Shown piece by piece: positions 1-64,000 of a stretch of DNA of 64,000 nt. The first letter of the stretch is position 1. Each line of letters opens with the position of its first letter. This DNA is from Collimonas fungivorans Ter331 (GTDB lineage: Bacteria > Pseudomonadota > Gammaproteobacteria > Burkholderiales > Burkholderiaceae_D), in NCBI RefSeq assembly GCF_000221045.1, contig NC_015856.1, positions 2,238,687 to 2,302,686 on the forward strand. Direction: 5' to 3'. The position numbers were made by a program, and so were the translations under genes. The notes under the pieces were generated by a model. The model was given only the letters and a program-made list of their open reading frames with translations, did not search any database and had not been told where the DNA came from.

Positions 1-489
1 GTCGACAAGGTCAGTGAAATATCTTCGGTGCTGGGCCATTACCGGCAATACATGGGATGGGTGCTGCTAGGTGCATATGCGGCGATCTTCCTGCTGCTGT
101 TTAGCCGTTATCGCAGCGCAGCCTGGCGCGTGCTGACGCCGCCGGCGGTGGCCAGCATCGCTACCCTGGCCATGCTGGGCTTGCTGGGGCAGCCGTTGCA
201 ATTGTTTCATGTGCTGGCGCTGATGCTGATCCTGGGGCTGGGCGTCGACTACGGTATTTTTTTGCAAGAACAAAGCATGCAGCGCGATCGCTTCGCCTGG
301 CTCACGGTCGGATTGTCGGCCGCCAGCGCCTTGTTGTCGTTCGGCTTGCTAGCGTTGTCCGCCACGCCGCCGCTGCATGCATTCGGATTCACGATGCTGA
401 TCGGAATTGCGGTCGTTTGGCTGGTCGCCCCTTGTTTTAGCCAGGATTCACAACAGGAAAAAGAAGAACAACATGCAAACAAGAGTTGA
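1..489 (+). CDS. MMPL/RND-type exporter, C-terminal part (cut by window edge)
   Basis: The frame is open from base 1, so the gene begins before the window; about 162 C-terminal residues are seen. They hold several hydrophobic segments and the signature GVDYGIF of RND/MMPL transporters, in which the acidic residue belongs to the proton-relay helix. In aryl polyene clusters such an MMPL protein is thought to move the lipid-linked pigment across the inner membrane. The stop lies inside the next gene (about 17 bp overlap), which indicates translational coupling in the pigment operon. Family assignment is good; substrate is inferred from context. Confidence 0.85.
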   Translation, partial: VDKVSEISSVLGHYRQYMGWVLLGAYAAIFLLLFSRYRSAAWRVLTPPAVASIATLAMLGLLGQPLQLFHVLALMLILGLGVDYGIFLQEQSMQRDRFAWLTVGLSAASALLSFGLLALSATPPLHAFGFTMLIGIAVVWLVAPCFSQDSQQEKEEQHANKS

Positions 490-1705
490 ACAGTGTGATG
501 TATTGATAATCGGCGCCGGTCCAGCAGGTTCGGTGGCGGCAGCGTTGCTGCTGAAGCAAGGACGACGGGTGCTGGTGCTGGAGCGGGAACAGTTTCCACG
601 TTTTAGCATAGGCGAGAGCCTGCTGCCGCAAAGCATGGAATACCTGCAGCAGGCAGGCATGCTGCAGGCGGTGGTGGAAGCAGGGTTCCAGTACAAGAAC
701 GGCGCCGCGTTCGTGCGCGGAGACCGCTATACCGACTTCGACTTCCGCGACAAGCACTCCCCCGGCTGGGGCACCACCTACCAGGTGCAGCGCGCCCAGT
801 TTGACCAGGTGCTGGCCAATGAAGCCGAGCGCCAGGGCGCGCAAGTGCGCTATCAGCATACCGTGACCGCGTTTGACGCCGATGCAGAAAAACCACGGGT
901 CGCGGTGCGCCATACAGACGGCACGGAATATATCGTGGAAGCGGGTTTTGTGCTGGACGCCAGCGGTTTCGGGCGCGTGCTGTCGCGCCTGCTGCAGCTG
1001 GAGACGCCGTCGAATTTCCCGGTGCGCGGCGCCATTTTCACCCACATCGAAGATGGCATCGATGTGCCCGGTTTCGACCGCAACAAGATCCGGATTACCG
1101 TGCATCCGGAACATTGCGATGTCTGGTACTGGCTGATTCCTTTTGCCGGCGGCCGCTGCTCTATCGGCGTGGTCGCGGAAACCGCGTTCCTGGAGCAGTT
1201 CAAGGGCAGCGAAACCGAACGCCTGCAGACGCTGGTCATGCAAGACCCGGCATCGCGCGCCTTGCTGGAGAATGCGCGCTGGGATACGCCGGCGCGCCAG
1301 ATCGTCGGTTATTCGTCCAACGTCAAGTCCTTGTGGGGCAAGGGTTACGCCTTGCTCGGCAACGCCGGGGAATTCCTGGATCCGGTGTTTTCTTCCGGCG
1401 TCACGATCGCGGTCAAGTCCGCCAGCCTGGCCGCTGCCGCCTTGCAGCGCCAGTTCGCAGGCGAAACCGTGGACTGGGAAAGCGAATATGCGATACCGTT
1501 GAAAAAGGGCGTCGATACTTTCCGCACCTTTGTCGATTCCTGGTATTCGGGCGGTTTCCAGAAAGTCATTTTTTATGAAAAGCAGCAGCCGGAAGTGCGC
1601 CGCATGATCGCCGCCATCCTGGCCGGTTATGCCTGGGACGACAGCAATCCGTATGTAAAGGAAAGCAAACGGCGCCTGAAAACGCTGGAGGAAATATGCA
1701 GCTGA
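473..1705 (+). CDS. FAD-dependent oxidoreductase, flavin-halogenase-like, of aryl polyene cluster
   Basis: A protein of about 410 residues. The N-terminus has the dinucleotide-binding motif GAGPAG followed by FPRFSIGESLLP, typical of the geranylgeranyl-reductase/flavin-halogenase superfamily. WYWLIP further on fits the halogenase signature WxWxIP, and the Lys in YKNGAAF lies where phenolic halogenases keep their catalytic Lys (judged by eye). GNAGEFLDPVFSSG is the second FAD site. The ATG at 473 is chosen because it follows a purine-rich stretch and starts the Rossmann fold; an in-frame upstream start at 407 would add residues inside the exporter gene. It may oxidise or halogenate the aryl head of the pigment; a plain reductase role is equally possible. 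Confidence 0.8.
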   Translation: MQTRVEQCDVLIIGAGPAGSVAAALLLKQGRRVLVLEREQFPRFSIGESLLPQSMEYLQQAGMLQAVVEAGFQYKNGAAFVRGDRYTDFDFRDKHSPGWGTTYQVQRAQFDQVLANEAERQGAQVRYQHTVTAFDADAEKPRVAVRHTDGTEYIVEAGFVLDASGFGRVLSRLLQLETPSNFPVRGAIFTHIEDGIDVPGFDRNKIRITVHPEHCDVWYWLIPFAGGRCSIGVVAETAFLEQFKGSETERLQTLVMQDPASRALLENARWDTPARQIVGYSSNVKSLWGKGYALLGNAGEFLDPVFSSGVTIAVKSASLAAAALQRQFAGETVDWESEYAIPLKKGVDTFRTFVDSWYSGGFQKVIFYEKQQPEVRRMIAAILAGYAWDDSNPYVKESKRRLKTLEEICS

Positions 1706-2316
1706 ACCACCTGGCTGGCCGCTGCGGCTGGCTGCGCACTGGCGCGTTGATCTGCGTGTTGGCTTGCGCGCTTGCAGCCTGTACAACCACGCAGCCGCAA
1801 GCGCCGGCCACTGCATTGGCACGACTCGGGCTGATGCTGGCGCCGGCGTCCTTGGGCGCCAGCATCAGCCTGCAACAGCATTTGACGGTGGAGCGCCAAG
1901 GGCGCATCGACCAGCTCGATGCTGCGGTGGAAGTCGACCAGCAGCAATTCAACATGGTCGGTCTGGCGTTCGGCCAGCGTGTCCTGAGCATGAACTATGA
2001 CGGCAAGACGTTGCAGTCCTGGCGTCATCCCATGCTGCCGTCCCAGGTGCGGGTCGAAGATGTGATGGAAGACACGCAGCTCACCTTGTGGCCGCTGGCG
2101 GCGATCCGCGCGGCGCTGCCGCCGGGCTGGCAGATAGAACAGCAGGGATTGCGGCGCACGCTGTCGCTGCAAGGGGAGCCGGTCATGGTGATCGACTACA
2201 GCACGCCGACGCCGTGGGACGGCAAGGTGGAATTGAACAATCTGCGCTATCACTATCACCTGACGATTGAATCGGTCAGCGATGCTGCCGCTCCTTCGTC
2301 TACTGCAACGCCATAA
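1696..2316 (+). CDS. DUF3261 family lipoprotein of aryl polyene cluster
   Basis: 206 residues starting with a lipoprotein signal: a hydrophobic segment ending in LAAC, with Cys29 as the lipidation site, then CTTTQPQ. The rest looks like the DUF3261 domain, a small outer-membrane-linked protein found next to the MMPL exporter in aryl polyene clusters; it probably helps deliver the pigment lipid to the outer membrane. It overlaps the end of the flavoprotein gene by 10 bp and is followed after 2 bp by a ketosynthase, so it is in the operon. No catalytic residues are recognised. Confidence 0.8.
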   Translation: MQLNHLAGRCGWLRTGALICVLACALAACTTTQPQAPATALARLGLMLAPASLGASISLQQHLTVERQGRIDQLDAAVEVDQQQFNMVGLAFGQRVLSMNYDGKTLQSWRHPMLPSQVRVEDVMEDTQLTLWPLAAIRAALPPGWQIEQQGLRRTLSLQGEPVMVIDYSTPTPWDGKVELNNLRYHYHLTIESVSDAAAPSSTATP

Positions 2317-2318
2317 TC

Positions 2319-3494
2319 ATGCTTTATCTTAATCAACTCGGCATGGTGTGTCCGCTTGGCGAAAGCCACGCGGAGATCAGCCGTCGCCTGTTCGCCGGCG
2401 ACAGCGGGGTCGGCATGACCGCGCGTCATTCGCCGGGACGGGAGCTGGCGCTGGGTTGCGTCGAGACCGCGCTGCCCGATGTCAGCGCGCTGCCGCTGGG
2501 CCAGCGCAGCCGCAATAATCAGCTGGCTCTGGCGGCGCTGGCGCAGATCCGGCCGCACGTGGATGCCGCCATCCAGCAGTTTGGCGCAGGACGGGTGGCG
2601 ATCGTGCTCGGCACCAGCACTTCCGGCATCGCGCAGAGCGAAGCGGCGTTTCGCTATCGCCTGCAGCATGCAAGGTTTCCTGCCGATTTTGACTATGGGC
2701 AGCAAGAAATGGCTTCGCCGGCGGCGACCCTGGCGTCGGTGCTGGGCGTGACCGGGCCCGCCTACGTGCATTCCAGCGCCTGCGCTTCCAGCAGCAAGGC
2801 GATGGCCAGCGCCGCCCGCCTGATCAACATGGGGCTGTGCGATGCGGTGCTGACCGGCGGCGTCGATTCGCTCTGCGCGTTCACAGTGGCCGGCTTCGGC
2901 GCGCTGGAATCGGTCAGCGCGGCGCGCTGCAATCCGTTCAGCGCCAATCGCAACGGCATCAATATCGGCGAGGGCGCCGCCCTGTTCTTGATGAGCAAGG
3001 CCGAAGCAAGCGTGAGTCTGCGCGGCTGGGGCGAATCTTCCGACGGCTACCATATTTCAGCGCCGGATCCGTCCGGCGCCGGCGCCCGCAGCGCGATCGA
3101 GCAAGCGTTGGCGCGTGCCGGCGTGGCGCCAAAACACATCGATTACATCAATCTGCACGGCACCGCCACTGTGCAAAACGACGCCATGGAAGGGCGCGTG
3201 ATCGCTGCCTTGTTTGCCGACGATGTGGCGCTCAGCTCGACCAAGCCGTTTACCGGCCATGCGCTGGGCGCTGCCGGCGCGGTGGAGGCAGGCCTGTGCT
3301 GGCTGGCGATGCAGGACGACAATCCGCAGGGCCAGCTGCCGCCGCATTTGTGGGACGGCGCCTGCGATCCCGGCCTGCCGCAGCTGAACCTGCTGCCGGC
3401 CGGGGCTCGCCTTGGACATCCCTTGCGCTGGGCTTTGAGTAACTCTTTTGCATTTGGCGGCGCCAATGCAAGTTTGCTGCTGGGACGGGAATGA
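2319..3494 (+). CDS. beta-ketoacyl-ACP synthase (first ketosynthase of the pigment cluster)
   Basis: 391 residues of thiolase-fold ketosynthase. The Cys-His-His triad is visible: Cys155 in SSACASSSK, His280 in NLHGTATVQ and His314 in FTGHALGAAGA, so the protein should condense and not merely act as a chain-length factor. It extends the polyene chain with malonyl-ACP units. The order ketosynthase, dehydratase, ketoreductase, ketosynthase matches the distal block (O-P-Q-R) of known aryl polyene clusters. The stop overlaps the next start (ATGA), showing tight coupling. Confidence 0.88.
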   Translation: MLYLNQLGMVCPLGESHAEISRRLFAGDSGVGMTARHSPGRELALGCVETALPDVSALPLGQRSRNNQLALAALAQIRPHVDAAIQQFGAGRVAIVLGTSTSGIAQSEAAFRYRLQHARFPADFDYGQQEMASPAATLASVLGVTGPAYVHSSACASSSKAMASAARLINMGLCDAVLTGGVDSLCAFTVAGFGALESVSAARCNPFSANRNGINIGEGAALFLMSKAEASVSLRGWGESSDGYHISAPDPSGAGARSAIEQALARAGVAPKHIDYINLHGTATVQNDAMEGRVIAALFADDVALSSTKPFTGHALGAAGAVEAGLCWLAMQDDNPQGQLPPHLWDGACDPGLPQLNLLPAGARLGHPLRWALSNSFAFGGANASLLLGRE

Positions 3495-3964
3495 TGGATC
3501 AACTGAACGCAGTCGAGGCGATGGATATCCGCCGTTTTTTGCCGCATTCCGGCGTCATGGTGCTGCTGGACCGGCTGCTGGCGGCCGGCGAGGAAGATTT
3601 GCAGGCAGAAGTGGCGATCCGGCCGGACAGCCTGTTTTGCGATGGACAAGGCGTGCCGGCCTGGGTCGGGGTCGAGTACATGGCGCAGGCGATTGCCGCC
3701 TATGCCGGTTATACCGCACAGCTGCGCGGCGAACCGGTGAAAATCGGCTTCTTGCTGGGCACCCGCCGCTATGAAGCCAGTTGTCCGGCTTTTGCCGTCG
3801 GCAGCGTGCTGCAAATCCATGTCCAGAAGCTGCTGCAGGCAGACAATGGGATAGGATCGTTCGAATGCCAGATCCATGCCGCCGGGCAGCCGCTGGCAAG
3901 CGCTACCATTACCGTGTTCCAGCCGGCTGACGCGGCTGTTTTTCTTGAGGGAAGTACTGAATGA
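3491..3964 (+). CDS. 3-hydroxyacyl-ACP dehydratase, ApeP-like hotdog protein
   Basis: 157 residues of hotdog fold. It begins with the block RRFLPHSGVMVLLDRLL, whose PH(S/R) element carries the likely active-site His of FabZ/ApeP dehydratases, and continues with a WVGVEYMAQAIAAYAG helix typical of this family. It would remove water after ketoreduction to give the conjugated double bonds of the polyene. Such ApeP-type proteins work with a partner dehydratase (ApeI), which is not seen here and probably lies before the window. Start overlaps the ketosynthase stop by 4 bp; the end overlaps the reductase start by 4 bp. Confidence 0.85.
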   Translation: MMDQLNAVEAMDIRRFLPHSGVMVLLDRLLAAGEEDLQAEVAIRPDSLFCDGQGVPAWVGVEYMAQAIAAYAGYTAQLRGEPVKIGFLLGTRRYEASCPAFAVGSVLQIHVQKLLQADNGIGSFECQIHAAGQPLASATITVFQPADAAVFLEGSTE

Positions 3965-4725
3965 TGTTGGAATCGAACCAGGCAGCGCCGGCTGCCCGCC
4001 TGAACCAGAGCGTGCTGGTCACCGGCTCCAGCCGCGGCATCGGCAAGGCGATTGCATTGCGGCTGGCGCGCGATGGCTACGATATCGTCTTGCATTGCCA
4101 TCAGCAGCGCGCGGCAGCCGATGCCGTGGCGCAGACGGTGCGCGAGCTGGGAGTGCAGGCGCGCGTCCTGCAATTCGACATAGGCGACCGCCAGGCCAGC
4201 GCCGCTGCCTTGCTGGCGGATGTCGAACAGCATGGCTGTTATTACGGCGTGGTGTGCAATGCCGGCGTGGCGCGCGACAACGCTTTCCCTGCCATGCCTG
4301 GCGAGGATTGGGACCTGGTGCTGAAGACCAACCTGGACGGTTTCTACAACGTGCTCAATCCGCTGGTGATGCCGATGGTGCAGCGGCGCGCGCCCGGCCG
4401 CATCGTCACCTTGGCTTCGGTGTCGGGCCTGATAGGCAACCGCGGCCAGGTCAACTACAGCGCCGCCAAGGCCGGCATCATCGGCGCCAGCAAGGCGCTG
4501 GCGATCGAGCTGGCCAAGCGCAACATCACGGTCAACTGCGTCGCTCCCGGCCTGATCGAAACCGACATGATCAGCGAGGTGCCGCTGGACGAAGCGCTCA
4601 AGCTGATCCCGGCGCGCCGGGTCGGCAAGCCGGAAGAGGTGGCGGCGACGGTGGCCTTCCTGATGCACGCCGACGCCGCGTACATCACGCGCCAGGTGAT
4701 CTCGGTCAACGGAGGCATGGCATGA
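3961..4725 (+). CDS. 3-oxoacyl-ACP reductase, FabG/ApeQ-like
   Basis: 254 residues of classical short-chain dehydrogenase. The NADPH site TGSSRGIG is at residues 21-28, CNAG marks the central strand and YSAAK gives catalytic Tyr166 and Lys170. The C-terminal SVNGGMA is typical of FabG. It reduces the 3-keto group in each elongation round of the polyene. It overlaps neighbours by ATGA at both ends. A role in general fatty acid synthesis is unlikely because of its place between two pigment ketosynthases. Confidence 0.9.
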   Translation: MMLESNQAAPAARLNQSVLVTGSSRGIGKAIALRLARDGYDIVLHCHQQRAAADAVAQTVRELGVQARVLQFDIGDRQASAAALLADVEQHGCYYGVVCNAGVARDNAFPAMPGEDWDLVLKTNLDGFYNVLNPLVMPMVQRRAPGRIVTLASVSGLIGNRGQVNYSAAKAGIIGASKALAIELAKRNITVNCVAPGLIETDMISEVPLDEALKLIPARRVGKPEEVAATVAFLMHADAAYITRQVISVNGGMA

Positions 4726-5966
4726 CGCGTACGCTGACAGAACGGCGGGTAGTAGTGACCGGCATGGCCGGCATCAGCCCGATCGGCAACGACTGGGAGG
4801 CCATCCGCAGCCACCTCGGCAGTTATCGCAACGCCATAGTGCGGATGGAGGACTGGGCCGGTTACGACGGCCTGAACACCCAGCTGGGAGCTCCCGCCGC
4901 CGAGTTCGCCTTGTCCGAGCGTTATAACCGCAAGAGCATGCGCAGCATGGGACGGGTTGCCTTGATGGCGACCCGCGCCAGCGAACTGGCGCTGGCGGAC
5001 GCCGGCCTGCTTGACGATCCGGTGCTGAAAAGCGGCGCCTGCGGTGTCGCCTACGGTTCGTCTGCCGGCACACCGAAGGCGATCGGCGATTTCGGCCGGA
5101 TGATGGATGAGCGCAGCACGCGCGGCATCAACGCCACCACCTATATCAAAATGATGGCGCACACGGCGCCGGTCAATATCGGCGTGTTTTTCGGCATTAC
5201 CGGGCGCGTGATCACCACATCCAGCGCCTGTACTTCCGGCAGCCAGGGCATCGGCTACGCCTATGAAGCCATCCGCAGCGGCCGCCAGGCGATCATGGTG
5301 GCCGGCGGCGCCGAGGAACTGTGCGCGACCGAAGCGGCGGTATTCGACACCCTGTTCGCCACCAGCGTGCGCAACGACACCCCGGCCCTGACACCCAGTC
5401 CGTTCGACAGCAGCCGCGACGGCCTGGTGATCGGCGAGGGCGCCGGCAGCCTGATCCTGGAAGATTTCGACCATGCGCGCGCCCGGGGCGCAAAAATGTA
5501 CGCTGAAATCGTAGGCTTCGGCACCAACAGCGACGGTTGCCACGTCACCCATCCGAACGCCGACACCATGCAGGTGGCGATGACGCTGGCGCTGGCCGAC
5601 GCCGCCTTGCCGGCAAGCGCCATCGGTTACATCAACGCCCATGGCACCGGCACCGAGCAGGGCGACATAGCCGAATCTCATGCCACCGCCGCCGTGTTCG
5701 CGCGGCACACGCCGATCAGTTCGCTGAAGAGCTACACCGGCCACACGCTGGGTGCTTGCGGCGCCCTGGAAGCCTGGATCGGCATCGAAATGATGCGCTC
5801 CGGCTGGTTCGCGCCGACCATCAACCTGAAGCAGCTGGACCCGCTGTGCGCCGAGCTGGACTACATTGTCGACGAAGGACGCAGCTTGCAATGCGAGTAT
5901 TTCATGTCGAACAATTTTGCGTTTGGCGGCATCAATACTTCCTTGATTTTCAAACGCCTGGATTAA
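4722..5966 (+). CDS. beta-ketoacyl-ACP synthase (second ketosynthase of the pigment cluster)
   Basis: 414 residues from the ATG that overlaps the reductase stop; the reading frame is open further upstream but the FabF-like start TERRVVVTGMAGISPIG fixes the beginning. The triad is complete: Cys170 in SSACTSGSQ, His307 in NAHGTGTEQ and His341 in YTGHTLGACGA. It resembles FabF/ApeR and may perform the first condensation or supply a second chain-length preference. With the first ketosynthase it completes the elongation enzymes of the cluster. The phosphopantetheinyl transferase follows 3 bp later. Confidence 0.88.
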   Translation: MTRTLTERRVVVTGMAGISPIGNDWEAIRSHLGSYRNAIVRMEDWAGYDGLNTQLGAPAAEFALSERYNRKSMRSMGRVALMATRASELALADAGLLDDPVLKSGACGVAYGSSAGTPKAIGDFGRMMDERSTRGINATTYIKMMAHTAPVNIGVFFGITGRVITTSSACTSGSQGIGYAYEAIRSGRQAIMVAGGAEELCATEAAVFDTLFATSVRNDTPALTPSPFDSSRDGLVIGEGAGSLILEDFDHARARGAKMYAEIVGFGTNSDGCHVTHPNADTMQVAMTLALADAALPASAIGYINAHGTGTEQGDIAESHATAAVFARHTPISSLKSYTGHTLGACGALEAWIGIEMMRSGWFAPTINLKQLDPLCAELDYIVDEGRSLQCEYFMSNNFAFGGINTSLIFKRLD

Positions 5967-5969
5967 GCC

Positions 5970-6680
5970 ATGCGGTCCGCGTTCATCTTGCTGTACGACG
6001 CCAGGCAGCTGGCGGATCATGACCGCGACCGTTTTCTTGCCTGTCTGGGCGAGTCGGAATTGCTGCGTTACCGGCGATTTTTGCGGCCGCTGCGCCAGCG
6101 CGAGTTCTTGCTGGGACGGATATTGCTGCGCTTTGCCGTTGCGCGCCTGGCTGGCGTCGCGCTTGAAGCGGTGCATGTCGCCGAGCGTAAAAACCAGGCG
6201 CCGTCGGTGCAACTTCCGCTCGCCGGCGCCGCGCTTCCTTTCTTCAGTTTGTCGCATAGCCGCGGCTGGGTGGCTTGCGCCGCCAGTGTCGATACCGCGC
6301 TGGGCCTCGATGCCGAGGTGCTGGATGCAGGGCGCGATGTGGACGCCATCGGCCGCGCCGCTTTTTCGGAGGCGGAAAGCATCTGGCTGTCGAGTCGTCC
6401 TGGCGAGGATAAAGCGGCGGATTTCTATGCCATGTGGAGCAGCAAAGAGGCGCTGTTTAAATTGATGTCGGTTCAGGGGAATGGCAGCCTATCGCCAGAG
6501 CATGTGGCCGCCGGGACGCGTTTGCGTTCGGGGCCGGATTGGCATGCGCGCACGTGGACGCAGCAGGGCCTGGTCATTACCCTGTGCAGTCGCGAGCGTT
6601 TGCAATCGGTAGCGCGGATTTGCCTGCAGGGCGCCGCACCGTCGGCCTGGACGCTGCAGCTGGACAACCGCTTGTCTTAG
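5970..6680 (+). CDS. 4'-phosphopantetheinyl transferase superfamily protein
   Basis: 236 residues with the Sfp-type motifs: LSHSRGW for CoA binding, LGLDAEV with the Mg2+-binding acidic residues, and WSSKEALFK with the catalytic Glu and Lys. It transfers the phosphopantetheine arm of CoA to the acyl carrier proteins of the pigment pathway; those ACP genes are not in the window. It is the last gene of the cluster and its stop overlaps by 4 bp the stop of the convergent phasin gene, with no obvious terminator between them. Confidence 0.85.
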   Translation: MRSAFILLYDARQLADHDRDRFLACLGESELLRYRRFLRPLRQREFLLGRILLRFAVARLAGVALEAVHVAERKNQAPSVQLPLAGAALPFFSLSHSRGWVACAASVDTALGLDAEVLDAGRDVDAIGRAAFSEAESIWLSSRPGEDKAADFYAMWSSKEALFKLMSVQGNGSLSPEHVAAGTRLRSGPDWHARTWTQQGLVITLCSRERLQSVARICLQGAAPSAWTLQLDNRLS

Positions 6681-7183
6681 AGTTTCTTCAGGCGTTTTGC
6701 ATTGGCGGTGGCACGCGCATGAATCGGCTGCAGGCCGGTCTGCGCGATATGCGCCAGCGAAGTATTCAGCTGCGACACGGCTTCCGCCGAATTGCGCATG
6801 GTGTCGTGCGCCAGCTTGCTCTGGCGGTGCCCGGACTGGTGCAGGCTGCTGCTGCTGGCTAACGACAGCAGGTTGGCGGTGCCGTCCAGCATGTGCTGGA
6901 TCGCCAGCCTGGCCGCTTCCTGATGCAAGCTCATCATGCGGATCGCCATGGCATGCGCCGATTCGGCGGCAACTTCCATTTTTTCCTGGCTCATCAGGTT
7001 GAATTCATTGCGGTCGCGCTGGCTTGGCGCCGGCCCGGCCAAGGCTATGCGGGCGGTGCGGTGGCCGATCACCTCGGCAGAGGCGTTCATCATTTCTCCG
7101 GTTTTGAACAGCAGGTCGGTCCAGGCACTGAAAGGACTGGCAGGACTGGCGACGGTGGTGGTGTGGACTCGGTACGACTTCAT
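6677..7183 (-). CDS. polyhydroxyalkanoate granule-associated phasin
   Basis: 168 residues from an ATG preceded by a strong Shine-Dalgarno AAGGAG; a longer frame upstream lacks such a site. The sequence is helical and amphipathic without a signal peptide, with VIGHRTARIALAGP, SQEKMEVAAESA and a basic end ATANAKRLKKL, a pattern I recognise from short phasins of Burkholderiales that coat polyhydroxybutyrate granules. It points to PHB storage. It is unrelated in function to the convergent pigment operon. Confidence 0.72.
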   Translation of the reverse strand: MKSYRVHTTTVASPASPFSAWTDLLFKTGEMMNASAEVIGHRTARIALAGPAPSQRDRNEFNLMSQEKMEVAAESAHAMAIRMMSLHQEAARLAIQHMLDGTANLLSLASSSSLHQSGHRQSKLAHDTMRNSAEAVSQLNTSLAHIAQTGLQPIHARATANAKRLKKL

Positions 7184-7403
7184 GGTGACTCCTTCAGGCC
7201 AAATGGCCTTGATAGCGCTAACAATACCTCTTTTTAGGCAATCGCTGTGGCTTTTATGTGGCGCTGCAACATAATTTTGCAATTGCCTTGTTTTCATAGA
7301 GAAAGAGCAACTAAATTGCCAGCTAAAGTGTCTTTAAGAGCTACTTCGGTAAAATTCCAAAATCTTCATAAATGAGTAACATTGCTTCGGGTAAAATCCA
7401 GAT

Positions 7404-8141
7404 ATGAAAATTTTGATCAGCAACGATGATGGTTACCTGGCGCCGGGCATCATCGCCCTGGCCGATGCCCTGGCGCCGATAGCCGAAATCGTGGTGGTAG
7501 CCCCGGACAGCAATCGCTCCGGCTCCTCCAACTCGCTGACCCTGGATCGACCTTTATCGGTGCAACGCGCCGAAAACGGTTTCTATTTTGTCAATGGAAC
7601 GCCGTCAGACTGCGTGCACATTGCCCTGACCGGCTTGCTGAATTTCCGGCCGGATCTGATCGTGTCGGGCATTAACCAAGGCCAGAACATGGGCGACGAC
7701 ACGCTGTATTCCGGCACCGTGGCGGCGGCCACCGAAGGTTTCCTGTTCGGCATTCCGGCCATCGCTTTTTCGCAACTGCACAAAGGCTGGGACGAACTGG
7801 AGACGGCGGCCAAGGTGGCGCGCGAAATCGTCGAGCGCCGCTTCGGCAACCTGCCGCAGCCCTACCTGCTGAACGTGAATATTCCCAACCTGCCTTACGA
7901 CCAGCTGAAACCGATAGTGGCGACCCGCCTGGGAAAGCGGCATGAATCGGAAGCGGTCATCAAGGACAAGGACCCGCACGGCCGCGACATATACTGGATC
8001 GGGCCGCCCGGCGCGGCGCGCGATGCCGGCGAGGGCACCGATTTCCATGCGACCGCCAACGGCCATGTCTCGATTACTCCCCTGCAGATAGATCTGACCC
8101 ATGCGGCGCAGCTGGCCGCGCTGAGGAAAGATTTGTCATGA
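7404..8141 (+). CDS. surE: 5'/3'-nucleotidase SurE
   Basis: 245 residues beginning ILISNDDGY, where Asp8 and Asp9 bind the divalent metal, followed by SGSSNSLT and GTPSDCV, the other phosphatase motifs of SurE. It removes phosphate from nucleoside monophosphates and short polyphosphates in the cytoplasm and supports stationary-phase survival. It heads the conserved block surE-pcm-nlpD-rpoS and overlaps pcm by 4 bp. The 220 bp before it are AT-rich and must hold the promoter, but I see no clean -35/-10 pair. Confidence 0.97.
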
Positions 8142-9016
8142 CCGAGAAGGCCAAGCGTTTCCCGCTGACGCTGTCGTCGCTCGCCGATAAGAAGCCCGGC
8201 ACCGACCAGAGCAAACGCAGCGTAGCCACGCCGCAAACGGCAACAAAAAATGCCGCCTGGGAGAACTCCCGGCCGCCGCCGCGCACTGCCGCCGGCGCGC
8301 CGCCATTGGCGCCGTCCAGCAAGGCGATGGCGCGGCCGGCGCAGAGCGCAAGCCATGTCGACCGTTCCGGCTCGATGGTTTCCGACGGCGTGCGCAAAGC
8401 CATGGTGGACCGGGTCGCCAGGCAGGGCGTCAGCGACGCCAAGGTGCTGGCGGCGATGGAAGCCGTGCCGCGCCACATGTTCATGGAGCCGGGCATGTCG
8501 AGCCAGGCCTACATCGATGCTTCGCTGCCGATCGGCCACCATCAGACCATTTCGCAGCCGTATATCGTGGCGCGCATGATAGAGATCATGCGCGACAACC
8601 AGCAAGGCGGCGTCTTGAACCGGGTGCTGGAAATCGGCACCGGCTGCGGTTACCAGGCGGCGGTGCTGTCGCTGGTGGCGAAGGAAGTCTATTCGATAGA
8701 GCGGATCAAGCCCTTGCACGAACTGGCAAGAAGCAACTTGCGTCCGCTGCGGATCGGCAACATCCGTTTGCATTACGGAGATGGTATGCTTGGGCTGCCG
8801 CAGGTAGCGCCTTTCGACGGTATCATCCTGGCTGCAGCCGGCCTTGAAGTACCGCAAGCATTACTGGACCAGATGACGATCGGCGGCCGCCTGGTGGCCC
8901 CGGTCGGCGCCCGTCACCAGGTATTGCAGCTCATCCAGCGCACCAGCAAATTTGATTGGACCAGCACCACACTGGAAGACTGTCATTTTGTGCCTTTGCG
9001 TGCAGGAACGGTTTGA
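8138..9016 (+). CDS. pcm: protein-L-isoaspartate O-methyltransferase
   Basis: 292 residues. The C-terminal 210 residues are the AdoMet-dependent repair enzyme that methylates isoaspartyl residues in aged proteins: [13 protein letters not shown] is the AdoMet site and [15 protein letters not shown] the substrate loop. The first 75 or so residues are a Pro/Ala/Ser-rich extension absent from the E. coli enzyme. It starts inside the surE stop (4 bp overlap), so this start is favoured, although an internal Met near the core domain is possible. Confidence 0.95.
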
Positions 9017-9049
9017 GCAGCGCCGGATCGCCTGTTGTGTCCGGCAAAC

Positions 9050-9109
9050 GAATTGACGAATAAGTTGGCAAACAAGTTGGCAAACCAGTTGACGAATCAA
9101 TTGACGAAC
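9050..9109. repeat. five 12-bp tandem repeats between pcm and nlpD
   Basis: Five adjoining 12-bp units fill this stretch: GAATTGACGAAT, AAGTTGGCAAAC (twice, identical), CAGTTGACGAAT and CAATTGACGAAC. Consensus is roughly MARTTGRCRAAY. They lie in the 128-bp gap between the pcm stop and the nlpD start. I see no coding sequence here. Length may vary among strains by slipped-strand replication. Confidence 0.9.
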
Positions 9110-9144
9110 AATCAGCGACCACGTCGCACATACTAATTAACGTA

Positions 9145-10119
9145 ATGAGAATGAAGAAAACTCGCTTTATAGCTTTGGGATTAATGGTAGGCGCGCTTGC
9201 CGCATGCACCACTCCGCGCACCCCCGCGCCGGTAGTCGAACGGCGGCCAGGCGGCAGCGGCGCGGTAGCTACCGCGGCTGCGCCGGAAACGCCGCGGGCC
9301 GCTGAAGGACGCGGTTCCTATACCGTGAAGCAGGGCGACACCCTGTACCGGATCGCGCTTGAATTCGGCCAGAGCTATCGCGATATCGTGGCCTGGAACA
9401 AGCTCGACAACGCCAACGACATCAAGGTCGGCCAGGTGCTGCGGGTGCAGCCTCCCGACAGCGGTTCTGGACCTGGCGGCGCCCAGATCGGCACTGTAGC
9501 GACCGGCTCGGGAGTCGAGGTGCGTTCGCTGGGCAGCGCGCCGTCAGCCGCGGCCGTCGCCAGCGGCGGCAACAAGAGCGGGCCGCGCGGCGACAAGCGT
9601 CCGTATTCCGACAGCGCACTGGCAGAGTTGCAAAAGCCCGATGCCGGGCCATCCAGCGAGACGCCGAAACCGGCCGCAACGCCAGCCGTGACGGCGCCTG
9701 CCGCTGCTGCCGCCAGCACCGCCTCGACAGCTGCGCCGGCAAGCGGCGATGAAGACAAGGTCGACTGGATGTGGCCGGCCGAAGGCAAGCAGGTCGGCGC
9801 TTTTGACCAGGGCAAGAAAGGCATCGATATTGCCGGCAAGGCCGGGCAGAATGTCGTCGCCGCGGCCGGCGGCAAGGTGATGTACGCCGGCAGCGGCATT
9901 CGCGGCTACGGCAATCTGGTGATCATCAAACATACCAGTAACTTGTTGTCCGCTTACGCGCATAATAAGACCATCCTGGTGAAAGAGGGGCAGACGGTGA
10001 GCAAGGGCCAGAAAATTGCCGAAATGGGTAATTCGGACAGCGATGCAGTCAAGCTGCATTTCGAAATCCGCCAGCAAGGCAAACCTGTGGATCCATCGAA
10101 ATTCTTACCTAGTCGATAA
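9145..10119 (+). CDS. nlpD: NlpD-like lipoprotein: LysM plus degenerate M23 (LytM) domain
   Basis: 324 residues. The signal peptide ends in LAAC with lipidated Cys21. A LysM peptidoglycan-binding domain follows at about 51-97 (YTVKQGDTLYRIA...VGQVLRVQ), then an Ala/Pro/Ser-rich linker, then an M23 fold from about 205. The metal-binding HxxxD is replaced (KKGIDIAGKAG), while LHFEIR remains, so the domain is probably not a peptidase but an amidase activator, as in E. coli NlpD. It is followed directly by rpoS with no spacer; in enterobacteria the main rpoS promoter lies inside nlpD, and the same may hold here. Confidence 0.93.
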   Translation: MRMKKTRFIALGLMVGALAACTTPRTPAPVVERRPGGSGAVATAAAPETPRAAEGRGSYTVKQGDTLYRIALEFGQSYRDIVAWNKLDNANDIKVGQVLRVQPPDSGSGPGGAQIGTVATGSGVEVRSLGSAPSAAAVASGGNKSGPRGDKRPYSDSALAELQKPDAGPSSETPKPAATPAVTAPAAAAASTASTAAPASGDEDKVDWMWPAEGKQVGAFDQGKKGIDIAGKAGQNVVAAAGGKVMYAGSGIRGYGNLVIIKHTSNLLSAYAHNKTILVKEGQTVSKGQKIAEMGNSDSDAVKLHFEIRQQGKPVDPSKFLPSR

Positions 10120-11145
10120 ATGAGCAAACGGCCGACAGATCATCAGGATGACGAGCTTGACGATACATCGGAGCGGATTGCCGATGACGGGCAAGAGGAT
10201 GTTGATGCTGTCGCCGCCGAGCAGGACGTCGACGACGAGGTCGTGGTCGATGGCGTGGTGGTGGTGGTCGACGGCGTCGAGGAGCTCAAGAAAGTCCTGG
10301 CCGCCGAACTGTCGACCGACACCACGCAGCACTACCTGAACCAGATCGGCACCCGGCCGCTGCTGTCGGTGACCGAAGAAGTGCATTTCGCCACGCTGGC
10401 GAAACAAGGAAATTTCGAAGCCCGGCAGAAAATGATCGAGCACAACCTGCGGCTGGTGGTCTCGATCGCCAAGCACTACATCAACCGCGGCGTCGCCTTG
10501 CTTGACCTGATCGAAGAGGGCAATCTCGGCCTGATGCGGGCGATCGACAAGTTCGAGCCCGAACGCGGTTTCCGTTTCTCTACCTACGCCACCTGGTGGA
10601 TACGCCAGAGCATCGAACGCGCCATCATGAACCAGGCGCGCACCGTGCGCTTGCCGGTGCACATGGTGCGCGAACTGAACCAGATCCTGCGCGCCAAATA
10701 CCACCTGGAAGCTCAGCATCACGACGGCAAGGACGCCAGCGCCGAAGACATCGCCCACCTGGTCGACCGGCCAGTGGAAGATGTGCAGGATGTGCTGGCC
10801 TTGTCCGAACACGCGGCGTCGCTGGATGCGCCGCTGGACCAGGATCCGCTGGCCAGCCTGATGGACCTGCTGCCCAGTGCTACCGAGGAAAATCCCGATT
10901 CGCGCGCCGAACAGCAGGAAATGTCGATCCTGGTGCGGGTCTGGCTGGAAAAGCTGACCGACAAGCAGCGTAACGTCATCATGCGCCGTTTCGGGCTGGA
11001 TAACGACGATCCTTCGACGCTGGAAGAGCTGGCGGCCGAAATCGGCGTCACCCGTGAGCGGGTGCGGCAGATCCAGCAGGAGGCGCTGCTCAAGCTGAAA
11101 CGCCTGCTGGGCGCCAAAGGCGTCGGCAAAGACTCCTTTCTTTAA
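10120..11145 (+). CDS. rpoS: RNA polymerase sigma factor RpoS (sigma 38)
   Basis: 341 residues of sigma-70 family. Region 1.2 contains [17 protein letters not shown], region 2 has [18 protein letters not shown] and [16 protein letters not shown], and region 4 ends with the helix-turn-helix [19 protein letters not shown]. Together with the surE-pcm-nlpD context this identifies RpoS, master regulator of stationary phase and stress. The first 55 residues are unusually acidic and contain a Val/Asp run ([13 protein letters not shown]). The start codon abuts the nlpD stop. Confidence 0.97.
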
Positions 11146-11169
11146 ACCTGTGCCGGCTGGCGCTATAAT
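11141..11169 (+). promoter_or_regulatory. likely sigma-70 promoter of rlmD
   Basis: A perfect -10 TATAAT at 11164-11169 sits 17 bp after a weak -35 TTTAAA at 11141-11146, which overlaps the end of rpoS. The rlmD start is 52 bp downstream. Assignment is by sequence only. Confidence 0.5.
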
Positions 11170-11221
11170 CTCGCACCATTTTCTTTCTGCCATCGCCCCC
11201 GGCGATGAATAACTGTTTCCT

Positions 11222-12571
11222 ATGCAACAAGATACTATCGATATCAAATCCCTCGACATGGATGCGCGCGGCATCGGCCATCTGCAAAATGAAGACGGCA
11301 GCCAGGGCAAGGTCATTTTTGTCGAAGGCGCCTTGCCGGGCGAGCGTGTAAGTTTCCTGTCCTACCGCAAGAAACCGAAATGGGAAGCGGCCACCATGAC
11401 CGCCTTGCACAAGGAGTCGGTGTTGCGAGTAAAGCCGCAGTGCCCGGTATTCGGCATGTGCGGCGGCTGCGCCATGCAGCACCTGGAGCCGACGGCGCAG
11501 GTGGCGATCAAGCAGCGCGTGCTGGAAGACAACCTGTGGCATATCGGCAAGGTCAAGGCTGAATCGATGCTGCGGCCGATTTACGGGCCGACCTGGGGTT
11601 ATCGCTACCGCGCCCGCATTTCGGTGCGCAACGTGCCGAAAAAGGGTGGCGTGCTGGTCGGTTTCCACGAGAGGAAATCCTCTTTCATCACCGACATGAA
11701 AACCTGCGAAATATTGCCGGCGAACGTATCGGCAATGCTGGTGCCGCTGCGCCACCTGATCGGTTCGCTGAGCCTGATCGACCACATTCCGCAGATCGAA
11801 CTGGCGGTGGGCGAGGGCCCGCAAGGCAAGGTCACCGCGCTGGTGCTGCGCATCATGGCGGCGCCGACGGCCGACGATGAAATCAAGCTGAAGGCGTTTG
11901 CCGACCAGTACCAGGTGAACTGGTGGCTGCAGACCGCCGGCCCCGACAGCGCCTATCCGTTTTATCCGGCGCAGGGCGAGCTGTACTACACCTTGCCGGA
12001 ATTCGGCGTGCGCATGCCTTTCAAGCCCACCGATTTCACCCAGGTGAACCATCAGATCAACCGGGTGCTGGTGGCGCGCGCCTTGCGCTTGCTGGATGTG
12101 CAGCCGCATGAGCGGGTGGCCGACCTGTTTTGCGGCCTGGGAAATTTCACCTTGCCGCTGGCAACCCAGGCGCAGCAGGTGGTCGGCATCGAAGGCAGCC
12201 AAGCCCTGATCAACCGCGCCGGCGAGAACGCCGCGGTCAACCGGTTATCGGATAAAACCACTTTTCATTGCCGCAACTTGTTTGAGGCGAGCGCCGAGGA
12301 TTTTGTCGCGCTAGGCAAGTTTGACCGGATGCTGATCGACCCGCCGCGCGACGGTGCGGCGGCAGTGTGCGAAGCCCTGGTCGGCCTGGCGGCCATCGAC
12401 CCGGCGTTGATGCCGCAGCGGATCGTGTACGTTTCCTGCAACCCGTCGACCCTGGCGCGCGACGCCGGTTTGCTGATCGCCGGCGGCTATCGCCTGAGCC
12501 AGGCCGGGGTGGTGAACATGTTTCCGCATACGGCGCATGTGGAATCGATTGCGGTGTTCGACCTGCCTTGA
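11222..12571 (+). CDS. rlmD: 23S rRNA (uracil-1939-C5)-methyltransferase RlmD
   Basis: 449 residues. A TRAM domain at the N-terminus (about 1-62) is followed by the [4Fe-4S] ligands Cys74, Cys80, Cys83 ([10 protein letters not shown]) and Cys162. The C-terminal Rossmann domain has [12 protein letters not shown] for AdoMet and the catalytic Cys406 in [11 protein letters not shown]. It makes m5U1939 in 23S rRNA. Transcribed alone: its own promoter upstream and a strong terminator 20 bp downstream. Confidence 0.96.
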
Positions 12572-12589
12572 TGCGGTTGGCCCGACAAT

Positions 12590-12618
12590 AAAAAACCGGC
12601 CAGAAGGCCGGTTTTTTT
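12590..12618. terminator. bidirectional Rho-independent terminator (rlmD / yccA)
   Basis: Stem CCGGCC/GGCCGG with loop AGAA, flanked by an A run on the left and seven T on the right, so it works in both directions between the convergent genes rlmD and the Bax-inhibitor family gene. Confidence 0.92.
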
Positions 12619-12632
12619 GTGGCTGGTGTTGC

Positions 12633-13328
12633 CTAGTTGCGGTTGCCGCCGAAAATCCCCAGCAGGGACAACAGGTTGACAAAGATGTTGTAGACATCCA
12701 GGTACAGGCTCAGCGTTGCCGAGATGTAATTGGTTTCGCCGCCGTTGATGATGCGCTGCACGTCATACAGGATGTAGGCCGAGAAAATCGCGATGGCGAT
12801 CACCGATACCGCCAGGTAGAGAGCCGGGATCTGCAGAAAAACATTGGCCAGCGATGCCAGCAGCAGCACCACGACGCCGGCGAACAGCCATTTGCCCATG
12901 TTCGAGAAATCGCGCTTGCTGACCGTGGCGATGCTGGCCATGACCACAAACACGCTGGCGGTGCCGCCGAAAGCCATCATGATCAGCGTGGCGCCGTTGG
13001 AGAAGCCGACCAGCGTATGGCCGATCAGGCGCGACAGCATCAGGCCCATGAAGAAGGTGAAGCCTAGCAGCAGCAATACGCCCCAGCCGGTGTTCTTGGT
13101 CTTTTCAATTGCATAAAAGAAACCAAACGCCACCGCCATGAAGGCCATGAAGCCGATCAACGGACTGTTTCTGAAGAAACTGAAGTCCATCTGTACTCCC
13201 AGCCAGGCGCCCGCAATTGTCGGCAGCATGGACAGGGCCAGCAGCCAGTACGTGTTGCGCAGCACACGGTGCTGTACGCTCAGCGCGGTGCTGCCGGGCG
13301 AGTAGGTCGGTTGCAGGTTCGGGTTCAT
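12633..13328 (-). CDS. Bax inhibitor-1/YccA family membrane protein
   Basis: 231 residues from the ATG at 13328, chosen for its good Shine-Dalgarno AAAGGAG. Seven hydrophobic segments and the C-terminal pattern LYLDVYNIFVNLLSLLG are typical of the UPF0005 (YccA/YbhL) family of inner-membrane proteins. In E. coli YccA is a substrate and modulator of FtsH, the protease bound by HflKC, whose genes lie about 11 kb downstream in this window. The molecular role here is not proven. Single-gene unit. Confidence 0.93.
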   Translation of the reverse strand: MNPNLQPTYSPGSTALSVQHRVLRNTYWLLALSMLPTIAGAWLGVQMDFSFFRNSPLIGFMAFMAVAFGFFYAIEKTKNTGWGVLLLLGFTFFMGLMLSRLIGHTLVGFSNGATLIMMAFGGTASVFVVMASIATVSKRDFSNMGKWLFAGVVVLLLASLANVFLQIPALYLAVSVIAIAIFSAYILYDVQRIINGGETNYISATLSLYLDVYNIFVNLLSLLGIFGGNRN

Positions 13329-13409
13329 CAGGGACTCCTTTGGAAATTGCAAAAGTACTAAATTGTTGCGATCATAGCATCTAACTTCAACATCATTACA
13401 TCAGACAAC

Positions 13410-13440
13410 AACGCCGCAAAGTGGTTCTCCGGCGTTTTTT
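13410..13440 (+). terminator. orphan terminator-like hairpin before ndk
   Basis: Stem AACGCCG/CGGCGTT with a 13-base loop followed by a T run, oriented for + strand transcription. No + strand gene lies between the previous terminator (12618) and here, so it would end a transcript running antisense to the yccA-family gene or a small RNA starting in 13329-13409. Structure is seen; function is unknown. Confidence 0.45.
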
Positions 13441-13588
13441 ACGACTTTTCTATGGCATGCAGCTTGCGTTTTGGCTGGTTTTGACGATTCTACATGGGTG
13501 TTTCGTGTTAAAATCAAAGGTTGATTGAACTATTAACCAGTCATTTAAATAAGCAGCTTAACCCTTTCATTTTATTGGAGTTTTTCAG

Positions 13589-13996
13589 ATGGCAATTGAA
13601 CGCACCCTGTCCATTATCAAACCGGACGCAGTGGCAAAGAACGTAATCGGTCAAATTTACACCCGTTTTGAAAACGCTGGCCTGAAAATCGTTGCTGCCC
13701 GCATGACGCACCTGTCGCGCGCAGAAGCTGAAGGTTTCTACGCGGTTCACCGCGAGCGTCCTTTCTTCAAGGACCTGGTCGATTTCATGATCTCCGGCCC
13801 AGTGATGATCCAAGCGCTGGAAGGCGAAAACGCAGTACTGAAGCACCGCGACCTGATGGGCGCAACCGATCCTAAGAAGGCAGAAAAAGGCACTATCCGT
13901 GCTGACTTCGCTGACTCGATCGACGCTAACGCAGTGCACGGTTCGGACGCAGTGGAAGCGGCGAAAGTTGAAATCGCCTATTTCTTCCCGGCGTAA
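13589..13996 (+). CDS. ndk: nucleoside diphosphate kinase
   Basis: 135 residues. [11 protein letters not shown] starts the fold and His117 in NAVHGSD is the phosphohistidine. It exchanges the gamma-phosphate among nucleoside triphosphates. It ends in YFFPA, about six residues short of the usual 141-residue form, which normally carries a short tail after the FFP motif. A good ribosome-binding region (TTGGAGTTTTTCAG) precedes the ATG. It comes before rlmN, 97 bp away. Confidence 0.96.
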
Positions 13997-14093
13997 TTGT
14001 TTTAAATGTTTGCATAGTTGGGGGCAGGGAAAAACGCTCGTTGTTGTAAAGTGCGGCGACCCTGTCCTGCAATTATCTTGAATTGGAAATGCC

Positions 14094-15269
14094 ATGACTG
14101 CTCTCACCAACCTGCTGGATCTGGATCCCGCACAACTGACCGCTTACTGCGGCGAGTTGGGTGAGAAGCCGTTCCGCGCAAAACAACTGCTGCGCTGGAT
14201 TCATCAATTCGGCGCACACGATTTCGACGCAATGACCGATTTGGCCAAGTCATTGCGTGACAAGCTGGCGACCCGGGCAATGATCGCTGCTCCCGCCGTG
14301 ATCAGCGACCACACCTCGACCGACGGCACCCGCAAGTGGCTGCTCGATGTCGGCCAGGGCAATGCGGTGGAGACGGTGTTCATCCCCGAAGAGAACCGCG
14401 GCACCCTGTGCATTTCGACCCAGGCCGGCTGCGCGGTGAATTGCCGCTTCTGTTCCACCGGCAAGCAAGGCTTCAGCCGCAACCTGACAGTCGGTGAAAT
14501 CATCGGCCAGTTGTGGATGGCCGAGTTTGAACTGCGCAAGTCCAAGGGCATCGAGCCTGGCCATAAGGGCGAACGCCAGATCACCAACGTGGTGATGATG
14601 GGCATGGGCGAACCCTTGCTGAACTACGAACCGACCGTGACCGCGCTCAAGCTGATGCTGGACGATAACGCTTACGGCCTGTCGCGCCGCCGCGTGACCT
14701 TGTCCACCAGCGGCGTGGTGCCGATGATCGACAAGCTGTCGCAGGATTGCGCGGTGGCGATGGCGGTATCGCTGCATGCCTCCAACGACACCTTGCGCGA
14801 TGGCCTGGTGCCGCTCAACAAGAAATATCCGCTGCGCGACCTGATGGCGGCCTGCAAGCGCTACCTGGAATTTGCGCCGCGCGATTTCATTACCTTTGAA
14901 TATTGCATGCTGGACGGCGTCAACGATACCGACGCCCACGCCCGCGAGCTGATCGCCCTGGTCCAGGGCCACGCAGGCGGACCGGCCGTGCCTTGCAAAT
15001 TCAACCTGATCCCGTTCAATCCTTTCCCTGAATCGGGATTGAAGCGCTCGAACAATCCACGCATCAAGGCTTTCGCCCAGATCCTGATGGACGCCGGCAT
15101 CGTCACCACCGTGCGCAAGACGCGCGGCGACGATATCGATGCCGCCTGCGGCCAGCTCGCCGGCGAAGTGCAGGACCGGACGCGGGTGCAGGAACGCATG
15201 CAGAAAATGACCGAATATCAGCAGAAATTCGGAAAGAACTTTGGCCGTATCATCGAGGTGTCTCAGTGA
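14094..15269 (+). CDS. rlmN: dual-specificity 23S rRNA/tRNA adenine-C2 methyltransferase RlmN
   Basis: 391 residues of radical SAM methylase. The cluster ligands Cys113, Cys117 and Cys120 are in [19 protein letters not shown] is the conserved GEP motif. It makes 2-methyladenosine at A2503 of 23S rRNA and A37 of some tRNAs. It overlaps pilW by 4 bp (GTGA), heading a long operon pilW-rodZ-ispG-hisS. Confidence 0.97.
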
Positions 15270-16111
15270 TAGAAAAAGCAAGTAGCAAGCTCGGGAGCTG
15301 GCCAGGCCGGCTGGTGTTCGCCGCGGCCGCGTTGTCGCTATTGGCCGGCTTGAGTGCTTGCACCAGCCCGCCGCTCAGCAGCAGCGACAGCGAGGGCGGG
15401 TCGCGCCGTGAACTGGCTACCAGTTCGGACCAGACCGAAGCGCAGCGCCGCGCCAGCATCCGCTTGCAGCTTGCGGTCGGTTATTACGAACAGCACCAGC
15501 TGGAAGTGGCGCTGGATGAGATCAAGCAGGCTCTGGCGGCAGATCCTGAACTGGCCGACGCCTACAGCGTGCGCGGGCTGATCTATATGGGCATGTCGGA
15601 AAACCGCCTGGCCGACGACAATTTCCAGCGCGCCCTGCGGCTGTCGCCGAACAACCCGGACTACGCCAACAACTATGGCTGGTTCCTGTGCCAGAACGGC
15701 CGCGCCAAGGAATCGATCGTGCATTTCGAGACGGCGCTGAAAAGCCGCAATTACCAGTCGCCGGCAAAAGCGCTGACCAACGCCGGCGTCTGCAGCCTCA
15801 AATTCAACGATACCGTGGCGGCGCAGCGCTACCTGTCGCAGGCGTTCCAGTTCGACGCCAGCAATCCTCTGACCAACGCCAAGCTGGCGCAGCTGGCGTA
15901 TGACCGCAACGATTATGAACGGGCCCGGTTTTATATCGGCCTCGTATTAAAAACCGATGTGCAGAATGCGGAAGCATTATGGACAGCTATCAAAGTGGAG
16001 CGAAAGTTGGGTGACACTGCTGCAGAGGCAAGTTTGGTGACGCAATTGCGCCGTCGTTTCGGCGGCTCCCCGGAATTCGCAGCGTATCAGCGCGGGGCGT
16101 TTAATGAGTGA
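15266..16111 (+). CDS. pilW: type IV pilus biogenesis/stability lipoprotein PilW (PilF)
   Basis: 281 residues. A GTG start overlaps the rlmN stop. The signal sequence ends in LSAC with lipidated Cys32. The mature part carries several tetratricopeptide repeats (for example [20 protein letters not shown] and its followers) as in PilF/PilW, the outer-membrane pilotin for the PilQ secretin. Its place between rlmN and rodZ is standard in beta- and gammaproteobacteria. It overlaps rodZ by 8 bp. Confidence 0.93.
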
Positions 16112-17054
16112 GCCTGAACAGCTGAAAATCACCGATGCCGATTCCGGCGAGGATAGCGCAGCTCCCGTAACCGCCAGCGCCGAGCCGCTTACGCTCGGCG
16201 CGCAGTTGGGCGGCAGGCGGGAAGAGCTGGGCTGGTCGGTGCAGGACGTGGCCAGCCACCTGAAGCTGGCGCCGCGCCAGATCGACGCCATGGAACACGA
16301 TAACTACGCTGCGCTGCCGACCATGGTGATGACGCGCGGTTTCATCCGTTCTTACGCAAAACTGCTGGGCCTGGATGCAGCCGCCTTGCTGGCGACCATC
16401 GCGCCGCCGGCAGCGGCGCAAGCGAGAGTCAGCGTGGTGCACGGCAGCCCGTTGTCGACGCCTTTCTCGGAGTCCCGCTTCAGTTTGATGGGGCGCAATA
16501 AATTTGCCTACAAATGGCTGGTGGTGCTGGCCGTGCTGCTGTTGCTGCTGGCCGTGGCGATACGGCTGGATGTATTGCCGGTGGTGCAGAATACGCTGCA
16601 GTCGCTGACTGAAAAATCCGCCGCGTCAAGTGCGGACAACGCAGCCAGCGCCGAAGACAAGGCCGGTTTGCCTGCCGCCGCCGAGACGCAATCTGCGGAT
16701 GCTGCGGCCAAGGCTGCCTTGACCGCGGCTCCTGCCGCGAGCGCCGCGCCGGTGTCCGAAGTAGGCGTCAATGCGGTGCCGGCCAACACTCCAATGGCGA
16801 ACCCGGCGACGGCCAGCGGCGGCGAGCTGAGCCTGAACTTCCGCCAGGATTCATGGGTCGAAATCAAGCGCGCCGACAACACCGTGCTGCTCTCGCGCCT
16901 GGCCAAGGCCGGCAGTACGGAAACAGTCGACATGTCGCAGCCGGTCAATGTCATCATCGGCAATCTTGCCGGCGTCGACGCGACGCTGCGCGGTGCGCCA
17001 GTGGACTTGAAGGCCGGGTCGAAAACCAACGTGGCCAGATTGAACCTGAAATAA
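16104..17054 (+). CDS. rodZ: RodZ-like helix-turn-helix and DUF4115 membrane protein
   Basis: 316 residues. An N-terminal HTH_25 domain (about 28-95: [20 protein letters not shown]) faces the cytoplasm, a single membrane segment lies at about 137-157 ([16 protein letters not shown]), then an Ala/Ser-rich linker and a C-terminal DUF4115 domain ([17 protein letters not shown]). This is the layout of RodZ, which links MreB to the cell-shape machinery. Homology is clear at domain level; the cell-shape role is inferred. Confidence 0.88.
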
Positions 17055-17071
17055 GCGTGATGGAAAGAGAG

Positions 17072-18355
17072 ATGCCCATGCCGCAGACGAATTTGCCGAC
17101 GAATTTACCGATAGGCTCAGGCCCCAGCGTGCGCCGCCTTAGCCGCGGCGCGACGATCAGCTATGGCGAACGCAAGATCATGGTCGGCGGCGGTGCGCCG
17201 GTGGTGGTGCAGTCGATGACCAATACTGATACCGCCGACGCGATCGGCACCGCGATCCAGATCAAGGACCTGGCGCGCGCCGGTTCCGAGCTGGTGCGCA
17301 TTACCGTGAACAATCCGGAAGCGGCGGCGGCCGTGCCGGCGATCCGCGAGCAGCTGGACAAGATGGGGATTGATGTGCCGCTGGTGGGAGATTTCCACTA
17401 CAACGGCCATACCCTGTTGAACGATTTTCCCGAATGCGCCCAGGCTTTGTCGAAATACCGTATCAATCCGGGCAATGTCGGCAAGGGCGCCAAGCGCGAT
17501 ACCCAGTATGCGCAGATGATCGAGGCCGCCTGCAGGTATGACAAGCCGGTCCGCATCGGCGTCAACTGGGGCAGCCTGGACCAGGCGCTGCTGGCGCGCA
17601 TCATGGATGAGAACGCCTTGCGCAGCCAGCCATGGCTGGCGCAGGCGGTGATGTATGAAGCGCTGGTGACCTCGGCGATAGAGAATGCGCAGCGGGCGGA
17701 AGAACTGGGCCTGGCGGCCGACCGCATCATCCTGTCGTGCAAGGTGTCGGGCGTGCAGGACCTGATCGCGGTATACCGCGAACTGGCGCGGCGCTGCGAC
17801 TACCCGCTGCACCTGGGGCTGACGGAAGCCGGCATGGGCAGCAAGGGCATCGTGGCTTCGACCGCGGCCTTGTCGGTGCTGCTGCAGGAAGGCATAGGCG
17901 ACACCATCAGGATTTCGCTGACGCCGGAACCGGGCGGCGACCGCACGCGGGAAGTGATCGTCGGCCAGGAGATTCTGCAAACCATGGGCTTGCGCAAGTT
18001 CGCGCCGATGGTGATTGCCTGCCCTGGTTGCGGCCGCACCACCTCGACCGTGTTCCAGGACCTGGCGGACAAGATCCAGACCTATCTGCGCGACCAGATG
18101 CCAGTCTGGAAAAAAGCCTATCCCGGCGTCGAAGGCATGAACGTGGCGGTGATGGGCTGTATCGTCAACGGTCCGGGCGAATCCAAGCATGCGAATATCG
18201 GCATCAGCCTGCCGGGCACCGGCGAATCGCCGGCGGCGCCGGTGTTCATCGACGGCGAGAAAAAACTGACGCTGCGCGGCGAACGGATCGCCGAAGAGTT
18301 CCAGGCTGTAGTGCTGGATTACGTGAAGAGCCATTATGGCCAGGCCGCGGCCTGA
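17072..18355 (+). CDS. ispG: (E)-4-hydroxy-3-methylbut-2-enyl-diphosphate synthase IspG (GcpE)
   Basis: 427 residues from the ATG at 17072, which follows GGAAAGAGAG; ATGs at 17060 and 17078 are alternatives and the frame is open further up inside rodZ. The [4Fe-4S] ligands are Cys317 and Cys320 (CPGCGRTTS) and Cys363 (GCIVNGPGE). It makes HMBPP from MEcPP in the non-mevalonate isoprenoid pathway. Conserved neighbour of hisS, which begins 48 bp later. Confidence 0.96.
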
Positions 18356-18403
18356 TCCGAACAAATATCAACCAATTGACCATTACCGGTGCATTGAAAA
18401 AGA

Positions 18404-19783
18404 ATGTCTGAAAATAAGAAAGCCGAAAAAATCGTCGGCGTAAAAGGTATGAACGATATCCTGCCGGCCGACGCCGCCTTGTGGGAATTGTTTGAAAACA
18501 CCGTGGAATCGGTGCTGAAGAGCTACGGCTTCCAGAAAATCCGCACGCCTATCGTCGAACCTACCGCCTTGTTTGCGCGCGGCCTCGGCGCCGTGACCGA
18601 CATCGTCGAAAAGGAAATGTATTCGTTCACCGATTCGATGAACGGCGACAACCTGACCCTGCGTCCGGAAAGCACCGCCGGCGTGGTGCGTGCGGCGATC
18701 GAGCACAACCTGACTTACGACGGCCCGAAACGGCTCTGGTACAGCGGCCCGATGTTCCGCCACGAGCGTCCGCAACGCGGCCGTTACCGCCAGTTCCACC
18801 AGGTCGGCGCCGAAGCGCTCGGTTTCACCGGCCCGGATATCGACGCCGAACTGATCATGATGTGCCAGCGGTTGTGGGACGACCTCGGCCTGCAGGACGT
18901 CAAGCTGCAGCTGAATTCGATCGGCGATGCGGAAGAGCGTAACCGCCACCGCGCCGACCTGATCGCTTATTTCGAGCAGCACAAGGAGCTGCTGGACGCC
19001 GATGCGCAACGCCGCCTGCACACCAATCCTTTGCGCATCCTGGACACCAAGAATCCGGCCATGCAGGACATGGTCAACGGCGCGCCGCAACTGCTGTCCT
19101 ATCTGGGCGCGGAATCGCTGGCGCACTTCGAAGGCGTGCAAAAGATCCTGAACCACAACAATATTCCGTTCACCATCAACCCGCGCCTGGTGCGCGGCAT
19201 GGACTACTACAACCGCACCGTGTTCGAGTGGGTCACCGACCAGCTCGGCTCGCAAGGCACGGTCTGCGGCGGCGGCCGTTACGATCCGCTGGTGGAAATG
19301 TTCGGCGGCAAGCCGACTCCGGCCTGCGGTTTTGCAATGGGCATCGAGCGCTTGCTGGAACTGATGCGCGCCAACGGCGAACAAGCCGTGCGCAACGAAT
19401 GCGATGTGTACCTGGTGCACCAGGGCGAGGCAGCGCAGCTGCAATCGTTCGTGCTGGCCGAGCGTTTGCGCAATGCCGGGCTGGATGTTGTGCTACATTG
19501 CGCCTCGGCCAATGCCGGCGGCAGCTTCAAGTCGCAGATGAAGCGTGCCGACGCCAGCGGCGCAGCCTACGCCATCATTATCGGCGAAGACGAAGTGGCG
19601 AACCAGACCGCGACCGTCAAGACCTTGCGCGCCGAAGGCGATGCTGAAAAAGCTAGTGCCGGCAATCAAAGTGTCGTACCTTTCGATGCGGTAAGCGATT
19701 ATCTGGTCGACCAGATAGTCGGCGCCGGCGACGATCATGACCACGACCATGGTGATCATGGACATGTTCACTATCATCATTAA
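18404..19783 (+). CDS. hisS: histidine-tRNA ligase with His-rich C-terminal tail
   Basis: 459 residues of class II synthetase: motif 2 in [17 protein letters not shown], the histidine-specific block [14 protein letters not shown], and motif 3 in [13 protein letters not shown]. The anticodon-binding domain ends near 440. After it comes a tail of about 17 residues (443-459) with 8 His and 5 Asp, absent from most HisRS of about 425 residues. The tail could bind Zn or Ni. The gene precedes yfgM-bamB. Confidence 0.95.
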
Positions 19784-19808
19784 ATTCATCACTAAAAACT
19801 AAAATCAT

Positions 19809-20459
19809 ATGGCATTCGATCTCGACGAACAGGAACAACTGGCAACGCTTAAGGATTGGTGGAATAAATACGGCAATCTGACGACCTGGGTGCTGATTAT
19901 CGCCCTGGCTGCCTACGCCGGCTGGTCCGGCTGGAATTATTACCAGCGCAGCCAGTCCTTGCAGGCTTCGCAGCTTTACGACGAGCAGCAAAAGGCGGTG
20001 GCGAGCAAGGACAACGCCAAGGTGCAGCGCGCCGCTGCCGATATCCAGCAGAAATTCGGCCGTACGGCGTATGCCGGCATGGCGGCTTTTTCGGCCGCCA
20101 AGGTGGCGTTTGACGCCAATGACCTGAATGCAGCGAAGGAACAGCTGCAATGGGTGCTCGACCATGGCCGCGACGACGACCACAAGGCGCTGGCCCGGAT
20201 CCGGCTGGCTGGCATCCTGCTTGACCAGAAGGCCTACGACGACGGCTTGAAAGTGCTGGCGGCAGACCTGCCGGCGCCTTTCGCCAGCGCGGCGGCCGAT
20301 CGCAAGGGCGACATCCTGGTGGCGCAGAACAAGCTGGACGAGGCGCGCGCCGCCTACCAGCTGGCGCTGGACAAGATGGAAAGCAAGAATCCCGGCAAGG
20401 AATTGATTCAATTGAAACTTGATGCGATTGGCGGAGCTCCAGCCAAAGCCGCAGCCTGA
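19809..20459 (+). CDS. YfgM family tetratricopeptide membrane protein
   Basis: 216 residues. A short cytoplasmic N-terminus (DEQEQLATLKDWWNKYG), one membrane helix (WVLIIALAAYAGWSGW) and a periplasmic TPR-like domain, as in E. coli YfgM, which associates with the SecYEG translocon and the chaperone PpiD. It lies between hisS and bamB as in many proteobacteria, which fits a role in handing envelope proteins to the Bam complex. Confidence 0.9.
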   Translation: MAFDLDEQEQLATLKDWWNKYGNLTTWVLIIALAAYAGWSGWNYYQRSQSLQASQLYDEQQKAVASKDNAKVQRAAADIQQKFGRTAYAGMAAFSAAKVAFDANDLNAAKEQLQWVLDHGRDDDHKALARIRLAGILLDQKAYDDGLKVLAADLPAPFASAAADRKGDILVAQNKLDEARAAYQLALDKMESKNPGKELIQLKLDAIGGAPAKAAA

Positions 20460-20480
20460 TAATTCGGAAAAAGGAAGAAT

Positions 20481-21626
20481 ATGCGTGTGAAGACTCTGCG
20501 AGCTGTTGCTGCCTGTGCCGGTGCGTTGTTGATATTGGGCGGCTGCTCCTTGTTCAGTAGCAAGAAGACAAGCAACCAGCCGGCGCCATTGGTTGAATTC
20601 AATCAAAGCCTGAAGGTGCAACCGGTCTGGAAACAGTCGATCGGCAGCGCTGCCATCTTCACTTTCTCGCCTGTGGTTGCGGGCGACAGCGTGTTTGCCG
20701 CGGCAGCCGACGGCACCGTGACGCGCATCAACGCCGCCAACGGCACGGTTGCCTGGCGCATCAGCGCCGGCACCCGCCTGACCGCCGGCGCCGGCAGCGA
20801 CGGCAACACGGTTGCGGTGGCAGGCGAGAAGGGCATTGTGCTGGCGTTTGACGGCCAGGGCAAAAAAATCTGGCAGGCGCAAGCGTCCAGCGAAATCCTG
20901 TCGGCTCCGGCCGTAGGCCAAGGCCTGGTGATCGTGCGCAGCCAGGACAACCGGATTGCGGCTTATGATGCAGCAACCGGCGAACGCCGCTGGGCTGTGT
21001 TACGCACTTTGCCGCCGTTGACCTTGCGTTCGGCGCCGGGCATCCTGGTCGTGCCGCAGGCAACTTTCCTGTCCTTGCCGGGCGGCCGCCTGTCAGCGTT
21101 GAACCTGACTAACGGCGGTCCGTGGTGGGAAATGGCGATCGGCGATCCGCGCGGCACCACCGAGCTGGAGCGGGTAGCCGACGCTTCCGGCATGCCGGTG
21201 ATTGTCGGCCGTGAAGTCTGCGCCGTCGCTTACCAGGGACGAGTGGGCTGCTTCGACGCCGGCAGCGGCACGTCGCACTGGGCCAAGCCGTTTTCCAGCG
21301 ATGTCGGCGTCGGCAGCGACGGCAAGAACATCTATGCCGCCGACGAGCATGGCGCGGTATCGGCGTTCACCTTGGACAGCGGTGCGGTCGTATGGCAAAA
21401 CAAGCAACTCGCCAACCGCGTGCTGACGACCCCGGCAGTACTGCCTAAAGCAGTAGTCGTGGGCGACTTTGAGGGTTATATTCATTTCTTGTCGCGCGAC
21501 GACGGCGCCCTGATAGCACGGGTTCGTGCAGACAGCAGTGCGGTCCTGCCCAATCCGGTGGTGGCGGGTTCCAATGTGATTTTTCAAACAAAATCGGGAA
21601 CACTGATCGCTATCGCGACAGAGTAA
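20481..21626 (+). CDS. bamB: outer membrane protein assembly factor BamB
   Basis: 381 residues. A lipoprotein signal ends in LGGC (Cys22). The mature part is a PQQ-like beta-propeller with repeated blades such as GTVAWRISAG, GKKIWQAQAS, GERRWAVLR and GAVVWQNKQL. BamB is the outer-membrane lipoprotein of the BAM complex. The stop region carries a short direct repeat (units at 21621-21632 and 21633-21644) with further stop codons. Confidence 0.95.
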   Translation: MRVKTLRAVAACAGALLILGGCSLFSSKKTSNQPAPLVEFNQSLKVQPVWKQSIGSAAIFTFSPVVAGDSVFAAAADGTVTRINAANGTVAWRISAGTRLTAGAGSDGNTVAVAGEKGIVLAFDGQGKKIWQAQASSEILSAPAVGQGLVIVRSQDNRIAAYDAATGERRWAVLRTLPPLTLRSAPGILVVPQATFLSLPGGRLSALNLTNGGPWWEMAIGDPRGTTELERVADASGMPVIVGREVCAVAYQGRVGCFDAGSGTSHWAKPFSSDVGVGSDGKNIYAADEHGAVSAFTLDSGAVVWQNKQLANRVLTTPAVLPKAVVVGDFEGYIHFLSRDDGALIARVRADSSAVLPNPVVAGSNVIFQTKSGTLIAIATE

Positions 21627-21658
21627 CAACTAAGTAACAACTGAGTGAAAACAACTTA

Positions 21659-23002
21659 ATGAAGCCAGTAATTGCACTTGTAGGACGTCCCAATGTCGGC
21701 AAATCGACCTTGTTTAATCGCCTGACGCGTTCACGCGATGCCTTGGTCGCCGATTTGCCCGGCTTGACTCGCGATCGCCATTACGGCGAAGGGCGGGTCG
21801 GCGAACGCCCGTTCCTGGTGATCGATACTGGCGGTTTCGAGCCGGTTGCCAAAGACGGCATCATGCACGAAATGGCGAAGCAGACCAAGCAGGCGGTGGC
21901 GGAAGCCGATATCGTGATCTTCATTGTCGACGGCCGCCAGGGCCTGACGCCGCACGACAAGACCATCACCGATTTCCTGCGCAAATCCGGCCGCTCCGTG
22001 ATGCTGGTGGTGAACAAATCCGAAGGCATGAAGTACACCTCGGTCACCGCCGAATTCTACGAGCTCGGCATGGGCGATCCCTACGTCATTTCGGCCGCCC
22101 ATGGCGACGGCGTGACTGACCTGGTGGAAGAGTCGCTCGACCTGGCTTTCTCCCAGCGGCCGTCGGAAGAGCCGGAGCCGGAAGACAAGGAGCGCGGCAT
22201 CAAGATCGCCATCGTCGGCCGTCCGAATGTCGGCAAGTCGACCCTGGTCAATACCTTGCTGGGCGAAGAGCGCGTGATCGCGTTCGACATGCCGGGCACC
22301 ACGCGCGACTCGATCGAGATTCCGTTCGAACGCGACGGCAAGAAATACACCTTGATCGACACCGCCGGCATCCGCCGCCGCGGCAAGGTTTTCGAGGCTA
22401 TCGAAAAGTTTTCCGTGGTCAAGACTTTGCAGTCGATCTCGGAAGCCAACGTGGTTTTGCTGCTGCTCGACGCGCAGCAGGATATTTCTGAACAGGATGC
22501 CCACATCGCCGGCTTCGTGCTGGAGACCGGGCGTGCGCTGGTGGTCGGCGTCAACAAATGGGATGGCCTGACCAGCGACCGCCGCGACGAAATCAAGATG
22601 GACATGGATCGCAAGCTGAACTTCCTGTCATTTGCGAAATTCCATTTTATTTCAGCGCTGAAATCGACCGGCATTACGCCGTTGATGAAATCGATAGATT
22701 CTGCGTACGCAGCGGCCATGTCCAACCTGACTACGCCAAAGCTCACGCGTGCCCTGATCGAAGCGGTAGAGCACCAGCAGCCGCGGCGCAAGGGTTCGAT
22801 CCGTCCGAAGCTGCGTTACGCCCACCAGGGCGGCATGAATCCGCCTATCGTCGTGATCCACGGCAACGCCCTGGAATCGATCGAAGACAACTATAAACGT
22901 TATCTCGAAAAACATTTCAGAGAAACTTTTTCGCTGGTTGGGACTCCATTACGCATCGAGTTCAGATCCAGTCGGAATCCATACGCTCGCCAGGAAAAAT
23001 AA
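21659..23002 (+). CDS. der: ribosome-associated GTPase Der (EngA)
   Basis: 447 residues with two tandem GTPase domains, each with a P-loop GRPNVGKST (residue 8 and residue 182 regions), switch elements DLPGLTRDR and DMPGTTRDS and the NKxD motifs VNKSEG and VNKWDG, then a KH-like domain ending in NPYARQEK. It acts in assembly of the 50S subunit. It is 32 bp after bamB, the usual order. Confidence 0.97.
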
Positions 23003-23142
23003 TTTTTTAAAAACACTTTTTTCTGAGCAGTAAATCCGAAAATCGTTTACATTCGTAAAACACCCACCGAGTCATTCGCCGAGTTTATGCTCGATTTTAA
23101 TTTGCATCTGACTTCTAATCACAACAACACAGTGGAGTAGCC

Positions 23143-23379
23143 ATGAGTAATAAAGGGCAATTGTTACAAGACCCGTTTTTGAACGCCTTGCGTAAAGAGC
23201 ATGTTCCGGTGTCTATCTATCTGGTCAACGGCATCAAGCTTCAAGGCCATATCGAATCCTTCGATCAATACGTCGTTTTACTGCGTAATACCGTTACCCA
23301 AATGGTATACAAACACACCATCTCAACCGTAGTTCCTGCACGCGCTGTCAATCTGAATCTTGAATCTGAAGCAGAATAA
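23143..23379 (+). CDS. hfq: RNA chaperone Hfq
   Basis: 78 residues. The Sm1 motif ([19 protein letters not shown]) and Sm2 motif ([10 protein letters not shown]) are complete; the proximal-face KH and Gln8 are conserved. Hfq pairs small RNAs with mRNAs. The acidic tail after residue 70 is short. A Shine-Dalgarno GTGGAG precedes the ATG. The 140 bp between der and hfq are AT-rich and likely contain an hfq promoter, but no clear hexamer pair was found. Confidence 0.98.
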
Positions 23380-23421
23380 CTATTCACTGTCGGCGAGGGC
23401 CGCAGCTACACGAATGTACCC

Positions 23422-24543
23422 ATGCGCGCAGCGCTAGTCGGAGTGGACTTCGGCAAAGGCGACTTTGCCGCAAGTCTGGAAGAACTGTCTTTGCTGGCCA
23501 AGTCTGCCGGCGCGGTGCCTCTCGTCACCATCACCGGCAAGCGCAGCAGTCCCGACGCCGCCTTGTTTGTCGGTTCAGGCAAAGCACAGGAAATAGCCGA
23601 CGCGGTATTTGACGATGAACTTGAAATAGTCATTTTCAACCACGCCTTGTCGCCAGCCCAGCAGCGCAATCTCGAACGTGTACTGAAAGTAAGAGTGCTG
23701 GATCGCACCAGCCTCATACTCGACATCTTTGCCCAAAGAGCCAAAAGCCATGAAGGTAAAGTGCAGGTAGAGCTTGCGCAGCTGCAACATCTGGCGACAC
23801 GGCTGATCCGCGGCTGGACTCACTTGGAACGGCAAAAAGGCGGTATCGGCTTACGCGGACCAGGTGAAACCCAGCTGGAAACCGACCGCCGTTTGCTCGG
23901 CGACCGGGTCAAGGCCTTGCGCGCCAGGCTCGACAAGCTGCACCGGCAACATGCAACGCAACGGCGCGCACGCGGGCGCAGTGCCACTATCTCGATTTCG
24001 CTGGTGGGTTACACCAATGCCGGCAAATCGACCTTGTTCAACGCGCTGGCGAAAGCCGGCGTGTATGCGGCGGATCAGCTGTTCGCCACGCTGGACACCA
24101 CATCCAGGCGGGTTTACCTGGGCGAGGCGGGCAGTGTGGTGATTTCCGATACGGTCGGCTTCATCCGTGAGTTGCCGCATCAACTGGTGGCCGCATTCCG
24201 GGCGACGCTGGAGGAAACCATCCATGCCGATCTGTTGCTGCATGTGGTGGATGCTGCAAGTCCGGCGCGCATGGAGCAGATCGAGCAGGTGAACCTGGTG
24301 CTGAAAGAAATCGGCGCCGACCATATTCCGCAGATTCTGGTGTGGAACAAGATTGACGCAGCGGAACTGGAGCCGGCGGTCGAACGTGATGAGTATGATA
24401 AAATTCAGCGAGTTTTTGTGAGCGCGCAAAAAGGGCTGGGCCTGGATTTATTAAGGCAGGCCATCGCCGAATTCGTGACCGGCAACCCGCCGGCAGCGGC
24501 ATATTCGGCGCCGGCCGCGGAAAATACGCAGCAGCAGGTGTAA
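23422..24543 (+). CDS. hflX: ribosome-splitting GTPase HflX
   Basis: 373 residues. The N-terminal domain (SGKAQEIAD, RTSLILDIFAQRA) is followed by the glycine-rich linker IGLRGPGETQLETDRR and a GTPase domain with P-loop GYTNAGKST and NKID. HflX splits stalled or stressed ribosomes. It is in its conserved place between hfq and hflK. Confidence 0.96.
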   Translation: MRAALVGVDFGKGDFAASLEELSLLAKSAGAVPLVTITGKRSSPDAALFVGSGKAQEIADAVFDDELEIVIFNHALSPAQQRNLERVLKVRVLDRTSLILDIFAQRAKSHEGKVQVELAQLQHLATRLIRGWTHLERQKGGIGLRGPGETQLETDRRLLGDRVKALRARLDKLHRQHATQRRARGRSATISISLVGYTNAGKSTLFNALAKAGVYAADQLFATLDTTSRRVYLGEAGSVVISDTVGFIRELPHQLVAAFRATLEETIHADLLLHVVDAASPARMEQIEQVNLVLKEIGADHIPQILVWNKIDAAELEPAVERDEYDKIQRVFVSAQKGLGLDLLRQAIAEFVTGNPPAAAYSAPAAENTQQQV

Positions 24544-24631
24544 AGCCATTGTTAAGCCGTTGTTTCAAAAGTAAGCGCCTCTAACGAGCATTCCAACCTA
24601 TTTGTTTTATTTACTTAAAGATAACGATCGA

Positions 24632-25930
24632 ATGCTTGGTACCTTATTCAAAAAACTTGGTGTGAAATTTTCGTTGAACGACCCGCAATGGGGCCGGAAT
24701 TCGCAAAATGACAACAAGCAAAACAATGACGGCAAAAAGCCGAATAACGGCGGCCCGCCTGACTTGGACAAGCTGTGGCAGGACTTCAACCAGCGCCTGG
24801 CGCGCCTGCTGGGCAATAAAAACGGCGGTGGCGGCGATTCCAGCGGCGGCGGCTTCAATCCGGGCAGCGCCGGGATGGGAATCGGCGTCGGCGCGATTGC
24901 CGCCGTGGTGGCCTTGCTGTGGCTGGCCAGCGGTTTCTTTACCGTGCAGGAAGGCCAGACCGGTGTTGTCATGACATTCGGCAAGTACAGCCATTCGACC
25001 ACCCCAGGTTTCAACTGGCGCTGGCCTTACCCGATCCAGAGCCATGAAATCGTCAATGTTTCCCAGGTGCGTACGGTCGAGGTCGGCTATCGCGCCAACG
25101 CCAAGAACAAGCAGCCCAAAGAAGCCCTGATGCTGACCGATGACGAAAACATCATCGACATTCAGTTCGCCGTCCAGTACACGCTGAAGAGCGCATCGGA
25201 CTGGGTTTTCAACGTCCGCGATCCGGAGGAAACCGTGCGTCAGGTGGCGGAAACCTCGATTCGCGAAGTGGTCGGCAGGAACAAGATGGATTTCGTGCTG
25301 TACGAAGGCCGTGAAAAAGTGGCGCTCGACACCAGCCAGCTGATGCAGCAGATCCTGGACCGCTATAAGGTCGGCGTGCAGATCACGAATGTCACGATGC
25401 AGGGCGTACAGCCGCCGGAGCAGGTGCAGGCAGCGTTCGACGACGCGGTTAAAGCAGGCCAGGACCGCGAGCGCCAGAAAAACGAAGGCCAGGCTTACGC
25501 CAACGACGTGATTCCAAAGGCGCGCGGCGCGGCTTCGCGCCTGCTGCAGGAAGCGGAAGCGTACAGCGCCCGCGTCACCGCCAATGCCGAGGGCGATGCC
25601 TCGCGCTTCAAGCAAGTGCTGACCGAGTACCAGAAAGCGCCGGGCGTGACGCGCGACCGGATGTACCTGGATACCATGCAACAGATTTTTGCGAACACGA
25701 CAAAAGTAATGGTTGATGCTAAAAGCGGGAGTAATTTATTGTATTTGCCACTGGATAAGCTGATTTCGCAGTCGGTGGCCAGCGCCGTGCCGGGCGCGGC
25801 GGCAGGCAGCGCCGGGACCAGCGCATCGTCGTCGACGATGAAGGATGGCGCCAGCACGGTCGAAACGCGGCCGCAGCCGGACGACCGTTCGCGCGACAGT
25901 CGCGACTCGCGTGATCGGGAGGGCAGATAA
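24632..25930 (+). CDS. hflK: FtsH protease activity modulator HflK
   Basis: 432 residues from the ATG at 24632; a TTG at 24602 would add ten residues. A Gln/Asn/Gly-rich cytoplasmic N-terminus precedes one membrane helix (GVGAIAAVVALLWLASGFF), then the SPFH/band 7 domain (VQEGQTGVVMTFGKY). With HflC it forms the cage that encloses FtsH in the inner membrane. The C-terminus is low-complexity with Arg/Asp/Ser repeats. Its stop shares one base with the hflC start. Confidence 0.95.
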   Translation: MLGTLFKKLGVKFSLNDPQWGRNSQNDNKQNNDGKKPNNGGPPDLDKLWQDFNQRLARLLGNKNGGGGDSSGGGFNPGSAGMGIGVGAIAAVVALLWLASGFFTVQEGQTGVVMTFGKYSHSTTPGFNWRWPYPIQSHEIVNVSQVRTVEVGYRANAKNKQPKEALMLTDDENIIDIQFAVQYTLKSASDWVFNVRDPEETVRQVAETSIREVVGRNKMDFVLYEGREKVALDTSQLMQQILDRYKVGVQITNVTMQGVQPPEQVQAAFDDAVKAGQDRERQKNEGQAYANDVIPKARGAASRLLQEAEAYSARVTANAEGDASRFKQVLTEYQKAPGVTRDRMYLDTMQQIFANTTKVMVDAKSGSNLLYLPLDKLISQSVASAVPGAAAGSAGTSASSSTMKDGASTVETRPQPDDRSRDSRDSRDREGR

Positions 25931-26826
25931 TGAATCGCCTTATCTCCCTGCTGATATTCGTATTCGCCGCGCTGTGGCTGCTGTTTTCGACCATCTTCGT
26001 GGTCGACCAGCGCCAGTACGCGATCCTGTTCGCCTTCGGCGAAGTGAAACAGGTGATCAACCAGCCTGGCTTGCATTTCAAGCTGCCGCCGCCGTTCCAG
26101 AACGTGCTGTTCCTCGACAAGCGCATCCTCACCATCGATCCGCCGGATACCGACCGTTTCATCACGGCGGAAAAGATGAACATCCTGATCGACGCCTTTG
26201 TGAAATGGCGGATTACCGATCCGAAACTGTATTTCGTCAGTTTCGGCGGCGATGAAAAACGCGCCCAGGACCGCATGTCGCAAATCGTCAAGGCGGCCTT
26301 GAACGATGAAATCACCAAGCGCACGGTGCGCGAAGTGATCTCCGGCCAGCGCGGCAAGGTGATGGATTCGATCCGCAGCAAAGTAGCGGAAGAGTCGAAG
26401 CAGATCGGCGTCGACATCATCGATGTGCGCCTTAAGCGGGTTGACTATGTCGACCAGATCAATGCGTCGGTGTACGACCGCATGAAGTCCGAGCGCCTGC
26501 GGGTTGCCAATGAATTGCGTTCCACCGGTTCCGCGGATTCGGAAAAGATCCGCGCCGATGCCGACAAGCAGCGTACCGTGATCCTGGCGGAAGCTTATCG
26601 CGATGCGGAAAAGATGCGCGGCGAGGGCGATGCCAAGGCTTCGCAGATTTACGCCCAGGCATTCGGCCAGAATCCGGAATTCTACAAGTTCTACCGTAGC
26701 CTTGAAGCTTACCGCGCCAGCTTCAAGACCCGCCAGGATCTGATGGTGATTGATCCGAACTCGGAATTCTTTAAATATTTCCGTAGTCCGGCCGGCGGCG
26801 GGGCGGCAGCGCCTGCAAAAAAATAG
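25930..26826 (+). CDS. hflC: protease modulator HflC
   Basis: 298 residues: N-terminal membrane anchor (LISLLIFVFAALWLLFSTIFV), SPFH domain (VDQRQYAILFAFGEV) and a coiled coil with IRADADKQRTVILAEAYRDA. It is the partner of HflK in the FtsH complex. A perfect hairpin follows, so the hfq-hflX-hflK-hflC unit probably ends here. Confidence 0.96.
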   Translation: MNRLISLLIFVFAALWLLFSTIFVVDQRQYAILFAFGEVKQVINQPGLHFKLPPPFQNVLFLDKRILTIDPPDTDRFITAEKMNILIDAFVKWRITDPKLYFVSFGGDEKRAQDRMSQIVKAALNDEITKRTVREVISGQRGKVMDSIRSKVAEESKQIGVDIIDVRLKRVDYVDQINASVYDRMKSERLRVANELRSTGSADSEKIRADADKQRTVILAEAYRDAEKMRGEGDAKASQIYAQAFGQNPEFYKFYRSLEAYRASFKTRQDLMVIDPNSEFFKYFRSPAGGGAAAPAKK

Positions 26827-26856
26827 GCCTTTTGCCGAGGGGCTGGATTATCCGGG

Positions 26857-26893
26857 AATGGCGCCCTCGCTAGCGGCGCCATTCCTTATTTTC
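26857..26893 (+). terminator. terminator after hflC
   Basis: A perfect 9-bp inverted repeat AATGGCGCC/GGCGCCATT with a 9-base loop, followed by CCTTATTTTC. The T run is short, so it may be a weak terminator or an attenuating hairpin before hisZ. Confidence 0.65.
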
Positions 26894-26990
26894 GACGGCC
26901 GTAAATGGCCATTGTCGTATTGATAACCGAGTCCCGGCATTTAGCCGCATTGATCCACAAAAGTAATTTTCCCTAGATTCATTTTTTCCT

Positions 26991-28139
26991 ATGCCGAATT
27001 GGCTTCTCCCTGAAAACATCGCCGACGTCTTGCCGTCCGAAGCGCGCAAGATCGAAGACCTGCGTCGCCTGATACTGGACAATTTCCGGCTGTACGGCTA
27101 CGAGCTGGTCATGCCGCCCATGCTGGAATACCTGGAATCGCTGCTGGCCGGCGCCGGCCAGGATACCGACCTGCGCACCTTCAAGCTGGTCGACCAGCTG
27201 TCCGGCCGCACCCTCGGCATCCGCGCCGACATGACCACTCAGGTAGCGCGCATCGACGCCCATCTGCTGAACCGCGAGTCGGTCACCCGCCTGTGTTACG
27301 TCGGCAGCGTCCTGCATACCCGCCAGATCGGCTTGCACGCCACCCGCGAGCCGTTGCAGATCGGCGCAGAGATCTATGGACACCTGGGGCTGGAAGCCGA
27401 TGCCGAGATCCAGGAACTGGCGCTGGCCACCCTGGCCCTGGCCGGGATCAGCCAGGTACGCCTGGATTTGTGCCATGTTGGCATTTTGCGCACGATTATC
27501 GGCGGCGACGATGCCGCCAAGCTGGATGAAACCGAGCTAGTGGCCTTGCTGGAAGCCAAGGACGTGCCTGGCTTGCGCACCATCAGCGTCGATTACAAGG
27601 CAGAGACCCGGGCCGCCTTGCTGGCCTTGCCGGGCCTGTACGGCGACGCCGGTGTCTTGCAGCAGGCGCGGCAGCTGCTGCCGGCGCTGCCGGCCATCGC
27701 CAAGGCCCTGGACGAACTGGAAACTTTGGCGGAAGCGGCCGGGAAAGATTGCGTTACCGTCGATTTAGCCGATTTACGCGGGTATCATTACGAAAGCGGG
27801 CTGATTTTCGCCGCTTACGTGCCCGGCCTGCCGAATGCGATACTGCGCGGCGGCCGTTACGACGTCGGCGCGGCATTCGGCCGTTCGCGTCCGGCCACTG
27901 GTTTTTCGATGGATTTGCGAGAACTGGCAAGACTGATTCCGGTAGCAACCCGCAAGCGCGCGATCCATGCGCCTTGGGGAATTGAAGCAGGTTTGAAGGA
28001 AAAGATCGTTGAATTGCGCAAGGCTGGGGAAGTTGTGATCCAGAGTCTGCCCGGCCATGAAAACGATCAAGACGAGTTCGATTGCGACCGCGCGGTTGTA
28101 CTCGAAAATGGAAACTGGATTATCAAAAATTTGGACTAA
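26991..28139 (+). CDS. hisZ: ATP phosphoribosyltransferase regulatory subunit HisZ
   Basis: 382 residues with the fold of a class II histidyl-tRNA synthetase catalytic core but without the anticodon domain. Blocks [36 protein letters not shown] and [13 protein letters not shown] are typical of HisZ, which pairs with the short form of HisG in the first step of histidine synthesis. hisG itself is not in the window. A separate true HisS lies upstream, so this is not a second tRNA ligase. Confidence 0.94.
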
Positions 28140-29456
<1,317 letters not shown>

Positions 29457-29463
29457 AAGCAAT

Positions 29464-30000
29464 ATGAACAAATCAGATGATAAAGACCTGTGGGTCTCGT
29501 GGGATGAATATCACCGCATAATTGAAAAACTGGTATTGAACGTGCACGCCTCCGGCTGGCAGTTTGACCAGGTGTTGTGCCTGGCGCGCGGCGGCTTGCG
29601 CCCGGGCGACGTGTTTTCGCGCATTTTCGACGTGCCGCTGGCGATCCTGTCGACCAGTTCTTACCGCGAAGATGCGGGCACGGTGCGCAGCGAACTCGAC
29701 ATCGGCAAGCACATCACCATGAGCCGCGGCGCCTTGTCGGGCCGGGTGCTGGTGGTGGACGACCTGGTCGATTCGGGCGTGACGCTGGACAAGGTCCTGC
29801 ATCACCTGAAGGAAAACTACGCGCCGGTGACCGAAGTGAAATCCGCAGTGATCTGGTGGAAGGCATGTTCTTCGCTGAAACCGGATTTTTACGTCGATTA
29901 CCTGCCGACCAATCCGTGGATCCACCAGCCTTTCGAAGAATACGACAGCCTGCGTCCGCACCAGCTGGAAGCATGGAGCAAAAAGGGCGTATCGCGATAA
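29464..30000 (+). CDS. phosphoribosyltransferase (hypoxanthine/xanthine-guanine type)
   Basis: 178 residues of type I PRTase. The PRPP motif VLVVDDLVDSGVTL and the early CLARGGLRPGDVF loop are intact. In Burkholderiales a protein like this follows purA and is probably a purine salvage enzyme related to Gpt; exact base preference cannot be read from sequence. Last gene before a strong terminator. Confidence 0.88.
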   Translation: MNKSDDKDLWVSWDEYHRIIEKLVLNVHASGWQFDQVLCLARGGLRPGDVFSRIFDVPLAILSTSSYREDAGTVRSELDIGKHITMSRGALSGRVLVVDDLVDSGVTLDKVLHHLKENYAPVTEVKSAVIWWKACSSLKPDFYVDYLPTNPWIHQPFEEYDSLRPHQLEAWSKKGVSR

Positions 30001-30016
30001 GCGAAGTTGCCCGCGC

Positions 30017-30051
30017 AAAAAGCCTCGCTGCCGAAACAGCGAGGTTTTTTT
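30017..30051. terminator. bidirectional terminator
   Basis: Stem CCTCGCTG/CAGCGAGG with a 6-base loop, an A run before it and seven T after it. It separates the + strand purA unit from the convergent minus-strand sugar operon. Confidence 0.92.
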
Positions 30052-31264
30052 ACGCCTGTTGTCCCAGGCTGACCCAGCTGGCATCCTGCGCATGGCTGCG
30101 CAGCACGGCCTCGATGAATTCCATGCCTTGCACGCCGTCCTTGACCGTGGTCAGGAAGCGGCTATGGTCCGGGATCGGCCGGCCGTCGTTGCGCGCCGAG
30201 ATCTGCTGGGCAGCATCGACATAGAGCTGGGCAAACGCTTCCAGGTAGCCTTCCGGATGGCCGGCCGGGACCCGGGTAGCATGCGCCGCTGCCTGGCCCT
30301 GCACGCGGCCGCGCGTCAGGCATTGCGCCTGGCCGCCTTGCGGCGTGAACCACAGCTGGTTCGGGTTCTCCTGGTCGAACCCCAGGCTGGCCTTGCTGCC
30401 GTATAGCCGCAGCCGCAGCGCGTTCTCGCAGCCGGTGGCGACCTGGCTGGCCCACAGCGTGCCGCGGGCGCCGTTGGCGTAGCGCAGCATCACTTGCACA
30501 TGGTCGTCGACCAGGCGTCCCGGCACGAAGGTATGCAGTTCGGCCAGCAGCTGGGTCGGCGTCGCGCCGCTGACGTATTGCGCCAGCTGATAGGCATGGC
30601 TGCCGACATCGCCCAGGGTGCCCGCCGGGCCGTTGCGCGCCGGATCGGAGCGCCAGCCGAGCGCCGCCGGATCTTGGGTGCCGTCGTCGGCAGCGGCTGA
30701 GGCGGCGGGTATCTCGTCGGCCAGCCAGTCCTGCGAATACTCTACTTGCAGCAAGCGCAATTCACCCAGCGCGCCGGATTCAACCAGCTCCTTGGCATGG
30801 CGCACCATCGGATAACCGGTGTAGGTATGGGTGAGGGCGAACACCAGGTTCTTGCGTTGCGCCAGGGCCGCCAGCGCTTGCGCCTCTTGCAGCGAAACGG
30901 CGAGCGGCTTGTCGCAGATGACATGGATGCCGGCTTCCAGGAAAGCAGTGGCGACCGGCGCGTGCAGGTAGTTGGGGGTGACGATAGCCACTACGTCGAT
31001 GCCGTCCGGGCGGGCCGCTTCGCGTCGCGCCATGTCTTGATAATCGGAGTAGCTGCGGCTGCGGTCCAGGCGTATCGCGGCGGCGCTCGATGCCGCTCGC
31101 AGCGGATTGCCGGACAGCGCTCCCGCCACCAGTTCGTAGTGGTCGTCGAGCCGTGCAGCCATGCGGTGCACGGCGCCGATGAAAGCGCCGTCGCCGCCGC
31201 CCACCATGCCCAGCCGCAAACGCCGTGGCAGCCTGGTTTCCTGTTTGCCGTGATTGATGCCCAT
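30050..31264 (-). CDS. Gfo/Idh/MocA family oxidoreductase (sugar/inositol dehydrogenase)
   Basis: 404 residues from the ATG at 31264, just after the epimerase stop; the frame is open further upstream but that part overlaps the epimerase gene. The NAD site is MVGGGDGAFIGAVHR, the catalytic-site Lys is in ICDKPLAVS, and GTLGDVGSHAYQLAQY carries the usual His. Related proteins oxidise inositols, glucosides or keto-sugars. Last gene of a minus-strand operon with an epimerase and a ribose-type ABC importer. Substrate not identifiable. Confidence 0.88.
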   Translation of the reverse strand: MGINHGKQETRLPRRLRLGMVGGGDGAFIGAVHRMAARLDDHYELVAGALSGNPLRAASSAAAIRLDRSRSYSDYQDMARREAARPDGIDVVAIVTPNYLHAPVATAFLEAGIHVICDKPLAVSLQEAQALAALAQRKNLVFALTHTYTGYPMVRHAKELVESGALGELRLLQVEYSQDWLADEIPAASAAADDGTQDPAALGWRSDPARNGPAGTLGDVGSHAYQLAQYVSGATPTQLLAELHTFVPGRLVDDHVQVMLRYANGARGTLWASQVATGCENALRLRLYGSKASLGFDQENPNQLWFTPQGGQAQCLTRGRVQGQAAAHATRVPAGHPEGYLEAFAQLYVDAAQQISARNDGRPIPDHSRFLTTVKDGVQGMEFIEAVLRSHAQDASWVSLGQQA

Positions 31265-31266
31265 GT

Positions 31267-32319
31267 CTAGTCCAATCCCAATATTTGTGCAATCTGCGCC
31301 GTTTGCACCTGGCCGCCGGCAAAGTCGTCGAAGGCGCGTTCGCTGACGCGGATGATGTGGCGGCGGATGAATTCCGCGCCCTCGGCGGCGCCGTCTTCCG
31401 GGTGTTTTAGCGCGCATTCCCATTCCAGCACGGCCCAGCCGGGGAAGTCGTACTGCGCCATCTTGGAAAAGATGGCTTTGAAATCGATCTGGCCGTCGCC
31501 CAGCGAGCGGAAGCGTCCGGCCCGCTCCTGCCAGTCGGAAAAGCCGCCGTAGACGCCTTGCCGGCCGTTAGGGCGGAACTCGGCGTCCTTGACGTGGAAG
31601 GCTTTGATGCGGCGGTGGTAGATGTCGATGAACGCCAGGTAATCCAGCTGCTGCAGCAGGAAATGGCTGGGGTCGTACAAGATGTTGGCGCGCGGATGGT
31701 GGTCGACCGCTTCCAGGAAGCGCTCTAAAGTGACGCCGTCATGCAGGTCTTCGCCCGGATGCAGCTCATAACAAAGATCGACGCCGGCGTCGTCAAAAGC
31801 GTCGAGCACGGGACGCCAGCGCCGCGCCAGTTCGGCGAACGCGGTTTCCACCAGTCCGGCCGGACGCTGTGGCCAGGGATACAGGTAGGGCCAGGCCAGC
31901 GCCCCGGAAAAAGTGACGTGCGCGCGCAGGCCCAAGCGGCGCGAGGCGATGGCTGCGCAATGCAGCTGGTCTTCGGCCCAGGCAGTGCGTGCAGCCGTAT
32001 TGCCGCGCAGCGCCGGCGGCGCAAAGCCGTCGAACAGCACGTCGTAGGCTGGATGCACCGCCAGCAGCTGGCCTTGCAGGTGGGTCGACAGTTCGCTGAC
32101 CTGCAGGCCGTAGCCGGCCAGCATGCCGGCGATGTCGTCGCAATAGGTCTGGCTTTGCGCCGCCAGTTCAAGATCGAACAGACGCGCATCGGTGGGCAGC
32201 TGCAGCGCCTTGTAGCCGAGCGCGGAAGCCCACCTGGCCAGGTTTTCCAGGGTGTCGAATGGCGCTTTGTCGCCCATGTACTGGGCCAGAAACAGGGCCG
32301 GACCTAGTATCGTTTTCAC
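31267..32319 (-). CDS. sugar phosphate isomerase/epimerase family TIM-barrel protein
   Basis: 350 residues of xylose-isomerase-like TIM barrel (AP endonuclease 2 family). Metal ligands are likely the Glu in CYELHPGEDLHDG, the Asp/His in LYDPSHFLLQ, the His in IKAFHVKDAEF and the Glu in WAVLEWECAL. Such proteins isomerise or epimerise keto-sugars made by a partner dehydrogenase, which here is the next gene, 2 bp away. The real substrate is unknown. Confidence 0.88.
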   Translation of the reverse strand: MKTILGPALFLAQYMGDKAPFDTLENLARWASALGYKALQLPTDARLFDLELAAQSQTYCDDIAGMLAGYGLQVSELSTHLQGQLLAVHPAYDVLFDGFAPPALRGNTAARTAWAEDQLHCAAIASRRLGLRAHVTFSGALAWPYLYPWPQRPAGLVETAFAELARRWRPVLDAFDDAGVDLCYELHPGEDLHDGVTLERFLEAVDHHPRANILYDPSHFLLQQLDYLAFIDIYHRRIKAFHVKDAEFRPNGRQGVYGGFSDWQERAGRFRSLGDGQIDFKAIFSKMAQYDFPGWAVLEWECALKHPEDGAAEGAEFIRRHIIRVSERAFDDFAGGQVQTAQIAQILGLD

Positions 32320-32343
32320 GGTGCAATCCTTTCGTGCAAAGCA

Positions 32344-32367
32344 ACCGCGCCGCCGCAGCGGCGCGGT
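32344..32367 (-). other. perfect GC hairpin behind the sugar-binding-protein gene
   Basis: Arms ACCGCGCCGC/GCGGCGCGGT, 10 bp with loop CGCA, in the short gap after the binding-protein gene on the minus strand. No T run, so it is more likely an mRNA 3'-end stabiliser that favours the binding protein than a full terminator. Confidence 0.75.
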
Positions 32368-32373
32368 CTCGCA

Positions 32374-33351
32374 TTAAAACGGCGAATCGGGGAAATAGAA
32401 CTGCTTGGCGTTCTGGTTGGTGATCAGGACCGATGGGATGATGGTGGTCGCCGGCAGTTTCTCGCCCTTGAGGCGGGCTTCGGCAGTCATCTTGATGGCG
32501 TCGTAGATGAATTTCGGCGAATACGATACGTCGGCCCTGATCATCTTGTCGCCGTCGATGATTTTCTTGACGGCTCCCTTGGCGCCGGCGCCGCCGAAAA
32601 TCTCCTTGATGTCGCTGCGCTTGGCCTGGTCGATGGCTTTCTGCACGCCGACCGCCATATCGTCATCGGCCGCCCACACCGCATCGATCTGGCGGAAGCG
32701 CGTCAGGTAGTCCTGCATCACCTTGAAGGCGTCGTCGCGATTCCAGTTGCCGTATTTGGCGTCGAGGATCTTGATGTCTGGATGACTTTTCATGACGGCG
32801 CTGAAAGCATCGAAACGTTCGTTATCGAGGGTGGTCGGAATGCCGCGCAGCACCACGATGTTGCCCTTGCCGTTGAGCTGCTTAGCCAGGTACTCGGCCG
32901 GCAGCTTGCCGAAGGCGGTATTGTCGCCGGCGACATAGGCGTCCTGGGCGGCGGTGTTGGTCAGCCCGCGGTCAACCACCGTGACATACACGCCCTTGCT
33001 CTTGACCTGCGTCACCGGCTGGGTAAGCGCAGCCGATTCCAGCGGGAAGATCACCAGCGCATTGATCTTGTTGACGGTCAGCATGTCTTGCAGCTGGTTG
33101 GCTTGTTCCGATGCGGCGGCCGATGTCTTGACGATGATTTTCAGGTCAGGATGGGATTTTTCCAGTTCTTTCTTGGCTTCATTGGCCCACCACACGATGC
33201 CCGCGGTGAAACTGTGGGTAGCGGTAGGAATGGCGACGCCCAGCGTCACCTTTTCGGCGGCGTGGACGGGCAGGGCGGTACTGAACGCATATGCAGCCAG
33301 GGCGGCAGCCGGCAACAAGCCGCGGCTAAAAATACGATGGATCGAATGCAT
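32374..33351 (-). CDS. sugar ABC transporter substrate-binding protein (ribose/inositol type)
   Basis: 325 residues from the ATG at 33351, preceded by the strong site GGAGGAGA. The signal peptide ends near VHAAEKV. The mature protein is a periplasmic binding protein of the LacI/RbsB fold ([39 protein letters not shown]). It would capture a sugar or polyol for the permease and ATPase encoded just upstream in the same operon. Confidence 0.92.
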
Positions 33352-33446
33352 GGTATCTCCTCCAGTTGGTGGTGCCGCTATCGGCATCCGGTTTTGAAAC
33401 TACAAACGACAAACAACACACAGCACGACGCCGCCGGCAACAACCC

Positions 33447-34451
33447 TTAATGCCGGCCGCGCTGGAAATAAGCGACTGCGATGATGACCACGCCTTGTAC
33501 TGCCGCATTCAGGTACACGCTGATGATGCTGGTCAGGTTCAGGATGTTGCTGATCACGGACAGCAGGATCGCGCCTACCACGGTGCCGACGATGCGGCCG
33601 GAACCGCCCTTGAGCGCGGTGCCGCCCACCACCACGGCGGCTATAGCTTCCAGCTCCCACAGCAGGCCGGTGGTGGGCGAGGCCGAACCCAGGCGCGGCA
33701 CGTACAGCACGGTGGCGATGCCGACGCACACGCCGAGCAGCATGTAGGTGCAGGTCTTGACGAAGTCGACCCGGATGGCGGCGTAGCGGGCCACCTGTTC
33801 ATTCGAGCCGATCGCCTGCACGTGGCGGCCGAAAGCGGTGCGGTTCAGGATCAGCGCGCCGCCCAGCGCCACCGCCAGGAACACCCAGATCGGAATCGGG
33901 ATGCCCAGCAGGTTGGTGTAATAGACCGGGCTGTACAGGTCGGACAGCTGGTTGTCCAGCGTCAGCGCGCCGCCGTCCGCCAGGTAGGTCAGCACCGAGC
34001 GGAAGATGCCCAGGGTCCCCAGCGTGACGATGAATGCTTCGATCTTGCCTTTGGTGATCAGCAAGCCGTGCAGCAGGCCGAAGACCAGACCCAGCAGCAG
34101 CGCCATCGCGATGCCGGTCACGACGATGGTCAGCGGCCCGAGCGTGCCTGCGCTCATCAGCATGTTCATGAAATAAATCATGCTGCCGGCAATCAGTGCC
34201 GCCATCGATCCGACCGACAGGTCGATGCCGCCTGAAATGATCACAAACGTCATGCCGACCGCAATGATGCCGATGAAAGCGGTGCGGGTCAGCACGTTCA
34301 TCAGGTTGTCGACGGTGGCGAAATCGCCGTTGAGCAAGGTGCCGGCGATGCACAGGCCGGCCAGCCCGAGCACCGGGCCCAGGCCCTTCAGGTGATTGAG
34401 GTACTGGAAAAACCGGGCGGATGCGCGGGAATCAACGGGTGCCGGTAGCAT
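33447..34451 (-). CDS. sugar ABC transporter permease (RbsC type)
   Basis: 334 residues with about ten hydrophobic segments. The motif [19 protein letters not shown] is the hallmark of RbsC/XylH-type permeases, and the EAA-like loop lies around [20 protein letters not shown]. It forms the membrane channel of the importer. Its start overlaps the ATPase gene by 20 bp, which indicates translational coupling. Confidence 0.94.
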
Positions 34452-35919
34452 GGGAAATCAACTCCTCTTCGGTCAGCTGGTTGCTGGCCAGCGTGGTTTG
34501 CAGGACGCCCGCACGCATGACGGCGACGCGATGGCACAGGCCGATCAGTTCGATCAGTTCGGATGAGATGACGATCACCGCCCGGCCTTCGGCGGCCAGG
34601 CGCTGGATCAGGAAATAGATGTCGCGCTTGGCGCCGACGTCGACGCCGCGGGTCGGTTCGTCGAGGATGACCACGCGCGGATCGGCATGCAGGTATTTGG
34701 CCAGCGCCAGCTTTTGCTGGTTGCCGCCGGACAGCATGCGCGCTTTCACCTGCGGATTGCCGGCGCGGATGTTGAAATCCTGGATGGCGCGGGCCAGCGC
34801 CTGTTTTTCCGCCTGCAGGTCGAGCAGCGGATGGCTGTAACGCTCCAGCGTCATCAGGGTCAGGTTTTCGCGCAAGCCGAGGTCGACGTGCAAGCCTTTG
34901 CCCTTGCGGTCTTCGCTCAGGTAAGTCAGGCCGTGCTGCATGGCTTGCCTTGGACTGCGCAGGTCGAGCTGCTGGCCGCCGATGGCGATGCGGCCGCCGC
35001 TGCGCGGACGCAGGCCGATCAGCGCTTCCATGGCTTCGGTGCGGCCGGCGCCGACCAGTCCGGCAAAACCCAGGATTTCACCGGCGCGCACTTCAAAACC
35101 GAGGTCCGGGATCCAGCCCGGCACCGCCAGGTTTTCTACCTTGAGCAGGACTGGCGCATCGGCTGCCGGCATCAGCTTGGGCGGGAACATGTCCGACACG
35201 TCGCGTCCCACCATCAGGTTCGCCATCTGGTGGCGGTCCAGGCTGGCGGTAGGTTCGCGCGCGATGAAACGGCCGTCGCGCATGATGATGACTTCATCCG
35301 TATGGTTCTCGATTTCATCCAGCTTGTGCGAGATGTAAATGATGGTGACGCCTTGCTGCTTGAGCTGCGCCATCAAGGCAAACAGCCTTTGCGTCTCGCT
35401 CGATGTCAGGGTCGCGCTGGGCTCGTCCATGATCAGCAGGCGCGCCTTGCGCGACAAGGCCTTGGCGATTTCCACCAGCTGCTTTTCGGCGACGATCAGG
35501 GCGCTGACCTTGGTGTCCGGACTCAGGTCGAGGCCGACCTGGGCCAGGCATGCCGCCGCTTCGCTGCGCATGGCGGCGTCGTCCAGCAGCCAGCCCTTGC
35601 GTTTTTCATGGCCGAGGAAAATGTTCTGGGCGATGGTCAGGTGCTCGGCCAGGTTGAATTCCTGGTGGATCAGCACAATGCCGCAAGCCTCGGCCTGGCG
35701 CGAACCGGTGAAATGGCGGCTCTCGCCGTCAATTGTCAGCTCGCCTTCGGTGATGCTTTCATAACCGGCCAGTATTTTCATCAGGGTCGATTTGCCGGCG
35801 CCGTTTTCGCCCAGCAAACCGTAGACCCGGCCCAGCTCAAGGTCGAAGCTGACGCCGTGCAGCACACGCACCGCGCCAAAATCCTTGCGGATATTCTCGA
35901 AGCGGACAGCGACGCTCAT
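34432..35919 (-). CDS. sugar ABC transporter ATP-binding protein (RbsA type, two ATPase domains)
   Basis: 495 residues with two nucleotide-binding domains. The first has Walker [10 protein letters not shown] and Walker [12 protein letters not shown]; the second has a degenerate Walker [10 protein letters not shown], signature LSGGNQQK and [14 protein letters not shown], as is normal for RbsA/MglA. It powers the sugar importer encoded downstream. The ATG follows one base after the stop of the broken LacI-type regulator, so the regulator and transporter formed one operon. Confidence 0.94.
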
Positions 35920-35920
35920 C

Positions 35921-36662
35921 TCAGCTGCTCTCCCGCTGGACCAGCTGATGCGGCAGCAGCACCCCTTGCACGGTAGCCTCCGGATCGGCCAGCCGCTGCA
36001 GCAGCAACTGCGCCGCAGTTTCGCCGAGGGCGCGCATGGGCTGGGCGATGGTGGTCAGCGCCGGCCAGGTTTGCGCTGCAATGGCGATATCGTCGAAGCC
36101 CACCACGGCGGCTTCCTCGGGCACGCGCTTGTTCAGCTGGCGCATGGCGCTCACGGCGCCCATAACCAGCGGTATCCGATACGGCGAAGACAGCGCTGGG
36201 CGCGTCCGGCTGCGCCATCATCTGCAGGGTGGCGTGTTTGCCGGCGTCGTAGTCGAGGCTGTCGACCTGCCGCCGCCATTCCGGGCGCGCCTGCAGCCCG
36301 GCGGCTTGCAGGGCGTCGAGATAACCGCGCTGGCGTTCGCGCGCATAGCGGTAGCGTTGGTCCGAATTGATCAGGCCGATGCGGGTATGGCCGCGGGCTA
36401 TCAGGTGGCGTACGGCGTCGCCGGCGGCGCGGTAGTTGTCGACGCCGACATACGGCACGGCGATGCCGGGGTCGAATTCGCAGCAGGCGACCCATGGCAG
36501 GATGTTGGATTCGTTGGCCAGGGCGTGCTGCACGGTATCCGGATCGAGGCAGATAGCGCCGTCGGCGCGGTGCGTGCGCAGCAGGTCGAAATAGGCGCTC
36601 TCGCGCCCGGCTTCGGCGCCGGTGTCGCACAGCATGACGAAATAACCGTCTGAGACAGGGAG
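35921..36662 (-). pseudogene. LacI-family transcriptional regulator, 5'-truncated and frameshifted
   Basis: What remains encodes only the sugar-binding part of a LacI/GalR regulator: DGYFVMLCDTGAEAG at the start, then RADGAICLDPD, GHTRIGLINSDQRYRYAR, VFAVSDTA and, in another frame, VGFDDIAIAAQTWPALTTI. The DNA-binding helix-turn-helix and about 90 N-terminal residues are absent; the frame runs into a stop in the palindrome at 36663. One extra base near 36164 breaks the frame between VFAVSDTA and GAVSAMRQL. The remaining length, 742 bases, equals 3 x 247 + 1, which fits a single insertion. As read, no working repressor can be made. Confidence 0.85.
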
Positions 36663-36674
36663 TTAATTAATTAA
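36663..36674. other. TTAATTAATTAA palindrome with stops in all six frames, at a gene-truncation junction
   Basis: A perfect 12-bp palindrome of pure A/T in a GC-rich locus. It separates two divergent genes that both lose their N-termini here, and gives a stop in every frame on both strands. It could be a deletion scar, an artificial contig linker or chance AT sequence at a recombination point. Confidence 0.85.
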
Positions 36675-37462
36675 CCAGCACCGACACCCACGCAGAACTG
36701 ATCATGCGCGCGGCGGCGGCCGGCAAGGCGATCTTTTGCGAGAAACCGGTCGACCTGACGCTGGAGCGCGCCAAGGCGTGCGCGCGCGCGGTGGCGGACG
36801 CCGGGGTGACTTGCATGATCGGTTTCCAACGCCGTTTCGATCCGACATTCCATGCCTTGAAGACGCGCCTGGCCGCCGGCGAAATCGGCGATCCGGAAAT
36901 GCTGATCGTCACCAGCCGCGACCCCGGCGCGCCGCCGGTATCGTATATCAAGAGCTCGGGCGGCATATTCAAGGATATGCTGATCCACGATTTCGACATT
37001 TTCCGCTGGATACTGGAAGACGAAGCCGTCAGCATCTCGGCCACCGGCAGCTGCCTGACCGATCCGGCGATAGCCGAAGCCGGCGACATCGATTGCACCG
37101 CCGTCACCATCCGCAGCCGGCGCGGCCGCCTGTGCCAGATCAATACCAGCCGCCGTGCCGCCTATGGCTACGACCAGCGTTTCGAAGTGTTGGGCAGCAA
37201 AGGTATGCTGCAGGCCGGCAATCACAAGCCGACCGAGGTGGTCGCCGCCACCGGGCACAGCGTCAGCCAGGACAAGCCCGAGCATTTTTTCCTGGAACGC
37301 TATCGCGCTGCCTATGCCAGCGAGATCGCCCATTTTTTTGATGCGGTGGTGAACAAAGTGGCGGTACGCACCACGATTGAAGACGGCGTCAAGGCCCTAG
37401 AACTGGCCGAAGCGGCAACCCTGTCCTGGCGTGAAAACCGTACCGTCGAGCTGGCCAAATGA
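36671..37462 (+). pseudogene. inositol 2-dehydrogenase (IolG-like), 5'-truncated
   Basis: The frame opens right after a stop in the palindrome and reads TSTDTHAELIMRAAAAGKAI then FCEKPVDL, the middle of an IolG-type Gfo/Idh/MocA dehydrogenase. SGGIFKDMLIHDFDIFRW is the conserved catalytic region, and the C-terminus is complete. The first 70 residues or so, with the NAD-binding Rossmann motif, are missing, so the product could not bind NAD even if translation began at the internal ATG 36704. About 263 codons are left of the usual 330-340. The next dehydrogenase overlaps its stop by 4 bp. Confidence 0.85.
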
Positions 37463-38484
37463 ATCATTCCCGGACACTGAAAGTCGGCATCGTCGGCCTT
37501 GGCAGGCTAGGGAGGCGGCATGCGGAAAACCTGATGTCGCGGGTGGCCGGCGCTGAACTGGTGGCGGCCTGCAGCCCCTTGCCGGCAGAACTCGAATGGG
37601 CGCGCGACGCACTCCAGGTGCCGCATCTGTACGCCGACTACCAGGCCTTGCTGGCCCACGACGGGCTGGATGCAGTATTCCTGGTGACGCCGACATCCTT
37701 GCATCCGCAGCAGATCATCCAGGCTTTACAGGCTGGCAAACACGTGTTTTGCGAAAAGCCCTTGTCGCTGGACCTGGAAGATTGCCGCCTGGTCAGCGCT
37801 GAAGCTGCGCGCCATCCGCAACTGAAGGTGATGATCGGTTTTGTGCGCCGCTTCGACGCCAGCTACCAGGATGCCTATGAAAAAATCCAGCAGGGCGCGA
37901 TCGGTGCGCCGTTCATGGTGTATTCGCAGACTTGCGACCAGCACGATCCGGACGGCTTTTTCGTCAAGTTCGCCGCCACCAGCGGTGGCATCTTCCTCGA
38001 TTGCAGCGTGCACGATATCGACCTGGCGCGCTGGCTGCTCGGCAACCCGCGCCCGGTCCGTGTCTATGCCAGCGGCACCCGCGCCATCCATCAAGACCTG
38101 CAGCAGTTCCAGGACGTCGATAACGGCGTCGCCATTTGCGAATTCGACAATGGCAAGCTGGCCACCTTCTACGCCTCGCGTACGATGGCGCATGGGCACG
38201 ACACCATGACTGAAATCACCGGCACGGCAGGGCGCCTGACCGTGGGCAGCAATCCGCGCAAGAACCGCCTGGAAATCGCCGACGCCCATGGCGTCCGCAA
38301 TGAATGCGTGCCCAGTTTCTTCGAACGTTTCGAAGACGCCTTCCTGACCGAGGTCAGCACTTTCGTCGATGCGATACGGCGCCAGCGCAAGCTGGTGCTG
38401 ACTTTGGATGATGCTACCGAGGCGACCCGCATCGGCATAGCGTTGCGCGAATCGCTGCTGTCAAAGCAGCCGGTATTGCTTTGA
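37459..38484 (+). CDS. Gfo/Idh/MocA family oxidoreductase, inositol dehydrogenase-like
   Basis: 341 residues, complete. NAD site VGIVGLGRLGRRHAENL at the N-terminus, catalytic Lys in CEKPLSLDL, and the active-site Asp/His in FLDCSVHDIDLARWLLG. It resembles myo- or scyllo-inositol 2-dehydrogenases. It starts inside the stop of the truncated IolG-like gene, so both were one operon. It may be the enzyme that still performs the first oxidation, if it has a promoter left. Confidence 0.88.
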   Translation: MNHSRTLKVGIVGLGRLGRRHAENLMSRVAGAELVAACSPLPAELEWARDALQVPHLYADYQALLAHDGLDAVFLVTPTSLHPQQIIQALQAGKHVFCEKPLSLDLEDCRLVSAEAARHPQLKVMIGFVRRFDASYQDAYEKIQQGAIGAPFMVYSQTCDQHDPDGFFVKFAATSGGIFLDCSVHDIDLARWLLGNPRPVRVYASGTRAIHQDLQQFQDVDNGVAICEFDNGKLATFYASRTMAHGHDTMTEITGTAGRLTVGSNPRKNRLEIADAHGVRNECVPSFFERFEDAFLTEVSTFVDAIRRQRKLVLTLDDATEATRIGIALRESLLSKQPVLL

Positions 38485-38568
38485 GGGCGTTTGCCTGCGC
38501 GATGGCATTGGCGTTTTATCGGGAAAGGTGACTACCGAGGGGGATTTGGCGACAGGGAGAGTGCGGGA

Positions 38569-38811
38569 TCAGGGTTTTGCTTGCGCAGCAATGAAATACA
38601 CGGCTGAAACCAATAGTCCCGCAGCGCCTATCAGTTTCCAGGTCAGTCCATCCAGCGCTTTATACAAGGTGGCGAACTCCTTGTACATGGTGGCTTCAAG
38701 ATCTTTGACGTCCGCTTTTGTGGCGCAGTTATCCAGCCTGGTCTCTATGCGAGAAAGGCGGTCGCGCGTTTCGATCGCGAGCTCTTCAAGTTTGTTGATT
38801 CTTGCTTCCAT
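38569..38811 (-). CDS. small coiled-coil protein with C-terminal membrane helix
   Basis: 80 residues from the ATG at 38811 (a TTG at 38853 would add 14). The N-terminal 50 residues form heptad-like charged helices (RINKLEELAIETRDRLSRIE, ATKADVKDLEATMYKEFATL) and the end is one hydrophobic helix (LIGAAGLLVSAVYFIAA). The pattern recalls small phage- and genomic-island-linked membrane proteins of unknown role. I do not recognise a function. No operon partner. Confidence 0.6.
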   Translation of the reverse strand: MEARINKLEELAIETRDRLSRIETRLDNCATKADVKDLEATMYKEFATLYKALDGLTWKLIGAAGLLVSAVYFIAAQAKP

Positions 38812-38980
38812 GGCATCATCATAACCACCACCCTCCGCCCGTGGCAAGTCCAACTTTCTCGCTCCGTCGCGTACTATTCTTACTCTCGATGTGCTTCAGT
38901 TCCGCCATATTTCCCCCCAATCAGCGCTGCCAGCTTACGGCGACTGCAGACGGAAAATTGTACTCGAATTATCTTGTCAT

Positions 38981-39847
38981 TTATTCATCGTAGCCTTCAA
39001 TTGCACCCGTTTCCTCCACATTAAGCTCAAGCCTATAAGCCAGCGCAATAAACAGGGCCTGGCAAAGGCACATGGCGTTGGTCAGCGAGCGAAATGCAAA
39101 TGCGCTGCCTTCCTTGACCGTCAGCAATACCGAAGCATGCCGGGCCAGCGGACTCAGCTGGCTGTCGGTGATGACCAGCGACTTGGCCTGGTGGTGGTGC
39201 GCCAGCCGTACGCAAGCCTGGGTTTCCTTGCCGTAGGGCGTAAAGCTGATTGCGATCACCACATCGTTCTTGCCTATGCTGCGGATCTGCTCGCGGATCA
39301 TGCCGCCCAATCCGGACAGCAGGTGCACGCGCTTGTTGGTATGCTGCAAGGCATACACGATGTAGCTGGCGATAGGGAAGGAGCGGCGCACGCCGATCAC
39401 GTAGATGTTCTCGGCCTTCTGCAACAGCTTGACCGCGGCGTCGAACTGCACGTCGTCCATGCCGTTCAGCAGTTCATCCAGGCCGCTGCGGCTGGCGGCG
39501 ATGAATTCGCGCGCCATCGAGCCGCCGGTGAGCGGGGTCGGCTTGGCGTCGATCAGCTTGCGTATCCGTTGCTGGTAGTTTTGCGAAGGGATCGCCTGCG
39601 CCGTATAGGCGTCGCGGAAAACCGCCTGCATCTCGCTGAAGCCGCTGAAGCCGAACTGCTTGGCGAAGCGCACGATGGCGGACGGCTGCACATCGCAATG
39701 TTCGGCAATGTCGCTGATCCGTTCCAGCATCAGGCTGCTGCGGTGCTGTTCCACATAGGTGGCGATAATCTTCAGCTGGCGCGAAAGCGTCGCGTATTGT
39801 TCCGCGATTTGCAGCATCAGCTGGTCGACAGTCGGCGTATCTGCCAT
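38981..39847 (-). CDS. MurR/RpiR family transcriptional regulator, probable inositol regulator
   Basis: 288 residues. N-terminal RpiR helix-turn-helix (ISDIAEHCDVQPSAIVRFAK) and C-terminal SIS sugar-phosphate-binding domain (NIYVIGVRRSFPIASYIVYAL, DVVIAISFTPYGKETQACV). It is divergent to the importer-iol operon, the usual place of the IolR-type RpiR regulator of proteobacteria, whose ligand is an inositol pathway intermediate. The AT-rich gap 39848-40042 with several short inverted repeats is the likely operator region. Confidence 0.9.
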   Translation of the reverse strand: MADTPTVDQLMLQIAEQYATLSRQLKIIATYVEQHRSSLMLERISDIAEHCDVQPSAIVRFAKQFGFSGFSEMQAVFRDAYTAQAIPSQNYQQRIRKLIDAKPTPLTGGSMAREFIAASRSGLDELLNGMDDVQFDAAVKLLQKAENIYVIGVRRSFPIASYIVYALQHTNKRVHLLSGLGGMIREQIRSIGKNDVVIAISFTPYGKETQACVRLAHHHQAKSLVITDSQLSPLARHASVLLTVKEGSAFAFRSLTNAMCLCQALFIALAYRLELNVEETGAIEGYDE

Positions 39848-39939
39848 GGTGTTCTTTCTGATTTATGTCGTGAAGCAATTATAAAGAAAATTTTGCAAGT
39901 GAAAATAAAATTCTAATTTAAATTTAATTGAAAAAAACG

Positions 39940-39968
39940 TTGCATATTGAATCCGCTTGTTCTATTGT
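39940..39968 (+). promoter_or_regulatory. likely promoter of the inositol importer-iol operon
   Basis: TTGCAT (39940-39945), 17-bp spacer, TATTGT (39963-39968). It lies in a strongly AT-rich stretch with short inverted repeats such as AATTTAAATT, between the RpiR gene and the binding-protein gene. Start of the first gene is 74 bp downstream. Confidence 0.5.
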
Positions 39969-40042
39969 TTAATACCGATGACGCTGTCGGATCCGGGCGA
40001 TCAGCCTAAAGAATAGTGAATAAAACAACAACGGAGACAACT

Positions 40043-41086
40043 ATGCAACGACTCAGATGCAAGGGCCTGGCCAGGGCCTTGATGGTGACTGCGCTGGCGA
40101 TGAGCTTTGGCGCCATGAACCCCAGTTATGCCGCCAATGAAAAATTCGTCCTGATCAGCCACGCACCGGATTCCGATTCCTGGTGGAACACCATCAAGAA
40201 CGCCATCAAGCAGGCCGGCGAAGATTTCAACGTTACAGTCGATTACCGCAATCCGCCCAACGGCGACCTGGCCGACATGTCGCGCCTGATCGAGCAGGCC
40301 GCGGCCCGTCATTATGACGGCGTGATCGCCAGCATCGCCGATTTCAGCGTGCTGAAAAAAGCCATGGAAAACGTCACCGCCAAGAAAATCCCGCTGGTCA
40401 CCATCAATTCCGGCACCCAGCAGCAAAGTGAAGAGCTGGGCGCGATCATGCACGTCGGCCAGCCGGAATACGATGCAGGCAAGGGCGCCGGCGAAAAAGC
40501 CAAGGCAGCCGGCATCAAGTCTTTCTTGTGCGTCAACCACTATGCCACCAATCCTTCCTCCTTCGAACGCTGCCGCGGTTTTGCCGAGGCCATCGGTGTC
40601 GATTATAAAAAATCAACGCTGGATGCAGGCCAGGACCCGACCGGCATAGAGAGCAAGGTCAGCGCCTACCTGCGCAACAATCCCGGCACCCAGGCGGTGC
40701 TGGCGCTCGGTCCGGATTCGGCTTCGCCAAGCTTGCGCGCGCTGCAAAAGATGGGCTTGAAAGGCAAGATGTGGTTCGCTACCTTCGACCTGTCGGAGGA
40801 AGTCGCCAAGGGCATCAAGGATGGTTCGGTGCAGTTTGCGATTGACCAGCAACCCTACCTGCAAGGTTATATCCCGGTCGCGGTGCTGGCCATCATGACG
40901 CAAAACAAGACTACCGATGTCGCTACCATCCAGGCCAAGCTGAAAGCCAATCCGAAGTTCCAGGCGCGGCTGGCCGAATATGGCCTGGCGCCGCTCTACG
41001 GACCGCGCCACATCAGCTCCGGTCCTGGCTACATCACCAAGGATAATCTCGACAAAGTGCTGAAATACGCTGGCCAGTATCGCTGA
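40043..41086 (+). CDS. sugar ABC transporter substrate-binding protein, probable inositol-binding
   Basis: 347 residues from the ATG at 40043, which has an ACGGAG site; an ATG at 40016 is in frame but poorer. The signal peptide ends at SYAAN. The mature protein is a RbsB-like periplasmic binding protein (KFVLISHAPDSDSWWNTIKN, DGVIASIADFSVLKKAM). First gene of the operon that continues with permease, ATPase and iolC/J-D-E-B, so the ligand is probably myo-inositol. Confidence 0.9.
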   Translation: MQRLRCKGLARALMVTALAMSFGAMNPSYAANEKFVLISHAPDSDSWWNTIKNAIKQAGEDFNVTVDYRNPPNGDLADMSRLIEQAAARHYDGVIASIADFSVLKKAMENVTAKKIPLVTINSGTQQQSEELGAIMHVGQPEYDAGKGAGEKAKAAGIKSFLCVNHYATNPSSFERCRGFAEAIGVDYKKSTLDAGQDPTGIESKVSAYLRNNPGTQAVLALGPDSASPSLRALQKMGLKGKMWFATFDLSEEVAKGIKDGSVQFAIDQQPYLQGYIPVAVLAIMTQNKTTDVATIQAKLKANPKFQARLAEYGLAPLYGPRHISSGPGYITKDNLDKVLKYAGQYR

Positions 41087-41107
41087 TCCAGCGCCTTGTT
41101 TTAACAT

Positions 41108-41138
41108 GGCTGCCGGAGCGGCGACGCTGCCGGCAGCC
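41108..41138 (+). other. strong hairpin between binding-protein and permease genes
   Basis: Arms GGCTGCCGGAGCG and CGCT-G-CCGGCAGCC pair over 13 bp with a single bulged G and loop GCGA. It sits 22 bp after the binding-protein stop and has no T run. Such hairpins protect the mRNA of the binding protein from 3' decay, giving more of it than of the membrane parts. Confidence 0.75.
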
Positions 41139-41274
41139 GATAAGTGGAAACCCCAGGGGGACGATGCACCCGGGTCTTGCTACGCCCCGGCATCTCGCCA
41201 TACCCCGTCAGGCCGTTCCGTTTTGCGCCTCACCAGCGGCCGGCCAGCAGCCAATACAGGCAGGAGATACAACC

Positions 41275-42444
41275 ATGAATTCAAGCAGTGTGCATGCTGA
41301 CAAGCTAGGCGCCGACGGCGCACCAGCGCATCTTTCAGCGCCGCAGAAGACCGCGCCGAAAGACGAGCGGGTGCGCAAGGAAGGATCTTTGAAACGTTTC
41401 CTGGGACGGCCGGAATTTGCCTCGCTGGCAGGTGCGATCCTGGTCTTTATCGTATTCGGTTTCGCCGCCGGCGATTCGGGCATGTTCAACCTGGATGGCG
41501 TCGTCAACTGGATGCAGGTGGCGGCCTACCTGGGCCTGATTTCGATCGGCGCTTGCGTGCTGATGATCGCCGGCGAATTCGATTTGTCGATCGGTTCGAT
41601 GATCGGCTTTGCCGGCATGATGGTGGCGATTCCCACCGTCTATTTCCACTGGCCGTTCTGGCTGGCGGTGCTGTTTGCCTTTGCCGGCTCGATGGCGCTG
41701 GGCTGGCTCAACGGCTACCTGGTGGTCAAGACTCGGCTGCCTTCCTTCATCGTCACGCTGGCGTTCATGTTCATCTTGCGCGGCCTGACGCTGGCGTTGT
41801 CGATCATGTTCGCCAACCGCACCATCGTCAGCGGCGTCGGCGACCTCGCGGCGAACGACTGGCTGGGCAGCTGGCTGTTCACCGGCAATCTCGGCAGCGG
41901 GCTGTTCCACTGGATGGCCGCCCACGGCTGGATCGCCACCATGGCCAACGGCCAGCCGCTGGTAGCCGGCATTCCCAAGGTGATCGCCTGGTGGCTGGTG
42001 CTGGCGCTGGGGGCAAGTTTTGTGCTGGCGCGCACCCGTTTCGGCAACTGGATCTTCGCCGTCGGCGGCGACGCCAACGCCGCTAAGAACGTCGGCGTGC
42101 CGGTCAAGCGGGTCAAGACTTCGCTGTTCGTGTTCACCGCTTTCTGCGCCTGCCTGTTTGCCGTGCTGCAGGTGGCCGACGTCGGCTCGGCCGCGGCCGA
42201 CCGCGGCTTGCAGAAGGAATTCGAAGCCATTATTGCTGCAGTGATCGGCGGCGCCTTGCTGACCGGCGGTTACGGTTCGGTGATCGGCGCCTGCTTCGGC
42301 GCCCTGATCTTCGGCGTGGTGCAGATCGGCATCACCTATACCAATCTCAATTCGGACTGGTTCCGCGTGTTCCTCGGCGTGATGCTGCTGGTGGCCGTAT
42401 TGTTCAACAATTATGTCCGTCGCCGTGTGACGGAGGCGAGGTAA
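41275..42444 (+). CDS. sugar ABC transporter permease, probable inositol importer
   Basis: 389 residues from the ATG at 41275 with CAGGAG before it; an earlier in-frame start at 41164 would give an unlikely Pro/Arg-rich leader. About 45 hydrophilic residues precede some ten membrane helices. [20 protein letters not shown] is the RbsC-type signature, with the EAA-like loop in [20 protein letters not shown]. It is more like fructose/inositol permeases (FrcC/IatP) than the other permease in this window. Confidence 0.9.
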
Positions 42445-42446
42445 TC

Positions 42447-43229
42447 ATGAGTGAAACCATTCTGGCGCTGGAAAACGTCAGCAAGTATTTCGGTTCGGTG
42501 ATCGCCCTGCAGAACGTCACATTGCGTTTGAAAAAGGGCGAAGTGCATTGCCTGCTGGGCGATAACGGCGCCGGCAAGTCGACCCTGATCAAGACGCTGG
42601 CAGGGGTGCACAAGCCGTCCGAAGGAGAGTACCTGGTCGATGGCAAGCCGGTCTCGTTCAATTCGCCGAAAGAAGCGCTGGATGTCGGCGTGGCGACCGT
42701 GTACCAGGACCTGGCCCTGGTGCCGCTGCTGTCGGTGGCGCGCAATTTTTTCATGGGGCGCGAGCCGACCAAGAAGATATTCGGCATCACCGTCATGGAC
42801 ATCAATTACGCAGCCGAGACGGCGCGCGAAAAACTGGCTGAAATGGGCATCATGGTGCGCGATCCGCACCATGCGATAGGCACCATGTCGGGCGGTGAAA
42901 AACAATGCCTGGCGATCGCCCGCGCGATCCATTTCGGCGCCCGCGTCCTGATCTTGGACGAACCGACCGCGGCGCTCGGCGTCAAACAGTCGTTCAATGT
43001 ACTCAAGCTGATTCACAAGGCGCGCGAGCGCGGCATTTCGGTGATTTTCATTACCCACAATGTGCATCATGCCTATCCGATCGGGGATTCCTTCACCTTG
43101 CTCAATCGCGGCAAATCGATGGGCACCTTCACCAAGGATAACGTCAGCAAGGACGAAGTGCTAGACATGATGGCCGGCGGCGCGGAAATGCAGACGCTGA
43201 TGAATCAGTTGGAAGGCATACAGGTCTAG
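42447..43229 (+). CDS. ABC transporter ATP-binding protein, single domain, probable inositol importer
   Basis: 260 residues, one ATPase domain: Walker [10 protein letters not shown], signature [15 protein letters not shown], Walker [13 protein letters not shown], His switch [10 protein letters not shown]. Unlike the double-domain RbsA type in the other operon it is the single-domain FrcA/IatA form that dimerises. It starts 2 bp after the permease and leads into the catabolic genes. Confidence 0.92.
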
Positions 43230-43265
43230 TTCCAAGTTCAAACGGTTCAGTTAAGGAAAGCACTC

Positions 43266-45233
43266 ATGCCAAACACTAACAATACCTTCGCACCGGGCCG
43301 CAAGCTCGATGTGGTTTGCATCGGGCGCCTGGCGGTAGACCTGTATGCGCAGCAGATCGGCGCGCCGCTGGCGGATGTCAGCAGCTTCGCCAAGTACCTG
43401 GGCGGCTCTTCCGCCAACATTGCTTTCGGCTGCGCCAGGCTGGGCCTGAAATCGGCGATGCTGGCGCGGGTCGGCAATGAGCATAACGGCCAGTTCCTGA
43501 CGGCGGCGCTGGCGGCGGAAGGCTGCGATGTCAGCCAGATCAAGGTCGATCCGGAGCGGCTGACCGCGCTGGTGATGCTGGGCCTGAAAGACAAGGATAC
43601 TTTTCCCCTGATTTTTTACCGCGATAACTGCGCCGACATGGCGCTGGCGGAAGAAGACATCGATGAGGCTTTCATCGCCTCCAGCAAGGCGCTGCTGATT
43701 ACCGGCACCCATTTTTCCACGCAACAGGTGCATCGCAGCAGCAGCCTGGCGCTGGAATACGCGCGCCGCAACAATGTGCGCACCGTGCTCGACATCGATT
43801 ACCGGCCGGTATTGTGGGGCCTGACCCAGAAGGGCGACGGCGAGACGCGTTTCATCGCCAACGATGGCGTGACCAAACACCTGCAAGGCATCCTGCCGAA
43901 ATTCGACCTGGTGGTCGGCACTGAAGAAGAATTCATGATCGCTGGCGGCGGCCAGGACATCATCGCCTCCCTGCGGGCGGTGCGCGCCGTCAGCCAGGCG
44001 ACGCTGGTGGTCAAGCGCGGGCCGCTCGGCTGCGCCGTGATCCATGGTGCGATTCCAGCATCGCTGGATGCAGGTTTCAACTACAAGGGCGTGCAGGTCG
44101 AAGTGCTCAATGTGCTGGGCGCCGGCGACGCTTTCCTGTCCGGATTCCTGAAGGGCTGGCTGAACGGCGAAGACGATGAAAGCTGCTGCCGTTACGCCAA
44201 TGCCTGCGGCGCCCTGGTGGTGTCGCGCCATGCCTGCGCGCCGGCGATGCCGACGCCGGTCGAACTGGCGTATTTCCTTGAACATGCAGACCGCATGCAG
44301 CGGCCCGACCAGGATGCGCACCTGCAGCGCCTGCACCGGGTTACTGTGCCGCGCAAAACCTGGGATGAGGTGAATGTCTTCGCCTTCGACCATCGCAACC
44401 AGTTCTTTGAGCTGGCGCGCGAATTTGGCGGCGGCGGCGAGGCGCGCTTGCCGCAGCTCAAGCAGCTGCTGGTGCAGGCCGTGGCCGCCACCGAACAGGC
44501 GCTCGGTTTGCAAGGGAAGATCGGCATATTGTCCGACGACCGCTATGGCCAGGATGCGTTGAATGCCGCTACCGGACGCGGCTGGTGGATCGGCCGCACA
44601 GTAGAGCTGCCGCTTTCGAATCCGCTGGAATTCGACTATGGCCGTTCGATAGGTTCGCATCTGCTGAGCTGGCCTAAGGAACATGTAGTCAAATGCCTGG
44701 TGCAGTTCCATCCCGACGATGCGGTTGAAAAACGCCTGGAGCAGGAAGCCCAGATTCGCGGTTTGTACAACGCGGTGCAGGTCAGCGGCCATGAACTGCT
44801 GCTGGAAATCATTCCGCCCAAGGATTTGCCTAAGGCCGAGGATACCGTGCTGCGCGGCATCAAGCGTTTGTACAACCTGGGCATTTATCCCGAATGGTGG
44901 AAACTGGAATCGATGTCGGCCCGCCAGTGGGATGCGATCGACCGCCTGATCGCCGAGCGCGATCCCTATTGCCGCGGTGTGGTGCTGCTGGGGCTGGCGG
45001 CGCCGGTGGAAGAACTGGCGGCAGGTTTCCGCGCCTCGCGCCACAGCAAGACCTGCCGCGGTTTCATGGTGGGGCGGACGATTTTCCATGAACCGTCCAA
45101 GCTCTGGCTGCAAGGCCAGATCGACGATGCTGCCTTGATCGGGCAGGTGCGGGCCACATTCGAGAAACTGATCGGCGTCTGGCAAGCCAGCCGCAGCGAA
45201 CAGCCATCCAACCCAGCGGAGCGCGCAGCATGA
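43266..45233 (+). CDS. iolC: bifunctional 5-dehydro-2-deoxygluconokinase / DKGP aldolase (IolC-IolJ fusion)
   Basis: 655 residues. Residues 1-320 are a PfkB-family kinase (LGGSSANIAFGCARLGL; GAGDAF with the catalytic Asp), matching IolC, which phosphorylates 5-dehydro-2-deoxygluconate. Residues about 335-640 are a DUF2090 domain (VFAFDHRNQFFELA, IGILSDDRYGQDAL), the aldolase that cleaves the phosphate to dihydroxyacetone phosphate and malonate semialdehyde. The fusion is known in proteobacterial iol clusters. It overlaps iolD by 4 bp. Confidence 0.95.
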   Translation: MPNTNNTFAPGRKLDVVCIGRLAVDLYAQQIGAPLADVSSFAKYLGGSSANIAFGCARLGLKSAMLARVGNEHNGQFLTAALAAEGCDVSQIKVDPERLTALVMLGLKDKDTFPLIFYRDNCADMALAEEDIDEAFIASSKALLITGTHFSTQQVHRSSSLALEYARRNNVRTVLDIDYRPVLWGLTQKGDGETRFIANDGVTKHLQGILPKFDLVVGTEEEFMIAGGGQDIIASLRAVRAVSQATLVVKRGPLGCAVIHGAIPASLDAGFNYKGVQVEVLNVLGAGDAFLSGFLKGWLNGEDDESCCRYANACGALVVSRHACAPAMPTPVELAYFLEHADRMQRPDQDAHLQRLHRVTVPRKTWDEVNVFAFDHRNQFFELAREFGGGGEARLPQLKQLLVQAVAATEQALGLQGKIGILSDDRYGQDALNAATGRGWWIGRTVELPLSNPLEFDYGRSIGSHLLSWPKEHVVKCLVQFHPDDAVEKRLEQEAQIRGLYNAVQVSGHELLLEIIPPKDLPKAEDTVLRGIKRLYNLGIYPEWWKLESMSARQWDAIDRLIAERDPYCRGVVLLGLAAPVEELAAGFRASRHSKTCRGFMVGRTIFHEPSKLWLQGQIDDAALIGQVRATFEKLIGVWQASRSEQPSNPAERAA

Positions 45234-47098
45234 GTGCAGCCAAAACCATACGCCTGACCATGGCGCAAGCGCTGGTGCGCTACCTGGCCGCCTTGCGGGT
45301 CGATACCGCCGACGGCGAGGCGCCGCTGTTCGGCGGCGTCTTCGCCATCTTCGGCCATGGCAATGTAGCTGGCCTGGGCGAGGCGTTATACCAGCATCGG
45401 GAGCAGTTGCCGACCTATCGCGCGCATAACGAACAAGCCATGGCGCATGCCGCAATCGCCTATGCCAAGACGCACATGCGGCGGCGCATGATGGCGGTCA
45501 CCAGTTCGATCGGCCCGGGCGCCACCAACCTGCTGACGGCAGCGGCGCTGGCCCATGTGAACCGCCTGCCGGTGCTGCTGCTGCCGGGCGATATCTTTGT
45601 TTCGCGGCGGCCCGATCCGGTGCTGCAGCAGGTGGAGAATTTCCAGGACGGCGGCGTCTCCGCCAACGATGCGTTCCGGCCGCTGTCGCGCTATTTCGAC
45701 CGCATCTATTATCAGGAACAACTGTTGACGGCCTTGCCGCGTGCGATCCAGGTGCTGACCGACGCCGCCCAGTGCGGGCCGGTGACGCTGGCCCTGCCGC
45801 AAGACGTCCAGGCCATGGCTTACGATTATCCGGTCGAGTTTTTTGCGCCGCAGACAGTCAGGTTCCGCGCCCAGGGGCCGGCAACGGATGAGCTGCAGGC
45901 AGCGCTGGAGCTGCTGAAAAACGCCAGGCAGCCGTTGATCGTGGCCGGCGGCGGCGTGCTGTATGGCGAAGCCACCGAGGCGCTGCGCTGTTTTGCCGAA
46001 AAACATGCGGTGCCGGTGGCGGAAACCCAGGCTGGCAAGAGCGCCTTGGCGTGGCGCCATCCCTTGCAGCTGGGCGCGCTCGGCGTGACCGGCTCGCCGG
46101 CCGCCAATGCCTTGGCGCAGAAGGCCGATGTAGTGATTGCAGTAGGCACCCGGCTGCAGGATTTCACCACCGGTTCGCACTCGCTGTTCGGCCAGGCCAG
46201 GCTGCTGAGCATCAATGTCAATCCAGTCGACGCCATCAAATGGCAGGGGACGCCGATGTTGTCCGACGCCCGGCTAGGGCTGGCTGCCTTGTCGCAAGGC
46301 TTGCAGGACTGGCGTTCCAGCACCGGCTGGCACGCGCTGGCGCTGGAACAGGCCAACAGCTGGCGCGCCACGGTCGACAAGATCACCGGCCAGCGGGAAA
46401 TAGAGGCGCCGGCCTTGCCCTATGACGGCGAGGTGATCGGCGCGGTGCAGCGCTCCAGCATCGACTCGACCGTACACGATATCGTGGTCTGCGCCGCCGG
46501 CACCTTGCCGGCCGAATTGCATAAACTGTGGCGCACCTCGACTCCGGGCGGCTATCACGTCGAATACGGTTATTCGTGCATGGGCTACGAAATCGCCGGC
46601 GCGCTCGGCGTCAAGCTGGCGCAGCCGGAACGCGACGTGATCGTGATGGTGGGCGACGGCAGCTACCTGATGATGAATTCGGAAATCGCCACCTCGGTCA
46701 TGCTGGGCAAGAAACTGATCATCGTGGTGCTGGACAACCGCGGCTACGGCTGCATCAACCGCCTGCAGCAGGCCTGCGGCGGCGCGCCGTTCAACAACAT
46801 GCTGGAAGATTGCCTGCAGGGGCCGCAGGGCGCGCCGGCCGTCGATTTTGCCGCGCATGCAAGATCGCTTGGCGCGCTGGCGGAAAACGTCAAGACCATC
46901 GCCCAGCTGGAAGCTGCGCTGCAGCGGGCGCGCGCTGCCGACCGCACCTACTTGGTGTGCATCGACACCGACCCCGCGCGCACTACCGAAGACGGCGGCT
47001 GCTGGTGGGAAGTGGCGGTGCCGGAAGTGTCCGAACGGCCGCAGGTGCAAGCCGCGCGGGCCGAATATGAACTAGCCCGCCACAGTCAAAAAGTGTAG
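45230..47098 (+). CDS. iolD: 3D-(3,5/4)-trihydroxycyclohexane-1,2-dione acylhydrolase IolD
   Basis: 622 residues of thiamine-diphosphate enzyme. The catalytic Glu is in the AHNEQAMAHAAIAYAKTH block, and the ThDP/Mg motif is VGDGSYLMMNSEIATSVML...DNRGYG. IolD opens the inositol-derived ring to 5-deoxyglucuronate. Length is normal. Second catabolic gene, overlapping iolC/J by 4 bp, with iolE 31 bp further. Confidence 0.96.
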   Translation: MSAAKTIRLTMAQALVRYLAALRVDTADGEAPLFGGVFAIFGHGNVAGLGEALYQHREQLPTYRAHNEQAMAHAAIAYAKTHMRRRMMAVTSSIGPGATNLLTAAALAHVNRLPVLLLPGDIFVSRRPDPVLQQVENFQDGGVSANDAFRPLSRYFDRIYYQEQLLTALPRAIQVLTDAAQCGPVTLALPQDVQAMAYDYPVEFFAPQTVRFRAQGPATDELQAALELLKNARQPLIVAGGGVLYGEATEALRCFAEKHAVPVAETQAGKSALAWRHPLQLGALGVTGSPAANALAQKADVVIAVGTRLQDFTTGSHSLFGQARLLSINVNPVDAIKWQGTPMLSDARLGLAALSQGLQDWRSSTGWHALALEQANSWRATVDKITGQREIEAPALPYDGEVIGAVQRSSIDSTVHDIVVCAAGTLPAELHKLWRTSTPGGYHVEYGYSCMGYEIAGALGVKLAQPERDVIVMVGDGSYLMMNSEIATSVMLGKKLIIVVLDNRGYGCINRLQQACGGAPFNNMLEDCLQGPQGAPAVDFAAHARSLGALAENVKTIAQLEAALQRARAADRTYLVCIDTDPARTTEDGGCWWEVAVPEVSERPQVQAARAEYELARHSQKV

Positions 47099-47129
47099 GG
47101 GTTACCAGAGTTATATTGCGAGAGAGACC

Positions 47130-48032
47130 ATGACATTTAACGTAAAGATCGGCATCAACCCGATTTCCTGGATGAACGACGACCTGCCTTCGCTGGGCGG
47201 CGAGACGCTGCTGGAAACGGCGCTGGCCGAAGGCGCGCAGATCGGTTATCGCGGCTTCGAGCTGGGCAACAAGTTTCCCAAGGAACCGGCAGCGCTGGCG
47301 GCGGTGCTCGGCAAATACCGGCTGGAATGTATTTCGGGCTGGTATTCCGGCCGCCTGGCGACCGGCACGGTGGAGGATGAAATCGCCGCCGTCGGTCCGC
47401 ACCTGCGGCTGCTGGCGGAAAACGGTTCCAAGGTCATGGTGTACGGAGAAGTCGCCAACGCCATCCAGGGCCGGCCGGATCCGCTCTACAAGCGGCCGCG
47501 TTTCCTGAGCGACCTGGAGTGGCGGCAGTATGCCGACAAGCTGACTGCGTTTGCGCGTTTCACCTTGTCGCACGGCGTGCGCCTGGCTTACCACCATCAC
47601 ATGGGCGCCTACGTTGAAACCCCGGCCGATATCGAACGCCTGATGGCGCTGACCGGCGATGAAGTCGGCTTGCTGTTCGACAGCGGCCACGTCACGTTTG
47701 CCGGCGGCGATCCGTTGCAGGTGCTGGAGCAGCATATCAAGCGTGTCTGCCATGTCCATTGCAAGGATGTGCGGCCGGCGGTGGTGAAGATGGCGCGCAA
47801 CGGCAACTGGAGTTTCCTGCAGGCGGTGATCAACGGCGCGTTTACCGTGCCGGGCGACGGTGCCATCGATTTCGACGGCTTGCTGCGCTTGCTGTACCGG
47901 CATGGCTACGCCGGCTGGCTGGTGGTCGAGGCGGAGCAGGATCCGGCCGTCGCTCCGAGCTATCAATATGCCGACATGGGTTATCGCCACTTGGCCGGGC
48001 TGGTGAACATCATCGGCAAGGAGGCGGCATGA
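47130..48032 (+). CDS. iolE: myo-inosose-2 dehydratase IolE
   Basis: 300 residues of TIM barrel, starting KIGINPISWMNDDLPSLGG, a signature of IolE. Metal-binding residues are probably in LLFDSGHVTFAGG, VCHVHCKDVRP and WLVVEAEQDP. It removes water from 2-keto-myo-inositol to give the dione that IolD hydrolyses. A GAGAGA site precedes the ATG; the end overlaps iolB by 4 bp. Confidence 0.95.
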   Translation: MTFNVKIGINPISWMNDDLPSLGGETLLETALAEGAQIGYRGFELGNKFPKEPAALAAVLGKYRLECISGWYSGRLATGTVEDEIAAVGPHLRLLAENGSKVMVYGEVANAIQGRPDPLYKRPRFLSDLEWRQYADKLTAFARFTLSHGVRLAYHHHMGAYVETPADIERLMALTGDEVGLLFDSGHVTFAGGDPLQVLEQHIKRVCHVHCKDVRPAVVKMARNGNWSFLQAVINGAFTVPGDGAIDFDGLLRLLYRHGYAGWLVVEAEQDPAVAPSYQYADMGYRHLAGLVNIIGKEAA

Positions 48033-48823
48033 GCTTGCTCGTCAAGGGCCAGGCGCAAGGACGGGAAATCGTCAGCGTCACGCCGCAGTCGGCCAACTGG
48101 CGTTTTGTCGGTTTTGCCGCCTATCGCCTGGCGGCCGCTGAACGGATCCGCTTCGATACCGCCGAGCGCGAGGTGTGCATCGTGGTGCTGCGCGGCGTGG
48201 TCAGCGTGCAGGCCGGCGACCATGCCTGGAAAGAAATCGGCGAACGGCAAAGCGTGTTTGACCAGAGTTCGCCGTATGCCGTGTATGTGCCGCACAGCCA
48301 CGCCGTCACCATCAGCGCCCATGGCGATGCTGAAATTGCGGTCTGCAGCGCGCCCGGCCATGGCGGCCTGGGCGCGCGGCTGATCGAGCCGGGCATGGCC
48401 AAGCGTTCGGTGCGCGGGCAGGGTAGCAATACGCGCTACGTCTGCGATATCCTGCCGCAGACCGAACCGGCCGATCATTTGCTGGTGGTGGAAGTGGTGA
48501 CGCCGGGCGGTCATTCTTCAAGCTACCCGCCGCACAAGCACGATACCGATAACCTGCCGCAAGAGAGCTTCCTCGAGGAGACCTATTATCATCGCCTCAA
48601 TCCGCCGCAGGGTTTTGCTTTCCAGCGCGTGTATACCGATGATCGTTCGCTGGACGAATCGATGGCGGTGGAAAACCACGACGTGGTGATGGTGCCGCGC
48701 GGTTATCACCCGGTGGTGGCGCCGCACGGCTACGACAGTTATTACCTGAACGTGATGGCGGGGCCCAAGCGCGAGTGGCATTTCAAGAACGATCCGGCCC
48801 ATGAATGGATGTTGCAGCGCTGA
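48029..48823 (+). CDS. iolB: 5-deoxy-glucuronate isomerase IolB
   Basis: 264 residues from the ATG overlapping the iolE stop. A double cupin with SSYPPHKHDTDNLPQES as metal-binding block and EETYYHRLNPPQGFAFQRVY, MVPRGYHPVVAPHGYDSYYL near the end; all typical of IolB. It turns 5-deoxyglucuronate into 5-dehydro-2-deoxygluconate, the IolC substrate. Last gene of the operon. iolA, for malonate semialdehyde, does not follow. Confidence 0.95.
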   Translation: MSLLVKGQAQGREIVSVTPQSANWRFVGFAAYRLAAAERIRFDTAEREVCIVVLRGVVSVQAGDHAWKEIGERQSVFDQSSPYAVYVPHSHAVTISAHGDAEIAVCSAPGHGGLGARLIEPGMAKRSVRGQGSNTRYVCDILPQTEPADHLLVVEVVTPGGHSSSYPPHKHDTDNLPQESFLEETYYHRLNPPQGFAFQRVYTDDRSLDESMAVENHDVVMVPRGYHPVVAPHGYDSYYLNVMAGPKREWHFKNDPAHEWMLQR

Positions 48824-48891
48824 TCCGATGCCGGTTTGGAACATCGCCTATGACGGGCCGTAAATAATTGCATAAAAATCGCAAACTCCGA

Positions 48892-48921
48892 TTGACCGGA
48901 TCCATGGAATTCACGTATTAT
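48892..48921 (+). promoter_or_regulatory. likely promoter of tRNA-Leu
   Basis: TTGACC (48892-48897), 18-bp spacer, TATTAT (48916-48921), 45 bp before the mature tRNA 5' end. Confidence 0.6.
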
Positions 48922-48966
48922 TCGGTCTTCGGAATTGCAGTAAGTCTTACGGGGCTTCGCATTACG

Positions 48967-49051
48967 GCCCACGTGGCGGAATTGGTAGACGCGCATGGTT
49001 CAGGTCCATGTGCCGCAAGGTGTGGGGGTTCGAGTCCCTCCGTGGGCACCA
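48967..49051 (+). tRNA. tRNA-Leu (anticodon CAG)
   Basis: 85 bases including encoded CCA. Acceptor arms GCCCACG and CGTGGGC pair perfectly; anticodon stem CATGG/CCATG encloses loop TTCAGGT, giving anticodon CAG for CUG codons; a class II variable arm follows (TGCCGCAAGGTG area) and the T loop GGTTCGAGTCC is canonical. Transcribed alone, with a terminator 26 bp after. Confidence 0.97.
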
Positions 49052-49076
49052 GGCAACTGGTGTTGGAAGTAAAGAG

Positions 49077-49112
49077 AAACCGCATAAACATCAATGTTTA
49101 TGCGGTTTTTTT
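49077..49112 (+). terminator. terminator of tRNA-Leu
   Basis: A perfect 14-bp stem AAACCGCATAAACA/TGTTTATGCGGTTT with loop TCAA, running into seven T (49106-49112). The 140 bases from here to 49255 hold nothing I can recognise. Confidence 0.93.
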
Positions 49113-49255
49113 CTTTTCCGGCCCAATTTTTCCTGGTTTTATCGATTGTCCGCAGTAGGAAATACCACCAGCTGAAAAGTGTCCTGGCCGCAGCTGAAGG
49201 GCGCCAGGGCAGTCATCCAGGATGCCCAGTGCCTGACTTCCATGCTCGCGGTCTT

Positions 49256-52200
49256 TCAGTTTTTTGCCGGCGCCGCCGGGCAGCCGCGCCAATTGGTGGC
49301 CGCCGGGATCGATTCGCCTTTCATCACCAGCGTCAGCGCCCCCAGCTTGGCGTTATCGTTGACCGTCGCGCTGTACAGCACGAAGCTGCGCGGCCCCATG
49401 TAAACCCGGCTGCCGATGTTGACGTGGTCGATCTTCATGACCCGGTCTTCGAACAAGTGCGTCTGCGGGCAGGCCTGGGCATTCAGTTCGCTATAGTCGC
49501 CAATGGTGACGCAGTCGAACTCGGTGATGTCGGTGGTGTTCATGTAAACCCCGCGGCCGATATGGCAGCCCAGCAGGTTCAGGGCCAGCGGCAGCCACGG
49601 CGTGCCGCGCAGGTAGCTCATGAAGTTCGGTATCGCGATGCCTTCATACAGGTTGGTGACGCCCTCCGACAGCCAGACGAACGGGGTCCACATCGGCACG
49701 CTGCATTTCTTGTAGCGCCCGATCAGCAGCCACTTGAGGGCGGCGATGAAGATGAAGGTGCCGATGCCGTACAGCAGGCCGGCGCTGGTGAGCAAGGAGA
49801 TCACTTCGCCCCACTGGCCGGCGCCGGCGAGCGGCATCAGGTTCAGCACCACGGTATAACCGACCGCGATCACGATCGCATGCGGCGAGACAATGCGGAA
49901 GCCTTCCACCAGCGAACGGCCGAGGCGGCGCCGGCGCGACGGGCGGAACGTCAGGTGTTCCGGGAAGCCGCTGGTCTGCTCGCGCGCCGGCAGGTTGATC
50001 GGCGGCGAGCCGAGCCAGGTGTCGCCGGGCTGCATGCGGCCGTTGTCCGGCGCGCGCGAATGGACGCCGATCAGGACGTTTTCCGGCAGGATGCTGCCGT
50101 CCGGCACGTAAGCGCCGTTGCCGACGAAACTGCGGCGCGAGATCACGGTCGGCTTCATGGTCATCCAGCCGCCCTCGATCTGTTCGTCGCCGAGCAATAC
50201 GGCATCGGCGATAAAGGTGTCGTCGCCCAGGGTCAGCATGTCCGGCACCACGCCCAGCGCGGTCGAGATCTCGGCATGGCGGCCTACCTTGGCGCCCAGC
50301 AGGCGGTACCAGTAGGGCGCGTAGACGGTGGCATAGACGCCGTGCAAGACGCTCAGGCTGGATTCCTGGATCTGGTTGACCAGCCATTTGCTGCAATAGA
50401 TATTGCTGCGCACCGGCCAGCTGCCGGCCCGCATGCGCGGCAGCAGGCTCCAGCGGATGCCGGCCGAGAGCAGGGCGGTGCAGACGATCAGCACCGCGGT
50501 GGCGGGGAAGGCCATGACGAAATATTTGGTCAGCTGGAACGGCACGTTGCCGTTGCTTTGCAGCCAGGGGAAACGATCGGTGTCGTCGAGCCAGTCGATC
50601 AGGATGAAGCTGGGGAACACCGGCATGAAAAACAGGGTGGTGATGAGGAAGGCGCCGAACAGGAAAAATATCGATTCGCCCAGCTGACGCCTGCGCGTAA
50701 CCGGCGGTCGCGGCGGTTTCGAGGCAGGGTCGAAAGCGCCTGCATCGCGCGCCGGCGAGCCGGTCCAGATGCGGCCGGCCGGCACCGCCTGGCCTTCGCT
50801 GATGGCGCTCTGGCCTTCGACATGGCCGAAGACGCCGACATCCGTGTTGCCTTCCATGACGACATAGGAACCGATGCAGCTTTCGCGCTGCAAGGTGATC
50901 GGCCCCAGCCACAGCTCGCCGTGTTCGACGCGGGCATTCTCAAAATTGACGGCGTTGCCGATGCTCACGCCGTCCTCTATGGTGAGCAGGTCATGCGCGC
51001 GCAAGGTCATGGAGCCGATCACCACTTCCGAGCCGATGCGCGCGCCCAGCGCCCGCAGCCACCAGCTGTACAGGGTCGAGCCGCTCAGCAGGTAGGCCGG
51101 CGCCGCCTCGATCAGGCGGTCCGCCAGCCACCAGCGGTAATAGGTCAGGCCCCAGAGCGGATAACGGCCGGCTTTCAGGCGTCCGGCGATCAGCCATTTG
51201 GCGGCGATCGCAATGGCGAACTCGAACAGGGTGGCCAGCAGGAATACGCCCACCGACACCACGATTGCCAGGGCAATCGAATCGCCCGGATCGCCGGTGA
51301 AGAAGTGATAGGTGAAAAACGGCGCCAGCCATTGCATCATGCGCATCGCCACCAGCCACGGCACGGCGGCGGCCTGGGCGGCGCCGCACAGCCAGCGCTT
51401 CAGGTCCGACGGCGTGCTCCAGCCGGTGTCGACCGCGATGCCGGCGGCCGGCGCTACCGCCAGCACCTGGGCGATGCGGCCGATGGTGCGGTTCATGTAT
51501 ATGTCGCGCACCGTCACGTGGGCAAAATCGGGATTGGTGCGCAGAGCGGAAGCGAGTTTTGCCGCGAACAGCGAATGGCCGCCGAGATCGTTGAAGAAAT
51601 CGGCGCTGCGCTGGATAGGCTGACCAGGGAACAGTTTGTTCAGCGCTGCGAACAGGGCCGCTTCGGCCGGCGTTTCGGGGAGGTCGGAATCACCGCTGGC
51701 GGCGCCGGTTGCCGCCAGCGGCCTGGCTTTCAACGCCTTGCGGTCGATCTTGCCGGAAGTCAGGCGCGGCATTTCCTGCATCGCTTCGAAGAAACCGGGC
51801 ACCATATAAGGCGGCAGCCGTTCGGCCAGGGCGCTGCGCAAAACCGCAGGGACGATTTCCGCGCCGCTTTCGGCGACGATGAAAGCGATCAGCTGGTCGA
51901 TGCCGTCTTCCTGGCGCAATACCACCGCCACCGTGCCGACCCCGGGCTGGCGCGCCAGCACTTCTTCGATTTCTCCCAGCTCAACGCGGAAGCCACGGAT
52001 CTTTACCTGGTCGTCGGTGCGGCCCAGGCACTGGACCCGGCCGTCGGCATCGATCCGGGCCAGGTCGCCGGTGCGGTACAGGCGGCGGTCGTGTTCGCCG
52101 CTGGCCCAAGGGTTGGCCAGGAATTTCTCGGCCGTCAGTTCCGGCCGCCCCAGGTAACCCTCGGCGACGCCGGGGCCGGTAATGCACAGTTCGCCGACTT

Positions 52201-53305
52201 CGCCGCGCGGCAGCAGGAGCAGGCCGTTTTCCGGCGCCGCCCCGGTTATCACCTCAATCACTAGCAGGCCGTAGTTAGGCAAGGGCCGGCCTATGGTGAC
52301 CGTTTCATTGGCGCGCAGTTCGGCCAGGCTGGCCGATACCGTGGCTTCGGTGGGGCCGTAGGTGTTGAAAATTTGCCGGCCGCTCCTTGCCCAGCGGCTG
52401 ACCAGCGCTTCCGGGCACATTTCGCCGCCCAGGTTGATGATGCGCAGGCTTGGCACGTCCTGGTTGAACAGGGCCAGCAGGGTCGGCACCGCGTGCAATA
52501 CGGTGACGCCCTGTGCGGCCAGCGCCGGCGGCAAGGCTTCCGGGTCGGAAGCTAGCTCCTTGGGCGCGATCCAGAGCGTGGCGCCGGCCAGGTAGCTGAT
52601 CCAGATTTCTTCGAACGACATGTCGAAAGCAACCGAAAAGCCCTGGTAGACGCGATCGCTGGCGGTGATTCCCAATACCGCGTTTTCACTGCGCAGGAAA
52701 TGGCAGATGGCGCCCTGGGTGATGGCGATGCCTTTCGGCTTGCCGGTCGAGCCGGAAGTGTAGATGACATAAGCCGGATCGCTGCGCTGTACGTGCTGGC
52801 GGCGCAGCAACGGCGTCTCGCAGGGCGCTAGCAGCTGTTCTGCGGTCCAGACCTGGCACCGGCCCGAGTCCAGGCGCGGCGCGAATTGCTGGCAGCTGAC
52901 GATGCCCGGTGCTTGCGCGTCTTCCAGGCAGACCGCGATCCGGTCCGGCGGCGTATCGGCATCCAGCGGCAGCCAGGCGGCGCCGCTCTTGGCGATGCCG
53001 GCCTGCATGATCAGCAGGTCGATGCCGCGCGGCAGCCACAAACCGACGATCTGGCCCGGACCGACGCCGGCGGCGATCAGGCGTGAAGCGACCAGGTCGG
53101 CATGATGGTTGAATTCTTGATAACTCAGCCGGCGCTCGCCGAACACCATGGCGATCTGGGCCGGCATGCGCTCGGCGGTCGCCTCAAGCAGGTCGGCCAG
53201 GACTTCATCGCGTATCAGCTCAGGCCGGACCGGCCCATGCAGAACGTCCGGGTGACTGGAAAAACCGCTGGCAGCCGCGTTATCGACGAGCAAAGACTGA
53301 GTCAT
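49256..53305 (-). CDS. Pls/PosA-family membrane-bound non-ribosomal peptide synthetase
   Basis: 1349 residues. Adenylation domain about 30-535: YTSGSTGKPKG, NTYGPTEATVSA, YRTGDLARIDADGR, GKIDRKAL. A carrier domain follows with the phosphopantetheine Ser578 in LGGHSLFAA. From about 650 to the end comes the NRPS terminal domain of epsilon-poly-lysine synthetase: three left-handed beta-helix parts (IGSEVVIGSMTLRAHDLLTI; ISTALGVVPDMLTLGDDTFI; CHIGRGVYMNTTDITEFDCV) separated by pairs of membrane helices. No condensation or thioesterase domain. Streptomyces Pls uses this layout to link amino acids into an isopeptide homopolymer. Stand-alone gene, divergent from a GGDEF-EAL gene. Product here is unknown; a cationic homo-oligomer is my inference. 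Confidence 0.88.
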   Translation of the reverse strand: MTQSLLVDNAAASGFSSHPDVLHGPVRPELIRDEVLADLLEATAERMPAQIAMVFGERRLSYQEFNHHADLVASRLIAAGVGPGQIVGLWLPRGIDLLIMQAGIAKSGAAWLPLDADTPPDRIAVCLEDAQAPGIVSCQQFAPRLDSGRCQVWTAEQLLAPCETPLLRRQHVQRSDPAYVIYTSGSTGKPKGIAITQGAICHFLRSENAVLGITASDRVYQGFSVAFDMSFEEIWISYLAGATLWIAPKELASDPEALPPALAAQGVTVLHAVPTLLALFNQDVPSLRIINLGGEMCPEALVSRWARSGRQIFNTYGPTEATVSASLAELRANETVTIGRPLPNYGLLVIEVITGAAPENGLLLLPRGEVGELCITGPGVAEGYLGRPELTAEKFLANPWASGEHDRRLYRTGDLARIDADGRVQCLGRTDDQVKIRGFRVELGEIEEVLARQPGVGTVAVVLRQEDGIDQLIAFIVAESGAEIVPAVLRSALAERLPPYMVPGFFEAMQEMPRLTSGKIDRKALKARPLAATGAASGDSDLPETPAEAALFAALNKLFPGQPIQRSADFFNDLGGHSLFAAKLASALRTNPDFAHVTVRDIYMNRTIGRIAQVLAVAPAAGIAVDTGWSTPSDLKRWLCGAAQAAAVPWLVAMRMMQWLAPFFTYHFFTGDPGDSIALAIVVSVGVFLLATLFEFAIAIAAKWLIAGRLKAGRYPLWGLTYYRWWLADRLIEAAPAYLLSGSTLYSWWLRALGARIGSEVVIGSMTLRAHDLLTIEDGVSIGNAVNFENARVEHGELWLGPITLQRESCIGSYVVMEGNTDVGVFGHVEGQSAISEGQAVPAGRIWTGSPARDAGAFDPASKPPRPPVTRRRQLGESIFFLFGAFLITTLFFMPVFPSFILIDWLDDTDRFPWLQSNGNVPFQLTKYFVMAFPATAVLIVCTALLSAGIRWSLLPRMRAGSWPVRSNIYCSKWLVNQIQESSLSVLHGVYATVYAPYWYRLLGAKVGRHAEISTALGVVPDMLTLGDDTFIADAVLLGDEQIEGGWMTMKPTVISRRSFVGNGAYVPDGSILPENVLIGVHSRAPDNGRMQPGDTWLGSPPINLPAREQTSGFPEHLTFRPSRRRRLGRSLVEGFRIVSPHAIVIAVGYTVVLNLMPLAGAGQWGEVISLLTSAGLLYGIGTFIFIAALKWLLIGRYKKCSVPMWTPFVWLSEGVTNLYEGIAIPNFMSYLRGTPWLPLALNLLGCHIGRGVYMNTTDITEFDCVTIGDYSELNAQACPQTHLFEDRVMKIDHVNIGSRVYMGPRSFVLYSATVNDNAKLGALTLVMKGESIPAATNWRGCPAAPAKN

Positions 53306-53644
53306 GGATGAGGCAAGTAAAAGAGACAGGTGAACGATCGCAAGCGGGCGATGGTAGCACGCTGATATAGGTAACGTTCAGACAATTTTGCGGAAGCCCG
53401 ACGCTGTGGTTTTCCGGTCTGCGGCGGGGCTTGGCTGCGCTTGCCGCAAGGGGTTTACGCGGGTATAGACAAGGCATTTTCCCCTCCCTTGCTAACGAAC
53501 TTGCTAATGGGAAACTATTGGTCGTATGATGGGGTATTCAGGGCCCGGTTTCAAGTAGTATCGTTTTTCGCAATTTTCTGCAATTCCGCTAAAGCTTTCT
53601 GACTGTGCAGTGTTTTTGTCGGTGAAGATCAGTGAGGTTTTGTG
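53306..53644. other. divergent intergenic region between NRPS and GGDEF-EAL genes
   Basis: 339 bases without a credible gene. It holds start signals for both flanking genes. On the + strand TTGCTA (53501-53506), 18 bp, TATGAT (53525-53530) is a possible promoter for the GGDEF-EAL gene. No clear operator or terminator is seen; the Shine-Dalgarno of the NRPS gene is weak. Confidence 0.4.
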
Positions 53645-56467
53645 ATGCAGCGATTGAAGAAATTTTTCACCATGGACAGCGGCATGCGCTGGATCAAGGT
53701 GATCTTGCCGTTCCTGGCGATCGTGGCCTTGATGGTGGGGCTGCTGGCGTTCAGCATGAATATCCTGTCTTCGGTGCGCGCCTTTGTCGGCGGCGAGAGC
53801 CTGTGGTCGAAGGCGCAGAAGGAGGCGGTATTCCACCTGAACCAGTATGCGGTGACGCATGCCGACCCCGACTACCAGAAGGTGCTGAAGGCGCTGGCGG
53901 TGTCGATCGGCGACCGCCGCGCCCGGGACGAGCTGGATAAACCCAATCCGGACCTGCAAGTGGTGCGCCAGGGTTTCCTGGACGGCGGCAATCACCCGGA
54001 CGACATCGACGGCATCATCAGCCTGTATCGCAATTTCAAGAATTTCAGCCTGCTGCGGGAACCGGTCGCCAACTGGAAGATCGGCGACCAGCTGATCCAG
54101 GAGCTGAGCGCAGAAGCCAGCCGCCTGCATGCGGCGATCAGCGCCGGCAACCCCGATCCGCAGACAATGATCGCCAGCGTCGCCCGCATCCGCGAGATAG
54201 ACGCCGAACTGACGCCGCTGGAATTGCGCTTTTCCGCCAGCCTGGGCGAATCGTCGCGCCAGGTCCAGCGCCTGCTGCTGTTTGCGACGCTGACCATCGC
54301 CGTCGGCCTGATGATTTTCGGCAGCTGGATTTCGCGCTATATCCTGACCAAGAGCGACCAGTTCGAAGAGGCGCTGAAGATCAGCCAGGAACGGTTGCAC
54401 CTGGCGATGCTGGGTAGTAACGACGGCCTGTGGGACTGGGATATCCAGGCCGACAATATCTATTATTCGCCGCGCCTGAAGGAATTGCTGGGGTATTCGC
54501 TGGAAGAAGAAGAGCCGACGCCGCTGCAGTTCCTGAACTGCATCTATCCGTCGGACCTGGATGCGGTGCGCGCCAAGCTGACGTCGCACCTGCACGACAA
54601 TTCGCCGTGCGACATCGAGTTCCGGATCGTCACCAAGGGCGGGGAATTGCGCTGGGTCCGTTCCTGCGCGCAGTCCACCAGCAATTCGGCCGGCGAGCCG
54701 GTGCGCATGGCGGGCTCGTTTACCGACATCACCGCCCGCAAGCGCTCCGAGGAGCAGCTGTATGCCGCCAAGGAGCGCGCCCAGGTCACGCTGGAATCGA
54801 TAGGCGAGGCGGTGATCACGCTCAGCACCGACGGCCTGGTCGAATACCTGAACCCGACGGCGGAAATCCTGACTCGCTGGACGCTGGCCTCGGCGCGCGG
54901 CTTGCCGCTGGAAAAAATCCTGCACGTGGTGGGCGAAAGCTCGGGCAACCGGATTCCCGACCTGATCCCGCAGATCCTCGACAACAGCGTGCCGATCGAC
55001 CGCGCGTCCAACCTGCTGCTGGTCTGCGACGACGGCAGCGAGGTCGCGGTCAACCTGTCGGCCGAGCCGATCCGCAACCTGAGCGGCGAAACCATAGGCA
55101 CGGTGCTGGTGCTGCACGATGTCAGCAAGGACCGGGAATATGCGGCGCAGCTGTCGTACCAGGCCAGCCACGACGAACTGACCGGACTTATCAACCGGCG
55201 TGAGTTCGAGCGGCGCCTGACGGTGGCGATGATCACCTCGCGCGACCAGCAGCGCCAGCATGCCGTGCTGTACCTCGACCTGGACCAGTTCAAGGTGGTC
55301 AACGACACCTGCGGCCACGCCGCCGGCGACGAGCTGATCCGGCAGGTCAGCGTCTTGCTGAAACAGCGCTTGCGCGATACCGACACCATCGCCCGCCTGG
55401 GCGGCGACGAATTCGGCGTCTTGCTGGAGAACTGCCCGGTCGAGCATTCGCTGCGGATTGCCGAAGGATTGCGGCAGACCGTCGCCGATTTCCAGTTCGT
55501 CTGGACCAACAAGCCGTTCACCATCGGCGTCAGCATCGGCCTGATCAACCTGGCGGGCGAAATGCATACGTTGGGGCAGATCATGAGCGCGGTCGACGCC
55601 GCCTGCTACCTGGCCAAGGAAAAGGGCCGCAACCGTGTACACGAATACCGGCTGGACGACAGCGAGCTGTCGATACGGCACGGCGAGATGGAGTGGATCA
55701 CGCGTATCAATGAAGCGCTGACGCAAGAGAAGTTCTGCCTGTTCTCGCAAGAGATTTCTGCCCTGGGCAAGCCTCCCAGCCACGGCGCCCATTTTGAAAT
55801 CCTGCTACGCATGCTGGACAAGGATGACAACCTGGTGCTGCCGATGGTGTTCATTCCTGCCGCGGAACGCTACAACCTGATGCCGGCCATCGACCGCTGG
55901 GTCGTTTCGACGGTATTCGCCACCCTGGCGAAAATGCGCCAGCAAGGGCGCGGCCGGGAAATCCAGACCTGCGCCATCAACCTTTCCGGCACCAGCATAG
56001 GAGACAGCAATTTCCTCAGTTTTGTGCAGGAACAGCACGTGAAGTACGGCATCGCGCCGCAAATCATCTGCTTCGAGATTACCGAGACCAGCGCGATCGC
56101 CAATTTTGCCAAGGCTGCACACTTTATCCAGGAACTGAGAGGGGTGGGCTACCGCTTTGCGCTCGACGATTTCGGCGCCGGCATGTCTTCGTTCGCTTAC
56201 CTGAAGAACCTGCCTGTCGATTTCATCAAGATCGACGGCGGGTTTGTCAAAGACATGCTGAACAGCCCGACCGACTATGCAATGGTGGAGGCGATCAACA
56301 AGATCGGCCATTTGATGGGCAAGCAGACGATTGCCGAATTCGCCGTCAATGAACGGATCATCGGCACCCTGACCGAGATCGGCGTCGATTTCGCCCAGGG
56401 CTACGGCATCGGGCGGCCGCGCGCGTTTGGCATCGGCGTCGACAAGAACCTGCTGAACGCCGGTTAG
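53645..56467 (+). CDS. membrane PAS-GGDEF-EAL cyclic-di-GMP signalling protein
   Basis: 940 residues from the ATG at 53645 (GTG at 53642 possible). Membrane helix near residues 18-40, periplasmic helical sensor, second helix near 215-235, then PAS with PAC (GLWDWDIQADNIYYSP), a second PAS, GGDEF and EAL domains. The GGDEF motif is intact (586-590), so c-di-GMP synthesis is possible. The EAL motif reads EIL (Glu718), while downstream phosphodiesterase residues (ITETSAI, LDDFGAGMSSFAYL, IKIDGG) are mostly kept but VAEGVE is altered to IAEFAVN. Net activity cannot be told. Its stop overlaps the convergent ycaQ-like stop by 3 bp. Confidence 0.92.
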   Translation: MQRLKKFFTMDSGMRWIKVILPFLAIVALMVGLLAFSMNILSSVRAFVGGESLWSKAQKEAVFHLNQYAVTHADPDYQKVLKALAVSIGDRRARDELDKPNPDLQVVRQGFLDGGNHPDDIDGIISLYRNFKNFSLLREPVANWKIGDQLIQELSAEASRLHAAISAGNPDPQTMIASVARIREIDAELTPLELRFSASLGESSRQVQRLLLFATLTIAVGLMIFGSWISRYILTKSDQFEEALKISQERLHLAMLGSNDGLWDWDIQADNIYYSPRLKELLGYSLEEEEPTPLQFLNCIYPSDLDAVRAKLTSHLHDNSPCDIEFRIVTKGGELRWVRSCAQSTSNSAGEPVRMAGSFTDITARKRSEEQLYAAKERAQVTLESIGEAVITLSTDGLVEYLNPTAEILTRWTLASARGLPLEKILHVVGESSGNRIPDLIPQILDNSVPIDRASNLLLVCDDGSEVAVNLSAEPIRNLSGETIGTVLVLHDVSKDREYAAQLSYQASHDELTGLINRREFERRLTVAMITSRDQQRQHAVLYLDLDQFKVVNDTCGHAAGDELIRQVSVLLKQRLRDTDTIARLGGDEFGVLLENCPVEHSLRIAEGLRQTVADFQFVWTNKPFTIGVSIGLINLAGEMHTLGQIMSAVDAACYLAKEKGRNRVHEYRLDDSELSIRHGEMEWITRINEALTQEKFCLFSQEISALGKPPSHGAHFEILLRMLDKDDNLVLPMVFIPAAERYNLMPAIDRWVVSTVFATLAKMRQQGRGREIQTCAINLSGTSIGDSNFLSFVQEQHVKYGIAPQIICFEITETSAIANFAKAAHFIQELRGVGYRFALDDFGAGMSSFAYLKNLPVDFIKIDGGFVKDMLNSPTDYAMVEAINKIGHLMGKQTIAEFAVNERIIGTLTEIGVDFAQGYGIGRPRAFGIGVDKNLLNAG

Positions 56468-57681
56468 AGCGCGGCCCGCAGCATGGTGCGGAAGGCCCGT
56501 GGCGTGCACTGGTCGATCACCACCTGCGGCGTGCCGTGCCAGCTGGCAAAACGCTGCAGGGTGGCCGCCAGTTCGGTGGCGAACCTCTGGCTGGTGCGGG
56601 TGCCGGGCTCAAGGTACAGCGCCTTGACCTGGAACACGCCCTGGCCGCGATGCGCCTTGGCGTCCAGCCGTCCCACCAGGGCGCCGCGATGCAGGATGGG
56701 CAGCGTAAAATAACCGTAGCTGCGCTTGGCTTCCGGCGTGTAGCACTCGAGCCGGTAATCGAAATCGAACAGCTCCAGCGCACGCTTGCGGTCCCATACC
56801 AGCGGATCGAAAGGCGACAGCAGGCAGGTAGCGCTGGGTTTCAGCAAACCGCCGGCGGCGGCCAGCGCCAGTTCGCGATGCGCGGGGTGGATGTACAGCG
56901 GCTGCTGCCAGTCGTCCACCGTGGCGCGCAGCAGGCTGCCGTCTTCGACCAAGGTCTCAGGATCGGGGCTGGGGCGGCTCTTGGCGGTGCGGAAGTAGTC
57001 GCCGATCCAGCTGGCTTTGGCCACTCCCAGTGCTTGCACCGCCTTGAGCAGCAAGGTGCGCTGGGTCTCCTCTGTGGATGGCATGCGGGTATCGTCCCAG
57101 TCGGGCAGGATGCGTTCGGCGAGGTCGTAGATCCGATGAAAGTTATGGCGCCTGGCGATCATCAGGCGGCCCGCCGTGAACAGCACTTCGAGCGAACGTT
57201 TTTCCGGTTTCCATTCCCACCAGCCGCCGCTTTTACCGTCGGTGCGCTTGAAATCGGCCGAGCGCACCGGGCCGTGCTGGCGGATATGCTGCAGCAGCAG
57301 CTCTATGGTGGCGGCGTGCTGTTCCATCCATTTGGCCGAATACTTCCAGCCCATGGAGCCGGGATCGATCATGCGGTGCCGGTACAGTCCGTAATCCTCG
57401 ATCGGCAGGAAACTGGCTTCGTGCGCCCAGTATTCGAACAGCTGGCGTTCCTCCAGCAACTCGTCCAGCCAGCTCTGCTGGTAGCTGCCGAGCCGGCTCC
57501 ACAACACCAGGTAGGGGCTGCGCGCCACCACATGGATGGTGTCGATCTGCAGCAGGCCCATCTGGCGGATGGCAGCCAGCACGTCCTGCTTGACGGCTTT
57601 CTTGCGCACCGGGTTGAGCAAACCCTGGGCCGCCAGTTGCAAGGCGCGCGCGGCGGGCAGGGAGAGCTGGATGGCGGTCAT
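56464..57681 (-). CDS. YcaQ/AlkZ-family winged-helix DNA glycosylase
   Basis: 405 residues of the DUF1006 family of winged-helix proteins. The catalytic motif QxD of the YcaQ branch is present as Gln45-Ile-Asp47 in LLQIDTIHVVARSPYLVLW; a Cys- and Arg-containing C-terminal block (RSYGYFTLPILHRGALVG) is typical as well. Members remove alkylated bases and unhook interstrand crosslinks. It follows 12 bp after the Dyp peroxidase gene on the same strand, suggesting a shared stress operon. Confidence 0.9.
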   Translation of the reverse strand: MTAIQLSLPAARALQLAAQGLLNPVRKKAVKQDVLAAIRQMGLLQIDTIHVVARSPYLVLWSRLGSYQQSWLDELLEERQLFEYWAHEASFLPIEDYGLYRHRMIDPGSMGWKYSAKWMEQHAATIELLLQHIRQHGPVRSADFKRTDGKSGGWWEWKPEKRSLEVLFTAGRLMIARRHNFHRIYDLAERILPDWDDTRMPSTEETQRTLLLKAVQALGVAKASWIGDYFRTAKSRPSPDPETLVEDGSLLRATVDDWQQPLYIHPAHRELALAAAGGLLKPSATCLLSPFDPLVWDRKRALELFDFDYRLECYTPEAKRSYGYFTLPILHRGALVGRLDAKAHRGQGVFQVKALYLEPGTRTSQRFATELAATLQRFASWHGTPQVVIDQCTPRAFRTMLRAAL

Positions 57682-57693
57682 GCCTGACCTGGC

Positions 57694-58581
57694 TCAGATG
57701 CCGATGCCGGACAGGTCGAGGCGGCCGTCCTGCAGCGGCGGGCACCAGTAGTAGCCGCCGGTGACCGGACGCGAAAAGCTGAACAGGGCGTCGACGATGC
57801 CGTCTTCGTGGCCCAGCATGCGGCGCAGGACGTTTTCGAAACGGTCGCTGGATTCGCCGTAAGCGATGAATTCGGTGCCTTGCTGCAGGCCGTTATCCCA
57901 TGGCATAGAGTGGCGCACCATGTAGGCCTCGGGCGTGAAACTTTCCTGCGCCGTGCGTTTGGCGTGGGCCGATTCCGGCGCCTCTTCGATTTCCTCGTTG
58001 TCGGCAACCTGGCGGCCGATGGTGGCGTCGCGCTGTGCGGCGGGGAAACCGCGGAAGCGCGGCAAGTCATGGATCCAGCGTTGTACCGCGACAAAACTCG
58101 AGCCTTGGCGGCCGGCGCCGTCGGCCACCAGCGCGGCGGCGATGGCTGCTGCCGCCTTGGGGTTTTCGGTGCCGTCTTCGTAGCCGGTCAGGTCGCGTGT
58201 GTCGCGGTAGCGGAAAGTATCCATCGCGTCTTCCAGCACCAGCGCGTCGCCCAGCAGCTCGACCAGTTGTGCGGTGCGTTCGAACAGGCTGCTGCGGTCG
58301 CTGCCGCGCAGCAGGAACCACATGGCCTGCTGGGTCGACGGCGCGGCGCAGCCTTGTCCTTCAAGCGCCGGAAACGAGCGCAGGCCGCCGACATGCTGTT
58401 CCAGCGCCTGGACCAGGGGTTGGCCTAGTCCGACCACGCCCCAGTCCGCCGCAAAAACTTCGCGCAGCCGTATCAGCGCCGCCTGCGGGTTGTGGCCGCC
58501 AAGGCGAAATGTGAGTGAACGGCCGAGTGGTGCGAGTGCTTCCAGGATTCCTGGCTGGGCTTGGTCTGCTGTTGCTGGCAT
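57694..58581 (-). CDS. Dyp-type haem peroxidase
   Basis: 295 residues. The distal GxxDG motif is GYEDGTENP; the proximal haem His is probably that in ESAHAKRT, and VRHSMPW matches the distal Arg segment. No signal peptide, so cytoplasmic, of the YfeX/DypB type. It uses peroxide to oxidise dyes or phenolics, or acts on haem. No encapsulin gene is nearby. ATG is preceded by AAGGATC. Confidence 0.92.
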   Translation of the reverse strand: MPATADQAQPGILEALAPLGRSLTFRLGGHNPQAALIRLREVFAADWGVVGLGQPLVQALEQHVGGLRSFPALEGQGCAAPSTQQAMWFLLRGSDRSSLFERTAQLVELLGDALVLEDAMDTFRYRDTRDLTGYEDGTENPKAAAAIAAALVADGAGRQGSSFVAVQRWIHDLPRFRGFPAAQRDATIGRQVADNEEIEEAPESAHAKRTAQESFTPEAYMVRHSMPWDNGLQQGTEFIAYGESSDRFENVLRRMLGHEDGIVDALFSFSRPVTGGYYWCPPLQDGRLDLSGIGI

Positions 58582-58625
58582 TGCTGATCCTTAATAAAGA
58601 AAGAGAGCGAGGAAAGGGTGTGATA

Positions 58626-59939
58626 TTAGCGGATTCCGGCAGCTTTTGCGCTCTGCCGGGCCTGTCTTGCGCGCAAGCCGGCGATGATGTCGCGGCCCAT
58701 GAAATATTCTGTCAGCCGGGTTTTCTGGTGCGGCAGCAACTGGCTGGCGGCAATCAGGGCGGGCCATGTCGCCAGGGCTTTTTTGCAGACCTCGCTGATC
58801 ACCTGGCGCAGCGGCGGCTCCAGCAGGCCGCTGCGGTTGGCGAACGCGCGCAGGCTGAGCGGCGACAGGAACGAGCGTTTGGCCTGGCCCTCGGCAAATT
58901 TGAGGGCGTGGCCGCTGCCGTTCAGGTACACGCTGTACGCCACGATGTCGTAGGCCGGCGAGAATTCGATGCTGCCGTCGGCCAGGTAGCGGATGCCGAA
59001 ATTTTTCAGGTGCGCGTCGTAGTTGCCTATCAGTTCGTTGACCGCAATGCGGCGCAGCAGCTCATGGCAGGCTGCTGTGCCCAATCCCGGCACGGCTTGC
59101 ATCACCAGCGCCATGTCGGCATAGCTGGCGCCGGTATATTTCTTGTCGGGATCGACGCCCAGGATCTGGCAAAAATCTTCTACATGCAGGCGCCCCGGCT
59201 GGTCGCGGTCGAAGCGCTGCACCGCCAGGAATTGCTGGCTGTCCTCTGCCGCATGCGGATGTTCGGCCATGATCGCCGCCAGCGGCTGCAGGCTGGCGCT
59301 GCAGACGGTGACGCCGGCGGCCTGCGCCAGCTGCAGCGACAGGTGCTCGACTTCCGGCAGGTGGTCGTATTGGGCGGTGGGCAGCTTGCCGATGATGTGA
59401 GCGTCCTTGTGGCGGGTGCGGCTGACATACCTGCCGCCTTCCAGGATCAGCGCCAGTTTCGGCTGCATGCCGGAAATCGAGACGCCGTCCACCAGCGGCG
59501 CGGCGCTTACGCTTTCTTCTATTGCTTCCTTGTCTTGCGTCACCAGGCGCGTCATCGTGGCCCGCGTCAGCCTGGTCGGGATGGCCCTGACGGCGCCCGG
59601 CAAGTCGCGGCCGCAGGCTGCCAGCAGTTCGAAATGATCGTCTTCCGCGCATTTGCGCTCGAGCGCGATTTGCTTGCGCAATACGCCTTCCGGCAGCAGG
59701 TTCTGGAAGAAGGCGGGCAGCCGCATCTGGCCCGGCGAATTGAAAATCGCCGCCAGCGGATTAAGCAGCAAAGCCATGTCTTGTTGCGGCGTGGCGGCGC
59801 GCATCGAGAGCGACAAGGTCGGACGCTGCGGATCTTGCGCATAGGCGGGATCGACCTGGAAACGCACCATGTCGCCGTACTGGAACAGGACGCCGGCCAG
59901 GCGCTCCGCCACGAAAATATCCAGCGCGCTCAGGTTCAT
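58626..59939 (-). CDS. hipA: HipA-like serine/threonine kinase toxin
   Basis: 437 residues. The HipA N-terminal domain includes FFQNLLPEG; the kinase part has the ATP loop SISGMQPKLALI, catalytic NELIGNYDAHLKNFG and the metal-binding Asp in FSPAYDIVAY. E. coli HipA phosphorylates glutamyl-tRNA synthetase and causes persistence. It overlaps the HipB-like gene by 4 bp, as expected of an antitoxin-toxin operon. Target here is not known. Confidence 0.9.
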   Translation of the reverse strand: MNLSALDIFVAERLAGVLFQYGDMVRFQVDPAYAQDPQRPTLSLSMRAATPQQDMALLLNPLAAIFNSPGQMRLPAFFQNLLPEGVLRKQIALERKCAEDDHFELLAACGRDLPGAVRAIPTRLTRATMTRLVTQDKEAIEESVSAAPLVDGVSISGMQPKLALILEGGRYVSRTRHKDAHIIGKLPTAQYDHLPEVEHLSLQLAQAAGVTVCSASLQPLAAIMAEHPHAAEDSQQFLAVQRFDRDQPGRLHVEDFCQILGVDPDKKYTGASYADMALVMQAVPGLGTAACHELLRRIAVNELIGNYDAHLKNFGIRYLADGSIEFSPAYDIVAYSVYLNGSGHALKFAEGQAKRSFLSPLSLRAFANRSGLLEPPLRQVISEVCKKALATWPALIAASQLLPHQKTRLTEYFMGRDIIAGLRARQARQSAKAAGIR

Positions 59940-60232
59940 TTGCGCTCCGTTTGCTGCGCCAGCGCCGCGGCCACCAGGCTTTGCACTTCTTCCTCGGCCG
60001 GCGCTTTTGCGGCAATCGAAGACGCCACCGCCTTGGGCAGCAGCATCAGCTCCAGCCCCAGCTGGTCGGCCATCGTCATCAGGGTGCTGAGGCGGGGATC
60101 GCTCTTGCCCGACAGGACGCCGCGTATGGTCACCGCCGTCAGGCCGCTGGCGCGGCTCATGGCGATGATCGGCAACGCCAGCCGGTCCTTGGCCTGGCGC
60201 AGGATGGAAGAGAGTTCGCTCAAGGTTTTCAT
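59936..60232 (-). CDS. hipB: HipB-like antitoxin, XRE-type DNA-binding protein
   Basis: 98 residues with a Cro/CI helix-turn-helix (LPIIAMSRASGLTAVTIRGVLSG) and a flexible tail. It should bind HipA and repress the operon. There is no obvious Shine-Dalgarno sequence before the ATG; the upstream AT-rich 80 bases carry a set of inverted repeats with TATC/GATA ends like HipB operators. Confidence 0.85.
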   Translation of the reverse strand: MKTLSELSSILRQAKDRLALPIIAMSRASGLTAVTIRGVLSGKSDPRLSTLMTMADQLGLELMLLPKAVASSIAAKAPAEEEVQSLVAAALAQQTERK

Positions 60233-60241
60233 GGCGGTTAA

Positions 60242-60317
60242 TAAACTATCTTTTATGGATTTAAGAATAGTATAGTATCTTTTTCTGAAAAAGATAGTTT
60301 AATATCTTATTAAGATA
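60242..60317. promoter_or_regulatory. hipBA operator cluster
   Basis: Three nested or adjoining perfect inverted repeats: TATCTTTTT/AAAAAGATA (60276-60296, 3-base centre), TATCTTA/TAAGATA (60303-60317, 1-base centre) and the long-range pair TAAACTATCTTTT (60242-60254) with AAAAGATAGTTTA (60289-60301). E. coli HipB binds TATCC-N8-GGATA, so TATC and GATA ends agree. A minus-strand -10 TATACT (60274-60269) lies next to the first repeat, so binding would block the promoter. Confidence 0.75.
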
Positions 60318-60480
60318 AAAGGATATTTTGCTATCTCTTTTGGAAGCTTGCCCCAGGCAAAAACCATATAAGCATTGCCGAAAACCTTCGTTCTGCAACT
60401 TGCCCGAATCGATTAACTTTGCGCCAAAGCCTCAGGGCTAATTAGTTGCATCGATCAATTCAATCACAATGAGGGTTTGC

Positions 60481-61485
60481 ATGATTGCCAATATTTTCAA
60501 ACGTTTGCCAGCCTTGGCGGCAGCTTCAGTCATCACTGTGCTGGCCGGCCAGGCCTGGGCCGCCGGCCAGGAAGTCAATATCGCCTATCAGACAGTGGTC
60601 GAACCGGCCAAGGTGGCGCAGGCTGACGGCGCCTATGAAAAGGCCAGCGGCTGGAAAATCAACTGGAAAAAATTCGACAGCGGCGCCGACGTGATAACCG
60701 CGGTGGCGTCCGGCGATATCCAGCTGGGTTACGTGGGCAGCAGCCCGCTGGCCGCCGCAGCGACGCGTGAACTGCCGATCGAAACCATCCTGATCGCGGC
60801 CCAGATCGGCCAGGCGGAAGCGCTGGTGGTGCGTAACGGCAGCGGCATCAAGACGGCGCAAGACCTGGCAGGCAAGAAGATCGCGGTGCCGTTTGTTTCG
60901 ACCACCCACTACAGCCTGCTGGCGGCGCTCAAGCACTGGGGCATTCCCGCCTCCAAGGTGCAGATCCTCAACCTGCGGCCGCAAGAGATCACGGCGGCAT
61001 GGCAGCGCGGCGATATCGACGCCGCCTATGTCTGGGATCCGGCGCTGGGCAAGGTCAAGGAATCCGGCAAGATCCTGACCGATTCGGCCGAAGTGGCCAA
61101 ATGGGGCGCGCCGACTTTCGACGCCTGGATCGTGCGCAAGGATTTTGCGCAAAAACATCCCGATTTTGTGACCGCCTTCGTGAAAGTCACCGGCAAAGCC
61201 TATGCCGACTACCGCAGCCACGGCGCGGACTGGAAAGCCGGCTCGCCGCAGTTCGAAAAAATTGCACGCCTGACCGCCGCCAAGCAGAGCGATATCGCCG
61301 AACTGCTGGCCGGCAGCGGTTTTCCTACCCTCAGCGAGCAGGAGCAGCTGCTGAGCAACTCTACGGTCAAGGCGCTGGCGGCGACTTCCGGTTTCTTGCA
61401 AGAACAAAAGAAAGTGGAGCGCGTATTGCCGGATTACCAGCCCTATGTCAATCCGGGATTCGCCAAGCAAGCAGCGCTTCAGTAA
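60481..61485 (+). CDS. tauA: taurine ABC transporter substrate-binding protein TauA
   Basis: 334 residues from the ATG at 60481, which has GAGGG five bases before it; an ATG at 60469 is also in frame. Signal peptide ends at WAAGQ. The mature sequence follows E. coli TauA closely: EPAKVAQADG, KKFDSGADVITAVASGDIQL, STTHYSLLAALKHWGI, AAWQRGDIDAAYVW. It binds taurine in the periplasm. First gene of tauABC. Confidence 0.93.
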   Translation: MIANIFKRLPALAAASVITVLAGQAWAAGQEVNIAYQTVVEPAKVAQADGAYEKASGWKINWKKFDSGADVITAVASGDIQLGYVGSSPLAAAATRELPIETILIAAQIGQAEALVVRNGSGIKTAQDLAGKKIAVPFVSTTHYSLLAALKHWGIPASKVQILNLRPQEITAAWQRGDIDAAYVWDPALGKVKESGKILTDSAEVAKWGAPTFDAWIVRKDFAQKHPDFVTAFVKVTGKAYADYRSHGADWKAGSPQFEKIARLTAAKQSDIAELLAGSGFPTLSEQEQLLSNSTVKALAATSGFLQEQKKVERVLPDYQPYVNPGFAKQAALQ

Positions 61486-61494
61486 GGAGTTCGC

Positions 61495-62310
61495 ATGATC
61501 CGTTTGCAATCGGTAGGGGTGGTGTATCCCAACGCGGCGCGGCCAGTCTTGCACGATCTGTCGCTCGACCTGCATGACGGCCGGTTTACCGTGGTGATCG
61601 GTGAATCCGGCTGCGGCAAGACTACCTTGCTCAACCTGATCGCCGGGTTCCTGAGGCCGAGCTCGGGTTGCGTCAGCGTCGACGGCGCGGCGGTCACCGG
61701 ACCGGGCGCCGAGCGCGGCGTGGTGTTCCAGAACGATACCTTGCTGCCATGGCAGACGGTGCGGGAAAATGTCGCATTCGGGCTGCGCCTGGCCGGGCAA
61801 CCGCCGCAGCAGCGCCATGCCAGGGCGGACGAATACCTGGCGCTGACCGGGCTGCAGGATTACGCCAACGCCGCCATCTGGGAATTGTCCGGCGGCATGC
61901 GCCAGCGCGTCAGCCTGGCGCGCGCGCTGGCGGTCGATCCGCGTTTCCTGCTGCTGGACGAACCGCTGGGCGCGCTCGACGCCTTGACGCGCGAACACAT
62001 GCAGGAACATCTGCTGCAAGTCTGGAAAGCTTCCGGCAAAGGCATCTTCATGATTACCCATAGCGTGGAAGAAGCGCTGTTCCTGGCGACCGACCTGGTG
62101 TTGCTGCGGGCGCGGCCGGGACGGGTGGAGAGCGTGCGCCAGCTCGAATTCGGCGCGCGTTTTGCGGCCGGCGAAGCGGCGCGCAGCATCAAGTCCGATC
62201 CGCGCTTTGTCAGCCTGCGCGAGGAAATCCTGGAGCAGCTGCTGCATCCCGGTCATGCTTCGAGCAACGCTTCCGGCAGCGATGCCGGATTGGAGGAGGC
62301 ATTGGCATGA
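61495..62310 (+). CDS. tauB: taurine ABC transporter ATP-binding protein TauB
   Basis: 271 residues: Walker A GESGCGKTT, Q-loop FQNDTLLPW, signature LSGGMRQRVSLARAL, Walker B LLLDEPLGALD, His loop MITHSVEEALF. Of the nitrate/sulfonate/taurine ATPase family. AAGGAG precedes the ATG; the end overlaps tauC by 4 bp. Confidence 0.93.
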   Translation: MIRLQSVGVVYPNAARPVLHDLSLDLHDGRFTVVIGESGCGKTTLLNLIAGFLRPSSGCVSVDGAAVTGPGAERGVVFQNDTLLPWQTVRENVAFGLRLAGQPPQQRHARADEYLALTGLQDYANAAIWELSGGMRQRVSLARALAVDPRFLLLDEPLGALDALTREHMQEHLLQVWKASGKGIFMITHSVEEALFLATDLVLLRARPGRVESVRQLEFGARFAAGEAARSIKSDPRFVSLREEILEQLLHPGHASSNASGSDAGLEEALA

Positions 62311-63188
62311 GTGAATTATCCGTGACGTTTTCGCCGCTTGAATTTGAATTGCCGCCGGAGCCGGAGGCATCGCCGAGCGCTGCCCGCCAGCGCCGAGAGG
62401 CGCCGAAAACCAAGGCCAGGCGCGCAGTTTCCGAGCGCAGCATCACGCTGCTGACGGTAGCGGCTTTGCTGGGTTTGTGGTGGCTGCTCAGCGCCCTGGC
62501 GCTGGTGCCGCCGCTGTTCCTGCCGTCGCCGCTGGCGGTATTGCAGAAATTCAAGGCGGTCGCGCTCGACGGTTTTGTCGACGCCACCTTGTGGCAGCAT
62601 GCCGCCACCAGCATCGGGCGGGTGTTCGCGGCGCTGCTGCTGGCCATTTTCAGCGCTATTCCAGTGGGCATCCTGATCGGCCTGAGCAGCCGTGCGCGCG
62701 CGGTGTTCGATCCGCTGATCGAGTTTTACCGGCCGATCCCACCCCTGGCTTATTTACCGTTGATCGTGATCTGGTTCGGCATCGGCGAACTGTCCAAGGT
62801 GCTGCTGATCTACCTGGCGATTTTCGCGCCGCTGGCGATCGCCACCTTGCATGGCGTACGGCGGGTCGACCAGAACCGGCTGAGGGCAGCGCAGACCCTG
62901 GGCGCATCGCGCTGGCAGCTGATCCGTTTTGTGATCCTGCCGTCCGCGGTGCCGGACATATTGACTGGGATCCGCATCGGCCTGGGCGTCGGCTGGTCGA
63001 CCCTGGTCGCGGCGGAGCTGATTGCCGCCACGCGGGGACTGGGTTTTATGATCCAGTCGGCGGCGCAGTTCCTGGTGACCGATGTCGTCATCATGGGGAT
63101 CCTGGTGATTGCCTTGATTGCTTCCAGTTTTGAATATGCCTTGCGCTGGCTGCAGCGCAAATACGTGCCGTGGGAAGGCCGTGCATAG
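62307..63188 (+). CDS. tauC: taurine ABC transporter permease TauC
   Basis: 293 residues: a charged N-terminus of about 45 residues, then six membrane helices with the EAA-type loop in LRAAQTLGASRWQLIRFVIL. Partner of TauA and TauB. tauD, the taurine dioxygenase often in this operon, is not present next to it; the gene behind is convergent, so the oxygenase must be elsewhere or the import serves another sulfonate route. Confidence 0.93.
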   Translation: MSELSVTFSPLEFELPPEPEASPSAARQRREAPKTKARRAVSERSITLLTVAALLGLWWLLSALALVPPLFLPSPLAVLQKFKAVALDGFVDATLWQHAATSIGRVFAALLLAIFSAIPVGILIGLSSRARAVFDPLIEFYRPIPPLAYLPLIVIWFGIGELSKVLLIYLAIFAPLAIATLHGVRRVDQNRLRAAQTLGASRWQLIRFVILPSAVPDILTGIRIGLGVGWSTLVAAELIAATRGLGFMIQSAAQFLVTDVVIMGILVIALIASSFEYALRWLQRKYVPWEGRA

Positions 63189-63210
63189 TTCCCGATTCAG
63201 GGAGGTGGAG

Positions 63211-63243
63211 CAGGCCAGCCGTGACCGGCTGGCCTGTTGTTTC
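63211..63243 (+). terminator. terminator-like hairpin after tauC
   Basis: Perfect 11-bp arms CAGGCCAGCCG/CGGCTGGCCTG with loop TGAC, followed by TTGTTTC. T run is imperfect but position between convergent genes supports termination. Confidence 0.75.
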
Positions 63244-63248
63244 ATGAC

Positions 63249-63983
63249 TTAGTTTGCACTTGCGGTCGGCCGCACCACGATCTCGCTGAGGTCGACGTCG
63301 GCCGGCTGTTCGATGGCGAACAGGATAGTGCGGGCGACTGCCTCCGCGCTAATGGCGATCTTGCGGTAAGCCTGCATTCCCAGCTTGGCGGCAGGATCGG
63401 TGATGCTATCGGCCAGCTCCGATTCGGTCACGCCCGGCGAAATCACCGTCACCCGGATGTTGTCGACTTCCTGACGCAAGCCGTCCGAAATCGCCCGTAC
63501 GGCAAACTTGGTGGCGCAATATACCGCCGCGCTCGGCACCACCCGATGGCCGCCGACCGAAGCGACGTTGATGATCTGGCCGTTGCCTTGGGCTTGCATG
63601 ACTGGCAAGGCAGCGGCGATGCCGTACAGTACGCCCTTGATGTTGACATCCACCATGCGCTCCCATTCGTCCACCTTCAGCTGCTCCAGCGTCGACAGCG
63701 GCATCACTCCGGCATTGTTGACGATGACGTCGACCCGGCCGAAGCGGCTTTTGGCGAGCGCCACGATATCTTCAAGCTGGCCTCGTTGGGTAACATCCAG
63801 GGCTTGATATTCTGCTATGCCGCCAGCCGTGCGGATCAATCCCGCCAGGGTTTCCAGGCGTTCGGTGCGGCGCGCGCCCAGCACTACCCGGGCGCCGTGT
63901 GCCGCCAGTATGCGGGCGGTGGCTTCGCCGATGCCGCTGCTGGCGCCGGTGATGATGACAACTTTATCCTTGATTCCAGACAT
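63249..63983 (-). CDS. SDR family NAD(P)-dependent oxidoreductase
   Basis: 244 residues of classical short-chain dehydrogenase: TGASSGIG for the cofactor, NNAGVMPLS, catalytic Ser in INVASVGG, and YCATK with the catalytic Tyr and Lys. Arg residues after the second strand (GARRTERL) suggest NADP preference. A strong AAGGAG lies before the ATG. Similar to YdfG/clavaldehyde-type reductases; substrate cannot be given. Confidence 0.9.
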   Translation of the reverse strand: MSGIKDKVVIITGASSGIGEATARILAAHGARVVLGARRTERLETLAGLIRTAGGIAEYQALDVTQRGQLEDIVALAKSRFGRVDVIVNNAGVMPLSTLEQLKVDEWERMVDVNIKGVLYGIAAALPVMQAQGNGQIINVASVGGHRVVPSAAVYCATKFAVRAISDGLRQEVDNIRVTVISPGVTESELADSITDPAAKLGMQAYRKIAISAEAVARTILFAIEQPADVDLSEIVVRPTASAN

Positions 63984-64000
63984 GTGATTCTCCTTGATGT

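Follow-up and report, generated by a model that had tools for sequence, protein, structure and literature searches.

The 64,000-nucleotide stretch of the Collimonas fungivorans Ter331 genome analysed here (the window) carries a gene for an NRPS with one A and one T domain, which raises the question of which amino acid, if any, this enzyme polymerizes. The original prediction had described an intact, stand-alone, Pls-like enzyme that might make a cationic homopolymer, with a membrane domain of three beta-helices behind the A and T domains. We established a single intact gene (P0001) at 49256..53305, exactly the coordinates given there, and add that it lies on the minus strand; it encodes 1349 amino acids from an ATG start to a stop codon (included), and no internal stop was found in any of the 14 Collimonas genomes that carry it. 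The protein matched the NCBIfam model TIGR02353 (NRPS_term_dom, the NCBI Pls/PosA model) over residues 643–1344 with 836.5 bits, about twice the curated cut-off of 423.1. Pfam matches were AMP-binding (40–385), AMP-binding_C (445–519) and PP-binding (553–614), and a search with six Pfam families at E up to 0.1 recovered a single A and a single T domain but neither a condensation nor a thioesterase domain. Together with TIGR02353 and the AlphaFold2 model described below, these matches bear out the predicted architecture. The designation Pls-like holds for family and architecture but not for the nearest characterized enzyme, which by code and trees is PosA; the gene adds another member to an enzyme type already known from Acinetobacter.

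The A domain (residues ~19–525; 51731..53251, minus strand; PF00501 and PF13193) scored 517 bits against the crystal structure of the PosA A-core (8g95), compared with 203 bits against Pls (7wew). Its specificity code, DMEHNGTVSK, is formed by D228, M229, E232, H271, N291, G293, T315, V323, S324 and K519 (51749..52624, minus strand) and equals the code of PosA at 10/10 positions (PMC10522769); in PosA, residues D217, M218, E221, T304 and S313 have been probed by mutation (PMC10522769). Since code position 3 is a glutamate, a neutral amino acid is an unlikely substrate, and the ten-residue code and the A and C-terminal trees support the cationic substrate proposed originally. Seven other A domains of the same genome gave seven different codes, none of them that of the window protein. 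The relatives L009–L118 were chosen because they matched the query or model best, with the best 80 of 557 kept, so that their common code is partly a selection effect. The T domain (residues 553–614; 51464..51649, minus strand) has its carrier serine, S578, in the motif LGGHS; its PF00550 match, at 21.5 bits, is barely above the cut-off of 20.8.

Identity to Acinetobacter baumannii PosA was 62.1% in the A domain and 53.6% in the C-terminal domain, against 39.8% and 29.9% for a Streptomyces enzyme annotated as Pls. PosA fell inside the 29-row clade of the window gene in the trees of both domains (SH-aLRT 99 for A, 100 for C-terminal), which were quick, bootstrap-free trees of 61 of the 146 alignment rows, with long branches flagged by treekit; the alignment leaves out L001 and L125 (copies of the window gene), L002–L008 (other NRPSs) and L155–L173. 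The Pls-type rows, which bear the code DAESIGTVVK (5/146) with alanine at position 2 in place of Met229 and include the Pls-annotated row L142, formed a clade apart from the window gene and PosA in both trees. Code and both domain trees thus rule out Pls as the nearest relative. With Pls, the window gene has in common the A-T-membrane architecture and the family model; with PosA (PMC10522769; PDB 8G95–8G98), it has in common the domain order, the ten-residue code and the clade in both trees. posA is described as a single-gene operon (PMC10522769), and the window gene likewise stands alone. The near-identical code DMEHNGTVTK occurred in two rows that lay outside the PosA clade. As for the fungal sequences, Patel and Gulick assigned most of them to a side branch of the ornithine group, even though the fungal family member Epls (Epichloe) produces epsilon-poly-L-lysine; Jiang et al. 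grouped fungal Pls with Streptomyces Pls instead. The DMEHNGTVTK rows and this fungal case counsel caution, as code and clade predict a substrate without proving it.

PosA forms delta-poly-L-ornithine in vitro (PMC10522769). Because of the identical code, the A-domain identity and the clade recovered in both trees, delta-poly-L-ornithine is the best prediction for the window gene, and ornithine is a more plausible substrate than lysine, since the closest known enzyme is PosA and not Pls. We therefore consider it likely, on sequence grounds, that the gene encodes a PosA-type synthetase with delta-linked poly-L-ornithine as its predicted product, bearing in mind that identity to PosA is only 62% (A) and 54% (C-terminal) and that lineage and ecology differ. 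Substrate, linkage and iteration are taken by analogy from PosA and Pls. The A domain would bind L-ornithine, using E232, T315 and S324 to hold the side-chain amine and M229 to limit the length, and would activate it with ATP before loading it onto the pantetheine arm of S578, which a phosphopantetheinyl transferase encoded elsewhere in the genome may supply. The C-terminal domain would then couple the loaded amino acid to the delta-amine of an acceptor, either a free ornithine or a short chain kept non-covalently at the active site, and repeated joining would yield short isopeptide-linked ornithine chains. In a literature search, a poly-ornithine product was found reported for PosA only, and we found no report on whether the window gene makes a polymer; among the papers listed, we recognized none that treats an enzyme of this kind from Collimonas or Oxalobacteraceae.

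The AlphaFold2 model of residues 531–1349 (mean pLDDT 79.4, pTM 0.83) shows six long helices arranged as three pairs, with short strands after each pair, and predicts a C-terminal domain of three left-handed beta-helices on six putative transmembrane helices (all coordinates on the minus strand). Helix pair 1, presumably transmembrane (residues 634–707; 51185..51406; model helices 104–138 and 147–177), is followed by the left-handed beta-helix C1 (residues ~739–860; 50726..51091), and helix pair 2 (871–953; 50447..50695) by C2 (~1004–1095; 50021..50296), where a Pfam Hexapep match at 1053–1083 is weak and below cut-off. Helix pair 3 (1124–1195; 49721..49936) precedes C3 (~1246–1335; 49301..49570), which contains the stretch QTHLFEDRVMK and was modelled with low confidence. 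C1 (model residues 177–330) matched the hexapeptide acetyltransferase 3ect (Z 14.5, rmsd 2.9, 143 aligned), a likeness that covers the first unit only. By sequence, the C-terminal domain gave only weak hexapeptide matches to solved structures (best E 1.3e-5), and no structure of the whole domain was among the 50 Foldseek and 50 VIA-align matches listed. Maltose and galactoside O-acetyltransferases, hexapeptide enzymes that have the fold of C1, are soluble trimers with acetyl-CoA as donor, whereas here three predicted units would lie in a single membrane-embedded chain and use a carrier-bound aminoacyl donor. Q1281 was kept in 146/146 alignment rows and H1283 in 145/146 (one gap); as a guess, the two might form the polymerization centre. 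C3, the site of this candidate centre, belongs to the regions that were modelled with the least certainty.

The neighbours of the gene in the window are an inositol-catabolism operon, a tRNA-Leu, a PAS-GGDEF-EAL gene, an AlkZ-like gene and a Dyp-type peroxidase, so the claim that no other biosynthetic gene adjoins held there. We rejected the idea of an adjoining exporter or hydrolase in Collimonas: the synteny seen was general, with the inositol operon on one side and the PAS-GGDEF-EAL gene on the other, and nothing in it pointed to use of a polymer. The stand-alone description stood for the window and for Collimonas but not more widely, since 58 of the 80 relatives fetched had a phosphopantetheinyl-transferase-like gene immediately after the synthetase, comprising 58/74 other loci and 0/6 named Collimonas loci. 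Behind the window gene and the six Collimonas loci, even a relaxed search gave no trace of it. The count was made on all three forward frames that follow the synthetase, as antisense ORFs hid some genes in greedy calling (38 loci); for one of the 146 rows the DNA beyond the synthetase was too short, and the transferase model was itself built from 40 proteins of these loci, which therefore count among the 58 matches by construction. The synthetase gene was present in 14/15 Collimonas genomes and absent from the fifteenth. Against the six Collimonas loci, dN/dS was 0.08–0.16 for the A domain and 0.035–0.10 for the C-terminal domain; the gene is under purifying selection, which acts most strongly on the membrane domain. 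TIGR02353 scored above its cut-off in 120/294 sampled genomes of the taxonomic family, the window's own genome included.

A poly-lysine product of the Pls type is very unlikely in our view, although Pls has the same architecture and family model, a negative charge at code position 3 is common to both, PosA itself is modestly active with lysine in the adenylation assay (PMC10522769), and one fungal family member, Epls of Epichloe, makes epsilon-poly-L-lysine. With the same pocket as the window protein, PosA prefers ornithine over lysine more than 160-fold, did not polymerize lysine and acquired lysine activity once the methionine at code position 2 had been changed to alanine (PMC10522769), the residue found in the Pls-type rows; these rows also branch separately in both trees, and no peptidase gene adjoins the window gene, unlike in the Streptomycetaceae rows L142 and L151. 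It also seems improbable that the enzyme polymerizes D-ornithine or a different diamino acid, or that it makes mixed or capped oligomers. PosA does activate D-ornithine with about half the efficiency (PMC10522769), and the Pls/PosA family makes polymers of several diamino acids and includes a homologue with an A domain that prefers arginine. However, the code is that of PosA throughout, and the window neighbours that were tested include no gene for a racemase, an aminotransferase or another tailoring enzyme; a Skermanella relative with a different code, by contrast, has a diaminobutyrate transaminase gene next to its synthetase.

The absence of the transferase gene from Collimonas could also mean that the enzyme is silent or inactive there for want of its partner, and a genome search with one relative's transferase protein gave no good match (best E 0.07). 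Yet the selection on the gene and its retained carrier serine argue against this, as do three other PF01648 genes above cut-off and further large NRPS frames in the same genome. By the same model, A. baumannii PosA has no transferase neighbour either, and Sfp served to prime it in vitro. We accordingly give a silent enzyme little credence and retain a PosA-type synthetase for ornithine as the preferred reading.

Collimonas are soil bacteria able to feed on living fungi (PMC4690342). Synthetic delta-poly-L-ornithine inhibits yeasts, and an antifungal role of the product can be guessed at. A near-universal synthetase in a fungus-feeding genus, set beside this inhibition, was less expected, as was the transferase gene that follows it in 58 relatives but in no named Collimonas locus. 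The broader proposal that Collimonas as a genus secretes delta-poly-L-ornithine as a core antifungal or membrane-loosening agent, and that Oxalobacteraceae in general inherited the synthetase together with a dedicated transferase as a two-gene unit whose second gene was lost in Collimonas, is tentative and on balance doubtful. Poly-ornithine has so far been reported from PosA of a clinical bacterium, and Collimonas, as a soil genus, offers a natural setting for asking what such polymers do. The transferase neighbour of the relatives is a practical expression partner for these synthetases.

The synthetase gene (window 49256–53305, minus strand) proved to be single and intact, as originally predicted, running from ATG to stop and encoding 1349 amino acids. 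Pfam searches identified one adenylation (A) domain (PF00501 and PF13193) and one carrier (T) domain (PF00550; 21.5 bits, cut-off 20.8), bearing out the A–T order read from the sequence. Neither a condensation nor a thioesterase domain appeared among hits with E up to 0.1. The C-terminal part scored 836.5 bits against TIGR02353 ("Pls/PosA family non-ribosomal peptide synthetase"; cut-off 423.1), so the proposed family and architecture hold. The gene was the sole full-length match to the synthetase query in the 5.19-Mb, single-contig genome; the A–T part matched at 17 other sites, which scored 213 to 295 bits and lie within long open frames (1219 to 5675 codons), and more weakly elsewhere. Among the best 80 of 557 matches, the proteins of named organisms closest to it came from Collimonas strains (for Collimonas sp. 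OK412, 95% in the top-scoring segment), which makes the host a member of this betaproteobacterial genus.

The claim that no other biosynthetic gene adjoins was also confirmed, and no pathway-like partner genes were recognised around the synthetase in the window. Downstream, an inositol-catabolism operon (iolC-type kinase/aldolase fusion, iolD, iolE and iolB; 43266–48823, plus strand) converges on it, with a tRNA-Leu (cag) between them (48967–49051, plus strand). Upstream lies a divergent PAS-GGDEF-EAL gene (53642–56467, plus strand). A member of its protein cluster sits beside the synthetase in each of the six Collimonas loci and in one further relative (L085), and lies further off in another (L098). 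Shared control of the synthetase with biofilm signalling through this gene is possible.

Among solved structures, the A domain best matched that of PosA, the delta-poly-L-ornithine synthetase of Acinetobacter baumannii (8g95, 517 bits), versus 203 bits for the epsilon-poly-L-lysine synthetase Pls (7wew). Placed by alignment, the specificity residues D228, M229, E232, H271, N291, G293, T315, V323, S324 and K519 spell DMEHNGTVSK, identical to the code printed for PosA in the available portion of PMC10522769. There, Asp and Glu of the PosA pocket are shown to be essential, Thr and Ser to hold the side-chain amine, and Met to restrict side-chain length. Across 146 aligned rows, DMEHNGTVSK occurred in 113, a share partly produced by how loci were selected, and ten other codes occurred in the remaining 33. 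Five actinobacterial rows, one of them annotated as Pls (L142), carried DAESIGTVVK. As a control, seven further A domains from the same genome gave seven different codes, at 36 to 38% identity. For a Skermanella synthetase with the code DFECLSVVTK (L149), a polymer of diaminobutyrate would fit, since the gene ahead of it encodes a diaminobutyrate transaminase.

Identity to PosA reached 62.1% in the A domain (494 aligned residues) and 53.6% in the C-terminal part (702 residues), versus 39.8 and 29.9% to the Pls-annotated row. Quick maximum-likelihood trees covering 61 rows, made without bootstraps and with a long-branch warning from the program, placed the gene and PosA in one 29-row clade (SH-aLRT 99 for the A domain, built on residues 141–525, and 100 for the C-terminal domain). 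All members but one of this clade carried DMEHNGTVSK, the exception (1/29) being DMEHNGSVSK. Two DMEHNGTVTK rows fell outside it, so a near-identical code is insufficient to define the clade. The synthetase of a contig labelled Candidatus Eremiobacterota (L083) grouped with betaproteobacteria, suggesting wrong binning or transfer. The A. baumannii records behind three hits (H2–H4) carry a plasmid label, although at 3.7 to 4.1 Mb they are as large as chromosomes.

The gene thus has both its code and its clade in common with PosA, whereas the five Pls-type rows, with DAESIGTVVK, formed another clade in both domain trees, which argues against lysine as the polymer unit. However, the fungal family enzyme Epls of Epichloe makes epsilon-poly-L-lysine, according to passages of PMC7179176, which slightly lowers our confidence in ornithine and slightly raises that in lysine. 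As far as the accessible text of each goes, in Patel and Gulick the majority of fungal sequences form a side branch within the ornithine group (PMC10522769), and Jiang et al group fungal Pls with Streptomyces Pls (PMC8117764); our own set contained no fungal sequence. Taken together, we consider a putative poly-ornithine synthetase a probable reading of the sequence data and a lysine polymer improbable. The original interpretation as a cationic homopolymer therefore stands, ornithine being a more likely unit than lysine from code and trees.

An AlphaFold2 model of residues 531–1349 (58 input sequences; mean pLDDT 79.4, pTM 0.83) predicted six long helices in three pairs (634–707, 871–953 and 1124–1195) and, after each pair, a stretch made up of short strands (about 739–860, 1004–1095 and 1246–1335). 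PosA has the same predicted build, per Patel and Gulick in the text available (PMC10522769). The first stretch matched the hexapeptide acetyltransferase 3ect (Z 14.5, rmsd 2.9, 143 aligned), and 37 chains, mostly titled acetyltransferases, reached a Foldseek E of 0.001. Together with the helix pairs and strand stretches, this agrees with the three beta-helix modules foreseen from the sequence, the third being weakly modelled (pLDDT block means 34 to 66 past its first few residues). By analogy with PosA and Pls, ornithine would be adenylated and loaded on the carrier, and the C-terminal domain would couple it to the side-chain amine of an acceptor, either free ornithine or a short chain held non-covalently. 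In hexapeptide acyltransferases, the usual base is a histidine in the beta-helix. Since Q1281 is present in 146/146 rows and H1283 in 145 (one gap), we propose the third beta-helix, poorly modelled as it is, as a candidate polymerisation centre. D1034, N1063, E1214 and E1262 were likewise present in every row.

In many relatives, a phosphopantetheinyl transferase-like gene lies directly behind the synthetase; five of five tested products belonged to the PF01648 superfamily. With a model built from 40 of the same loci it detects, this gene was found in 58 of 80 fetched relatives (the best 80 of 557), 27/30 family loci and one of the 20 phylum loci with sufficient sequence. None was detected in the six Collimonas loci, the window or 14 annotated records. 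In all 86 positive loci its frame opens at most 51 bases past the synthetase stop, often before it. In Sphingomonas (L145) and Shinella (L148), where our model detected none at its threshold, the gene after the synthetase is annotated as a phosphopantetheinyl transferase. Three PF01648 genes passed the cut-off in the Collimonas genome. One was found in the window (5970–6680, plus strand), within a FAS-like cluster (28–6680, plus strand; putative ketosynthases, dehydratase-like protein, reductase and FAD-dependent oxidoreductase, with the transferase) that resembles an aryl-polyene pathway. With these three genes and no adjoining transferase, the Collimonas synthetase probably borrows a general one. 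The passages of the literature that were read contained no mention of the pairing.

As the enzyme type is already known, significance rests on the host and on the genus-wide presence of the synthetase. Collimonas feeds on living fungi (PMC4690342), and synthetic delta-poly-L-ornithine inhibits yeasts. A link between polymer and fungus-feeding is tempting, though unproven: inhibition takes high amounts, and the available part of that paper credits other compounds with the effects on bacteria and fungi. The main text of that article, as available, contains no words beginning with "lysine" or "ornithine". The gene is maintained: it was free of internal stops in 14/15 genomes of the genus, including that of the window, and dN/dS against six Collimonas loci was 0.08–0.16 (A domain), 0.08–0.15 (T domain) and 0.035–0.10 (C-terminal domain). 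The one genome without it (G083; 1.7 Mb, 99% complete) appears to be reduced. Counting the window's genome each time, the TIGR02353 cut-off was passed in 120/294 genomes of the family, 16/349 of the order (five from the same family) and 23/299 of the phylum. In four relatives (G126, G236, G237 and G287) the synthetase copies are split into two or three pieces, suggesting that they are decaying or misassembled.
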